A stretch of DNA of 64,000 nucleotides from Clytia hemisphaerica (taxonomy: Eukaryota > Cnidaria > Hydrozoa > Leptothecata > Clytiidae), in contig CACVBU010000855.1 of the NCBI GenBank assembly GCA_902728285.1, forward strand, positions 58,207 through 122,206, read 5' to 3'. The first letter of the stretch is position 1; every line of letters begins with the position of its first letter. Positions 1 through 64,000 of the stretch are shown one piece after another. The notes below the pieces were generated by a model. It searched no databases. It saw only the letters and a program-made list of their open reading frames with translations, and was not told the DNA's origin. Both the position numbers and the translations under genes were made by a program.

Positions 1-96
1 ATACACAGCCGTCTAAATTAGAGCTAACTTGAAACAAATAGATTCTGGATTGGAAATTGATTTGCTATCGCTGATAGAAATGCCAACTTGATCGAA

Positions 97-194
97 CCCA
101 GCTGGCACACATCGTTGTTTCAACGTTCATCTAACGTTATATGAACGTTGGGAACGTTAAATAAACGTTGAAACAATGTTGTGTGCCAGCTGGG
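97..194. repeat. AACGTT-rich palindromic element, copy 1
   Basis: A 98-bp inverted repeat bounded by CCCAGCTGGCACACA and its reverse complement. The interior is made of AACGTT words spaced by short A/T runs. Two further copies lie at 20553-20648 and 45195-45287, so this is a dispersed MITE-like family. No coding capacity is seen. Confidence 0.8.
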
Positions 195-343
195 AATGAG
201 ATAACATTATATTCAAATTTCTTTGTAATTCGACCTAAATATTGGTCTCCTCAACTAGAAAGTCGTATTTTGAAATCTTTTACTGGCCTTTACTGTTTCG
301 AAGGAAGTTATTGAATTAGAGTAATATAACAAAAGTGTTAAGT

Positions 344-647
344 CCCGGGGGGGGGGTACTACCCTTGTCGACCGACGGGGGTGCTCCCCTGTGGTTCGAA
401 AAATGGACCCTACGTGGGACTCGAAATTTGCGAAAAAAGTGACCCTGAATGGGACTGAAATTCAAAAATTTTCTCAAATTTTCTACTTTTTCCCCAAATT
501 TTCCAAAAAAAGGCACCCTACGAGGGACTGATTTTTCTATTTTGGTGTTTTTGCGACCCTACCTGGGACTCGTGGAGGTTAAAAAAGGTACCCTGACCAG
601 CGGAGCATCCCCGTAACCCATCTTGCCCTAGTACCCCCCCCCCCGGG
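344..647. mobile_element. G-run hAT-like MITE with 8-bp target duplication
   Basis: A 304-bp element with ends CCCGGGGGGGG...GTACTA and the reverse complement TAGTACCCCC...CCGGG. It is flanked on both sides by the direct repeat TGTTAAGT (336-343 and 648-655). An 8-bp target site duplication is typical of hAT-superfamily insertions. The interior repeats the word GACCCTA and related forms. Related intact copies with their own 8-bp duplications are at 28118-28395 and 39559-39721. Confidence 0.8.
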
Positions 648-679
648 TGTTAAGTAATTTCCGTTATTACCTGAACTAC

Positions 680-905
680 TCGGTTTTACAGTTGTCTCTC
701 TCTAATTCGAGCTTCAAGGGACTAAGACTTTTCTTTCGAATTATAGAGAGATTCGAATTATAGAAAGTAACTCAACCCACTTTCTGGTGAGAGGACCACT
801 GTTCTAGTTCGAATTACAAAGAGACTCGAATTATAGAGGTTCGAATTAGAGAGAGTTGACAGTAGTTCGAATGATAGGTGTTCGAATAAGGAAGTGTTGA
901 TTGTA
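680..905. repeat. TTCGAATTA-rich inverted repeat element
   Basis: The segment starts TCTCTCTCTAATTCGA and ends with repeated TTCGAATTAGAGAGAG and related words in the opposite orientation, the look of a degenerate short DNA-transposon derivative. Similar fragments recur near 24270-24775, 29240-29390, 33400-33530, 43850-43990 and 54490-54570. From about 905 to 1690 I see no gene and no clear element. Confidence 0.55.
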
Positions 906-1688
906 GTAAAATATTTTTGTATTGATTAAATTATCATTTCATATAAATTGTAAATATACTCTACTCTTCATAACTCCAAAATCAAGGAGATAAATTATGT
1001 TATGGAGGCTCGAGTAAAAGACTAGAAAAACTTTTCAACTAATGGAAATTCTGAGGTATATTATTTTTATGGACACATTTATTCATTTGAAAAGTATTAC
1101 TCTAATACAAATGATCACTTGTTATTCAAGTTCTCCCTGTATCCCACCCCTGCTCCGAATTTGATTAAAATTTGATCGAAATTTCGTCCCCAGTTGGAAA
1201 AATACCCTACAATGTCAGCCCCACTTGGAAATTTACGTTTGTCAATCAAATTTGATTTCATCCACATTTGAAATTCAATGCAAAATATACGCTCTAAAAC
1301 CATCCCCATTAGATTTTTTAAGCTTGAAACAATAGAATCTCTATCCGCATTTTACACCCTATAGTTTGTGGCCAAATGCAGGGCTGTGGTTTAAATTCAA
1401 CTTCTCTTATATCTTCCCTTCGAGGCGGGTAATGAAAAACGTTCGAAAGCTTCGCTCAGCAACCTCGTCCCCGTGCATCCCAGGCCCTATTTACGTTACT
1501 GATTGACGCCATACAATACCCTAGTGTGGGCTAATACGAGTTCCCCTCTCAGAGGGGGACTTCTCAAAACAATACGTAAAAAATTTGACTTTACAAAATT
1601 ACCCTGCAATGCAATGGTTTTCAATGGTATTCAATTCCAGGAACAAATAAAATCTGACCTTGGATTTTGATAATTACTTAATCAAAAT

Positions 1689-1815
1689 TTGGCCGGTCTC
1701 CACCTTTCGCGTGACATGAGGGGAAACGTTTTAACGTTTTTGTAAAACATTGGTCGATTGAAAAATGAAGCAATTCCTTTGGGCAAATCTGATGTAACGG
1801 TTTGAAAAAGTTGGC
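1689..1815. repeat. Partial GGCCGGTCTCCAC MITE
   Basis: The left end GGCCGGTCTCCACCTTTCGCG and the internal GGTCGATTGAAAAATGAAG/AAGCAATTCC blocks match the family also found at 24309-24541, 30987-31197, 34351-34600, 44041-44289 and 53872-54020. Only a partial copy is visible. From 1815 to 2231 I see no feature. Confidence 0.5.
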
Positions 1816-2231
1816 CAAATTTCACCCCTAGCAGTACTATACTTAACCCTATTAACCCCAACCTTTTTTGATTTTTGTAGCTCCCAGTGGGGGGGGGGTA
1901 GAATATACCACCCTCGATTATTATTGATTTAGAAGAGCTTTGCCCATAAAAATTGGCACAAATGTTCTCCATCATGACACAAACATGAAGAAAAAAAAAT
2001 TTGATGGTGTCATCCAAAAAGCGATGACGTCATCACAAAATTTCCACCTGTCGGGAAAAAGCAAAAATATATGGTTGTCAAAAATGTCTCTCATAGTCGA
2101 AGCAAATGAGATATTGAGATTCTGTTTAAAGATTCGGAAAGATAAAAGGTTCCCATTAAGATTTTTTGTTAAAGTATATGCTGAAAATGAGTAAAATTTT
2201 TAATTTTTTTTTATTTTTTTTTAAATCACAT

Positions 2232-3408
2232 TCACAGGAAAAAATTATTGATTCCCTAGCCTAGGGATTGTTCATTTTCAGATGTGGTTTTTTATTCGAT
2301 CACATTAGTCTAGAATTTTAAGTTCGGGAAAGTAAGGAAACTAGGGAAACCTATTTTCCCATGCTGGCAGTGTATTACCAATGTGTTAGTGAAAACAGAT
2401 TTCCACATGTGGAAAACTAATATTTTTAACATTCTAGTTACCCATTCAGAATTGCATCGGGAAATTAAAAATCCCAAGTTTTTCCAAACTGATTATGGAT
2501 GAGTCGGGAAAAGAGAGATCACGAGTTTTGGAAATGATTACTTCCTACAAGCTAGGGAAAGGAAATATCACGAATTGTGACCTTGCTTGCTTTATTCTAT
2601 TCTTTATCTGGATCGGGAAATGTGATTTCTTGAATTAGGGAAATAAAATGTCGATTTCCCAAACTCTTTAATTTGAGTGTATCCTTTAAACAATTAATTA
2701 AATCAGAATTTATTTTTCAAACCTTCAAATAAGACAATTCAATCAAAAATTTTAAACTGTCAGAAATTAGAGCCTAAGTTCGGGAAATTATTTTTTAGGT
2801 TAGGGAAAATTGATTTCCCTAACTTGTATTACGCATGCGTGAGAAAAAACCACAAGTGATTTTTCACTCAGAAGTGTTCGAGTCGTATGTAAAGCAAACC
2901 ATTATAAGGGTGTATTCGATCAGTGTGTAACACAACGCTAAAGGTGAGGCGTCCCGCCAGGGCGGCCTCATTCGTTCGCAATGGATCGGTGAGACGGGTT
3001 TGAGGTCATTAAGTTGGCTCTCTAGTGCAGTTCCACTGTTGTGACAAAAGTGCCGGGATTCTCAAAGTAGCGCAAGTACATGTCAGAACGAATGAGAGCT
3101 ATCGAACCAATGCTCACAGAATGATCGAATACATTTAATTATTTTACCAGCTTTCTATAAATCAGGATTTGATTCGTGAATATGGGTAACCCTATGGGGT
3201 TATATTGGGGTTCGCTCAAGAAAAGCACTTTTCAATAATAGGGAAATTTAACATCCCTAGGTAGTCATAAGATCGGGAAATTTAATTTCCATAACTAGGG
3301 AGCTGTTGCACCTTCCCTAGTTAGGGATTGGTTAGGGAAAAATCTAGATTTCCAGATCTGGAAATATACATTTCCATAGCCTAGGGAATCAAAAAAATTT
3401 TCCTGTGA
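2232..3408. mobile_element. 1.18-kb element with long imperfect terminal inverted repeats
   Basis: The ends read TCACAGGAAAAA...GATTCCCTAGCCTAGGGA on the left and the matching reverse complement TCCATAGCCTAGGGAATC...TTTTCCTGTGA on the right. The interior is rich in GGGAAA and CTAGGGA words on both strands and has no long open reading frame. I read it as a non-autonomous DNA transposon. Its right end also begins each copy of the 6.32-kb tandem unit, so the left breakpoint of that duplication falls inside this element. Confidence 0.7.
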
Positions 3409-6235
3409 TTGTTAATACCTATCACCTGTCAAAATTTGAATATGATTGGATCAATAGTTCAGAAGTCATCACAATTTTAAAAATTTGAGTTTTAAGCGAT
3501 TTTAGCTTGGTTTTATGTCATGATTTACAATGAAATCATAAAACCTGACCTTGAGAACCTATGACCCTAAATATTTACACAAGTACCTCGAAAAGTTCAA
3601 AAAAATTTCGAGTTTTATTTTTGTGATGACGTCATAAGGACGTCACAAAACTGAAATTATGACGTCATATGCAAAATTTCTCGGAAAAAATAACTTGGGA
3701 ATTCCAGGCACCCGCCCTAGTAAAGCCTCCGTTTTCAATAGGCTGCTGGCATAACGGATTCGTGCTCCTATACTACCTGGGGTTTTGTAGAGGTGTCTGA
3801 TGCGATTCAGACTACCGTTTCATAGGGGCCGTCCATATGGTACGTACGTACTAAAATGTCAAACATCGAGTACCCCCTCCCCCTGTACGCAAGCGTACGC
3901 AAATGGCTATAGTATACCCCCTGGTACGAGCCCTGGTAGGTAAGTACGTAATTTTTAATTTACTCCTCCCCCCCCCTTAATAAAAAACGCAAAGATTACA
4001 TCATGAATATCAAGAATATCAGATAAAGATGGTAGACACTTGCAGATAAAAAAATCATCAACTTTCGATTTCAACAAATTTCAAGCAGAACGAACGAGCA
4101 GACTTTTCCTTTTTTGCTGTGATCAGCTGAAAAAAAACTTATGGTGCAAGCCAAATTTTATACATATTTCACTGGATTGAGTCAATGATCAACATCTAGA
4201 CTGGTTGGATTTAGTAAAGGTCTTGAAAGGTAAGCATTTTTACTGTTGTAAGACAAATGTAATAAAAATATTCTGATTGGATGAACACCGCTCTCTAACA
4301 AACAGCTTGGTAAATACTGTGTGTTTCCATTTCAAGAAATGATGCGCAAGTCATTTATGACTCAAGAAATCAACAAGAGAAACCAATAAAAGATCAAAGT
4401 CAAAGAGAAAAGTGTGAAAAAAATGACACTAATAGTGACACTAATCTTGGTGGGGATTTGCCAAACTCAAAATTAAGTGGCGGGTTTCATGAGATTTCGT
4501 GTGGTATATATAGTGGGGCATATGGTATTTCGGAAATGTGGAAATCAACCTTTTCTTCTTCAGAATTTTGGAAATACACTTCATCGGAAATTCCACAAAA
4601 ACAATCGCGCTAAAATGGATCCTTTGAAATTGGGAGATAAACATAAAATGTAGCGCGAGTAGCGCTAAAAGTTCCAGCGTAAAACAAGAACTCATTTGCT
4701 TATATCTGGCTTGTTTATATGTTCCTAAAAATACACTGAATTTGAAAAAAACAAACAAAACAAAGCTTTCATTCAAGATGCTAGCAGAAGCTATAAGAAA
4801 GAGAAAAACAACAACTTTGGCGGTTCTTCAGTTGATTTGGAGGCTCTTTTGGCATCAATATTTTGGGTTTTTTGTAAGTATTTTTGCCTGAAAACCGCAA
4901 TATCGCGTTTTGTTTACATCCCAAAAAGTGTTGCATAGCAACAACGCGAGGAGGTGGAATTTCCGACAGTTACATCAAAATGCCTCGAAAATGTCAATAT
5001 GAAAATTGCGTAATCAGAGAACGTATGTCTCGCTCATTATAAAAAGGCCAAGACAAACTTTCAATAATTGGATTGTAACATCGAGTTAAGTCTCTTTTGT
5101 TAAGTCACCAGGGGGTAAATAAAACAGACCTTGATACATTTATCGTTCGTTTCAACTTGACAATTCGTTTAAAACTCAGCCTCCTAAATATTTGGGGTAG
5201 GTAAAATATATACAAAGAAATTCATACTTTTCCAACCCGGCGAATCTTTAAAAAAGAAGCGAACAATAAAATATAATTACCCTTTCCAAATAAACCTCTT
5301 CGGTGGCGAGTGTAGTCTACTCTAAAATTTATGTGATGGGAGTTTAACATAGTAATGTAATGTTGTTTGGGGAATTATGAAGTTCTCTGGAATTTCGATT
5401 GCATTTATTCAAGTTGATTTTTTATGACTTCTAATGGTACTTTTTCTAACGAGTTTGATTACTCTGTTCTCACACTTATGTCTTTTTTTTTCGAGTCCTT
5501 TTCCGTGATTGCTTTTATTTATATTTTTAAAGACAGGTAAGAAGGCATATTGATGTAACTGTCCGATGAGGTGTATTGGGCAAAATTCCTTCTGTATTTT
5601 GGAATGTGTTTTTGTGATCTCGCTAAGTCTCATTTTTGTTTTAGATTTTCAGCTTGAAAACAAAGGCAGGTAGGAACGTTTGGCGAGTTCCTGTACACGG
5701 CCGCAATCAAATAAATCATCCTCACTCTTAAAGAAATTACGTTTGCGTCTTTTTTTACCGTTTTTTGCCTAGAAGATTTAGCAAACATTGTATATAAGTA
5801 TAAAGGAGACTGTGCCTTTAATTGGCTGTAAAAAATCTCTGCGTCAGTAGAAATTTCTCCAACTTTCAACAATGATAGTTAACACACCTATTTAAACAAA
5901 ATTAACCAGCGCATTTTTTATCTTTCTACTTCTTCATCTTCAATGGAGCTCTAAAAATCTAATAGAATTTTTTAGGCACATAAGATGTTCTTATAATTGT
6001 GAAATGTTGTTCGCGCTTTCGCCATTTTGGAGTTTTGAGGTTGGCCAAGTTGAGGCATAGTAAAACACTTCATTTTTGAATACCAAATGGATATGATGTT
6101 TTTGTCAAAGTGACACTGCATATTTTGCAAAACTTTTCATTTTCTGCTCTTAGCAGCTCTTAGAAAATATTTATGGATTCTTTGCTTTCTCTGGATGCAT
6201 ATAAAAATGACTTTGAAATATTTATCTCTTTTTAG

Positions 6236-6330
6236 ATCTGTCTGAGCTTTTTCTACCAAGATCATGTACTACAGATTTTCCAGACCCGGATGACTTACTA
6301 AATTTTAAACTCACAATCCCACCAGATGAG
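6236..6330 (+). pseudogene. Orphan UBC12/UBE2F-like E2 exon (copy 1)
   Basis: Between a TTTTTAG acceptor and a GAG|GTTTAT donor, this 95-bp segment (phase 1 entry) translates to a peptide containing [18 protein letters not shown]. That closely matches the second exon of NEDD8-conjugating E2 enzymes (UBE2M/UBC12, also UBE2F), which carries the start of the UBC fold and ends at the same PDE|G boundary. I found no exon for the catalytic HPN...C part in the following 2 kb, nor a convincing MIKLFSLK-type first exon upstream. A weak upstream candidate with a good donor (GTAAGT at 4874) exists but is not recognisable. I therefore call a gene fragment. The alternative is one exon of a gene with unrecognised partners. 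Confidence 0.55.
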
Positions 6331-6955
6331 GTTTATAATTTTTTTCATTTACAATTTTTCTTAATGAACTTTTTTCTATGTTGGAGTGCATGGTGTAACT
6401 TGCACAAAAACAAACTGTTGGCTGATCATATTGGGCATTTTGGCGTTACCACCCTGAAAGCGGCGGGTGCTTTCATCATTCCGCAACTCTGTCCACCATT
6501 TTAAATGAGTTAACAATAGATCCAAAAGGGCGCCCTCATCAAGGAAGATCATTTATTCTGGTCTCCGGCTTTGGGAAGTAGTAATGTTTTTGATTGTTTT
6601 CAATGGAAAATGGTAAGAACTTAAGTTTACTAATGTCATTTAGTTTTTGCTGGCTTATAGAATGGCAGGATCCTGGATGGTTTCCCTAACTGAAAGGTAA
6701 AAGAGACAAAAATTGGGGGCAAGATTGGGGGCATTTGTCTTCATTATTCTGTTTTTCAATGCAACTTTGCTAGACTACTGTAAACAAGACAAACCAAAAC
6801 ATAATGACATCACAGTGAATTGGTCTATTGGAAATAGAAAAGAGAAAAGAGGTAAGTCTAGCCTAGCCTAATTGTCAGCTTTCGGGGGGCATAAAAAGAA
6901 TGTGAGAGCTTATTTGTATCAAAAACAAAACACACGGTGTTTACCAAGCTGACAA

Positions 6956-7090
6956 ATTCTGATTGGTTGAAAGTCTCCAACTTCGAGATTCTGATTGGAT
7001 TATTTTCTGTGCAGTTCTCTGATTATTTCCTGTGTCAAGGCTAAATTCTGATTGGTCGAAAGTTTCTGAATGTGAATTCTGATCGGATAA
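6956..7090. repeat. Cluster of ATTCTGATTGG words
   Basis: Copies of ATTCTGATTGG or ATTCTGATCGG occur at 6956, 6988, 7045 and 7076, about 30-57 bp apart. ATTGG is the reverse of the CCAAT box, so promoter activity is possible but unproven. The same block is repeated in the second unit near 13279-13413. From 7100 to 8238 no gene or clear element is seen. Confidence 0.4.
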
Positions 7091-8285
7091 AAACCTGGTA
7101 AGAAAACAATAGTATGTTTAAGTATTCTACTAATCCCAAAACCCTAAAGATTTCCAGGGTTTTTCTTTACTTTGTATTACGATAATTAAAGTCTACAAAT
7201 CACAGAGAAAAAAACCCAACATAGAGAAGGTGGTTTTTAAAATGCAGAATATGACGGTGTGAATCTTTTTGTAATTCTATATTTCGATTCTTTCTCTTTC
7301 TCCCTGTAACTATGCATGGAGTGTCCATTGCTAATATGTTAAAAACGAAACTAATTGTACGGCAAAAATTCCTCAAAAATAGCAATTTTTTTCGTAATAG
7401 CTCAAATATTGATATTTGACTGTATATACTGAAAATGCAAAAATCAAAAAATACCAACTTTTGCTGATGTATCTTTGGCCCAGATTTGATAAAGATTGGA
7501 AATGTACTTTTTATAATATATTGCATTATAACCTAAATATAACTTTTTTGATCTGTTTTGATTATTTGTTTTTGGGGTGATATTAATGGGACACAACCTA
7601 ATTCAAAAGCTTCAAGGTATATATAGTATAGGAACTTTTGATTCCTAAGTGGATCTCTGAATATGTTCAATCAATGGATTACAGTGCGATCAGTTCGATA
7701 ACCCAATTTTGTTTAAGAAGTTTGCGCCGCACGCTCCAACAAATATAAGCTTCTGTTCAAATCCAGATTCGGAATATAAATTGGGAAATTACTTTTGGTA
7801 CAGGGATTACATACTTTTACTGTATCCTTTTCAACGGCATCACCAGGGTGGTTTTGTTGGGGTGTAGTATATCACCACGCGGCCACAGGCGAATTGCAAC
7901 AAAGGGGCTACAGACTTCATTCTGTATAGACAAATATATGGGTAGATAATCCATAAGTCCGGGACCTGTTGGATGGTTATCTTGTCCTACCTGAAGGTAG
8001 AGGTGAGGATTGGATATCATCAAACTATTCGAACTTTTTTTAAATGACCAAACTAATTGAACTCCTATTGCTTCAAAAATTGTGAGAGTTTGATTAGATT
8101 CATTGGTTCCATTGGCTTGACAAGTTCGACTGATCAGGTCAGGCCTAAAGTCACCTTTACTTTCCTAAGAATGAACAAAGATTAAATCTGGTCAATCTTG
8201 ATATTTCAAACCTAAATTCTCTCTTTTTCATTAATCAGGAAACATTGAAAAATCAAGTCACTGAAACTAAACATATAACAGGAAA

Positions 8286-9149
8286 ATGGAAAGCTCTACA
8301 ATTGGAACACTAAATGAAGATGATTTATTTCATATGTTTGGTTTTTTGCACCCAAATGATCTTTTTGCTTTTGCTCTCACTTGCCAAGAAATGAAAGGCA
8401 ACATTTACAAATTTTGTGAAACCAAGAAATTAAAGAATCATGAATTTTTTGAAAGAACACATTATCTTTCACCAAAAGAAATCAAGCTAAAAAATCAATT
8501 GACAACATTTGAATCACCTTTGCTAAGTTACAAATTGGCTAAGCTATACAATGATCGTGTTCGAATATCATGTGCGGATGTTGATTTCTTTCCACATTAT
8601 GATAACCCATCATATTTTTCGAAAGAACAGGATACTTTGCTGGAACATGACGTTTTGAGGCTTACATCATTCTTTTGGCTAGAGATCAAACATACTTTCA
8701 AAAATGTCAACCCTGGTCGATATAAATATATTATGAGAATGAAATTTGGTGAAAACTTTCGTTGGCCAAGTTATTATGGAGATGATAAGTTAGTGAAATT
8801 CAGAACCTCATGGAAAAATAATAAAGATTCACCTACTTGTGATAATGAAGTTCGATTCAAATCAGGTGATTGGGCAAAAATTAAAAAGTATTTAGATGAT
8901 GGAGAAGTTTTTGACGGTTTTCCTGTCGGTTGTTCCTTCCAAAATCATGATAAAGCGTCTGGTTGGTTTGATTTGGTAATGGATGAACCAATTGTTTTGA
9001 AGAGTAATACAAATAAAGTCTTCTCCCAATTTTTGGATGTTGAGAACAAGTCATGGAAATCTGGTATTATTTGGGATTATATTGAGTTGAATCCATTTTA
9101 TGCTGGTCACGAAGAAGAATCTACAGGAATAAAAAAGCAATTTAATTAA
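8286..9149 (+). CDS. F-box protein with phloem-protein-2-like (Nictaba-type) domain, copy 1
   Basis: Intronless 287-aa gene. Residues 8-40 form an F-box (LNEDDLFHMFGFLHPNDLFAF), the motif that binds SKP1 in SCF ubiquitin ligases. Residues about 90-272 match the plant PP2/Nictaba fold: the W-L-E-I motif at 131-134, an aromatic and basic strand (YKYIMRMKF), SGWFDL at 225-230 and the diagnostic WKSGIIWDYIEL at 257-268. In plants, F-box/Nictaba proteins are thought to present glycosylated substrates to SCF complexes. By analogy this would be a cytosolic or nuclear glycoprotein-directed adaptor; that role is inferred. ATG at 8286 is the first in frame. A pyrimidine-rich acceptor ending at 8238 suggests a spliced 5' UTR. 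AATAAA words follow near 9602. The predicted protein is identical to copy 2. The animal FBA domain was considered but fits worse. Confidence 0.85.
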   Translation: MESSTIGTLNEDDLFHMFGFLHPNDLFAFALTCQEMKGNIYKFCETKKLKNHEFFERTHYLSPKEIKLKNQLTTFESPLLSYKLAKLYNDRVRISCADVDFFPHYDNPSYFSKEQDTLLEHDVLRLTSFFWLEIKHTFKNVNPGRYKYIMRMKFGENFRWPSYYGDDKLVKFRTSWKNNKDSPTCDNEVRFKSGDWAKIKKYLDDGEVFDGFPVGCSFQNHDKASGWFDLVMDEPIVLKSNTNKVFSQFLDVENKSWKSGIIWDYIELNPFYAGHEEESTGIKKQFN

Positions 9150-9276
9150 ATGGATGAAGTCTGCCATAAACAATTTAAAGTTTTGGTAAAAGAACACAAA
9201 AGAATGACAATGGTAATCACCATGATTTGAGTGTGTAATTTGAGGACAAGAAAACCCTTCTAATTTGTTTCTTCCC

Positions 9277-9350
9277 CGGGAGGGGGAGGGGTACTACCCT
9301 TGCCGACCGATAAGGGGTGTGCCGCTGAAGTTTGAAAAATGGACCCTATA
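9277..9350. repeat. Truncated G-run MITE after F-box/PP2 copy 1
   Basis: CCCCGGGAGGGGGAGGGGTACTACCCTTGCC and the following GACCGATAAGGGG block match the left part of the hAT-like G-run family, but no right end is present. The same relic follows copy 2 at about 15598-15670. Confidence 0.6.
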
Positions 9351-9597
9351 CTTTTCTTCTGTTCTTACTTTTTTTGTTTAATAAGTGTTTTCATGTATTA
9401 TTTCAGTTCTTATTTTTTTCGAGTTGATTTTTGTTAGTAGCCATAAATATTCATAGGAACAGGTATATTTACCTCTCTGAAGGATTCCTTGTTCATAAGC
9501 TCATAAAAAAATTATCGACAATTTGACAAACCTTTTCCTTGTTAATGTGAATTTTTTTGTAGACACTAAATTTTGCATCCATTTCTCAGAAGAAAAT

Positions 9598-9650
9598 GAA
9601 AAATAAAATAAAACATTGAATCAACCAGAATAGAAGATTTGATTAAACCA
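9598..9650 (+). pseudogene. Orphaned 5' leader of the F-box-less PP2 gene
   Basis: The last ~50 bp of unit 1 are the same sequence that leads into the third gene at 15921-15973. In unit 1 the leader stops 28 bp before where that gene's ATG would be and joins the start of unit 2. It marks the right breakpoint of the duplication. Confidence 0.7.
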
Positions 9651-12559
9651 GGTTAGGGAAAAATCTAGATTTCCAGATCTGGAAATATACATTTCCATAG
9701 CCTAGGGAATCAAAAAAATTTTCCTGTGATTGTTAATACCTATCACCTGTCAAAATTTGAATATGATTGGATCAATAGTTCAGAAGTCATCACAATTTTA
9801 AAAATTTGAGTTTTAAGGGATTTTAGCTTGGTTTTATGTCATGATTTACAATGAAATCATAAAACCTGACCTTGAGAACCTATGACCCTAAATATTTACA
9901 CAAGTACCTCGAAAAGTTCAAAAAAATTTCGAGTTTTATTTTTGTGATGACGTCATAAGGACGTCACAAAACTGAAATTATGACGTCATATGCAAAATTT
10001 CTCGGAAAAAATAACTTGGGAATTCCAGGCACCCGCCCTAGTAAAGCCTCCGTTTTCAATAGGCTGCTGGCATAACGGATTCGTGCTCCTATACTACCTG
10101 GGGTTTTGTAGAGGTGTCTGATGCGATTCAGACTACCGTTTCATAGGGGCCGTCCATATGGTACGTACGTACTAAAATGTCAAACATCGAGTACCCCCTC
10201 CCCCTGTACGCAAGCGTACGCAAATGGCTATAGTATACCCCCTGGTACGAGCCCTGGTAGGTAAGTACGTAATTTTTAATTTACTCCTCCCCCCCCCCCT
10301 TAATAAAAAACGCAAAGATTACATCATGAATATCAAGAATATCAGATAAAGATGGTAGACACTTGCAGATAAAAAAATCATCAACTTTCGATTTCAACAA
10401 ATTTCAAGCAGAACGAACGAGCAGACTTTTCCTTTTTTGCTGTGATCAGCTGAAAAAAAACTTATGGTGCAAGCCAAATTTTATACATATTTCACTGGAT
10501 TGAGTCAATGATCAACATCTAGACTGGTTGGATTTAGTAAAGGTCTTGAAAGGTAAGCATTTTTACTGTTGTAAGACAAATGTAATAAAAATATTCTGAT
10601 TGGATGAACACCGCTCTCTAACAAACAGCTTGGTAAATACTGTGTGTTTCCATTTCAAGAAATGATGCGCAAGTCATTTATGACTCAAGAAATCAACAAG
10701 AGAAACCAATAAAAGATCAAAGTCAAAGAGAAAAGTGTGAAAAAAATGACACTAATAGTGACACTAATCTTGGTGGGGATTTGCCAAACTCAAAATTAAG
10801 TTGGCGGGTTTCATGAGATTTCGTGTGGTATATATAGTGGGGGCATATGGTATTTCGGAAATGTGGAAATCAACCTTTTCTTCTTCAGAATTTTGGAAAT
10901 ACACTTCATCGGAAATTCCACAAAAACAATCGCGCTAAAATGGATCCTTTGAAATTGGGAGATAAACATAAAATGTAGCGCGAGTAGCGCTAAAAGTTCC
11001 AGCGTAAAACAAGAACTCATTTGCTTATATCTGGCTTGTTTATATGTTCCTAAAAATACACTGAATTTGAAAAAAACAAACAAAACAAAGCTTTCATTCA
11101 AGATGCTAGCAGAAGCTATAAGAAAGAGAAAAACAACAACTTTGGCGGTTCTTCAGTTGATTTGGAGGCTCTTTTGGCATCAATATTTTGGGTTTTTTGT
11201 AAGTATTTTTGCCTGAAAACCGCAATATCGCGTTTTGTTTACATCCCAAAAAGTGTTGCATAGCAACAACGCGAGGAGGTGGAATTTCCGACAGTTACAT
11301 CAAAATGCCTCGAAAATGTCAATATGAAAATTGCGTAATCAGAGAACGTATGTCTCGCTCATTATAAAAAGGCCAAGACAAACTTTCAATAATTGGATTG
11401 TAACATCGAGTTAAGTCTCTTTTGTTAAGTCACCAGGGGGTAAATAAAACAGACCTTGATACATTTATCGTTCGTTTCAACTTGACAATTCGTTTAAAAC
11501 TCAGCCTCCTAAATATTTGGGGTAGGTAAAATATGTACAAAGAAATTCATACTTTTCCAACCCGGCGAATCTTTAAAAAAGAAGCGAACAATAAAATATA
11601 ATTACCCTTTCCAAATAAACCTCTTCGGTGGCGAGTGTAGTCTACTCTAAAATTTATGTGATGGGAGTTTAACATAGTAATGTAATGTTGTTTGGGGAAT
11701 TATGAAGTTCTCTGGAATTTCGATTGCATTTATTCAAGTTGATTTTTTATGACTTCTAATGGTACTTTTTCTAACGAGTTTGATTACTCTGTTCTCACAC
11801 TTATGTCTTTTTTTTTCGAGTCCTTTTCCGTGATTGCTTTTATTTATATTTTTAAAGACAGGTAAGAAGGCATATTGATGTAACTGTCCGATGAGGTGTA
11901 TTGGGCAAAATTCCTTCTGTATTTTGGAATGTGTTTTTGTGATCTCGCTAAGTCTCATTTTTGTTTTAGATTTTCAGCTTGAAAACAAAGGCAGGTAGGA
12001 ACGTTTGGCGAGTTCCTGTACACGGCCGCAATCAAATAAATCATCCTCACTCTTAAAGAAATTACGTTTGCGTCTTTTTTTACCGTTTTTTGCCTAGAAG
12101 ATTTAGCAAACATTGTATATAAGTATAAAGGAGACTGTGCCTTTAATTGGCTGTAAAAAATCTCTGCGTCAGTAGAAATTTCTCCAACTTTCAACAATGA
12201 TAGTTAACACACCTATTTAAACAAAATTAACCAGCGCATTTTTTATCTTTCTACTTCTTCATCTTCAATGGAGCTCTAAAAATCTAATAGAATTTTTTAG
12301 GCACATAAGATGTTCTTATAATTGTGAAATGTTGTTCGCGCTTTCGCCATTTTGGAGTTTGAGGTTGGCCAAGTTGAGGCATAGTAAAACACTTCATTTT
12401 TGAATACCAAATGGATATGATGTTTTTGTCAAAGTGACACTGCATATTTTGCAAAACTTTTCATTTTCTGCTCTTAGCAGCTCTTAGAAAATATTTATGG
12501 ATTCTTTGCTTTCTCTGGATGCATATAAAAATGACTTTGAAATATTTATCTCTTTTTAG

Positions 12560-12654
12560 ATCTGTCTGAGCTTTTTCTACCAAGATCATGTACTACAGAT
12601 TTTCCAGACCCGGATGACTTACTAAATTTTAAACTCACAATCCCACCAGATGAG
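12560..12654 (+). pseudogene. Orphan UBC12/UBE2F-like E2 exon (copy 2)
   Basis: Same sequence, acceptor and donor as the exon at 6236-6330, carried in the second tandem unit. The rest of the E2 enzyme, including the catalytic cysteine region, is again missing. Confidence 0.55.
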
Positions 12655-14609
12655 GTTTATAATTTTTTTCATTTACAATTTTTCTTAATGAACTTTTTTC
12701 TATGTTGGAGTGCATGGTGTAACTTGCACAAAAACAAACTGTTGGCTGATCATATTGGGCATTTTGGCGTTACCACCCTGAAAGCGGCGGGTGCTTTCAT
12801 CATTCCGCAACTCTGTCCACCATTTTAAATGAGTTAACAATAGATCCAAAAGGGCGCCCTCATCAAGGAAGATCATTTATTCTGGTCTCCGGCTTTGGGA
12901 AGTAGTAATGTTTTTGATTGTTTTCAATGGAAAATGGTAAGAAACTTAAGTTTACTAATGTCATTTAGTTTTTGCTGGCTTATAGAATGGCAGGATCCTG
13001 GATGGTTTCCCTAACTGAAAGGTAAAAGAGACAAAAATTGGGGGCAAGATTGGGGGCATTTGTCTTCATTATTCTGTTTTTCAATGCAACTTTGCTAGAC
13101 TACTGTAAACAAGACAAACCAAAACATAATGACATCACAGTGAATTGGTCTATTGGAAATAGAAAAGAGAAAAGAGGTAAGTCTAGCCTAGCCTAATTGT
13201 CAGCTTTCGGGGGGCATAAAAAGAATGTGAGAGCTTATTTGTATCAAAAACAAAACACACGGTGTTTACCAAGCTGACAAATTCTGATTGGTTGAAAGTC
13301 TCCAACTTCGAGATTCTGATTGGATTATTTTCTGTGCAGTTCTCTGATTATTTCCTGTGTCAAGGCTAAATTCTGATTGGTCGAAAGTTTCTGAATGTGA
13401 ATTCTGATCGGATAAAAACCTGGTAAGAAAACAATAGTATGTTTAAGTATTCTACTAATCCCAAAACCCTAAAGATTTCCAGGGTTTTTCTTTACTTTGT
13501 ATTACGATAATTAAAGTCTACAAATCACAGAGAAAAAAACCCAACATAGAGAAGGTGGTTTTTAAAATGCAGAATATGACGGTGTGAATCTTTTTGTAAT
13601 TCTATATTTCGATTCTTTCTCTTTCTCCCTGTAACTATGCATGGAGTGTCCATTGCTAATATGTTAAAAACGAAACTAATTGTACGGCAAAAATTCCTCA
13701 AAAATAGCAATTTTTTTCGTAATAGCTCAATATTGATATTTGACTGTATATACTGAAAATGCAAAAATCAAAAAATACCAACTTTTGCTGATGTATCTTT
13801 GGCCCAGATTTGATAAAGATTGGAAATGTACTTTTTATAATATATTGCATTATAACCTAAATATAACTTTTTTGATCTGTTTTGATTATTTGTTTTTGGG
13901 GTGATATTAATGGGACACAACCTAATTCAAAAGCTTCAAGGTATATATAGTATAGGAACTTTTGATTCCTAAGTGGATCTCTGAATATGTTCAATCAATG
14001 GATTACAGTGCGATCAGTTCGATAACCCAATTTTGTTTAAGAAGTTTGCGCCGCACGCTCCAACAAATATAAGCTTCTGTTCAAATCCAGATTCGGAATA
14101 TAAATTGGGAAATTACTTTTGGTACAGGGATTACATACTTTTACTGTATCCTTTTCAACGGCATCACCAGGGTGGTTTTGTTGGGGTGTAGTATATCACC
14201 ACGCGGCCACAGGCGAATTGCAACAAAGGGGCTACAGACTTCATTCTGTATAGACAAATATATGGGTAGATAATCCATAAGTCCGGGACCTGTTGGATGG
14301 TTATCTTGTCCTACCTGAAGGTAGAGGTGAGGATTGGATATCATCAAACTATTCGAACTTTTTTTAAATGACCAAACTAATTGAACTCCTATTGCTTCAA
14401 AAATTGTGAGAGTTTGATTAGATTCATTGGTTCCATTGGCTTGACAAGTTCGACTGATCAGGTCAGGCCTAAAGTCACCTTTACTTTCCTAAGAATGAAC
14501 AAAGATTAAATCTGGTCAATCTTGATATTTCAAACCTAAATTCTCTCTTTTTCATTAATCAGGAAACATTGAAAAATCAAGTCACTGAAACTAAACATAT
14601 AACAGGAAA

Positions 14610-15473
14610 ATGGAAAGCTCTACAATTGGAACACTAAATGAAGATGATTTATTTCATATGTTTGGTTTTTTGCACCCAAATGATCTTTTTGCTTTTGCTC
14701 TCACTTGCCAAGAAATGAAAGGCAACATTTACAAATTTTGTGAAACCAAGAAATTAAAGAATCATGAATTTTTTGAAAGAACACATTATCTTTCACCAAA
14801 AGAAATCAAGCTAAAAAATCAATTGACAACATTTGAATCACCTTTGCTAAGTTACAAATTGGCTAAGCTATACAATGATCGTGTTCGAATATCATGTGCG
14901 GATGTTGATTTCTTTCCACATTATGATAACCCATCATATTTTTCGAAAGAACAGGATACTTTGCTGGAACATGACGTTTTGAGGCTTACATCATTCTTTT
15001 GGCTAGAGATCAAACATACTTTCAAAAATGTCAACCCTGGTCGATATAAATATATTATGAGAATGAAATTTGGTGAAAACTTTCGTTGGCCAAGTTATTA
15101 TGGAGATGATAAGTTAGTGAAATTCAGAACCTCATGGAAAAATAATAAAGATTCACCTACTTGTGATAATGAAGTTCGATTCAAATCAGGTGATTGGGCA
15201 AAAATTAAAAAGTATTTAGATGATGGAGAAGTTTTTGACGGTTTTCCTGTCGGTTGTTCCTTCCAAAATCATGATAAAGCGTCTGGTTGGTTTGATTTGG
15301 TAATGGATGAACCAATTGTTTTGAAGAGTAATACAAATAAAGTCTTCTCCCAATTTTTGGATGTTGAGAACAAGTCATGGAAATCTGGTATTATTTGGGA
15401 TTATATTGAGTTGAATCCATTTTATGCTGGTCACGAAGAAGAATCTACAGGAATAAAAAAGCAATTTAATTAA
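14610..15473 (+). CDS. F-box protein with phloem-protein-2-like domain, copy 2
   Basis: 287-aa intronless gene whose predicted protein is identical, residue for residue, to the gene at 8286-9149. F-box at residues 8-40, PP2/Nictaba-like domain at about 90-272 with WLEI (131-134), SGWFDL (225-230) and WKSGIIWDYIEL (257-268). ATG context and upstream pyrimidine-rich acceptor (CTCTCTTTTTCATTAATCAG) are the same as in copy 1. It lies 527 bp upstream of the diverged F-box-less paralogue. Because the repeat includes the flanking noncoding DNA, both copies probably share regulation. Whether both exist in one haplotype cannot be settled from the sequence. Confidence 0.85.
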   Translation: MESSTIGTLNEDDLFHMFGFLHPNDLFAFALTCQEMKGNIYKFCETKKLKNHEFFERTHYLSPKEIKLKNQLTTFESPLLSYKLAKLYNDRVRISCADVDFFPHYDNPSYFSKEQDTLLEHDVLRLTSFFWLEIKHTFKNVNPGRYKYIMRMKFGENFRWPSYYGDDKLVKFRTSWKNNKDSPTCDNEVRFKSGDWAKIKKYLDDGEVFDGFPVGCSFQNHDKASGWFDLVMDEPIVLKSNTNKVFSQFLDVENKSWKSGIIWDYIELNPFYAGHEEESTGIKKQFN

Positions 15474-16000
15474 ATGGATGAAGTCTGCCATAAACAATTT
15501 AAAGTTTTGGTAAAAGAACACAAAAGAATGACAATGGTAATCACCATGATTTGAGTGTGTAATTTGAGGACAAGAAACCCTTCTAATTTGTTTCTTCCCC
15601 GGGAGGGGGAGGGGTACTACCCTTGCCGACCGATAAGGGGTGTGCCGCTGAAGTTTGAAAAATGGACCCTATACTTTTCTTCTGTTCTTACTTTTTTTGT
15701 TTAATAAGTGTTTTCATGTATTATTTCAGTTCTTATTTTTTTCGAGTTGATTTTTGTTAGTAGCCATAAATATTCATAGGAACAGGTATATTTACCTCTC
15801 TGAAGGATTCCTTGTTCATAAGCTCATAAAAAAATTATCGACAATTTGACAAACCTTTTCCTTGTTAATGTGAATTTTTTTGTAGACACTAAATTTTGCA
15901 TCCATTTCTCAGAAGAAAATGAAAAATAAAATAAAACATTGAATCAACCAGAATAGAAGATTTGATTAAACCAAATAACGAGTCAAAGCTCCACGAAACA

Positions 16001-16570
16001 ATGGAAACATCTACAATTGGAGCACTACGTGTATCTTGTTTAGAAGTCGATTCTTTCCCTCACTCAAAAAATCCTGCATACTTTTCAAGAGAGTTTGATG
16101 AACATACCCAACATGATGTTTTGAGGCTTAAAAATGTTTGTTGGCTTGAGATGAAACACACTTTTAAATTGGTTAAGCGTGGCGAATATCAGTTTGTTAT
16201 GAGAATGAAATTTGGAGAAGATTTTTACTGGCCTTCAGGAGATGGTGGGGAAATGGTTCATATCAAGTCTTGTTGGAGGAGCAATAAAAATGATGCCAAT
16301 TTTGAAAATGCATTTAATTTTCATACCAACGATTGGGAAAAAATTCGAGCATATATTAATGAAGGGACACCTTTAGAAAATTTTTCTGCTGGCTGTTCAT
16401 TTAAGAATCATGATAAAGAGTCTGGTTGGTTTGATTTTGTAGTGAATGAATTGATTTCCCTGGATGATAATGAAAATGAAGTACTTGTTTGGTTTGCTGA
16501 TAGAGAGAATCCATGGTGGAAATCTGGTTTAATATGGGATTATATTGAATTGCTCCCTCTTGTAGATTGA
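16001..16570 (+). CDS. PP2-domain protein lacking the F-box (diverged paralogue)
   Basis: 189-aa intronless gene related to the two F-box/PP2 genes. The first nine residues (METSTIGAL) align with MESSTIGTL and then join straight to RVSCLEVD, which aligns with RISCADVD. Residues 10-92 of the full-length relatives, the whole F-box and linker, are absent without loss of frame. The PP2 part is well kept: VCWLEMKHTF, YQFVMRMKFGE, SGWFDFV and WKSGLIWDYIEL. Predicted role: a free glycan- or protein-binding module, possibly competing with the F-box versions for targets; this is inference. The ORF is open upstream to a TTG at 15962, but ATG 16001 is the natural animal start and matches the paralogue starts. 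Many amino-acid differences show it is much older than the 6.3-kb duplication. Confidence 0.78.
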   Translation: METSTIGALRVSCLEVDSFPHSKNPAYFSREFDEHTQHDVLRLKNVCWLEMKHTFKLVKRGEYQFVMRMKFGEDFYWPSGDGGEMVHIKSCWRSNKNDANFENAFNFHTNDWEKIRAYINEGTPLENFSAGCSFKNHDKESGWFDFVVNELISLDDNENEVLVWFADRENPWWKSGLIWDYIELLPLVD

Positions 16571-16856
16571 ACATTTTGTTTTGATAAATCTAATTGATAT
16601 TGAATTTTAATATATTTCTAATTAACTTCAATTTCATTACTTCAATATTAGATTTCAATATAATTCATTCTGAAAATTTATAAAATATTTTTTGTCGATT
16701 TTAAATTTATAAAGCCATTGGTGAGATGGACTTTCATTTTAACACTTTACTGGTCAAAAGCCTTTTTTCAATTAAATTTTGTCTATTCACGCAAACAGCT
16801 GAGGGCGAGGGCCAGCGAGGGCTTTCATTGTTTGAGAAGAAATAAAATTTTGGCTA

Positions 16857-17103
16857 TTAGGCGAAAATAAAAAATGTAATGTTTCCGGAAACCGGCCGAA
16901 TGAAAAAAATCTTTTTTCTGACCTGACCGCAGACTATGGGCTCATCTATATGGTTCATCATATAGATGAGCCCATAGTCTGCGGTCAGGTCAGAAAAAAG
17001 ATTTTGGTTCATCATAAAGAAAATCAAGTTGGCCGTTCAAGCTATCAAAACTTTTTTCCTTCACCCGCATTCCGGAAACACTACATTTTTTTTATTTTCG
17101 CCA
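16857..17103. mobile_element. TTAGGCGAAAATAAAA MITE with perfect central hairpin
   Basis: Outer ends GGCGAAAATAAAAAATGTA and its reverse complement (TACATTTTTTTTATTTTCGCC), followed inward by CCGGAAAC/CCGGCCG words. The centre is a perfect 47-bp inverted repeat (16906-16952 and 16959-17005, 6-bp loop). A second, non-palindromic family member is at 44677-44950. Confidence 0.75.
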
Positions 17104-17284
17104 TATTTCACAATTTTGCACGTAATTTAGATTTCACTTTTTGTACTGTTATAATAGTAATATATTACAATATTTTTATATCAACATTTTACAACATTTT
17201 CTAGCTGTCATACCATTGAGGAAAAACTAAAACGTTCGAATGTCTGTTGGTTGTAGGTGTAGCTTCTTCGAATTTGCTTCCATA

Positions 17285-17445
17285 ATACACATTTTTTTTT
17301 ATAAGAACATCTAAAATTTTTGAAGCCTTCAGATGTTCTTAACTTTTTGAGTTTTAAGCCTTAAATGTTCTTAACTTGTTCTTAAGATTTTTGCCATCGA
17401 AGCCTTATGTTCTTATATAGTTTGTTCTTATAAAAAAACGTGTAG
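17285..17445. mobile_element. ACACGTTTTTTTATAAGAAC-type MITE
   Basis: Left end ACACATTTTTTTTTATAAGA and right end TTCTTATAAAAAAACGTGTA form terminal inverted repeats. The inside repeats GTTCTTAA and AGCCTT words. Relatives or fragments occur at 18079-18170, 18363-18660, 19926-20177 and 28960-29185. From 16600 to 20300 no gene is seen other than such elements. Confidence 0.65.
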
Positions 17446-18362
17446 TGAAAACTTAACAAAACATGTCAAACGTGTCAAATTAATTTCTTTCTTATTTCAA
17501 CAACCATAAAATTTCTTGCATTATATTTTTGGTTTAATTTTTCGCTTTTTGTCATATTTTTATTGTATTTCTTAGTAGCTATAAATTTCAATGAATTCCC
17601 GTTCTTCCAGCTTACACCCTTCAGATTCAAAGGGCAACTTTCAAACTTTTTTCTAGCTTAAGTTCACTGGCAAAAACCAAAGTGCTTCTGTAGAAAGCAT
17701 TACGTCATGAGTTGAGTAAACCTTATACCCTATTAATATTAAGTTTTGAAATAATATAAACCTCGTAAATATCATGATCAATACTGAATTGCTAATTTTC
17801 CAGATGTCCTCATTTTTCTTGTAGACTTGTTGCCCGGGGGCATAGCTTTTTGATAGACTGATGCCGCTGATAAGATGCCTTGTGCAATATAGCAGACTTT
17901 ATTCATAGTTCGCCCCCCCCCCCCTCTTAAGAAAGTGGGGATGACACTTTCCGTAAAAATGAAGAAGGAGGGATCAGAAATTTTCATGAAAAAGGGGGAG
18001 GGTTACATATATATCGTAGATTATTTTCAAGCACTGTTATGAAATTTGGTCTTCATGAAAGGAAGTTTTCTGTTAGAGTAGTCTAAATTGTTCTTAACAT
18101 ATTCTTAATATTTTGATCATCAAAGCCTTATGTTCTTTTATAATTTGTTCTTATAAAAAAACGTGTACTGTAGAAATTAACCTGTGACATTTCAGACCAT
18201 GGGGTGGATGGGTTGCATTGATTTCAAACTTTTCCTGGCTTCAAATTCAGTGTTGATATCGATTATGATTATGTAACGCTATTTTCTTTTTGCATTTTTT
18301 TTTTCTAACTAGTATCTTTTGACGTTTGTCAAAAGTTACGACTCTATTTTATACTAGATAAT

Positions 18363-18660
18363 TACACTTTTTTTTTAAGAAACACACTTTTAAGAAACAT
18401 GAGGCTCAAAATGCCTAAAAATTAAGAAACATCTAAGGTAAGAACCATGCTGAGGCTGAGAAAGAGGAAATAACATTTTTTAATTCGTTTTTTTTTAAGA
18501 ACCTTCCAATTAAAATAAATGTTTTTCTTTGCATGAAAAATAGGCTGATTATGTCAAAAAGTTTAGAAACATGTAAGAAATATTTAAGGTTCAAAAGGCC
18601 GATTTCTTAAGAAACATTGAGGCTGTTAGGCAAAACTAGTTTCTTAAAAAAACGTGTATC
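18363..18660. mobile_element. ACACGTTTTTTT MITE variant with TTAAGAAACAT repeats
   Basis: Begins ACACTTTTTTTTTAAGAAAC and ends TTTCTTAAAAAAACGTGTAT. The interior carries several AAGAAACAT and AAGGT/CTGAGG words. It is a diverged member of the family at 17285-17445. Confidence 0.5.
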
Positions 18661-18881
18661 ATGAAAATTTTTGATTTCTTTTTACATTTTTGATAAAAGC
18701 ACATTGAAATCACGTGCTTATTTCATATCTTATGTTGTTATTAGACTATTACGTAACACACTGTGTTATGACTAGCGTCATATTACATTTATAGGAAACG
18801 TAAATAGTTTTGAACTTGTGATATTATGTTTGTGCATAGTATGTATGTAAAAGAAGGTATTTCAAAGGTATGGTGAAAATT

Positions 18882-19108
18882 CGTTCATGGGGGGGGGTGG
18901 AGGATATATTATTTTTTCAATGATCTACCCCTGGACATTTCGATTTTTCACGCCCTGGATACGCGTTTTACCCCTGGACAAGCATCAAATCGACCCCCTG
19001 GACAGTAAAATTTACCCCTGGACATTTCGAATTCACCACATGGACATGGCAGTTTTTCTGGATTTTTTCGATACCCCTGGACAATATATCTTCCACCCCC
19101 TATGAACG
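18882..19108. mobile_element. CCCCTGGACA-rich element with inverted ends
   Basis: CGTTCATGGGGGGGGGTGGA on the left matches TCCACCCCCTATGAACG on the right. Inside, CCCTGGACA or CCCTGGATA recurs at irregular 20-60 bp steps. Related text without clear ends occurs at 22440-22640 and 32540-32860. Small open frames here on both strands are by-products of the repeats. Confidence 0.55.
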
Positions 19109-19281
19109 GTTTTTTCTGGAAGAGCCATTTCAAAGGTATGAATTTTTAAGGTATTTTATTTCATGCCTTATTTTTGATCAAATTTTAGATTCTCTAAAGT
19201 GTGTCATTTAGACTTTGTTGTGTGGTGTTGTCAAGTTGTTGTCAAGGAGGGTCCCAATAAAACTACGCCTTTCAATCTACT

Positions 19282-19434
19282 CGTGATATGCACCACTGCA
19301 ATGACTTCACGAAATGATGCAACTTTTCTGTTTTTGTTCCACCCAATACGTCACTTTTTCTATTGTTTAAGTGACGTATTGGGTGGAAAATTCTAAAAGT
19401 TCTCAGAAGACTCTCCAGTGGTGCATATCATGAA
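19282..19434. mobile_element. GATATGCACCACTG MITE, copy 1
   Basis: Ends TGATATGCACCACTGCA and TCCAGTGGTGCATATCATGA are inverted repeats. An inner hairpin is formed by CCCAATACGTCAC and GTGACGTATTGGG. A second copy is at 46641-46796 and a distant relative at about 43341-43480. Confidence 0.7.
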
Positions 19435-19539
19435 TTAAATTATCATGTTAGCTTACTTTAATTTGAGTTTTCCTCATTTTTGATCGAATTTTCTAGTTTT
19501 TCTCAGTTACTTTACACTCTTCTTAGGCTTCTTATGCAA

Positions 19540-19790
19540 GAACATTTTAAGGCTTAATGAACTCTAAAAGACCAAATTTCTTAGGAAAATGGACAAACAT
19601 GTCCACAAAATGGTGAATATAATAAGTTTTCTGTTGGTTACGCGTTTTTTTATAAGAACATCCAAAACATCCAAAAAGACTTTGGATATTCTTAACTTTT
19701 TGAGTTTTCTTCATGTTTTTCTTTTCTACATGTTTGTCCATTTTCCTAAGAAATTTGGTCTTTTAGAGTTCATTAAGCCTTAAAATGTTC
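19540..19790. repeat. Perfect 62-bp inverted repeat
   Basis: Arms 19540-19601 and 19729-19790 are exact reverse complements, separated by 127 bp. Because of this, short open frames on the two strands end in the same 17-residue peptide, which is not evidence of coding. It carries the AAGAACAT/AAGGCTT words of the neighbouring ACACGTTTTTTT family. Confidence 0.85.
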
Positions 19791-19925
19791 TTAAATTATC
19801 AAGTTTGTTCTTACATAAAACTAGTATCATATAAAGACTAGAATGACAAAATGTTGCTCTTAATACAGGGTGATTAAAAAAAACATCCCTAGAATCTTTT
19901 ACGGAACTTTTTTTCTGTTTATCGT

Positions 19926-20177
19926 ACACGTTTTTTTATTAGAGCAAACTATATAAGAACACAAGGTTTCGATGGCCAGTTAAGAACATGTCAAGAACAT
20001 TTTAAGGCTTTGCAGACCCTAAAAACACCAAATTTCTTAGGAAAAAGGGCAAAAATACTCAAAAGATGGTGAAAATAAGAACATGTTAAGAACATTTTTA
20101 GGCTTAAAACTGAAAAAGTTTTAAGAACATCCGAAGGCTTCAAAAAATTTGGATGTTTTTATAAAAAAACGTGTATC
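19926..20177. mobile_element. ACACGTTTTTTTATAAGAAC-type MITE
   Basis: TACACGTTTTTTTATTAGAG at the left and TTATAAAAAAACGTGTA at the right form the terminal repeats. The interior repeats AAGAACAT and TTAAGGCTT words. It ends about 160 bp upstream of the SLC17-like gene A start codon. Confidence 0.65.
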
Positions 20178-20340
20178 GCCATGAAATCTTCAACACTCAT
20201 TTCCTCGTGAATTTAAAAATAAATATTTGAGTTTCATTTCTATTTGCTGTAAGAACCTGTTTATTATATCATTGATAATGAAAATTTCATTCTTCTCTTC
20301 CAGAAAATCTAACAAATAAAACTTTTGATACCTTCAAACA

Positions 20341-23300
20341 ATGACAAAATGCTGCTGTCAAGTCCAGCAAAGATATGTTTTCATAATATTTGCACATTTT
20401 GGTTTTTTCCTCATCTATGCGAGTCGTATGAACCTCAGTGTCGTATTGGTAGCAATGGTTAATTCAACTTATGCTCATGTAAAGCCATCAAATGACCCAG
20501 AATGTCGAAGAATTGCAGGAAATAATACTATCATACATAATGTAAGAGATTTGAACTGGCACACAACGTTGTTTCAACGTTTATCTAACGTTTACAACGT
20601 CCATATAACGTTACATCAACGTTGAAACAACGTTGTGTGCCAGCTGGGTCGAACTACATACTATGCTGCCTATACCGTTTTCTTATGTTGAGAGGTTCTT
20701 AGTCCCCAATTTGTGAGTATTTTTGTGTAATTAGGTGATTAAGAGTTCATAAAGCCGTGAAATGTACCTAGCTAATTACCGTATTACTTCAAAAAAAAGC
20801 TCTTTATTTTAAACGCCCTTTCCCGTCGCATAAGCGCCCCTCCCAAAAACCAAAAAAATAATAAAGCTTTATTGTAAAGCTTTATTCGAAGTAATATCGC
20901 GTGTGATTCTCTGATGGCGTAATTTTCATCTTACTAAATTGCGCAATATTTTATATTGTCAATTCTGAAATTTTCGCATCACTTTACATTATTTTTCAGA
21001 ATGGCAAATTCAACTGGGATCAAAGCCAGCAAGGTTAATTCTAATTTATGACTTATTAACCTATCAGCCCCTTAACAGCGCGGTCGGCTTGTTAGAGTAC
21101 TGGTAATAATCTTATAAGGAAAATCTTTTCTCGGCGCACGGCATTTTTAGTCTGCCTCGATAAACAAAATAAAATAAAAATCCCGCTAAAACTATACTCC
21201 ATGCGAGAGACATTTTCTCGAGTCCGTTTTGTAATAACAACTCGATAGAGGTATGAAATAAAAGTTCCCTGGATGTGTTGAAAAGTGCCAGAATGAGGGC
21301 TAGAAAAGAGAATAAGAATGTCCCGGTTGAAATGTTCAGAAAGATTAATTAGGGTTAACCACTGAACGTCATATAAACCTTAGACCAAGTTTCTGAATCC
21401 CGGCAAAGCAAACTTTTTGATCGGAGTTCTTTTGAGAGTGGTACCGACAAAGCGCCGTTTGACGTTGATTTTTAAACACTGGAATGGCTTCTTCTATCAA
21501 AGATTGCGAATTTAACTTTCTGCAGAGTTTATAAATGTCAGTGGGGTGAACCTTTTGGTACAGTAGCTCCATATACTACTTTCTTTATAAATACTTCTTT
21601 CATTTTTACCTTTTTAGGTGTAATTTTGAGTAGTTTTTTCTACGGTTACATTTTAACACAAATATTTGGTGGATGGGTGTCACTTCGTTACGGTGGCCGT
21701 AAAGTTTTTGGATGGTCGCTAATGGCAACCTCAATATTGACATTATTAACACCTGTGGCATCTCGAATAAGTTATTTTTGTTTGGTGACTGTCAGAGTCC
21801 TTGAAGGCATTGTTCAAGTAAGTCATTATAATTCTGAAAGTTAGAATTAACCTGTGGAATCGACGAGTGTTCGAAAGATGAACTCTTTGCTCTGGAGTCC
21901 TGAGTCTTGTAAACGTACTATCCACATAAGTTCAAATACCTTACTACTCCGAATACAGACGTCTGTGAGTATTCCATACTTGCATTGAAAGTGCTGTTTA
22001 TTCGAGGGGGCGTCTAATAAAGGAATTTAGAAATTTCTACCTTCAGGAAACTTTTTCTGGCGAAAACTGATTTTGACGAACGCTCGATTCAAAATTTTTT
22101 TTTGGTTTTGGCGAGAACTAATTTTGGCGAATCAGGATTTTTTTTATTTTGTCGAGAACTTAATTTGGCGAATTTCGACCTAAAAAATTTATTTTGGTGG
22201 GAACTAAATTCGGCGAATTTTGAGTTCGCTCACCAATTTTGCCAAAATTAGTTCTCGCCAAAATTCTTCTCGCCAAAAGTTCCCTTAAAGAAGTTATCAA
22301 GCAGCATCTTTTTTTGTCATAGGGTGGTCTCTTTTCAGCGTTGAATCAGTTGGTATCACAATGGGTTGCACAATCTCAAGTCACGTCTTTCTTTGTTGTC
22401 GTGTATACAGGTACAGTTGATTGGACTATCCCAGAAATAGTCTCTACCCCCCCCCCCTATGTTGAGAAGGTGTTACGTCCTTGGTGATTGGGAAAATAAA
22501 AAACCCAGGGGTCTGGTTTTGCGAGTGTAAAAATCCGTAAAGTGAGAAAACAAATCCAAAGGGATCCTGAATAATTGAGAAAAATAATCCAGGGTGAGGC
22601 ACCTTTCCCAAAAAACAATTCAACCTATATGGAGTAGAAAGTTTTTCTGGAATAAGATTCCAAGACATGAATGATTCGCATATGCTATATGATAATTAAT
22701 GCTAATAATAATTTTGCTTATAAGTAAAACCTTGGCACTAAGGCATTTCGCAAAAAAGCTTTTCTTTGATATACAGGATATATACAGTTTTGGTAAAAAA
22801 ATTTTCGTATTGTTAAGGATCGGCAAAAAGTCAATTCAATACACCTATCAACCTTTAGCTATGCGGTCGGGCTTTGAAGGGACTGGTAATAAATTTACAA
22901 GGAAATGACGTCGAAATTCTTTATTTTATGAAGATAACAATGCAATGATTTCAGATATTTTGACGTCATTCCTTCCTGGTAAATTCGTGATTTGCGCGAA
23001 ATTGTTCCGAAATAAAAAATGGCACGGTTTTCCAAATAATTGAGCTGACTGTGAGATACGTAAACTTTGCTGGAACAAGCAAAAAAAATTCCAGGTGATT
23101 ATCTTAAATGGTAATTTTTTTGGATTTCGCTCAAAATTTGTCCCGTATGCGACGTGGTTTTGCAATATATGTAAACTTTTAAATATTAATGCGCCTTTCC
23201 TGACAAATTGACATACCTTTTTTTGCATTTTTTGTTAGCTCACTATTTAGAATTAATTCAGAAACAAAATTTTCTCATATTTTCAGTTAGTGAAGGCCTA

Positions 23301-26300
23301 TGCGCCTTTGTCACAGCAGTCCAATTTTTTGTCCCGTACGCGACAACTCCAATTAACACTGCTTCAAATATTAACGAGAAAAAAAATTCTTCCCAAAATG
23401 TGTTTTTTTCTTTCAGATTACTACCTATACATGTGTCATGTTTTTCAGACACTTTTATCTGAAAAGAAATTATATTTTTAACCAAATTTGCGCTGAGACT
23501 CTCATCATCTGAAAAAAAATCACACTTGTCCTATACGCAACGGACTGGAAATACTCAAAATCAGTAATGTACAAAAAATGTTTTGTATTCCCTTAAGTCA
23601 CTCTTATGTATGTATCAAAAGGCACTAAAAGTTTTACCATATGTATCTTTCTTTTTCGGGATATTTCACACTTTGTGCGTCGCGTACAGGACAAAATAAG
23701 GATTTCCATATGTCCCGTACGCGACAAAATTGGAAAATCCTTAAATTTAACAACGAAACTCTATTTTGACCAAAGTGCAATGGTGTATACCACAAATACC
23801 CCCATAGACTTTGATAGACCTATTTTAGAATAAAAAAGTTAAGTTTTTCTGAAAGTTAATGAAGATTTCCCAAAAGTTATTTGGTTCTCAATTACAATTT
23901 TCTCTTCAAAGTGAGAGGCTGTTAACATTACTACAGTTTTGTCGCGTACAAATTTTTAGCTGTAAAACCCGTGGAAAGTATTGAAAACATAAAAACAGCT
24001 TGTAGAGTGTGATGAAACTATTTTTTTCTTAAAACTTGACCCCTAGAGGATACAATAGCACCAAAAAAGTTAAATTTTTGGAGAAAAAAAATTTAAAGAA
24101 TTTTTTCAGCCTTTTGGAACAATTTCATGCAAATCACCCAGGTATTTATTTATTTATTTAAAGAATTTTTTTAGCCTTTTGGAACAATTTCATGCAAATC
24201 ACCCAGGTATTGTCAGGGTGTGCTGACAACGTCCTGAAAAACAGTATAGATTTGCCAATCGTTATTTCGAACTCGAACATGGAGTCAGATTTGTTCGAAT
24301 CATAAGCCCGATGTCCACTTTCGTGCGAAGCGCGCGAAAGATTTTTCTTAACCGTTTTTGCCTGAAGAAAAGATTACGTCATAAAAAAGTTTCGCGCGAA
24401 CAAAAAAAAAGTTGAAGGAAGTTCAATTTTTTTCAAACGTTACGTCAATTTTGACCAATGGTATTGCTTCATTTTTCAATCAACCAATGACGTTACAAAT
24501 ACCGTGAAAAGTCTCGCGCGCTTCGCGCGAAAGTGGACACTAGAGAGATTCGAATTCATGATATTCATGACGTAATGTTTTCAACGGAAATACCAGCCGG
24601 TTTTAGCCAGTAGTGGCAAATTTAAACAAAAGATTTAGACAAAAGTTTGCTACTACTGGCAAAAACTGGTAGAAAACATTACGTCATGAATATCTTGAAT
24701 TTAGAAAATTTGGAAACAACTTCAAATTATAGAAAGATTCGAATGAAACAAGTTCGAATAAGTAAGAGTTCACTGTAAATCTTTGACTCCTTTTTGGACC
24801 TACCCCGGTGGAGGTCCTATAAATTAACCTCTGTTCGTTCGTTCGTTCGTTCGTTCGTTCGTTACTAGCTTTTCTCGGGATTGGCTCATTAGTTTTTCCT
24901 AATTTTTGGCACAAAGATGCAAAATGGTAATGCCCAAAATGTGACGGAGCCCGATTTTCGAAAAAAATTCATTTCCGGCCGAAAATGCCGGAAATATGCC
25001 GGAAAAACTGGTTTTTTGGCATTTTCTCGAGATTTCATCATTAGTTTTTTCTGATTTTTTGCACAAAGATGCGTATTAGCAATGCCCAAAACTTGGCTGA
25101 GTCCGATTTTTGAGAAAAAATCTTTACCGGTCGAAAATGCCGGAAATATACCGGAAATCGCCGTTTTTGCAGATTTTCATCAGACTTTTTCCTTATATTT
25201 CGTTGTTTTTTCACACAAAAACATTATTAATAGCAATGTCCACGATCAAGAATGATTCAATTGTCATTAAATCTGATTTTTGAAGCCGGAACTTTCTAAA
25301 AATCGCCGGAACAGCCGATTTTCGCCGGAAAAACGGTATTTCTTGAATTTCTTGAGCTGTACTTTCTATTTTTTCATGAAATTTTGCACACTGATGCAAA
25401 ATGTCAATACCTAAATTGTGACGAAGCCCGATTTTCGAAAAAAATTCATTTCCGGCCGAAAATGCCCGAAATATACCGGAAAAACTGTTTTTTTGGCATT
25501 TTCTCGAGATTTTATCATTAGTTTTTTCTGATTTTTTGCTCAAAGATGCGTATTAACAATGCCCAAAACACGGCCGAGACCGATTTTTGAGAAAATGGTC
25601 GAAAATGGTCGAAAATGCCTGAAATATGCCGGAAATCGCCTTTTTTCTAGATTTTCATTGGACTTTTTCCTTATAATTGGTTGTTTTTTCATTCAAATCC
25701 TGTTTTTTCATTGAAAAACATTATTAATAGCAATGCCCACCATCAAGCATGTTTCAATTTTCAATAAAATTGATTTTTGAAGCCAGAACTATTTTAAAAG
25801 TCGCTGGAACAACCCATTTTCGCCGGAAAGACAGTATTTCTTGAATTTCTCGAGCTGTACTTTATATTTTTTTATGAAATTTTGCACACTGACGCAATAT
25901 GACAATACCTAAAATGTGACGGAGCCCGATTTTCGAAAAACTTTTTTTCCGGCCGAAAATGCCGGAAATATGCCGGAAAAACCGGTTTTTTGACATTTTC
26001 TCGAATTTTTATTTTTAGTTTTTTCTGATTTTTTGCAGAAAGATGCGTTCGCAATGCTCAAAGCATGGCCGAGTTCGATTTTTGAGAAAATTTTTTTTCC
26101 GGTTGAAAATTCCAGAAATCGCCGTTTTTGCAGATTTTCATTGGATTCTTTCCTTATATTTTCTATGTTTTTCACACAAAAACATTATTGATAACAATGC
26201 TCACCATCAAGCATGATTCAATTGTCAATAAAACTGATTTTTGCGACCAGAACTTTCTATTTATTTTTTTCCCTACAACCCTTTTCTCTCCCCCTACCAT

Positions 26301-29300
26301 CAATCAATGATGAATTTCTTGCGTTATGCTTTCTGACTGATTTTTTTTCATTTTTCTCCTTGCATTGCTATCTAACTTTCATCATCAGGTAGGTCCATTC
26401 AGCATCTAGCTTGTTTTTTCATGATACAGGTTTACAATCAGGATCGGTGGTAGCTTTGTCAACTTCTGGTTACCTTGCCGACTCGTCTTATGGATGGCCT
26501 TCTTCCTTCTACTTATACGGTATGCTATATATACAGTGTGTTCCGAAAAAAGCAGACAAATTGTTATATAAATTATATAAATTATATCCAATGTATAGCA
26601 ATGTGCCCTCCCGGTTATTACCATAATGGCTTTATGGCAACTCCTGAACTTGGGCACAGGATGTACGGTTACACATTTTGTGGATTGCATTGTGGAGTCA
26701 CAAAAATAATATCTTCACAATGTGTTCCGAAAAAAGCAGACAAATTTTTATATAAAATAAAATCCTCATTATTTATGCCAAGTGTATTCAATGATCTGGG
26801 GTACATTTTTAACATTACTCGCGAGGGGAAAATATATCTTTAAAAGTATATGGTCTGCTCCCACAAATAGTTGGCAATCTGTACATTTAGTTAAAAATTG
26901 CGCTTGTGAGGGAGTACATTCAACTCTCTCTCTAATTCGACTCGAACGCTATCTTCCTCTTCCATGAAGATTTAATTGAAAATATTTCAAGATGTATTCT
27001 ATAGTTTTTCTACATTTACATTTATCAGTAGTTTTATTCTCAACTTCAGTTGAGCTACAATCTGACAATGTCTGTGTGTCTGTCTGTGTGTCTGTCTGTC
27101 TGTCACAAAAACTTTAGGGCAGCCTGGAGACTTCAAAAATGCTTGGATTTGGCTGAAATTTGGCACACTTGTTCCTTGGGTGAATATCTAGGGGTATTTT
27201 TTTCATTTTTTGAAAATTTTAATTTTTGGGGCCTGGGGACGAGTTTTTCGCCAAAACGAGGCTAAAACTTTGGGGCAGCCTGGAAACTTCAAAAATTGTC
27301 GGATTTAGCTGAAATTTGGCACACTTGTTCCTTGGGTGAATATCTAAGGGTGTTTTTTTTATTTTTCAAAAATCTTGATTTTTTGGGCCTGGGGACGAGT
27401 TTTTCGCCAAAACGAGGCTAAAACTTTAGAGTAGAGCCTGCAGGCCTCAAAAATGGTTGGATTTGGCTGAAATTTGGCACACTTGTTCCTTGGGTGAATA
27501 TCTGGGGGTCTACAATTGGGCCTATGAATAATTTGAAGCCACTGAAGTTGAGCCCAGTGTGTTGCGCACGTTCGACTATATTCTTAATAATGTAGCTTAA
27601 GACATTCGACTCGAACGCTGTCTTCCTCTTCCACGGAAATTTAGTTGAAAATATTTCAAGATGTGATTTCAAAGTATCCAGTTAAATGAGAAAGTCAACA
27701 AAATTTCATTTATTCAGCCGAAGCTTTTCGGTATAACCATGCCATGATCAATGCTAGATCTCACAAAAAAAAACTCAAGATTTTTCTTTGATTTTTCTAC
27801 ATTTCATTATTAGGATTATCTGTCATCCTGTCAGTTTTATGGTTCATATTCATAATAATGTAGCTTATGACATTCGACTCGAACACTATTTTCCTCTTCA
27901 ATCGTGGAGATTTAGTTGAACCAAATATTTCAAGATTTATTCCTTACTTTGTCTACATTTCCATTCATAGGAGGTTTATCTTTCATTGTATCAGTTTTAT
28001 GGTTCATATTTGTTTACGATTCACCATCTCAGCATCCTTTCATATCAGATGAAGAAAAGACCTACATACAGAAACATGTGAAAAAGGTGTCGGAATCCAA
28101 TAAGGTAAACTTATTGTCCCGTGGGGGTGGGGGCACTAGGGTTATGTGCCGCCCGACTTTCGATCATTGGGCTAACCTGGACTAAAAAGGAGAAAAAAAA
28201 GCAAAATTTTGTGAATTTTACAATTTTACGACCCTTATTGGGACAAATTTGACCAAATTTCGATCTTTCCAGGGGTAAAAAGTTGAAATTTTCTATTTCT
28301 CCGACCCTTAGCGGGACTTTGGAAATCCAAAAAAGATACCCTTAAGGGCGGCACATACCGTACCCTCCATTTGCCGAAGTACCCCTCCCCCCCGGCTTAT
28401 TGTTTATCTGACCTTTTTTCTTGAAAGTGAGGGCCGAAATGCTTTTTCTATTTCTATTTTGGTTGAATTGTAAGAGGCTCTGATACCCATTTTCTCAACT
28501 ATAGACGCTTTCAATAAGTGCCCCGTCAGCACCTTGGACTGACTACCCAATTCCCCTCACATGGCATGAGGGCTTGATTTATCTACCTATAAAATATCTT
28601 GATTGCAGGGGTCTTATTTAGGCCCAGTGAACGGTGAATTTCTCCGGTCCAAGATACGAAAAAATTTACAAGTCGCCGGTCGAAATGTTCGGTTCGCCGC
28701 CTCAAGTACGTATTCACGCTAATCAATACACTGTGCTTGCTAAGAATTCGCCGGCATAGAATCTAGAATTCGCCGAAGCTAATTTTTCATTCGCCAGCGC
28801 CTAACTGCCTACCAAAAACAAAGAAAAACCCTTGAGTACAGCTTTTTCTCTGTGACAATTTTTTGATGACGTTGATATTAGTTCAGAGTACGTATGAACA
28901 GATCTACGGGGAATCTTTCAGACTGTTAAATAAAAAAAAATTATTCCAAGAAACATGTGATTTTACACGCTTTTTTATAAGAACCGTTATATTTTGACTC
29001 GGGCTAGGCTGTTCTTAATTTTTTGCAATTTTCAGGCTTAAATGCTCTTACGATGTTATACGCTTTGTTCCTTTGTATTTTCTAAGTAATTTTAAGCAAT
29101 TTCTGAAATCTGAGGCTGAGGATCGTTCTTAATTATACTTTTGGCCAATTTTCAGCCATATGCTCTTTAAAAAATCGTGTATTTTAAAAAACATAAAGAG
29201 TATATGATATGGTGAAGCTTCAACTTCGTCGTTATTATGGTAAACTCTCGCTCATTCGAACTTATATTGTTTGAATCTTTCTATATTCCCAGCCCCCGTC

Positions 29301-32300
29301 AAGGAGAAACCGTCTTGATATACTTTCGATAATTCGGATCTCTCTGTAATTCGAACGAATAAGATAGCCGGTTCGAGAGTCAAATGTACTATCTCAGTAG
29401 TTTCAGTAGTGCAGCCAAGAGGGGTGCAAAAATTGTGAATAGATAATTACAGTGTCATGAAAATCTGCTCTCCTACACAAATTTTTCGCCCCTCCTGTCA
29501 ACTATTTTCATTTCTCAGAATGTGAGAATTCCATGGCGTTCTATGCTGACATCCATGCCAGTTTGGGCAATCATTGTTGGATGTTTTAGTGATTCTTGGG
29601 TGTTCACAATGGCTCTTGGGCTACCTACATATTTTGAACAAGTCTTGGATTTTAAGATTGAGAATGTGAGTATTCTGTTAATAAATTTTTGTTTTTACAT
29701 TAAGTGTTCCCGTTTCATAATCAAGACACATATTTCATAGCAGGGTAGTGTCTGCCTATTCTTATATTATGTTCATATAAACAAAAAATGTTTTCTTGCT
29801 CCACATCCTTGTTTAATCAATCAAATTAATTTAATTCCGAATGGCTCATAAATCTAAATTTGGCGGGATAAAATTTTGGCGAATTTGGCGAATTTTTGAG
29901 GCTATTCGCCAAATTCGCCAAAATTTCTTCCCGCCAAAATTGCTTCTCTTAAGGTAGTCTCATTATTTCCTTTTTAAGGATGGTCTCCTGTCGGCTTTAC
30001 CGTATCTTGGCTCATGTGTCGTCTACTTGGGTATCGGATTTATATCGGATTACATAAGAAAACATCATCTGTCAACGACTTATACTAGAAAACTCATCGC
30101 CTGCTTTGGTAAGCTATTTTTTTCTATTTTTCCATAGAAGAATCAGTTATTCTACAACCTTCCATGAGATTCTAATTTTTTGACCGATATCGATCGAAAT
30201 TTGCAATTTGGTTAAAAATTAAAAAAATGCGACCGTAGTGCAGTGGTAGAGCATCTGGCCACGGTGTGCAAGGTCATGGGCTCAATCCTCGGCCGGTTCA
30301 TACCAAAGACTTCCTATTTAATACAAAAAATGGTGGTACTAAGAAATATATATGTGTTGTGGGTTTTTGTCTTTATTGTTTCCATTTTGAGTAGTTGAAG
30401 GTTTTATACTTCTAGACTATATATATATATCTTTATAGAAAGATTCGAATAAACGAGAGTCTACTGTATCATTCAGTGGTCTTATTTAGACCCGGCGAAT
30501 AGCAAATTTTGCCGGTCAAAGGGACGAAAAAGATAACTATTCGGCTCACCGCCTCAAGTACATATTCACGCTAATCCATACACTTGGCTTGCTAAGATTT
30601 CGCCGGCCTAAAATCTGCAAAATGCCGGAATTAATTTTTCATTCACCAGCCTACCAAAAAAAACACTAAAACCTCTGATCGTTATTCTTGTTTTTAGTGT
30701 ACTTTCCAACAGCGGCATGTCTGATAGCTGTCAATTACACTGGATGCGATAATACATCTCTTTCCGTGGCTCTAATGGTCATGTCGTTGTGCTTTCTAGC
30801 GCTCAATCAAGGTGAACTGTTTCATGATTTACATTTTCATTGTCTTGATCTATGGAAAGTGAGCTTTTCCAGAAATTGTCCGTACCCCCTGTTGAGGATG
30901 CATTTTGTCCTGCACCCCCTGGATATTCTCTCTCTCTCTCTTAAATCGACTCCAGTCATGTCTTATGATGATGAAAAACACTCATAAAGGCCGGTCTCCA
31001 CATGAGCGAAACCTTTTGAAGTTTTTGTAAGCTCATTGGTCGGTTGAAAAATGAAGCAATTCCATTGGTCGAAATTGACGTAACGGATGAAAAAAGTAGA
31101 ACTTCCTTTAACTTTTTTTTGTTCGCGTGAAACTTTTTTATGACGTAATCTTTTCTTCAGGCAAAAAAGGTTGTGCGAAAGTGGAGACCGGCCTTAAGAG
31201 CTCATAAAAAGTTTACACGAGGACTCGTTAAAGCAGCCTAACGACCAAATGTTGGGATATTTCAAGGTCAAGGAATTATTATTTTTTTCATTTTTAGGGG
31301 CAGTCACCGTGAACCAAATGGATATCTCACCAAGGTTAACACATTCACGTACCTTTCTTAGAAGACAGTGTTTTTTGTTTGAATGATATTACTTACTAGA
31401 TTAAGTTTGGTCTAATATTGACATCCCTCATCTAATTTCAACATCCTTCATTAGAGATACCAATAAAGGGAAGGTCGGAATCGCTGATTGAAACTATATT
31501 TCTTTACTAAAAGGTCAGCTAGGAAAAATCGATTGTCTATCATTGATTCTGACCTTCCATTTATTCCTATCTCTAAAGAGGGGTGTTGGAATTAGATGAG
31601 CGATGTCGACATTTGACCAACTTAGGTTAGTTGAAATTTAAAAGAATTCGAAACTTTGCTTCTTACTTGAGATTACAGGGTGATGGCCTGTAGAAAAAAA
31701 TAGAAGGGTTTTATGACTAAGTATGCTCTAAATAATGTGGAAGCCGTTTATTTTTTGGTTTTAGAGAGTAAAGACAAACGTTTTAGTTAAATTAATTCAA
31801 TGATTTTTCAGTCAAAATGCACTTTTGAAAACGTCCAAAACGATAAAAATTATATTTCCCAACCCCTTTCCCTAATAATCTTCCATTATACTAACTAGGT
31901 ATTGCAGTATATTGGTCGGTATAACGAACACTTCGGCTTCATTAGCTGGCTGTCTTTCTCCATGGGTCATTGGCTATTTCACCAATGGTAATGTAAGTCT
32001 CTATATGGTATAATAACTTGGGGGAGGGGTTTCAAGGTGCTGGTATTCCGGTATTACAACTTGTTTCTATTCTAGTAAAGCGTGAGAAAATTACCGGTCG
32101 CTACGCCTTGACAGCCACTTAGGGTGCCACTTACGGCTTTTTGATGAACTGGATGGCGTTAATGTGATTCTGTGACTTCTTTTTCTTTGCCTGAGCACTA
32201 GATCTAGTCCCTTTTTGAAAAAAAACTATCACCAATTGATTAATTTCTCATATTTTGGAAGCCACTTTCTTTATCATTCATTTTTCAGCCCACACGAGAA

Positions 32301-32516
32301 CAGTATCGAAAAGTGTTTTTCTGTGCAGCGAGTGTGGCCACAGCTGGCGGTTTATTTTGTATCATTTTTATGAGTGGGAAAGTGCAACCATGGAATGATA
32401 TGAACGAAGAGAAAGAGGGTGAAAGTCCTTCTGGGAATACTGCTTGTGGAAAAAGTATCAATGTTTCCGATGAATGTGATGGTTATGACGAGACTGAACA
32501 TTTAGTTCGTTCTTAG
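20341..32516 (+). CDS. SLC17-like anion transporter (sialin/phosphate type), gene A
   Basis: Twelve coding exons: 20341-20541, 21000-21033, 21618-21817, 22323-22410, 26430-26519, 27971-28104, 29519-29665, 29979-30108, 30698-30811, 31298-31334, 31899-31992, 32289-32516. Total 1,497 bp, 498 aa; all junctions are GT-AG and in frame. Length and order fit SLC17 major facilitators (12 membrane spans), which move organic anions, often across lysosomal or vesicle membranes. Signatures: RMNLSVVLVAMVN in span 1, NWDQSQQGVILSSFFYGYILTQ before span 2, RYGGRK, RVLEG, IPWRSMLTS, PWVIGYFTN and a cytosolic acidic tail ending EHLVRS. A CTTCCAG acceptor at 20302 suggests a spliced 5' UTR. Odd points: GGW follows ILTQIF instead of the usual IPGG, and exon 4 (GGLFSALNQLVSQWVAQ) lacks the family's GEGVTFPAMH...WAPP residues, so transport activity may differ from gene B. 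Confidence 0.93.
20553..20648. repeat. AACGTT-rich palindromic element, copy 2
   Basis: Same inverted-repeat family as 97-194 (CTGGCACACAACGTTGTTTC and its reverse complement). It sits in intron 1 of gene A, about 12 bp after the exon 1 donor at 20542, so it is close enough to affect donor-site RNA folding. Confidence 0.8.
22041..22288. repeat. TTTTGGCGA/TCGCCAAAA hairpin element
   Basis: TACCTTCAGGAAACTTTTTCTGGCGA at the left is matched by TCGCCAAAAGTTCCCTTAAAG at the right, with many GGCGAA and CGCCAAA words between. Relatives in introns lie at 29855-29955 and 43490-43598. Confidence 0.55.
23135..23952. repeat. Dispersed TGTCCCGTACGCGACA near-palindromes
   Basis: Within intron 4 of gene A, variants of TTTGTCCCGTACGCGACA occur at about 23138, 23329, 23527, 23677 (reverse orientation), 23711 and 23939. 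The core CGTACG is itself palindromic. They are spaced irregularly and embedded in otherwise unremarkable AT-rich DNA. A direct repeat (GCCTTTTGGAACAATTTCAT...) follows at 24111-24208. I cannot assign them to a known element. Confidence 0.5.
24309..24541. mobile_element. TCCACTTTCGCGCG MITE
   Basis: Ends TGTCCACTTTCGTGCGAAGC and CTTCGCGCGAAAGTGGACA are inverted repeats, with the family's internal AAAAGATTACGTCAT, CCAATGG and CTTCATTTTTCAA blocks. Directly followed by a TTCGAA-type fragment interrupted by another MITE. Confidence 0.7.
24553..24700. mobile_element. ATTCATGATATTCATGACGTAATG MITE, copy 1
   Basis: ATTCATGATATTCATGACGT and its reverse complement bound the element. The interior has CAGTAGTGGCAAA/TTTGCTACTACTG as a second pair of arms. 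It is nested in a TTCGAAT-type repeat. Second copy at 33277-33404. Confidence 0.7.
24791..26398. mobile_element. GGACCTACC element with (GTTC)n tract, copy 1
   Basis: Left end TTTTTGGACCTACC...GGAGGTCCTATAAATTAACC, then a (GTTC)n microsatellite (24832-24866), then repeated ~150-300 bp modules rich in TGCCGGAAATATGCCGG and AAACATTATTAATAGCAATG. The right end is AGGTAGGTCC, the inverse of the left. No transposase is seen. It lies in intron 4 of gene A, ending about 31 bp before exon 5. Relatives: 47448-48087 (left end lost), 61699-62810, 63492 to window end. Confidence 0.7.
27062..27505. repeat. (TGTC)n tract plus ~155-bp tandem repeats
   Basis: A TGTGTGTCTGTCTG tract is followed by three successive copies of a ~155-bp unit beginning near AAAACTTTAGGGCAGCCTGG and containing GAAATTTGGCACACTTGTTC and GGGGACGAGTTTTTCGCC. 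Lies in intron 5 of gene A. The SSR-plus-module layout resembles the GGACCTACC family but the sequence differs. Confidence 0.65.
27814..27857 (+). pseudogene. Truncated duplicate of gene A exon 6
   Basis: After a TTATTAG acceptor, the text GGATTATCTGTC...GTCAGTTTTATGGTTCATAT repeats the start of exon 6 (27971 onward) and then breaks off. Pieces of the surrounding intron (CGACTCGAACGCT...CTTCCTCTTCC) are repeated at 26938, 27608 and 27875, so exon 6 and its upstream intron were partly duplicated. Confidence 0.65.
28118..28395. mobile_element. G-run hAT-like MITE in gene A intron 6
   Basis: CCCGTGGGGGTGGGGG at the left and CCCCTCCCCCCCGG at the right, flanked by the 8-bp direct repeat CTTATTGT (28110-28117 and 28396-28403). 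Inserted 13 bp past the exon 6 boundary. The interior has GGGACTTT/GACCCTTA words of the family. Confidence 0.75.
29855..29955. repeat. TTTTGGCGAA hairpin in gene A intron 7
   Basis: GGCGGGATAAAATTTTGGCGAATTTGGCGAA pairs with the reverse complement TTCGCCAAATTCGCC...CCCGCC. It ends about 24 bp before exon 8. Same family as 22041-22288 and 43490-43598. Confidence 0.55.
30227..30370 (+). mobile_element. tRNA-derived SINE (head and short body)
   Basis: GCGACCGTAGTGCAGTGGTAGAGCA contains an A-box-like TAGTGCAGTGG, and GGGCTCAATCC about 35 bp later is a B-box-like word, the split RNA polymerase III promoter of tRNA-derived SINEs. The cloverleaf stems do not close, so it is not a tRNA gene. The body continues with an A-rich stretch and fades near 30370. 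Located in intron 8 of gene A. Confidence 0.65.
30987..31197. mobile_element. GGCCGGTCTCCAC MITE in gene A intron 9
   Basis: AAGGCCGGTCTCCACATGAGCG on the left is the inverse of CGAAAGTGGAGACCGGCCTT on the right. Internal ATTGGTCGGTTGAAAAATGA and GACGTAATCTTTTCTTC blocks match other copies. Confidence 0.75.
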
Positions 32517-32539
32517 ATTAGGCTATTATAGAAATAACT

Positions 32540-33276
32540 TGTACCCCCTACGTTGAGGAGGTCTTTTTTTGAAAAGGTGACCCCCTGGATTTTTGTCCAA
32601 TTTTTCAGGACCCGCTTTGGATTTTTCTCATTTTTGGACCACCCTGGGTATCAAACCCGTTTTACTGACCACCCTGGATTTCCAACCTCATGTTTCTGCC
32701 CATCCTGGATTTTCCTCCTCATTTTACCGAGCAACCAGAAAAACCAGACGACCCTGGACGTCACACCTCCACGACATGGGGAGAGTACAGACGATTTCTG
32801 TAATGACCCATTTTTGGTGATAGGTATAAGTCACGGAGGCTTTTAAAACCCTGGACACATATTTTTCTGATCTGTTTAGGGGTTAAGATTCATTTGCTAT
32901 TCCGAATCGGTAATTTACTTCCTTCGTTTTGTAGAACATTTTTGTAGATTTTAGTTTGGTAGCATTATAGATAAATGTGTAGATAGGTAGATTTTTATTT
33001 AATTTTATATAAACGCATTAGATTTTTATATTGGGAAAACTGATATTTTACTTAATATGTTTATTTTATTATCAACATTGTTTATAATGTGTGTCACATG
33101 ATTCGATTGTTATCTTTTTGTAAATTAACTAATTTTATAAATTTTATTTAAATCATCCAAATGATGATCAGAAATTTGTTTTTATTTTAAAATCATTTTT
33201 CGGTAGGAATTTTAAAGTCTTGAACAGTCAGATTTGTTTTCAATTTGCTTTCATGAAAAATTTTAACTTTTCTTAG
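32540..33276. other. Spacer between genes A and B
   Basis: No gene is visible. 32540-32860 is a CCCTGGATT-rich repeat of the type at 22440-22640; 32930-33270 is AT-rich DNA. One or more TAAT/ATAAA words in 32990-33140 could serve as polyadenylation signals for gene A, but none stands out. Confidence 0.4.
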
Positions 33277-33404
33277 AATTCATGATATTCATGAAGTAAT
33301 GTTTTCTACGGAAAGACCCCGATTTTTGCCAGTTTAAATTTGCAACTACTGCCTAAAACCGGGGTTTTTCTGTAGAAAATATAACGTCATGAATATCATG
33401 AATT
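33277..33404. mobile_element. ATTCATGATATTCATGACGTAATG MITE, copy 2
   Basis: Inverted ends AATTCATGATATTCATGA and TCATGAATATCATGAATT, with inner arms around CCCCGATTTTTGCC and AAAACCGGGG. Shorter and more diverged than the copy at 24553-24700. Confidence 0.7.
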
Positions 33405-33742
33405 AGAGAAATATTCCAATTACAGTGAGTAATATAAACCCCTTTCCAGCTGAGAGGGCCAATATTTCAGTTCGAAATAACATTAAGGTACGAACAATAG
33501 AGGTTTGAATTAGTGAGACGGTTGACTGTATGTATCGATCAGATTTAAACACACATTTACAGTAACTTGAATTTATTTTCCTTATTTTTTTTAGAGAAAA
33601 CTGAATAATAAAAAAAAAAACAGTGGCTACAATGGACAACTTGAATTGAAAAATAAAGCAACCCTTACTACAGGTAGAACATTCATATGTCGAAATAAAT
33701 CAATTTTTAAAACATTAAACAGAGCATACGTATCATATCAAC

Positions 33743-33998
33743 CGTAATATTGTATTCTGGTCCTCAAAATTACCTTACTACTAAATCCTTACTACCTTCT
33801 AACGTCATACTGTATTCTGGTCCTCAAAATTACCGAAAAGAACGCCACTACTGTCAAACGTCATATTGCATTCTGGTCCTTAAAATTACCGAAAAACCTC
33901 TTACTACCGTCTAGCGTCATACTGTATTCTGGTCCTCAAAATTACGGAAACCACCACTACTGTCAAACGTCATTTTGTATTCTGGTTCTCAAAATTAC
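33743..33998. repeat. Five ~56-bp tandem repeats upstream of gene B
   Basis: The block TGTATTCTGGTCCTCAAAAT (one copy TGCATTCTGG) recurs at 33751, 33811, 33867, 33923 and 33976, with ACGTCATA and ACTACTGTC words between. It ends about 130 bp before the gene B start codon, so it lies in the probable promoter or 5' UTR. Confidence 0.7.
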
Positions 33999-34125
33999 GG
34001 ACAAAATAAAGAGTTGAAGCGAGGAAGAAATCAACAATTTGACCACCGTAGTAAAACGAAGGATCGCACCACAAGCGTTATAGACTGACACTACAATTAT
34101 ATATTACAACCATATTACAAATATA

Positions 34126-37100
34126 ATGACATCATGTTACGTACCACGCAGATATATTATGATCCTGTTTTCACATTTTGGTTTCTTTATTGTGTACGCG
34201 CTACGGGTGAATCTTAGTGTTGTTCTAGTGGCAATGGTGAACTCGACGTATGCTAATGTGGATAACAGTGATCCTGAATGCAGATCAACAGATACAAATG
34301 TAACAGCGGCAGAATATGTAAGTAATGAGATTCGCAAACCTAAGGGAACTAAAAGCTAGTCTCCACTAGCGCGCGCTGCAATCGCACATTTTTGGCTTCA
34401 ATCCTTTTTGCTTGGAAAAAAGATTACGTGATAAAGTTGTAGCGTGCCCTCAAAAAAAAAGTTGAACACATTTCAACTTTTTCCAACCGTTATGTCAGGT
34501 CGCGCCAATGGAGTTGCTTCATTTTTCAACCGACCAATAGCGTGGTAGCTTTGCTCGAAAAAGTGCGATCGCAGCATGCGCAAGTGAAGACCGGCCTTAA
34601 TTTTGGCTAGCACTAAATCCTATAATATTCTAAATCTGGCGAGGCAGTAATCTTTGAATTTTTCGAACACTGATCTTGGGAGGCCAAATTAGTTATGTTT
34701 TTTTAACAAGCATCCGGGTAAAATTGCCCAAATGTTGTATTAAAGCTTTGGAATTATGTTTAATCTATTTTTACTTATAATCTTACAGAATGGAGGAGAG
34801 TTCAATTGGAATCAAAACCAGCAAGGTAGTTTAGATTTCCTTATTTATTTATTTATTTATTTTTTACTTTAACCCTATTCGGCCTAGGAGGCTGTTTTTG
34901 TTCGGAGGTCAAATTATCGGTAATAGCTCCTGAAATAGTAGAGCTTTTGCCATGAAATTTTCTGTAAAATCCTAACTTTTATTCAGCTTCAAAATAAAAA
35001 AAAATTTGACAGCTAAAAATTTTCACACTCTGAGCATAATGACCTTTCTGACAGTAAGATGTCACAAAAACTGACACTTTTCCAATACAATATTATTTAT
35101 GTCAAATATATCGTTTAAACCGTAATTTATTGAATTTTATTAGAATACAATAGCTTTTTAAAAGAACAAAGGAAATTTTCGGTTTTCACTCATTTTGGAC
35201 ATGATGAGTGACGTCATCAAAAAAAATTTTTGTCAAAAGTTACCTTATGTGACAAGGATCTTTAATCCAAAAAGACCCCCTAGATCAAAAGTTAAGGGGT
35301 GGTACACGAAAAGCCCCCCCCCCCCTAGTTCTGAACCGCCCTAAAAGCCTAGGTTAAATAGGGTTAAAGGTTTTATTTTTACATAAGTGTTCCCGCTTCA
35401 TATCAGACACATATTTCATATCAGGACAGTGTCTGTCTATTGTCATATTATGCTGATATAAGCAAAAAATGTTTTTCTTTTCCTCTTTCTGACCAATCTT
35501 GCTCCACATCCGTGTCTATTCAATAAGAAAGAAAAAGGTTGGAATTAAAATTGATGAGTAAGCAAACGTACTCTTATTTAAGAATAAAACCTTTAAGTCA
35601 ACCGAAACGCTCCTGGAAAGACCTGTCAACCACGAGATTTTTCGCAAGTTTTCCTAAAGCTACCTGTCTACTTTAGGAGCTCGGTATTCATAGGAATGGG
35701 TCACTCTCAGATCACTGAGATTTACATAAACCCCCGGGGGCACTGACCTTGACGGCCGACGGGGACGTGTCGCCGGAGTTTGAAAATTGGGACCCTGCCA
35801 GAAAGAAAAATCTAAATTTTTTTTATCTTCGCCATGAAAAGTGACAAAAATCACTGAAGAATGACTGAAAGTAGACGAAAAATTGAAAACTTTTCTAATT
35901 TTCCACCCTGAAAATTGTCTAATATAACCAGAAGTTTGATATTAATTTTTAACATTACAATGCCTTCTTTGCAGGTACTACTTTCAAAAAAATTCCGATC
36001 AAAGATGTCGGATATATCTTACTCCAGGTTTCATAAGGTCATTGGTGACCATCCATATTTCTGCCGTGATCTGACAAAAGGAAGTAACTGCATTTTTCTT
36101 ATTTTGAGATAATTGCATAAACGAGTTGACCTTATTCAAGATTAATGGTATCGTTTTAAGATCAAAACTTTTGCTGATTGTGAAAGACCAAACCCTAGAA
36201 TAGTATAATATTTAAAATGAAGGAGTTAAAAGGAGATTAACATCTTGATTTTGGAAAAATCTACACAAGTTTTACTCTACTCAAGCCCTTTCAAGCTAAA
36301 AATTTTAAAGTTACTACCTTTTGTCAGAAAATGAAATGAAACTTTAGTCCAGAAAAAATGATAAAAAGAAGTCTTTTACTGGAAATGAACTACTGGAAAA
36401 TACAAGCTGGACCCTTAGGAGTTGATTTTTGCAAAAATATAAATTTAAAAAAATTGATGGTTACTTCCTTTTGTTAGATCACGGCAGATTTGTCCTGGAT
36501 AACCCGTTTCAATAATTTTCGGTTTCAGGGATAATTCTGAGTAGCTTCTTCTATGGATACCTATTAACACAAGTACCAGGTGGTTGGTTATCAATGAAAT
36601 TTGGTGGAAAGATTGTTCTTGGTTTAGGTGTTCTTGGCACATGCGTATTAACCATTCTAACACCTCTGGCAGCCCGCACAAGTATCTATTGGTTAATTGT
36701 GGTTCGAGTATTAGAAGGTTTTGGAGAGGTTAGTATCATTTTAAGTTGTTGTCTGAAATGTTCTGAAAACAAGTGCTTAGAAATGTTTCGACATGAAAAT
36801 CTTTAAGAATCACGAGGGTTCATAACTGGTTTTTGGAATCATTGAGCCTCAAAAGAATATTATATTATAGAGGTTAATCTAAGGTCGCGAATAAACCATC
36901 CCATATAATAACCCCACCCTGATTATCAAATTTTCGAAAACCAATTATAGTGCTCTGAATTATCTTTTCAACGATAATATACAATATGTTTGAATTGAAA
37001 AATTTGTGCGCACTTAAAAGGAATGGACTTGAGACTGGTCTTTGTGAAACGAGTTTACCAATGTTTAGACAAAAAAATCTCCGTATTATTGGCCCAGCGC

Positions 37101-40100
37101 TCAGCGCAATGGGCCTTTAAAACACAACTGGTCGAAAAAAATTGACTTTGTTGGGGTCTATGCGCGCAATTATCAATCGATGACTCCAGGCTGAGATCGA
37201 ACTACCTGACTTTCTATTGTGCGCATGCGTAAGAAAAAACCACATATAATTAATACCTCCAACTTATATGGTCAAATCTTTCTTTCTTAATTATTGGAAA
37301 AAAGTAATTAAATCTTTATTGCTCACCCGACTCGAGTCTACACATTGAAACAAATTCGCTCCTGTTGTATGGCGATTCTGCAGCGGAAAAATATGCTGAC
37401 AGTGCCAACACTTCTGGGCCTTTACGCCGCTTAGGCTTTCTTGTTAAGTATTAGAAAACACGATAAGAGAGTTAGATCCAATCAGTTCTAGTTTAATTTT
37501 TTTTGATTAAAATATTTTATCTTAATTATTTTCTTCCCGATGTTTCTGTTTCGAATTGTGACTTGCCTCGTGAATTGTTTCTATTGCAGGGTGTGGCAAC
37601 GGGCTGTTCCGTTTAATACCCATACAGGGGGGGAGGTGGACGAACCTTTCCAAGCCAAATAAATTCTGGAATGGAAAAATGGCAAGATTTAAAAACCATG
37701 GGAAAAGGGCCTTTACCCTTTTTAAAGTGTAAAGTGAGGGTGAACGAACTAAGATATTTCTATCACCCCTTGGAAATGTCAGAATAACTTTTAACCCCAC
37801 AGGCAATTCAAATGAGGTCCCTGGAAATTTCAAAAGCTTTTTCCAAACCCTTGGAAAATAAACAAGCATTTCTTTTCACAAGAGGAAACAAACTTTAGAC
37901 CCTTTAGATATTGGAAATATTCCTCATAAAATGGAATGGCGTAATCCCACCCCATATATTTTAATCGCACTATAAACCAATCAATTTCGAGTAAATTTTC
38001 CTCGACTGATGGTCATTAATTTTTTTTAAGCAAATCCAATTTTCGGGTCAGACCCAGGGTTGTGTTGCCTGTACCAGACGACCGTTTTTTTCCTCGACAC
38101 CGCTACGTCTGTAACTTTTTACAATTTACGAGACCAGTAAAAAATCGGATAATTTGAGTCCTCGAGCCTTAGCAAACTAGTTGCCTATAAAAAGATGGTG
38201 TATTTTTATCATTATAGGGTGTGACATTCCCAGCTATGCATTCCTTGTTAGCACAGTGGGCTCCTCCTGAAGAAATCTCTCGAATGGCTGTCATCGCATA
38301 CTCAGGTAAAAGCTAAAAAGCTTGTGAATCTTATTAAGCCACTGAAAAGGAAGTTTTTATCTTATTTTATCTAATATATTTGCAGTAATGTGGAAGTCTT
38401 GAGAGACAAAAATAATGTTTACTGTGGCGGCAAATTTGTACTAGTAATCTCATGGTTATGAGGGAAATTCGGGATAAATTTCCCTAGGTCAATCTAGAAA
38501 TTTTTTGAAATTTCCGAGTGCAACAAGGGAAATATAAAACATTTCGAAATTTGACCGAGGGTAATTTATCCAGAATTTCACGAAAACAAGCATGGGATTC
38601 CTGGTTAATCTCATGGTTTGGATTGAAATTCTAACAATTCTGAGACGTCAATTTAACACTGGAAATTAATCTGCAACTTTAAAAAGAGGTCTCAAAAAAG
38701 TTATAGAAACGCGAATCGAGTTTGACTTGGATAGTATTCCATTTACCTAAGCCTTCGAAGTTAGTAAGAAATTCGAAAAAGGTGATGAATTTCCAAACGA
38801 TGGAAATTTCACTTTTGCGGGAAATTTCAAAATTTCGGAGGGAAATTACAAAAGCTAGGAGGGAAAGTTCGCGGGAAATTACAAATTAACGTAAGCAAAA
38901 GCATCAATCGAATTCCAATCAACCATGAGATTAGAATACAGTATCCATAACAAGTTTTGACCATATTACGTGCCAGTTGAAAGCAATAATCCCTCCTGTT
39001 CCCTACATCCATTTATAACCCCCCCCCTCGGTGGACCCGGAATCTGTGCATCCACGCAATTTCTTGAAATTCATACAGAGTTTGGGGATATCCGGAAATA
39101 TCGTCGAAAAAATTACCTGAATCGCGCATTCACGCAATGAACAAGTAAATTTTCATCCTCACCCCCATATTCTCAATCTACGCATGCCAAAATCTATTTA
39201 CGCTGGCCCCATCTATCAAGCTCCATTTAGTTATCTGTCCATAATTTTTCTGTACTTATATTTTCTTTTACAGGTATGCAAACGGGTACCATCGTATCTC
39301 TCCCTTTATCAGGTGTTTTAGCAGATTCTTCATTTCTTGGTGGATGGCCTTCAGCTTTCTACGTCCTTGGTAAGGGGTCAATAATTAAGCACAGATTGTG
39401 ATTTACTAATTTAAAAACTGGTGCTTTTTCCATGAAGAAAAGGATTTTTCTTTCCGTAAACAATTCGCCCACATTGTTGGAATGTTGAAAATCAAGGTGA
39501 CAATATATTGCGAACATCTTTTCAATATATTACCTGACAATATATTGTGTAGTGTATGCCCGGGAAGGTGCAAAAAGGGGTACGGGGATGTGCCGCTGGT
39601 CAGGGTACCTTTTCACCTCCGTGAGTCCCGAGTACTAGGGTCGCAAAAATACCAAAATAAAAAAAAACAGTCCTTCGTAGGTTACCTTATTTCTGCGAGG
39701 GTAGTGCACCCCCCCCCCGAGAGTGTATGTAGCCCTATCACCACATTAACTTAGCCCTTACAAGAAACCTTACAAGGATTCACAAGCACTGCATTCTAGC
39801 ATTCACTTAACCATGGATTCTCTTTCGATACCAATGTACTAGCGTAGACAAGAAGGATACAAAATTTGAGTAAGAGAGCAGATTTTTATTACACTATTAT
39901 TGTCTAATCACAATATGAAAAGATAATTACCATGTTAAAAAAATATGCTCTCCAACACAAGTTTTGCGCCCTCTTCTCTACGCTGCTTCATGAGAATAAA
40001 TTTCTCTTTATAGGTGCTGTTGGTTGTGTATGGTTTTTATTTTGGATGGTCTTTATTTACGATGGTCCTGAAAACCATCCCTCAATATCAAACGTCGAAC

Positions 40101-43100
40101 GATTGTACATCACTAAAAGTCATAATAACAGCTCCTCCGATACTAAGGTATTGGATTGATTATGTATTTCGAGACTAGACCTTGTTAACCTCAAACCTTG
40201 ATCATACCATGATTATGGGATTGAGAAATTAGAATTGAAGTGTCTCTGTGTAATGCTCAGAAACTTAAGAAGGGTCAAAAGTCATAATAACAGCTCCTCC
40301 GATACTAAGGTATTAGATTGATTATGTATTTCGAGACTAGACTTTGTTAACCTCAAACCTTGATCATACCATGGTTAGAGGATTGAGAAATTAGAATTGA
40401 CGTGTCTCTGTGTAATGCTCAGAAACTTAAAAAGGGTCAAAAGTCATAATAACAGCTCCTCCGATACAAAGGTATTGGATTGATTATGTATTTCGAGACT
40501 AGACTTTGTTAACCTCAAACCTTGATCATACCATGATTAGAGGATTGAGAAATTAGAATTGACCTGTGTCTCTGTATAATGCTCAGAAACTTAAGAAAGG
40601 GTCAAAAGTCATAATAACAGCTCCTCCGATACGAAGGTATTAGATTGATTATGTATTTCGAGACTAAACTTTGTTAACCTCAAACCTTGATCATACCATG
40701 ATTAGAGGATTGAGAAATTAGAATTGACCTGTGTCTCTGTATAATGCTCAGAAGCTTATGAAAGGGTCAAAAGTCACAATAACAGCTCCTCCGATACGAA
40801 GGTATTAGATTGATTATGTATTTCGAGACTAAACTTTGTTAACCTCAAACCTTGATCATACCATGATTAGAGGATTGAGAAATTAGAATTGACGTGTCTC
40901 TGTATAATGCTCAGAAACTTAAAAAAGGGTCAAAAGTCATAATAACAGCTCCTCCGATACGAAGGTATTAGATTGATTATGTATTTCGAGACTAGACTTT
41001 GTTAACCTCAAACCTTGATCATACCATGATTAGAGGATTGAGAAATTAGAATTGACCTGTGTCTCTGTATAATGCTCAGAAACTTAAGAAAGGGTCAAAA
41101 GTCATAATAACAGCTCCTCCGATACGAAGGTATTAGATTGATTATGTATTTCGAGACTAGACTTTGTTAACCTCAAACCTTGATCATACCATGATTAGAG
41201 GATTGAGAAATTAGAATTGACGTGTCTCTGTATAATGCCCAGAAACTTAAAAAAGGGTCAAAAGTCATAATAACAGCTCCTCCGATACGAAGGTATTAGA
41301 TTGATTATGTATTTCGAGACTAGACTTTGTTAACCTCAAACCTTGATCATACCATGATTAGAGGATTGAGAATTGACGTGTCTCTGTATAATGCTCAGAA
41401 ACTTAAAAAGTCATAATAATAGCTCCTCCGATACTAAGGTATTGGATTGATTATGTATTTCGAGACTAGACTTTGTTAACCTCAAACCTTGATCATACCA
41501 TGATTAGAGGATTGAGAATTGACGTGTCTCTGTATAATGCTCAGAAACTTAAAAAGTCATAATAATAGCTCCTCCGATACTAAGGTATTGGATTGATTAT
41601 GTATTTTGAGACTAGACTTTGTTAACCTCAAACCTTGATCATATCATGATTAGAGGATTGAGAAATTAGAATTGACGTGTCTCTGTGTAATGCTCAGAAA
41701 CTTAAAAAGGGTCAAAAGTCATAATAACAGCTCCTCCGATACTAAGGTATTGGATTGATTATGTATTTCGAGACTAGACTTTGTTAACCTCAAACCTTGA
41801 TCATATCATGATTAGAGGATTGAGAAATTAGAATTGACGTGTCTCTGTATAACATAATGCTCAGAAACTTAAAAAGGGTCAAAAGTCATAATAACAGCTC
41901 CTCCGATACCAAGGTATTGGGTTGATTATGTATTTCGAGACTAGACTTTGTTAACCTCAAACCTTGATCATACCATGATTAGAGGATTGAGAAATTAGAA
42001 TTGACGTGTCTCTGTGTAATGCTCAGAAACTTAAAAAGTCATAATAACAGGTCCTCCGATACTAAGGTATTGGATTGATTATGTATTTCGAGACTAGACT
42101 TTGTTAACCTCAAACCTTGATCATACCATGATTAGAGGATTGAGAAATTAGAATTGGCGTGTCTCTGTATAATGCTCAGAAACTTAAAAAGTCATAATAA
42201 CAGCTCCTCCGATACTAAGGTATTGGATTGATTATGTATTTCGAGATTAGACTTTGTTAACCTCAAACCTTGATCATACCATGATTGGAGGATTGAGAAA
42301 TTAGAATTGACGTGTCTCTGTGTAATGCTCAGAAACTTAAAAAGTCATAATAACAGGTCCTCCGATACTAAGGTATTGGATTGATTATGTATTTCGAGAC
42401 TAGACTTTGTTAACCTCAAACCTTGATCATACCATCATTAGAGAATTGAGAAATTAGAATTGGCGTGTCTCTGTGTAATGCTCAGAAACTTAAATAGGGT
42501 CAAAAGTCATAATAACAGCTCCTCCGATACCAAGGTATTGGATTGATTATGTATTTCGAGACTAGACTTTGTTAACCTCAAACCTTGATCATACCATGAT
42601 TAAAGGATTGAGAAATTAGAATTGACGTGTCTCTGTGTAATGCTCAGAAACTTAAAAAGTCATAATAACAGCTCCTCCGATACTAAGGTATTGGATTGAA
42701 TATTAGTAGACTTTATTAATTTGAGATATGAAGTTGATGCATCTCTGTACAATACTCAGCAAATAAAAAATAGTCATGTGTGTTTGGAGCATTCTCACGC
42801 TAACGAGTAGACAGCTATATGAGAAGGAAGCATTCGGCTCGCCATAGAATAAGACCATGTTCACACGTTACTGTTCCGTTTCGCTCCGGTATGATTTTCG
42901 TTACGGATCGAGTGTGTTTATATTGGTTTCGGAACGTTCCGGAGCAAGAAAACAGAGCAGTTCCGTAAGGACCGTAACGTCTGAACATGGTCTGAGGTCG
43001 CACAGAACCCTTTCTCCAATGACATATCTCATTCAGGTAAATCTCTATTTGTGTATCATCTCACTCTGTACCGTGCCTGAAAAAACGGATTATATGTCGT

Positions 43101-46100
43101 GTTTGGCCTTACTCATTGTTTAGAATTTCTTTGGGAATCAACTATCTATTTTATAAAATAAAGATGATAAAAGAATAATATTAAGGGTTTTATATTCGTA
43201 TGAATTCTGTTTTCTGAGCTCATTATACATTCATAGGCCATTTCTAGCAAAAACAACCAACAGTATAAATCTATAGATAGTTATCAGAGCACAGTGGTCC
43301 TGACTATCCCTTGATTCTTTTAGACCATAAAATGGCCTTTTCATGATATGCAACACTGTAATGTCTTCTGATATTACATCACGGATCAAATAGCTGATTG
43401 GTTGTAAGTGACGTAAAATCAGTCAATACGTCACTTGCGACCAATCAGCTTTTGTGTCCATGGAAGACATTGCAATGGTTACCTTAAGGGAAGAAATTTT
43501 TGCGAGAAGAAATATTCGCGGAAGAAATTTTCGCGGGATTTAATTTCGCGAATTGGGGCGTAATTTCTTCTCGCGAAAATTTCTTCCCTTTAAGGTATCA
43601 TAAATTTATTCATTTAGTCAACAAAGATACCGTGGTCACACATACTAACATCAAGGCCAGTATGGGCGATTATGATTGGCTTGTTTAGTCATTGTTGGGT
43701 GTGGTACATGTTGTTGACAGGACTACCATCATACTTCAGTGAAGTACTTGATTTCAAACTTAAAAATGTAAGTGACATTCTCAGCTAATACGGATTTTAC
43801 AATTCTATCCAAGTATAATCAACTATAGTCAAGTATAGTGTAACTTCTGTAATTCGAATATTTCGGTTTAAAACTTTTTGGTCCCCTCAACTTGATGACG
43901 GTATAAAATACTCACTTCTAATCTTTCTCTAATTCGAAGATATCCCTTGAACATCGAATTAGAGGGTGTCAGCTGTATTACCTACCAAACATCCTAATTA
44001 ACGAAAGCTACAGGATTCGTGCCGTCGTGGAGGGGGGAGTAAAGGCTGGTCTCCACTTGCGCGCGCTGCGATCGCACTTTTTGACTTCAATCCTTTTTGC
44101 TTGGAAAAAAGATTACGTCATGAAAATGTAGCGCGCGCTGGAAAAAAAAGTTGAACACATTTCAACTTTTTTCAACCGTTACGTCAGATCGGGCCAATGG
44201 AGTTGCTTCATTTTTCTTTTGACCAATAGCGTGGAAGCTCTGCTCGAAAAAGTGCGATCGAAGCGCGCGCAAGTGGAGACCGGCCTTAAAGCCATGGTTC
44301 CCTCACTTTTTTTTCAAATAAAAATTTAGTTTCAAAATATCTTCAATAACTTCATTTCTGAGCAAAGTCACTCTGAAATCAAAATCGAAATTTTCTCCCG
44401 TCGGGGCCCAAACCATGAATGTGCGTCTCCTTCGTCACTAGTTATGGGCGTTTTTAAGTACTAATAAATTTGCCTTTCCCTCCGCATTTCTTATTGTTCG
44501 AAGCTTTCAGGCCTAAAATGGTCTTAAAAAATATTATAACTCGAATTTTAGTTATTTTACTTAAAATTTCCTAAAAATGGCTTGAAATCCAAATTTATTT
44601 TCTTTGTTGATTTTTAAATCCAAGTCCCTATTATCGTTTTTATTTTTCTAGGCTCATGATGTTATAAATATTGTCCTTAGGCGAAAATAAAAGAATGTAG
44701 TGTTTTCAGAATGCGAGTGAATGAAAAAAGCTCTCATGCCGACGGCCGGAAAAAATTTTTTTTTGCTGCTATTTTTGATAACTTAAGATCATTGAAATAG
44801 AACTTTAAAGGTGACTTTTACATACAAACAGTGTGAAGTAAGCCCCGAATACTTATGTATCAACTACTAACGAAGTCTGCGGCCGGGTCAGAAATTTTTT
44901 TTTCACCCGGCCGGCTTCCGGAAACATTACATTTTTTTATTTTCGCCTAAAAATAATTTTTCATGTCTTTACCTTCCTCATAGAATGGGTTTCTCTCAGC
45001 ATTACCATACCTTTCATCGTTCGTGGTACAACAAATAGGTGGCTGGTTCGCAGACTACCTACGGAAAAATTGGATATCAACAACTGCTGCACGCAGACTA
45101 GCTGGTATTTTAGGTAGGATGTGGAGCAAAGTATCAAGCATGGCTCATTTCCAGAATTTTCTTTGCTGAATATGGTTTTCGTGCTGTTTTTTAACTGACA
45201 CACAACGTTGTTTCAACGTTTATCTAACGTTGTATAGACGTTGTGAACGTTCGATGAACAACGAAAGAACGTTGTGTGCCAGCTGGGTTTCAAAATTTCG
45301 GTATTTCAAATTATTATTTTCGAGCTTGATTGCTACTTTACCGCTAATCATGTATAAAATCCCATCCGAGAGTTACCCCGTATTTTCTTGAAAAGGCTTA
45401 GAAATTCAATGATTGTTTTAACTTCTAGCCATTTAGATTTTTAATTTGAATTTAATGTCATTTAAAGATCTATCATTTACTTATCGACCTAATCAAGCAT
45501 TTAAAATCTCTCGAACGGGAATTTATTACACGATAAGCATTCCCTCTATCGAAACCTATCAGCAGGGATGTGCGCAGCCTTGTTCACCGCGGACATTTCA
45601 CATTTTAGCCCCCACTCAATCTCACTGAATACTAATCGTTTCTTGTGGGGGTTGCACTCGATCTGAAAGTGACTGTGTGTGTGCATGCTCCGTTCAGCTC
45701 ATTAATTATATGACTAATTACATTTAGCTTAGAAATATAAGGGAGAAGTGGGGTATCTGTAATAGCCCTGCTGTAATCACCCCGCGAAATAAGAGAAAAA
45801 GAAAATCTTCAAAGAAAAGCCTACAACTTTTTTCAAAAACTAATTGATTTCATAGTTGTACAATTCGAATATTTTGATTGGTTAGTTGTCATTCGAACTT
45901 CTGTTAAGTGACAAAAATAAAAAGGAAGATTGACCCTCGAAAAACCATGTTATTACTAGTACATATCATAGAGCCTGGTTCGCTCTTATATATTACAATA
46001 GTCCACAATTTACTAGTCTCGATTTCCAGACCACTATTCTTTTAACACAAAACGTAGGAGCAATCCTGCTTCAAAGTCAAAAAGAAGAGAAAAAGCCGTA

Positions 46101-49100
46101 CGGAAAGTTGGAATAGTGAATTAATTAAACTAATTCAAAAACACGAAAAGTAAGCAAACTTCTAGGTAGGTTTTTTCTACTACTTTGAAAGAAGCTTTTG
46201 AGTAAAACTGATGTTAATTAGTAATCTAGCTCTAGACTAACAATTTACTTTCTCTTTACAGCATTTTATCCGTCCGCTGGCTTTCTATTGCTGGTCAGTT
46301 ATGCAGGCTGCGATCAAATCGCTTTATCAGTAGGCTACCTGGTTTTAGCAGTGACTTTCATTACACTTAATCAAATTGGCTTGATTTGTAGTCAGGTAAG
46401 TTTTTCTTCATTAAATAGACTTTTATCGGAAAAAAATACCGAAATTGTTTGAGTAGTTCCTTCTCCCATGGATTTTTCATAGTTACCCCTTTGATTTTTG
46501 CCCAAGTCTTAAAGATTCTTTCCTTGGATTTTGGCCAAGAGACCCACATGGTAGGTAAAAATGTTTTCTCGAATAGCCCAAACTCCCTAACACTTCTCTC
46601 ATAAAGCTGAAAAAAAGTCAATTTAAAAACAGGAAAGCAATTCATGATATGCACCACTGCAATGACTTCACAAAATCATGCAACTGTTCTGTTTTTATTC
46701 CAACCAATACGTCAATTTTTCTATTGTTCAAGTGAAGTATTGGGTGTAAAATTTTAAAAGTTCTTAGAAGACTCTCCAGTGGTGCATATCATGAATAAAG
46801 GTTATCGCACTCAATTTTTCGTAGGTCGACATTGCACCAAGATATGTGGGAATAATAATGGGACTTGCCAACTCAGCTGGTACAATCGCAGGATGTATCA
46901 CACCTTCAGTTACTGGCTATTTTACCAACGAACATGTAAGTTTTCTTTTTAAAACCTCTTAAACTTATAAAGACCATTTCATTTATTACACACCCTTACA
47001 ATGTATCCAGCTAAAAGAAGACCCTTTTAGTGCACTCTATCAAAAGTACACCATTACAGTGTATTTCAAGGGTCTTGAAAAACCTACCCCTAAGGGCGGC
47101 ATGTGCGTAGGTCGGACCATGAGTGCCCTCTCCGGGTGAGTGGATTGAGAGAAGGGAGCAAAAGGGATATTTCCACAATATTGTCCTGGAGCTAAAATTC
47201 GAGGATAGTCTTGGCTTCAGGGAAATGTTTCAAATGGATTTTAGGGATTTCGAGTTTGTATTATAAATGAAGTATCCCATTCTCAATTTCGAACATTTTT
47301 AAAACATTCCATTGTCAAATTCAAACGTTTCATTGTTCGAAATTTGCAACTCTTTGACATGTTGGAAGAAAAGCACCACCAAACTAATCCAACACGAAAA
47401 ATTACACAATTCAATGAGAGAGCTTCTTTGATCACGCCGAAAAAGTTGGACCGTCCGTCCGTCCGTCCGTTCGTCTGTCACCAGCTTTTCTCGAGATTGG
47501 CTCGTTAGTTTTTTCTGGGTTTTCATTGGACTTTTTCCATATAATTGGTTGTTTTTTTTTTCATTCAAAAACATTATTAATAGCAATGCCCACCATCAAG
47601 CATGTTTCAATTTTCAATAAAATTGATTTTTGAAGCCGGAACTATTTAAAAATCGCCGGAACAACCTATTTTCGCCGGAAAGACAGTATTTCTTGAATTT
47701 CTCGAGCTGTACTTTATATTTTTTATGAAATTTTGCACACTGATGCAAAATGACAATACCTAAAATGTGACGGAGCCCGATTTTCAAAAAAACATTGGCC
47801 GAAAATGCCGGAAATATGCCGGAAAAACCGGTTTTTTGACATTTTTTCGAATTTTCATCATTAGTTTTTCCTGATTCTTTGCAGTAAGATGCGTATTCGC
47901 AATGCTCAAAACATGACCGAGTTCGATTTTTTTTTTTTTTCCGGTCGAAAATGCCGGAAATATGCCATGATTATGCCTTATATAAAATGTTCACCTCTGT
48001 TCTATCTTTTCAAGCTCTTCATTGCATTTTCTTACCCTTTGGCAATTCTTCTATTTTTATCTTATTATCATTGTTAGGTAGGTCCATTTAGCATGTGGTT
48101 TGTTTTCTTCTTTTTTTGAATTTTCATTTTTTTCCAAAAATTTGAATTGATACAAACCGGTCCAACATTTCATCCAACATCAGAAAAAAGGCATGTTGGA
48201 TGAAATGTAGGATTGGTTTACCCTGGCCTTTATTCTGCAAAAACACTCCACAGCTCCATTAAAACGCAGACAACTCATTCCAATTCTTATTCGACATTTT
48301 GAAGTCAAAACATTGTAAATTCTCTAGTCATCAAAATGTTTTATTAAATTTTTTTTTTTTAACGTGATTTTTAATACAATATTTCAAATAATATTCAATA
48401 ACTCTGGAGGCTTTCCCGGCATGCAATAAAACAAATCTAAATTATTAAAATTATTATTAAAAGTGAAGACATTGCAGTGTTTAACCGAACAATTAAGTTA
48501 CGTCACGCGCTATCTTTTGGTTCAATAGCGAGTTTATAGCGAGATTATGTATCTGGAATTCTCTAATGCTACGGCTAAAGCAGCGAGGGAAATGGCGAGT
48601 AAGGCAAGTAATGGCGGGTGAAAGCAAGTTCGATATTTGACGTACGGCATTATGTCGACTTTGCTTATACAGAGTTTTGGTGTTTTTCCCGTACAGAGCA
48701 AAGTAGATAACGACATGTCGCCTTTGGTGACGACCCGCATGGGCAGCCCCGCAACCGTAGCCGTAGAATATCTCCGATACATAATCTCGCTTATGTATTT
48801 TGGGACGGTAAAGTGACTGAAGCGACTTGAAATGACCCGCAGTTCTGACCCCTAAATCAATGACGGTAAAAGTGCTGATTTACCGTCGTCCTCAGTTGGT
48901 CATGATCTAGTCAAATTAGAACCTTACCGTCTCCGTCGCTGAAAAACACACATGCATAAACTCGGTAATGATTGGTTGAGTAACTGCAATCTTTATGCAA
49001 GCTCTGCGTTTTTGAAGCAGCAATTCAGACCTCGAAAAACATAATGTCAATTTGGCTTTAAGAACAGCCGAGTATCAATAAAAATTTACTGTCTATTATT

Positions 49101-52100
49101 GAAAGAAATGTACGCAAATGTTCCTGAAATGACATTTAAATAGAAGAGATGAATATGTTTTTATAGGTTTTTTCGCAATATATAATTTAAAAGTTTCTAT
49201 TTTTTATCAAAAGAAATGTACGCAAATGTCATTCCTGGTATGACATTTAAATAGAGAGATGAATATGTTTTTTATAGGTTTTTTCGCAATATATAATTTA
49301 AAAATTACTATTTTTTATCAAAAGAAATGTACGCAAATGTCATTCCTGGTATGACATTTAAGGTATGTGTACACCTTTTTTCCGATTTTTTGTCAAAGTT
49401 TTTTTTTAGTCAAAGTGGAAGAAAAGTTACTGGATTTCATTTTGGTAAAATCGCGATCTTAAAATCTCTTTTTGATCCAGAGTTATAACCATTTAAATTT
49501 CAAAACAAAGTTCGTCTTATGATGGATTATTTACTCAAATAATTGTCTCTTTCGGAAACAACAAAGACAAAAGAGAGAATTCAGCTGATGTTTATTCTCA
49601 CCTCTATTGAATAGTAATATTTTTCACACCTTTCACTGATTACTCAAATAAACAGCAATCATCTCGTTAAAAATTTCAAATTGATGTAGAAAAAAACGAA
49701 ATTTTACCACACCATACTACTTTTAGCGAAGTTAAAGTCACCCATAGCATTTAGATATCGACTTCATTCTTTTTTTATGAGATTCCCAAAAGATCAAACT
49801 TAAAAAGTGTCTTAGGATTTTATTTCTAACCGAGTTGTTTTTCCTCAATTAACAGATAACTGAAAAAATCACATTTAAATTTACTTTTTTATCGATATTT
49901 TTACAGAATTTAGGATTTAAAGAGTTAAAGTCAATCCCAAAAAAAATCCCAAGATATTTTTTTAGTTCAATCTATTGGGAACATAGTAACGAAATTATCT
50001 TTTCAAAATTCAAAAGCTATGGGTGACTTTAACTTCCTTGAAGTAGGTAAGGTTAAAATTCTTAAGATTTTAATTATATCCTGCCCAGTTTTTTAAGTTC
50101 AGCTGAAACTTTTACCATTAGAAAGAGAATATTATTGGCTTTCAGAAAATATATACTTTTGATATATAAAAATTTGTTGTTCTAAAGATATGATCAATTA
50201 AAGAGAATGTGTCAAGAAAGGTGAACACATATGTTTTTTATGGGTTTTTCGCAATATATAATTTAGAAATACATATGACAACTTCACCTTGCAAAGCTAA
50301 GATAATTGAATAGAATTTTGACAGCGTTGACTTACATATGAACCATTTTCGATTGACTAGTTCTAAAAATATACACTGTCAAACCGAAAAATATTAACGA
50401 ATTGAATTTTAAAAACAAATCAGATTTTTGCAAGTTTTGTTAAGAGCAGAACCTTCTTGATTTATTAAATCGTTTTCAACGCTAAAGATTTTTGCTCTAA
50501 GAGAAAACTTTATACACTAACAGTACAAGTATTGGAGGAAAAAGAATTTCACATAACCTTTAAAGATCTTCAAGCCCGCTGTGACAAAAGTACAAAAACT
50601 GAGAATTATGATTTTCAAACTAGCATCATGCGTACTGTTGACTATCTTTGTCACAGCTCAAGCGCAAAAGCAGTCTACGGCTATGTACAGGGTGATTGAG
50701 AACAAAACAGCAGTCAGTGACGACCATAACCCGTTCTTAAATGAGACTGTACATAGCACCATGCAATGTTTCATGAAGAGAATCGATCATCCTCATTTTG
50801 TTGAAGTCAAAACCGACGGAAAGATGCACCAATGTCGTTTCTATGAAGCAATTAAACCTAGCTCCATTCGAAGGAGTCCTGAAGCGGGAATTGTTTTGTA
50901 TCAATACCTAGGTGTAACAGCCAGTCTCTGTCAGGATCTTGACAGTGAGGTGAACGGTGTCTTCCAACTAACTCTTGGTAGCGAAGAAGGTAGCCTGACC
51001 AAGGTGTACTGTGATCAGACCGAGAACGGAGGTGGCTGGACAACATTCCAAAGACGCATAGATGGGTCTGTTGATTTCATCAGAAACTGGGAAGACTATA
51101 AGAATGGTTTTGGTGAGGCTGATGGGAATTATTGGCTTGGTTTGGAGAAGTTACATCAAATCACACATCGATATGAAACAGTGTTGATCAGAGTTGAAGC
51201 GACCACGAATGATGGATCTCATACTTTTGTTATTCATGAAGGATTCAAAGTTAGCCCTGAATCAGACTTTTATAGATTGACAGCAGGCATTTTGACGGAA
51301 GGTGACTATTCATATGGGAGAGGCTGGAACGTTGTGAATAATTATCGTTTTACGACCTATGATAAAGATAACGATAACTATCTGGGTGGTAACTGTGCTA
51401 TTTTAGCTAAAGGTGGAGGCTGGTTTAAGAGTTGTGCCTGGATAGATTTTAATAGTCCTTATTCTCAAATACGTTGGTTCCATTTTTCGAATGATATCAA
51501 ATCCATTAGTTTGGCGGTCAAAGTGAAAAACTGACCTTGTAAAAGACATTATTTTGTGTATTTCCTAACCATTTGCTAACACAGCATTTTTAAAGAAAAG
51601 GAAGAACAGTTTTTTCTCCTTTCGGCGCTGTGCAAGCAAAATTTTAATTGTATTTAAATTATTTAAGCATTGTTAATTTAAGGCTTTCTTTTTTGGACGG
51701 GTATTTATAACACCATTTATTCAACCAGTATTTATTTCCGAATTTTATATAAATTATTTAAGTATTGTTAATTTAAGGCTTTCTTTTTTGGACGGGTATT
51801 TATAACACCATTTATTCAACCAGTATTCATTTCCGAATTGTATTTGAATTATTTAAGTGTTAATTTAAGGCTTTCTTTTTTGGACGGGTATGTATTACAC
51901 CATTTATTCAACTAGTATTTATTTCCAAATTGTATTTACATTATTTAAGTGTTAATTTATTAATTTATTTTATTTATTAATTGTTAATTTAAGATTGATT
52001 CGTTGAATTGTTAAAAAAAATTTGTAATGGTAGAAGCAATCTAACGTCATTTTACTTCAAAAGTGCCCTGCGTTTCTCATATTGTACTTGCTAATGTCCG

Positions 52101-53074
52101 ATAACTATTACGTATCATTAAAAGTTTTGTGGGGCCATTTCATTTTATATCCATACAGGAGGTTGGACGAACATTTCCAGGGGATAGCCCGATAAGAATC
52201 CCAGGGGGTAAAAGACTGATTTAAATATGTCCACTAGACCAGCGTCCGAGATTCAGAAAAGGCCTTAAAAATGGTTTTCGTAGGGCACCCCTTAGATCAA
52301 GACAAATTTTTGATATTATGCTCCTAATAGGGTGTGGAATTGACAAAACAATTTTCCCTTCGAATCTCCTGCAGTTTTCGAATGAATCGATTTTTAGTTA
52401 ATCGATAGAACTTATCAAGGGTCCCCCTTTACTAACGGTTTTTTGAAGTCTGAAAATCAAATATCTGAGGCTACCAACGGATTCAGCGTGAAAAGTAGAT
52501 AAAGAAAATGGGGTTATTTGTTAAGTTTCGTCCACCCGGTGCCGAGAAATGGCATTTTTAAGGCGAAAAATCGACGTTTTTGGCGTTTTTCGATGACGTC
52601 AGCATTTTTCTGGGAGTATTTTCAGAAAAAATCATTCCCACAGCTGGATAGCCCTGAATTAGTAGTACTCGTATTTTTTTCTGTAAACCGACGTCCAAAA
52701 TATTCTGACGAATGCCGTAAATTTGGCCTTTTAATACCGAGAAACGGGTCATTTTACCGACAAATTCCGAAATACGAGTCTACACCGGATTCTCGGGAGA
52801 CACCCTTAACTTGACCAATTACTATTAACATTTTTTCCCCTCATTTTCCTAGCCGACTCGTGAACAATATCGCAAAGTATTCATGATCGCGGCAAGTATT
52901 TGTGTAATTGGTGGAACGTTCTGTAATGTTTTTGTGAGTGGAGAATTACAACCATGGAATGATATTTATCATGACGAAGAAAATTTTAATGGTAGTGACG
53001 AGGAACAGGTTTTAATAAACTCGTCAAATAGTATCAATGATGATGAACTTGTTGATAATTATGTTAGGACGTAA
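34126..53074 (+). CDS. SLC17-like anion transporter (sialin/phosphate type), gene B
   Basis: Eleven coding exons: 34126-34317, 34789-34825, 36529-36728, 38218-38305, 39274-39369, 40014-40147, 43618-43767, 44984-45113, 46262-46395, 46825-46935, 52853-53074. Total 1,494 bp, 497 aa; GT-AG introns throughout and frame is kept. It is a tandem paralogue of gene A. SLC17 hallmarks are intact: RVNLSVVLVAMVN (residues 27-39), [94 protein letters not shown] and LQPWND before an acidic tail. Predicted role: organic anion or phosphate transport by a 12-span facilitator; substrate not predictable. Intron 6 holds a minisatellite made of the exon 6 splice junction, and intron 10 (5.9 kb) contains a fibrinogen-domain gene. 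Exon 9 spans a site where gene A has an intron. Confidence 0.94.
34351..34600. mobile_element. GGTCTCCACT-GCGCGC MITE in gene B intron 1
   Basis: AGTCTCCACTAGCGCGCGCTGC on the left pairs imperfectly with GCAGCATGCGCAAGTGAAGACCGGCC on the right. Internal AAAGATTACG and CCAATGGAGTTGCTTCA blocks match the copy at 44041-44289. Confidence 0.7.
34830..36528. other. Gene B intron 2 content
   Basis: A 1.7-kb intron without a second gene. It has an (ATTT)n tract near 34841-34865, a truncated G-run MITE at about 35730-35810 (CCCCCGGGGGCAC), and a block GATATAAGC.../GTTCCCGCTTCATA also seen after gene A exon 7. The text CTGCCGTGATCTGACAAAAGGAAGTAA at 36061 reappears inverted at 36465-36485, forming a wide inverted pair that ends close to exon 3. 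Confidence 0.45.
39559..39721. mobile_element. G-run hAT-like MITE in gene B intron 5
   Basis: CCGGGAAGGTGCAAAAAGGGG at the left and TGCACCCCCCCCCCGAG at the right, flanked by the 8-bp duplication AGTGTATG (39551-39558 and 39722-39729). The interior has GGGTACCTTTTCACCTCC and GTGAGTCCCGAG, as in other copies. Confidence 0.7.
40115..42780 (+). repeat. ~160-bp minisatellite containing the exon 6 5' splice site (17 copies)
   Basis: The last 33 bp of exon 6 plus the donor and about 125 bp of intron 6 are repeated in tandem. Copies of the exon-derived block start at 40115 (true exon), 40277, 40439, 40604, 40769, 40932, 41097, 41260, 41407, 41552, 41714, 41881, 42034, 42187, 42340, 42502 and 42655. 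Spacing is 145-167 bp. Every copy keeps AAG|GTATT at the donor. Just upstream of each exon-like block is an AATGCTCAG or AATGCCCAG word that could act as a weak acceptor. The last unit decays after about 42697. Confidence 0.95.
42851..42994. mobile_element. AGACCATGTTCA-ended MITE
   Basis: AGACCATGTTCACACGTTAC on the left and GTAACGTCTGAACATGGTCT on the right are inverted, with TTCCG/CGGAAC words forming further arms. It lies just after the splice-donor minisatellite, still in intron 6 of gene B. A short open frame across it is a by-product. Confidence 0.65.
43490..43598. repeat. ACCTTAAGGGAAGAAATTTT hairpin element
   Basis: TACCTTAAGGGAAGAAATTTT pairs with AAAATTTCTTCCCTTTAAGGTA, with CGCGAAG-type words inside. 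The element ends about 20 bp before exon 7 of gene B, leaving a short acceptor tract. Related to 22041-22288 and 29855-29955. Confidence 0.65.
44041..44289. mobile_element. GGTCTCCACTTGCGCGCG MITE in gene B intron 7
   Basis: The clearest copy of the family. AAGGCTGGTCTCCACTTGCG and CGCAAGTGGAGACCGGCCTT are inverted, extended by GCGCGCTGCGATCGCAC and GTGCGATCGAAGCGCGC. Internal ATTACGTCATGAAAATGTAG and GTTACGTCAGATC blocks are shared with the other copies. Confidence 0.8.
44677..44950. mobile_element. TTAGGCGAAAATAAAA MITE, copy 2
   Basis: Ends TTAGGCGAAAATAAAAGAAT and ATTTTTTTATTTTCGCCTAA. CGGCCGGAAA and CCGGCCGGCTTCCGG blocks lie inside. It ends about 30 bp before exon 8 of gene B. First copy at 16857-17103. 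Confidence 0.75.
45195..45287. repeat. AACGTT-rich palindromic element, copy 3
   Basis: CTGACACACAACGTTGTTTC at the left and GAACGTTGTGTGCCAGCTGGG at the right, with AACGTT words between. Same family as 97-194 and 20553-20648. In intron 8 of gene B. The remaining 45290-46260 holds no recognised feature. Confidence 0.75.
46641..46796. mobile_element. GATATGCACCACTG MITE, copy 2
   Basis: TTCATGATATGCACCACTGC and the inverse GTGGTGCATATCATGAA bound the element; interior matches 19282-19434 closely. Located in intron 9 of gene B, ending about 28 bp before exon 10. Confidence 0.75.
47448..48087. mobile_element. GGACCTACC element with (GTCC)n tract, left-truncated copy
   Basis: Starts in a CCGTCCGTCCGTCCG tract and continues with the same CACCAGCTTTTCTCGAGATT and TGCCGGAAATATGCCGG modules as 24791-26398, ending TTAGGTAGGTCCATT. 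The left GGACCTACC end is missing. Confidence 0.65.
48161..48223. repeat. Short hairpin TCCAACATTTCATCCAACAT
   Basis: TCCAACATTTCATCCAACAT is followed 14 bp later by its near reverse complement ATGTTGGATGAAATGTAGGA. Small isolated inverted repeat in intron 10 of gene B. Confidence 0.55.
48534..48794. mobile_element. AGCGAGATTATGTATC MITE
   Basis: TATAGCGAGATTATGTATC on the left and GATACATAATCTCGCTTATG on the right are inverted. A minus-strand open frame of 82 codons spans the element but has no recognisable domain, and I treat it as chance. From 48800 to 49100 nothing is identified. Confidence 0.55.
49105..49368. repeat. ~110-bp tandem repeats, third unit interrupted
   Basis: GAAATGTACGCAAATG starts units at 49105, 49213 and 49324. 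Each continues through ATGACATTTAA and TTTTTTCGCAATATATAATT. The third unit stops at GACATTTAA (49368) and its remainder reappears at about 50230-50270, after an 870-bp insertion. Confidence 0.7.
49369..50236. mobile_element. 870-bp inverted-repeat element inserted in a tandem repeat
   Basis: The left end GGTATGTGTACACCTTTTTT and right end AAAGGTGAACACATATG are imperfect inverses. Inner arms GAAGTTAAAGTCACCCATAG (49732) and CTATGGGTGACTTTAACTTC (50015) also pair. The insertion splits the third unit of the repeat at 49105-49368. No coding frame is evident. Confidence 0.6.
50608..51534 (+). CDS. Secreted fibrinogen-related (FReD) protein, single exon, nested in gene B intron 10
   Basis: 308 aa. 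A hydrophobic signal peptide (MIFKLASCVLLTIFVTAQA) is followed by a ~90-residue N-terminal part with two cysteines (C54, C76; a PAN/apple-like look, weak), two N-glycosylation sequons (N32, N45), then a fibrinogen C-terminal domain from about 107 to 308. Signatures: GGGWTTFQRRIDGSVDF, NWEDYKNGFGEADGNYWLGLE, the calcium-site loop DKDND (252-256), NCA and KSCAW. Four FReD cysteines are at 108, 135, 263 and 276. Such proteins are secreted lectins that bind acetylated or other glycans, often in immunity or matrix; the ligand here is unknown. ATG 50608 is chosen because the frame upstream has no ATG before a stop at 50554 and the signal peptide starts there. No collagen or coiled-coil region. Same strand as the host gene. 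Confidence 0.93.
   Translation: MIFKLASCVLLTIFVTAQAQKQSTAMYRVIENKTAVSDDHNPFLNETVHSTMQCFMKRIDHPHFVEVKTDGKMHQCRFYEAIKPSSIRRSPEAGIVLYQYLGVTASLCQDLDSEVNGVFQLTLGSEEGSLTKVYCDQTENGGGWTTFQRRIDGSVDFIRNWEDYKNGFGEADGNYWLGLEKLHQITHRYETVLIRVEATTNDGSHTFVIHEGFKVSPESDFYRLTAGILTEGDYSYGRGWNVVNNYRFTTYDKDNDNYLGGNCAILAKGGGWFKSCAWIDFNSPYSQIRWFHFSNDIKSISLAVKVKN
51640..51965. repeat. ~94-bp tandem repeats after the FReD gene
   Basis: GGCTTTCTTTTTTGGACGGG occurs at 51682, 51777 and 51869, each followed by ACACCATTTATTCAAC. Three diverging units form the 3' flank or 3' UTR of the FReD gene. Confidence 0.75.
52140..52850. other. End of gene B intron 10
   Basis: 52140-52260 contains GGTTGGACGAACATTTCCAG, resembling GGTGGACGAACCTTTCCAAG in intron 3 (about 37630). 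52490-52800 is a GCCGAGAAATGGC-type repeat with TTTTAATACCGAGAAACGGG. A 98-codon open frame here has no recognisable domain. The final acceptor TTTTCCTAG precedes exon 11. Confidence 0.4.
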
Positions 53075-53099
53075 AACTCTTTTTAAATATAAGACATAT

Positions 53100-53409
53100 C
53101 AAGGCCATTTCTTTTACTTTACAAACGAACATGTAAGTTTTCGTTGTAAAGTTTCTTGAATTCGGTTGACTTATCAAGTCCATATTATAGTTATTTTACA
53201 AACGAGCTTGTAAGTTTTCTTTGTAAAGCCTCATGAATTCGGTTGACTTATCAAGTCCATATTATAATTATTTTACAAACGAGCTTGTAAGTTTTCTTTG
53301 TGAAGCCTCATGAATTCGGTTGACTCATCAAGTCCATATTATAGTTATTTTACAAACGAGCTTGTAAGTTTTCTTTGTAAAGTCTCATGAATTCGGTTGA
53401 ATTATCAAG
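53100..53409 (+). repeat. 77-bp tandem array derived from the gene B exon 10 donor
   Basis: Four units with GTAAGTTTT at 53133, 53210, 53287 and 53364, exactly 77 bp apart. Each reads TTTTACAAACGA[GA]C[TA]T then GTAAGTTTTC, matching the exon 10 end at 46921-46945 (TTTTACCAACGAACAT|GTAAGTTTTC). Each unit also contains TGAATTCGGTTGA. The array starts just after the gene B stop codon. Confidence 0.85.
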
Positions 53410-53490
53410 GCAGTGACGAGGAACAAGTTTTAATAAACTCGTCAAACAGTATCAATATGATGAACTTGTTGATAATTATGTTAGTACGTT
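53410..53490 (+). pseudogene. Dead copy of the gene B last-exon tail
   Basis: GGCAGTGACGAGGAACAAGT to TTGATAATTATGTTAGTACG repeats 52992-53071 of exon 11 with a few substitutions and a one-base loss near 53455 that shifts the frame. With the 77-bp array before it, this looks like the remnant of a duplicated exon 10-exon 11 segment. Confidence 0.85.
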
Positions 53491-53871
53491 AATTTATTTT
53501 CAGATATAAGCTCCTTATAACTTTGTCAGAGATAACACGTCATCTTTCTTTAATGAATATTTCGGCCAACTGGCTTTTTTCAAAATAAAGCATTTAGCTC
53601 ATTATAATGGAGGCTTCATAACTCGAATTTTTCCGAATAATTAGTACAACTTTTCTGGTACCTTCAGTTAACAATGCCTGTTCAAGTTATGGAGACGCCG
53701 CTATCATTTGCTAGAATTTGATCAAATCTTTGTGTAGGGTATCTTTTAGAAACAGAATTTTCTGAAAACTTTGGGATTTTAGTCCCATGTATTGTCCATT
53801 TTTCGATCCTCAGCGATACTTTGACATCAATTATTGCCAAGGATAGTATAGCCCGACATGCGAATTGTGCT

Positions 53872-54020
53872 AAAGGTCGGTCTCCACTTTCGCGCGAAAT
53901 GGGCGACAGCTTTTATCTTAACCTTTTGCCTGGAGAAAAGATTACGTCATGATAAAGTTTCGCGCAAACAAAAAATGTTCTAAAAGAAGTTCTACTTTTT
54001 TCATTGGTTACGTCAATTTG
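53872..54020. repeat. Partial GGTCTCCACTTTCGCGCG MITE
   Basis: AAAGGTCGGTCTCCACTTTCG and the internal AAAAGATTACGTCATGATAA match the family; the right end is missing. The following 54020-56040 is AT-rich DNA with a TTCGAATT fragment (54490-54570) and repeats of GGTACCCC (54630-54720). No gene is seen. Confidence 0.55.
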
Positions 54021-56047
54021 GTGTTAGAAATTTCTATTTCATTTCGACCAGACCTTTTTTCAGAATTTCAGAAAATTTCAGAATAATTTTGAGAATCTAA
54101 AAAAAATACTTTTTTTACATACATATTTTGTTACATCTTTGTGATCCTCTTATTTTTAAGGATTAATTTATGGAGCGTATATTTTTTAAATTTTTGAATT
54201 TCTGAATAATTGTTTTTAATGAATTTAGTTTTAATTAATATATTGTTAATTTAATTTCGAAAAAGTTTTATGTGTATGTAACTTCTGCTCTTTATTAATT
54301 AGAAGTTTATTATAAAGAAAAAAAATTTATGAGGCTCAAAATGTAGCCCAAATCGTTGGGTGCGTAATGTACCTAATTTTCTCTTGTAGAGGTGGGCTCG
54401 AATTAGAACCTCTTGGTTATATAACATCAAAAGTTATTCTGTCTGTATCCAAGAATTGTCAAGAAAACCTTTATTCTAGAGATTGCAGTTAACTCTCGCT
54501 AACTCGAACTCAAACGGAGAATTTAATTTGTTCGAATTACAGAAAGATTCGAGTTGTAGAAAGTATTTGACACAAAGGTTTCTTCTTGACAGGGACTGAA
54601 AATTAGTCATAGCGTCCTCCATTGTTCAGGTATCCCCAAAACATTTAGGTACCCCCAATCATTTTGGTACCCCGAAAATTTTAGAATTCTAAAGCAGCCC
54701 CCAACTTAGAGTTACCCCCTTTTTTATTGTTAAAAATGCAATAAGGATTTTCTGCTCTTTTGACATTCCTGGGAAAATACTTCCATGGTGGCCAGCACTT
54801 CCCTTTCAACAAATTAAACGGTTTCACAAGGGTCATTTTTGTAAATATGTCGACAGTAGAAGAAAGGTTGAATTTTCAAATCTCAAGGTTGGATCCTCAA
54901 CTCCCTCAAATACATAAAATACCCCTTAGACGTTTTCTTTAACAAAATCATAAAATTTTTTGAACAAATCAGTCTTTTCAATCCCCTTGATTTTGAACAG
55001 AACCTCAATAACATTCTTCAACAGTTACTTTCTTTATAGTTGTGGTAAAGGAAGGCCCGACGGGGAAATCTTAGATTTTCAGTCAGTGCTTTAGATTGGC
55101 TGATAATTGATAATTTTACAACTACCTATTCTATCACCCAGTCCTGCCGATCTCATATATATAATTCCAGTGGCACTTAACGGGAAGGGTAAACCCCTTA
55201 AGGGCTCTGGATATACCCAATTTTTGTGAAAAATCAATTTCATCAGAATTTGAAGATAAAACCTTATGTTTTCGCTTCTTTGACATGTTTAAGAACAAAC
55301 TGCTTTTGAAAGATTGAATTTAAGTAATTACATCATGAATAATTAAGGAATATGTGTGACATGGACCTATATACTTTTCACAAAAAATCTAATCTCCTTG
55401 GGGAAATCATTCTTATTGTTTCAAACTTTTTTTAAGTTAATGACAAATCATTTCTTTATTCAGATTTTTTTGGAAAAATTTTCTATTTGGCTACATCCCA
55501 AGTTTAAGCTGTTTTCGTATGGAAATTTAGTGGAGAAAATTGCCAAAATTGAGGTTTTTTGGAAGATTTTAAAGGGAAGATACTTCCACAAAAATTTTCC
55601 GAAATTGTATTTTTAGATACTAAATTAAATAGATACATCACCTGAACCAAAAAAAAATCCAAAATGTTTGATTTTTACCGAGATTAGGGCTTTGAAAGGT
55701 GAAATACTCCTCTTCGAAAAACTCTTCGTTTTCTTCTTCATTTAATTTTTTCATTTCAATTTTTCGATTTTTAAATTCTAAAAAGGTAGGTTTAACAGGA
55801 CATATAAAAAAGGGTCAAAAATTTACATTAAGTTAATCTGAAGATATTGGTCAAAAACTGATTTTGACGTTATAAAATACATCGAAAAAACACGTCATAT
55901 GAGTAAGATTCAAATGACGTCATTATTGAAAAACGGCGACTTTTTATCCCTGGAAAGATCGAAATTTGGTCAAATTTGTCCCCCAATTAGCTAAAAAACT
56001 CGACCATATAAATACTAAGCACCCATTTTTTAAAAAGCCTTCAAGGC

Positions 56048-56232
56048 CTTGAAGGTGGGCGCGTACGGAAAAGCGGTTTGTCGGTTTCGGCCCCTTTTTT
56101 TGTCGGTTTATCGGTGAAGAGCTCGAAATATGTCGGTTTATCGGTGAAGGGAAAACATCACGGTGATTGAGCTGTTTTTGTTTGGTTTATCGGTTTTTGG
56201 AAGTCCCGTACGCCCCCCCCCCCCCCTTGAAG
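56048..56232. repeat. GTCGGTTTATCGGTGAAG repeat element
   Basis: GAAGGTGGGCGCGTACGG at the left and CCGTACGCCCCCCCCCCCC...TTGAAG at the right look like inverted ends. TCGGTTTATCGGTGAAG is repeated two to three times inside. Probable small MITE. Confidence 0.5.
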
Positions 56233-56648
56233 CTTGAAATTACCTGTGAAAGATAAAAAGATTTAATCGGAAGCTCGATCCAGTCTTTTTATAAGAAAAA
56301 GATTGAAACTTTGGGTAAGCGAGCTCAAAACATTCGAATTGAATAATCGAGAAAGACGTAAACAAACATGGTACCCACGTGCAGGTTAGAAAAAAAACTG
56401 GTTTGACTGTTCGTTTGGTTTTTAGTTTTTTATTATTTTTACGTCTGCATTTTGAGTTTTTACTGAGGTTTTACTGTACATTCATCGGAGTTTATTTTGT
56501 TTCCGTTTATATTTTCATACTCAGACATTTATTTTCAGAGTGCAAACCATTAAACTGTCATCTATAGTTGCGAGAATGGGCTCCCAGAAGTCTCCTGTAA
56601 CTCAACCATAAATAGAATAGAACTGGACCATCATCAGCAGCATGTGAC

Positions 56649-59600
56649 ATGGATGAAATCGATTTAAAGTGTGGAAGATGTAATTTGAAGTTCCACTGCC
56701 TAGCTGCTTTGAAAAAGCACAAGAGAAACTTTTGCTCTTACCTCTATAATAACAATAACAACAACCAGTCTCCAACTATTCCAAAACTATCAAAAGTAAA
56801 TATCTTTTTTTTAGAAGACCTTGCCCTTTATACCTGTCCTTTATTTAAATAAATGGACTTTTTTCACCTCTTCATTCAATTTTCACCTCTGAAAACCTGC
56901 ACAGGTCAGTTCATATCATGTTCTGGACTTTTTCAAGTTCAAATGGCCATGGTACAGTTTACTTAACTGGCTGCGTTGTTTGTTTGTTTGTTTGTCTGGG
57001 GATAGAAAAATTTGTTTTGTTCCCCCGGACAACATCTGTGCCCCGTATAGACCTTTTTTTAAAGAGGCAGCCATGTTGAATAATTATGTACTCCAGCATA
57101 AAAACAATGATACAGCCATGCATAATTACTTTAAAATATACATGATACAGTAATTATGCATGGCTGTATCATTGTTTTTATGCTGGAGTACATAATTATT
57201 CAACATGGCTGCCTCTTTAAAAAAAGGTCTATTGTCCGGGGCATTGGCAGGGTTGTGAATGTAGGCAGCTTGGCATTACGCGTAAGCCAAATCGCGTATT
57301 ACGAACAACCTCTAAATTGCTGAGTACAGGAGAAAAAAAATCGAAATTCAAAATGGCGGCCAAGCCCACGATGATAACTATCAAAAATCTTCGTTTTTCA
57401 TTCAGCTATTGCAGCTCAATAAATCAATGAAATAATTTGAAATAAAAAGTAAACAAACCTTGAACCTTTCATGAATCCAAATAAATAAAAGTATTCATCT
57501 AAAGTGAAGATTACATTTCAAAATAAAACGATTTCCAAACCAACCTAAAGTCAGTGTCTGCCAACTAAAAACTTCTCTGCGGGGTCACTGACAAGGAGTT
57601 ACGACTTCAGACTTTAAATTCCAATTCTTGTATAGGCTGCAACTACACTGCCAAATGATCAGTATTACAAAGACTTCCAAAGTTAAGAAAATGAGATTAT
57701 CTTATAGCACGGGGGTTCTGTTTTTAAAAACAAACTTCAAAATAAAATTGTTAATGAGCTTGTTACTTAAAATATCACTTACTAACATAATTTATTTATG
57801 AAATAACACCTCTTTCTTAAATAAATGGCCTCTTAAAGTCTTTTATGTTTGCCGCAAGAAGGAAGAAAAATTTAATTTGACCCCCGTTTTTTTTTCTCGT
57901 TTTCTAGCCATTTCCCGCGTGTTAGTGTAGACACAACTTTAATCGGGGGAAATGAAGCGTTTTCATTGGTCTATAATCACGGATGGTCACGTGACCAGAA
58001 TTTTTATCCAGGGAAATGCCGTGGCCGCAATGTTTTGCTTTAGTGAGATTGACCATTTTGTTGTTTAGATTTGAGCGGGCGAAATTTCTGTACAAACCAA
58101 AATATGGCTTCGTTGGAATACCGGTTGAAACACTTGTGTTGGGAAAAACTGTGTGAAATGATGCGCGAGTCATGGATGACGCTAGCAATCAATAAAAGAA
58201 ACCAATAAAAGATCAAAGACCAGACGATCTCAATTGAACAGAATCTACGATCGAACCAGTCAAACCAAATCGAGCGCAATAGACCGATTGAAATTCGACG
58301 AATTTCGATGTTCGATTGAGATTCGATTGCGTTCGATTTGGTTCGACTGGATCGTCTGTCGATTCCGTTTGATTGAGATTGTCTGGCAAAGAGAAAAGCC
58401 GTAAATGGGAAAGAATGGTTGTTCGCCAATCTTGGGGATTTGACATTACGCTAGCAGATTTCATGAGCTTTACTACTCCCTGGATTAGCAAACATGAAGA
58501 AATAAAAAAAAACTAAAAATTCACCCCTGGAAAATAAACACTCTTGAAAGCGACAAATATTTATGTTATCCAATCCAGTGATATTGATTGTTTTATTTTG
58601 TCTAAGGCGGCAATCACAAATATCTTCGTTTCCTGTTGCCCGACCGACTCTCAAAAATTGAATAGAATTGAGTCGGTGAGTCGGTAAATTTGTCTGACAT
58701 TTTCTGTCGATGAATGTTATTGCCAATTTTTTGCGTGCGATTTCTAGTGCATTCGCGGCATTTTGACTTATGTTTATCATTACATGCGCCATTTTGGGTC
58801 TGAGGTCACAGTGCTCAAAGGTCATAATTTGAAACCACCCATAACACACGGTTGTTTTGGCTGGCTGGCAGTTTTTTTCAAGAATACACTCCAAAAATGG
58901 ATGATGGATGATAAAAACCCGAAAATCTTTATGACCGACCGACCGACCAACAGACTCACTTTTTAGACCCAACAAGGACGCAAAATGAAGATATTTGTGA
59001 TTGCCGCCTAATCGAAAATTGCTTTGCAATTTTTAAAAAAGAACTTTCCTATCAAATGAAGGAAAGAGACTTTCATCTAATCAAAAAGGATTCTTAGAAA
59101 AATAACACTCCCATCAAATTCCAGCTTTTGTTTGAGAACTAAAGATAAGAAAAAAATCAACCCTTAGAATGAACGACTGAGACAAATAAAGTTATATGAC
59201 TGTTTGTCATCCAAGGTGCCAAAAAGCCATCAGCACCAAAATTTAGGGCAGGGCGTTAATAACTTTCATCATACCCGTCAATCTCATTGGTTGAAATTTT
59301 AAAAAACTTTCCGAAGGAGCGACTTACAGAAGCCACTGAAAAAAAGAGCCCAATTTCCTTTTTTATTGAAGATTTTGATACATTACATGGGGAATACTTC
59401 TGTCAATGTGTATTATGTGTCAACTATGTAAGCGTTGTATTTTGAAGTAGGAAAGAGAAAAGAGAAAAGAGCTAAATCTAGCCTTTAGCCTAATTGTCAG
59501 CTGTCAGGGCACAATTAAAGAATGAGCTTTTTTATATCAAAAACAAAACACACGGTTTTCCCCAAACTGCCAGGTACATAGCTATCCTCGAGCCATAGTG

Positions 59601-62600
59601 AGCTATCCAGAAACGTCTAGTTGTCATCAACCATCCTGTTGTTTTTTGCTTATTAACTGACATTTTATTGAGTCTAGAGCACGGGATATTAATTTTAAGG
59701 ACCAGAATAAACTATTTTATGAAATGGGAAGACCACGACTGCTATGTAATCCCTTGCTATTTAAACCAAGCTAAATAGCTTAGTAACCAAAACCTGAGTT
59801 TATTTTCCGAAAACAGCATGGACTTGACACTACAATTGGCTCTATGTAACAGTCTAGTTGAATTCTGAAAACAAAACTTTTTTTTTTAGTTATAAAAACA
59901 AACTTTTTTCATCTCCTTTTGAATGAAAAAATTAAAAGTTCAATTTTCAGATTTTCTTTTTTTATGTCATGATAATTGATGTTAGAAAAGGTTCAACATT
60001 TTCAACTTTTTAAGTTCCATTTTCAGCCATCTATTTTTTGGCTTTCCCAGGAATGAGAAAGGTCAGCTGTTCTGTTACCTAGGTTCGTAGGTTTCAATTT
60101 ATCTTTTTCTTGCTAACTTCTTCAAAACTCTTTCTGAAGACAGGATCTTTTTTTTGCATCACAACATAATGATTGTTAATTGTATTAACTCTTGTATATG
60201 AACATAAATTTTTTGCTCTAGAATAACTACATTTTCTAATCTGAAAACCTAAATTATTTTTCAGGATGCTGGCAAAATTGATCAATCCCAAATATTGAGC
60301 AACAAAAACCTTAAGGAAGAAGCATTTCAATTAGAAAAGGAAAGAAAAGGTGTTACAATGGTTTTAAGACTTCTGGTATTTTTAAGAAAGTTTTGGTACA
60401 AATTCCAAAAGAAATTGAATTTTTTGAAAAACAAGTAATTTCTTTACTCAAACTCCTTGCAAGATTTTAAAAACATATAGTTTAACAAAACTTACTTTAA
60501 GTTCCTCAGAATTTGAAATAAGCAGAAATAAGAACTTTTCTACTTTCCCTCAAGGGAACATCTCAGCTCATTAAAATTTACTGTTAAGTAGTTATTTTAA
60601 GCCATTCCATGTTTAATCCAAAGTGTCCTTGACTCTCTTTTTAGAATTGTTGAGCCAATTAAAATTGCTTGGGGGAGATATTAACCGCTTTGATAAGAAT
60701 GAAGTAAGACTTTTTCTCGCATTTCTTGGTTCTTCTTTATTATCATGAAATAAAATTGTCATTTGTTTTTTAATATTTTTTCTAGCTCTGACATCATTTT
60801 CTGATGCAAGTTTCTCTCATTTTGCTAAACTGTCTACTGTAAATTAGTCTGCAGCGGAGACAAAAAAGGCTTTTGATAGAATTCAAATTAGATCAGATTA
60901 GATAGTGGTTTTGTGCTCATACTGTGTAAGATGAGTAAAATATCGTCAAATAAAAAAAGTTCTAGAAATGAAGATGAATACTTTCTATTTGTTGTAGAAT
61001 TGTGCTATGATAAACATCTCCCGTATCATAAAACCTCCAATTTCAGCGAAAGTGTAGACCAGCCTTAATTTTCTTTTAAACGGGCACAAAAACACTATCT
61101 TTACATATTTCAACTTCTGTCGAGAGCTACAACCTTTTTGTCCTCTCATCTTTGAGATGAATAGCTCTTTGTCTTGCTTTCAATGTGCAGTGGTATCAAA
61201 TTATAGCTATTTGTTTACTTCAAGGAAGAGCTGCTTGTTTTATGAGAAATACAATATTTTTCTCGATTTTTAGCTATCTGGTAACAACGATGACCATGGA
61301 CACTTGTTTAAAGCAGGAAAAGTGTAAGTAAAAAATATCTGTCTTAAACCCTAACCTTTATAAACCCTGTGCTAGCAAAGCTATATCGGTCATCTCTGAT
61401 TAAGCTGCACGCATCTCCTTTGATATGTTTTGATTTGATATAGGGGATGCTAATCGTATAAAAATATATCAAAGGGGATGCCTGCAGCCTAGTCTTTGAT
61501 TTGAGTTATATGGAGATTAGTACCTTAATGTTAGCGTGGGTGAATTTTTGAAAAAATCAAATTTTAGGAGAATAGTTCTATTAATGTACCACTTTCAGAA
61601 CCTAATATCAAAGATTTTGTTTATTCAGAATCGAGAAACTGCCTCTACCTTAGGTCACTGGTCCCAAGTATGAGTGGGTCAATAGATTATCTACACGCTT
61701 TTTGGACCTACCTGGAGGTCCTATAAATTAACCTTTGTTCGTCCGTCCGTCCGTCCGTCCGTCCGTCCGTCCGTCCGTCCGTCCGTCCGTCCGTCTGTTA
61801 CCAGCTTTTCTCGAGATTTTATCATTAGTTTTTTCTGATTTTTTGCTTAAAGATGCGTATTAACAATGCCCAAAACATGGCCAAGTCCGATTTTTGAGAA
61901 AAAATTTTTCCGGCCGAAAATGCCGGAAATATGCCGGAAATCACCGTTTTTCTGGGTTTTCATTAGACTTTTTCCATATAATTGGTTGTTTTTTCATTCA
62001 AAAACATTATTAATAGCAATGCCCACCATCAAGCATGTTTCAATTTTCAATAAAATTGATTTTTAAAGCCGGAACTATTAAAAAATCACCGGAACAACCT
62101 ATTTTCGCCGGAAAGACAGTATTTCTTGAATTTCTCGAGTTGTACTTTATATTTTTTTACGAAATTTTGCACACTGATGCAAAATGACAATACCTAAAAT
62201 GTGACGGAGCCCGATTTTGGAAAAACATTCTTTTCCGACCGAAAATGCCGGAAATATGCCGGTAAAACCGATTTTTTTGACATTTTCTCGAATTTTCATC
62301 CTTAGTTTTTTCTGATTTTTTGCAGAAAGATGCGTATTCGCAATGCTCAAAACATGACAGAGTTCGATTTTTTGAGAAAATCTTTTTTCCGGCCGAAGAT
62401 GCATGCCGGAAATCGCCGTTTTTGCAGATTTTCATAGGGCTTTTTCCTAACATTTCTTTGTTTTTCTCAACAAAAAAAAACATCATTGATAGCAATTCCT
62501 ACCATCAATCATGATTCGATTGTCAATAAAACTGATTTTTTTTTCTCAAAGAAGAAAATGTCACGGTAGAGCGCGATGGTTTGAGTTTTCTAGAAACCTT

Positions 62601-63420
62601 ATTTATTAAGCTGTGTATTTTTCTGAAAGTGGATTGTTTTATAAAGAAAAGCGTTTATAATAATTTCTTTTAGCTTTTTCAATAATAGAGCTGATAATTT
62701 CTCCCAATAGACATGCTTTCATTAAATATTTTTTATTTTGTCCAGTTATGTCTTATGTGTTTCATTGTTTCAATGTTCATTGATTAGTTTTGATAACCAG
62801 GTAGGTCCATAAAAGTATCACTTGTTTTATAAGAATGATGTTTTCTCATTTCATCATGGATATTCTCAACTTTTTAGTCCTTAAATACTCTTAGGGCCTT
62901 CTTAGGTTAGGATCCAAATTCAAAAATTAAATTTAACATGAGATACACACATGAAGCATAAAATGGCATTTTAGTGAAAGTATTTAGCCTTACTTGGGGG
63001 TTAATTGGCAATTTACTGTTAAAAATGCTCTAATAATGGTATTCTTAGATTCTGTTGCCAAATTTCCATGATGGTGATATTTTCAGCATTTCTTAATTTT
63101 TGGCCAATTTTATTATGAATATTCTTAGAAAGCATATTCTTAATAACAAGTTAAGTATGTTCTTCTAGACTTTTATTACGTGTTAGTTTTTTAAGTCAGG
63201 GTGAAACTTAAGTATTGATTTTTTTAAATATAGAAAATTGCTAAAATAAACTATATATACATGATGTTTTTCAATTCTGTGTTTATTTATTATCAATTCC
63301 AGAATGCTTATTATTTTTTAACATTTCTTTTTTATTTTCTCCTCTCAGTCCGCAATATGCATGGGATGGACATGAAGATTTTGAAAATCAGAACCCTTCT
63401 CAACTATTGCAAGATCTCAG
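56649..63420 (+). CDS. Zinc-finger/coiled-coil gene, 5' part (possibly CCDC17-like)
   Basis: Five exons fit together in frame: 56649-56795, 60265-60349, 60645-60703, 61274-61323, 63349-63420, all with AG acceptors and GT donors. Exon 1 gives MDEIDLKCGRCNLKFHC...LKKHKRNFC, a compact finger of the form CxxC...H...C, then an Asn run. Exon 2 (NLKEEAFQLEKERK) and exon 3 (ELLSQLKLLGGDINRFDKNE) are charged and helix-like. Exons 4 and 5 give LSGNNDDHGHLFKAGKV and PQYAWDGHEDFENQNPSQLLQDLR. The combination of an N-terminal finger and later coiled coil recalls CCDC17 (coiled-coil domain 17), from memory only. Function unknown. The gene must continue past 63420, but I found no next exon before 64000; that stretch is repeat. 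Introns contain several MITEs and a GGACCTACC element. Confidence 0.55.
57049..57230. repeat. Perfect 82-bp inverted repeat (hairpin)
   Basis: Arms 57049-57130 and 57149-57230 are exact reverse complements around an 18-bp loop. Outer flanks TCCCCCGGACAA and TTGTCCGGGGC nearly extend it. Likely a young MITE. It lies in intron 1 of the zinc-finger gene and would form a long hairpin in the pre-mRNA. Confidence 0.9.
58220..58386. mobile_element. CCAGACGATCTCAATTGA palindromic MITE
   Basis: The 167-bp element folds on itself nearly end to end: CCAGACGATCTCAATTGA pairs with TTTGATTGAGATTGTCTGG, and CCAAATCGAGCGCAAT with ATTGCGTTCGATTTGG. Minus-strand open frames here are by-products of the palindrome. 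Confidence 0.75.
58603..59011. mobile_element. TAAGGCGGCAATCACAAATA MITE
   Basis: TAAGGCGGCAATCACAAATA on the left and TATTTGTGATTGCCGCCTTA-like TATTTGTGATTGCCGCCTA on the right are terminal inverted repeats. GACCGACC tracts lie inside both arms. A 192-codon minus-strand open frame crosses the whole element and has no known domain. Confidence 0.7.
59440..59580. repeat. Repeat shared with the F-box/PP2 unit
   Basis: AAGAGAAAAGAGCTAAATCT, TAGCCTAATTGTCAGC and ATCAAAAACAAAACACACGG match 6838-6950 and 13162-13265. Likewise 58155-58215 (GATGCGCGAGTCAT...CCAATAAAAGATCAAAG) matches 4339-4400. So parts of the 4.3-7 kb region of the F-box/PP2 unit are a dispersed repeat. Confidence 0.6.
61699..62810. 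mobile_element. GGACCTACC element with (GTCC)n tract, copy 3
   Basis: CTTTTTGGACCTACCTGGAG, then TCCTATAAATTAACC and a long (GTCC)n tract (61740-61796). The same CGGAAATATGCCGG modules as 24791-26398 follow. The right end is CCAGGTAGGTCCAT. Intact ends, no transposase. In intron 4 of the zinc-finger gene. Confidence 0.7.
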
Positions 63421-63491
63421 GTATGTTTGAGTATGAAATTGATGAATAGATGCAAGGTTATTTAATCGATGTACTGGCTAATGCTCTAATA

Positions 63492-64000
63492 TTTTTGGAC
63501 CTACCACGGAGGTCCTTTAAATTAACTGATGTTCGTTCGTTCGTTCGTTCGAACTGTTTCACTTGCTGCTCACTAGAACTTTTTGTTGCTTTTAGAAAAA
63601 GTTTTTTTTATATGTGAAACAGTCTTTTTAGTTTTAAAGATAAGTTTCACTTGACCCTCCACTGACCCCTTTCTCCCCTCCCTTTTCGTTCCTTCTCACC
63701 CCTCTTTTTTCGTTCCTTCTCATCTTTCCCTTTTCGTTCCTTCTCATCCCTCAGTTTTCATTACTTCTCATCCCTCCATTTTCGTTCCTTCTCATCCCTC
63801 TGTTTTCGTTCCTTCTCATCCTTCCCTTTTCGTTCCTTCTCACCCCTCCCTTTTCGTTCCTGCTCATCCCTCCCTTTTCGTTCCTTCTTATCACTCTGTT
63901 TTCGTCCCTTATCATTCCTCTGTTTTCGTTCCTTCTCATCATTTTCCTTTCGTTCCTTCTCATCCCTCCATTTTCGTTCCTTCTCATCCCTCCCTTTTCG
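63492..64000. mobile_element. GGACCTACC element, left part, with TTTTCGTTCCTTCTCAT array
   Basis: TTTTTGGACCTACCACGGAG and a (GTTC)n tract open a fourth family member, cut by the window end. From about 63655 a ~24-bp minisatellite (CCCTCCCTTTTCGTTCCTTC-type) runs to 64000. On the minus strand it reads as eight-residue repeats (MRRNENGG), which I do not take as a gene. Confidence 0.65.

What the first reader, a model, noticed from the sequence alone, without database searches (positions are those of the whole stretch)
40115..42780. Minisatellite made of a 5' splice site: 17 tandem exon/intron junctions
Each ~160-bp unit repeats the last 33 bp of exon 6, the donor and the start of intron 6. All copies keep AAG|GTATT, so the transcript offers up to 17 competing donors, with weak AATGCTCAG acceptors just upstream of each exon-like block. 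Use of inner donors would add exon-like pieces, most not multiples of three, giving frameshifts, or would act as a length-variable splicing regulator. Exon-boundary satellites of this kind are rarely described.
Basis: partly seen in the sequence, partly recalled or inferred. Interest (0 to 1): 0.85.

Follow-up and report, generated by a model that had tools for sequence, protein, structure and literature searches.

The report
Tandemly repeated splice donor in transporter gene
In an animal sialin-like transporter gene, the end of one exon and the start of the next intron are copied 17 times head to tail, so the gene shows 17 near-identical splice donors; most uses of the extra ones would spoil the message, and a human gene is known to carry a repeat of the same general kind.

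Summary
The array is real: 17 copies of AAG|GTATT from 40145 to 42692, in units of 146-167 bp. It begins inside coding exon 40014-40147 of an SLC17/sialin-like gene. A tandem paralog in the window has an intron at the same place with no TRF array in it, so the array is probably derived. Extending the exon to any of donors 2-17 meets one shared in-frame stop (16 of 16). Any single pseudo-exon gives a premature stop (16 of 16). However, 45 of 120 pairs of pseudo-exons stay open and in frame. The unchanged AAG|GTATT is no proof of selection (33 of 118 eight-column windows are equally invariant). An array spanning some junction is not improbable here (P about 0.35). Neighbouring copies are most alike, as local duplication predicts. 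Best reading: a locally grown minisatellite, removed as intron from donor 1, with some unproductive splicing. The human ABCA7 repeat, whose first two bases are an exon's donor GT, is a close precedent. Suggestive but weak: variation in the exon-like blocks lies only at third codon positions (4 of 4 columns). RNA use and copy-number polymorphism could not be tested.

The parts
40014..40147 (+). coding exon (fifth detected) of the sialin-like gene; its last 30-33 bp are the first exon-like block; donor 1 AAG|GTATTG follows
   Evidence: frame, GT-AG borders and alignment to sialin 8dwi
40115..42703 (+). tandem array, 17 donors, unit 146-167 bp
   Evidence: TRF and direct search
40261..42687 (+). 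16 acceptor-plus-donor pseudo-exons: 5 of 49 nt, 5 of 50 nt, 6 of 40 nt, the first 40261-40309 and the last 42648-42687
   Evidence: splice use not shown
42700..42780 (+). diverged tail of the last unit; 42721-42776 is 74% identical (42 of 57) to the unit, possibly close to the pre-duplication intron
   Evidence: blastn against the window with the array masked, E 0.002; alignment
43475..43601 (.). long inverted repeat (39-nt arms, 85% complementary) ending 16 nt before the exon at 43618; predicted RNA hairpin -65.3 kcal/mol, z -8.67
43618..43767 (+). next coding exon (STKIPWSHIL...), acceptor ATTTAG|TCA
34126..52981 (+). sialin-like gene carrying the array; ten coding exons detected, last one 52853-52981; join between the first two unresolved
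20356..32429 (+). tandem SLC17 paralog; homologous intron 28105-29518 (AAG|GTAAAC ... TCTCAG|AAT) with no TRF array

Best explanation
A segment of about 160 bp covering the last 30-33 bp of a coding exon, its weak donor and the start of the intron was duplicated, perhaps across the short match AGTCAT present in the exon and again at the end of the array, and then grew to 17 copies by local unequal exchange or slippage (inferred from sequence). In the RNA, donor 1 is most likely the main one used, because it ends an exon of normal size (134 nt) and gives the sialin-like protein; the rest of the array is removed as intron. Occasional use of inner donors or of acceptor-donor pseudo-exons would give messages with premature stops that are probably destroyed. 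The array is thus mostly a tolerated by-product that may lower productive splicing as copies are added. Shown: the array, the junction, the stops. Inferred: the origin, the choice of donor 1, the cost.
For: Array and units. Adjacent copies are more alike than chance: mean difference 5.27 against 7.02 at lag 1 (0 of 5000 shuffles as low), 5.57 at lag 2 (P 0.0024), no signal from lag 3 on. The unit has no other copy in the window apart from its own diverged tail (best other hit E 0.34). The paralog intron at the same site has no TRF array. The junction fits sialin. Donor 2-17 extensions carry a stop in 16 of 16 and acceptor-to-any-later-donor exons in 136 of 136. Substitution density in the exon-like block (4 of 30 columns) is like that in the intron part (21 of 123; Fisher P 0.79). 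Ten arrays with units of 24 bp or more lie in the window; one spanning a junction by chance has P about 0.35, and a given 162-bp unit 0.07.
Against: Donor 1 scores lowest of 15 inferred donors of the two genes (0.21, next 2.0), and the true acceptor lowest of 14 (0.16), so dominance of the normal junction is not guaranteed by site strength. All four variable columns of the exon-like block are third codon positions, which plain neutral drift of inner copies does not predict. Pairs of pseudo-exons can be in frame (45 of 120). No RNA was examined.
Confidence: 0.68

Rival explanations
1. Length-variable splicing regulator: the inner donors and acceptors act as decoys and poison exons, so copy number sets how much productive transporter message is made.
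For: Weak donor and weak true acceptor; strong hairpin ending 16 nt before the true acceptor; 15 of 17 array acceptors score above the true one; published intron repeats whose length alters splicing, TERT (PMC3948165, passages) and ABCA7.
Against: No RNA, no population data; no sign of selection on the donor core; unit RNA shows no unusual folding (z 0.16, one unit folded). In ABCA7 retention of one unit did not change with repeat length; exon 19 skipping did.
Confidence: 0.17
2. Recursive splicing: each AAG|GTATT is an AG|GT ratchet point, so the intron is removed in steps that leave no trace in the message.
For: AG and GT are joined in 17 of 17 copies; a CTCCTCC stretch lies upstream.
Against: As acceptors these sites score -2.7 (13), -2.16 (2) and -4.07 (2), all below each of 14 inferred acceptors (0.16 or more) and near the 53rd-68th percentile of AGs in the window. 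The intron is only 3470 nt; the ratchet points described in Drosophila lie in long introns (PMC8605326, passages).
Confidence: 0.03
3. Coding use of inner blocks: a 50-nt pseudo-exon from the 5' cluster together with a 40- or 49-nt one from the 3' cluster adds 30 or 33 residues in frame in the loop between the sixth and seventh membrane helices.
For: 45 of 120 pairs are open and in frame, namely each of pseudo-exons 3-7 with each of 8-16; the second block is then read in its native frame, SHNNSSSDTK. Block variation is at third positions only.
Against: 0 of 16 single, 0 of 560 triple and 0 of 1820 quadruple inclusions are open. Inclusion of exactly two very short exons, one per cluster, would need control for which nothing is seen. 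Site-level excess of synonymous changes is weak (P 0.058).
Confidence: 0.03
4. Assembly artefact: the copy number, or the array, is not as in the genome.
For: Not testable; a 6.3-kb tandem duplication at 99.84% identity in the same window shows that near-identical tandem copies occur in this assembly, whether true or false.
Against: The copies differ from each other by private and shared changes in an ordered way, which collapse or simple mis-joining would not create.
Confidence: 0.05

Closest known systems
Human ABCA7 intron 18 VNTR (PMC5954066, passages seen)
   Same: The repeat starts with the GT of the exon's donor, every 25-bp unit carries a donor, 12 to about 427 units, use of a further donor retains one unit and gives a premature stop.
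   Different: Unit 25 bp and wholly intronic; here 146-167 bp with 30-33 bp of coding exon and an acceptor-like site, so pseudo-exons are possible. ABCA7 has RNA and population data; this locus has none here.
Internal tandem repeats at exon-intron boundaries in human segmental duplications (PMC2812944, passages and section 11 seen)
   Same: Tandem repeats spanning exon-intron boundaries; 27 intron modifications reported.
   Different: There repeats make new introns in recent primate paralogs; here the intron is older than the array, since the paralog shares it.
Intron gain by tandem duplication of an AGGT segment (Rogers model; PMC4974935, passages seen)
   Same: Tandem copies of an AG|GT segment; multiple tandem copies in fission yeast genes are cited there.
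   Different: Here the AG|GT is a standing exon-intron border and no new intron is shown.
TERT intron 6 38-bp VNTR (PMC3948165, passages seen)
   Same: An intronic minisatellite whose copy number controls splicing.
   Different: It lies more than 1 kb from exon borders and acts by RNA pairing; not a repeat of a splice site.
Drosophila intronic ratchet points (PMC8605326, passages seen)
   Same: Joined acceptor and donor.
   Different: Those are in long introns with good acceptors; here the acceptor half is poor.

Membership tests
Donor-containing VNTR (ABCA7 type) | First unit supplies the exon's own donor | tested here: met
   Donor 1 at 40147 lies in unit 1; junction by frame and homology, not by RNA
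Donor-containing VNTR (ABCA7 type) | Further units repeat the donor | tested here: met
   17 of 17 AAG|GTATT
Donor-containing VNTR (ABCA7 type) | Copy number varies among individuals | not testable with these tools
   one sequence only; no genome held
Donor-containing VNTR (ABCA7 type) | Inner donor used in RNA; length alters splicing | not testable with these tools
   no RNA data
Recursive-splicing ratchet point | AG and GT joined | tested here: met
   17 of 17
Recursive-splicing ratchet point | Functional-looking acceptor half | tested here: not met
   -2.16 to -4.07, below each of 14 inferred acceptors, by a score built from recalled frequencies
Intron gain by tandem duplication | Intron new, absent from relatives | tested here: not met
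   the paralog has an intron at the same position and phase
SLC17 (sialin-like) transporter gene | Sequence match along the protein | tested here: met
   MFS_1 3.2e-43; sialin 8dwi 2.8e-80 over query 8-299 of 301; two short pieces tested alone gave no Pfam hit
Dispersed satellite or transposon family | Unit found elsewhere | tested here: inconclusive
   not elsewhere in the window; 0 exact matches of one 33-base pattern in viral contigs; own genome not held

The most novel reading that the evidence does not exclude
The array is a combinatorial coding device: a 5' cluster of 50-nt pseudo-exons (numbers 3-7) and a 3' cluster of 40- or 49-nt ones (8-16) are so arranged that one from each gives an in-frame insert of 30 or 33 residues between the sixth and seventh membrane helices, while any other tested number kills the message; third-position-only variation in the exon-like blocks would be the mark of that coding use.
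Probability: 0.04. Interest if true: 0.8.

Novelty: new variant of a known kind. Interest (0 to 1): 0.38.

Why it matters
If inner donors are used, this is a natural test of how a spliceosome chooses among 17 near-identical donors at known distances, and of how a growing repeat at an exon border is tolerated. The array-free paralog next door is a ready comparison. If they are not used, it shows how strongly exon size and position protect the first donor.

Tried and rejected
Selection on the donor core: rejected as unproven; 33 of 118 ungapped eight-column windows among units 1-16 are invariant. RNA structure of the unit: nothing unusual in the one unit folded (z 0.16). Dispersed repeat: not in the rest of the window. 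Recursive splicing: acceptor halves poor. Intron gain: the intron is shared with the paralog.

Third-position signal: 4 of 4 variable columns are third positions (hypergeometric P 0.0077; 0.0075 by simulation); 5 of 6 distinct changes synonymous (P 0.0009-0.005 for three transition weights; 0.008 with the intron's own spectrum), but three of the six are at one column. Counted by column (3 of 4 synonymous) P is 0.058. The test was thought of after seeing the sequences. I treat it as unexplained and weak.

My first wording that only donor 1 can be productive was too strong; testing pairs showed 45 of 120 in frame. I lowered the best explanation from a planned 0.70 to 0.68 and made the pair reading the novel case.

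Paper searches: no paper listed showed, in title or opening of abstract, a tandem array of exon end plus donor of this size; two searches returned none. This is an open-access library only and listings were read by title and abstract start. ABCA7 was recalled and then found. The species is unknown to me; an invertebrate is a guess.

Full report
Observation. TRF finds 40115-42703, period 162, 16.3 copies, 94% matches. There are 17 AAGGTATT in it and 2 elsewhere on the + strand. Units are 146-167 bp; length changes come from a 9-bp block before the exon-like part, a 7-bp deletion in units 8 and 9, and small insertions. The last unit diverges sharply after GGATTGA; its tail 42721-42776 is still 74% identical to the unit.

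Host gene. Joined exon translations match Pfam MFS_1 (3.2e-43) and solved sialin (8dwi, 2.8e-80). The exon 40014-40147 joins 43618 in phase...SSSDTK|STKIPW.... Ten coding exons were detected, from 34126 to a C-terminal exon at 52853-52981 that is 60% identical to that of the paralog. The join between the first two exons was not resolved. A tandem paralog lies at 20356-32429. Its homologous border is AAG|GTAAAC at 28104 and TCTCAG|AAT at 29519, and TRF lists no array in that intron. The array therefore most likely arose in this copy after the paralogs split; loss in the other is possible.

Growth. Adjacent units are most alike (lag 1: 5.27 differences against 7.02, 0 of 5000 shuffles; lag 2: 5.57, P 0.0024; lag 3 and beyond no excess likeness). 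This fits local duplication of one or two units. The exon carries AAAAGTCAT and the sequence after the array carries AATAGTCAT, which may be the short match used in the first duplication, or a remnant of a further unit; I cannot tell which. Ten arrays with units of 24 bp or more lie in the window and only this one overlaps a detected coding exon; under random placement at least one spans one of 32 junctions with P 0.35. A junction-spanning array is thus notable but not improbable.

Splice sites. On a score from recalled human frequencies, donor 1 is the weakest of 15 inferred donors (0.21, next 2.0) although still among the best 310 of 3241 GTs of the + strand; the true acceptor 43618 is the weakest of 14 (0.16); the array acceptors score 1.83 in 15 of 17. 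Other AGs in the intron outside the array score higher still, such as 43324 (5.26), so the score alone does not predict use. A 39-nt inverted repeat (43475-43513 and 43563-43601, 85% complementary) ends 16 nt before the exon at 43618 and folds strongly (-65.3 kcal/mol, z -8.67; 0 of 200 shuffles). It may mask or bring near the branch site; both ends of this intron are thus unusual.

Consequences. All 16 exon extensions hit the same stop; 6 of 16 are multiples of three, which does not help them. All 16 single pseudo-exons (5 of 49 nt, 5 of 50, 6 of 40) give a stop, inside them in 11 and downstream in 5. All 136 combinations of an array acceptor with any later donor give a stop. Of pairs, 45 of 120 are open and in frame: each of pseudo-exons 3-7 (50 nt) with each of 8-16 (40 or 49 nt), adding 30 or 33 residues, the second block being read in its native frame. 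Of triples 0 of 560 and of fours 0 of 1820 are. Array acceptors and the CTCAG type only were tested; other AGs were not.

Variation. In units 1-16 the exon-like block has 4 variable columns of 30 and the intron part 21 of 123 (Fisher P 0.79); pairwise difference is 0.042 and 0.034. So the block is not conserved above the intron part. Yet all 4 variable columns are third codon positions (P 0.0077) and 5 of 6 changes are synonymous (P 0.0009-0.008); by column the synonymous excess is weak (P 0.058). One column holds three of the changes. I have no good mechanism; outward copying from the coding first block is possible but sits badly with the four private intron changes of unit 1.

Comparison. 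ABCA7 in humans has a VNTR whose first two bases are the donor of exon 18; retention of one unit, by use of a donor in the repeat, occurs and gives a premature stop, and longer repeats go with more exon 19 skipping but not with more unit retention (PMC5954066, passages). This locus works, at most, like that, with a larger unit that also carries coding sequence and an acceptor. I call it a new variant of a known kind. Interest is moderate: a clear and unusual anatomy, an array-free paralog as a control, no RNA evidence.

Noticed in passing
3330-9650 and 9651-15973: Tandem duplication of about 6.3 kb, 99.84% identical (2 mismatches, 7 gap openings over 6326 aligned), each copy with a 292-residue stop-to-stop frame (8271-9146, 14595-15470) that looks to me like an F-box protein (recalled, not searched); could be recent or an assembly artefact.
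   Followed up: partly
43475-43601: Long hairpin-forming inverted repeat, transposon-like, just before the true acceptor.
   Followed up: partly
29856-29941: Inverted repeat with 38-nt arms, 92% complementary, in the paralog, 37 nt before its exon at 29979.
   Followed up: no
50557-51531: Frame of 325 residues on the + strand inside the last detected intron of the sialin-like gene, with a signal-peptide-like stretch by eye.
   Followed up: no
63676-64000: 24-bp pyrimidine-rich array running to the window end and open in all three + frames.
   Followed up: no
40120-42755, - strand: A frame of about 30 residues (SWYDQGLRLTKSSLEIHNQSNTLVSEELLL and variants) recurs on the opposite strand of the array; probably a by-product of the repeat.
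   Followed up: no
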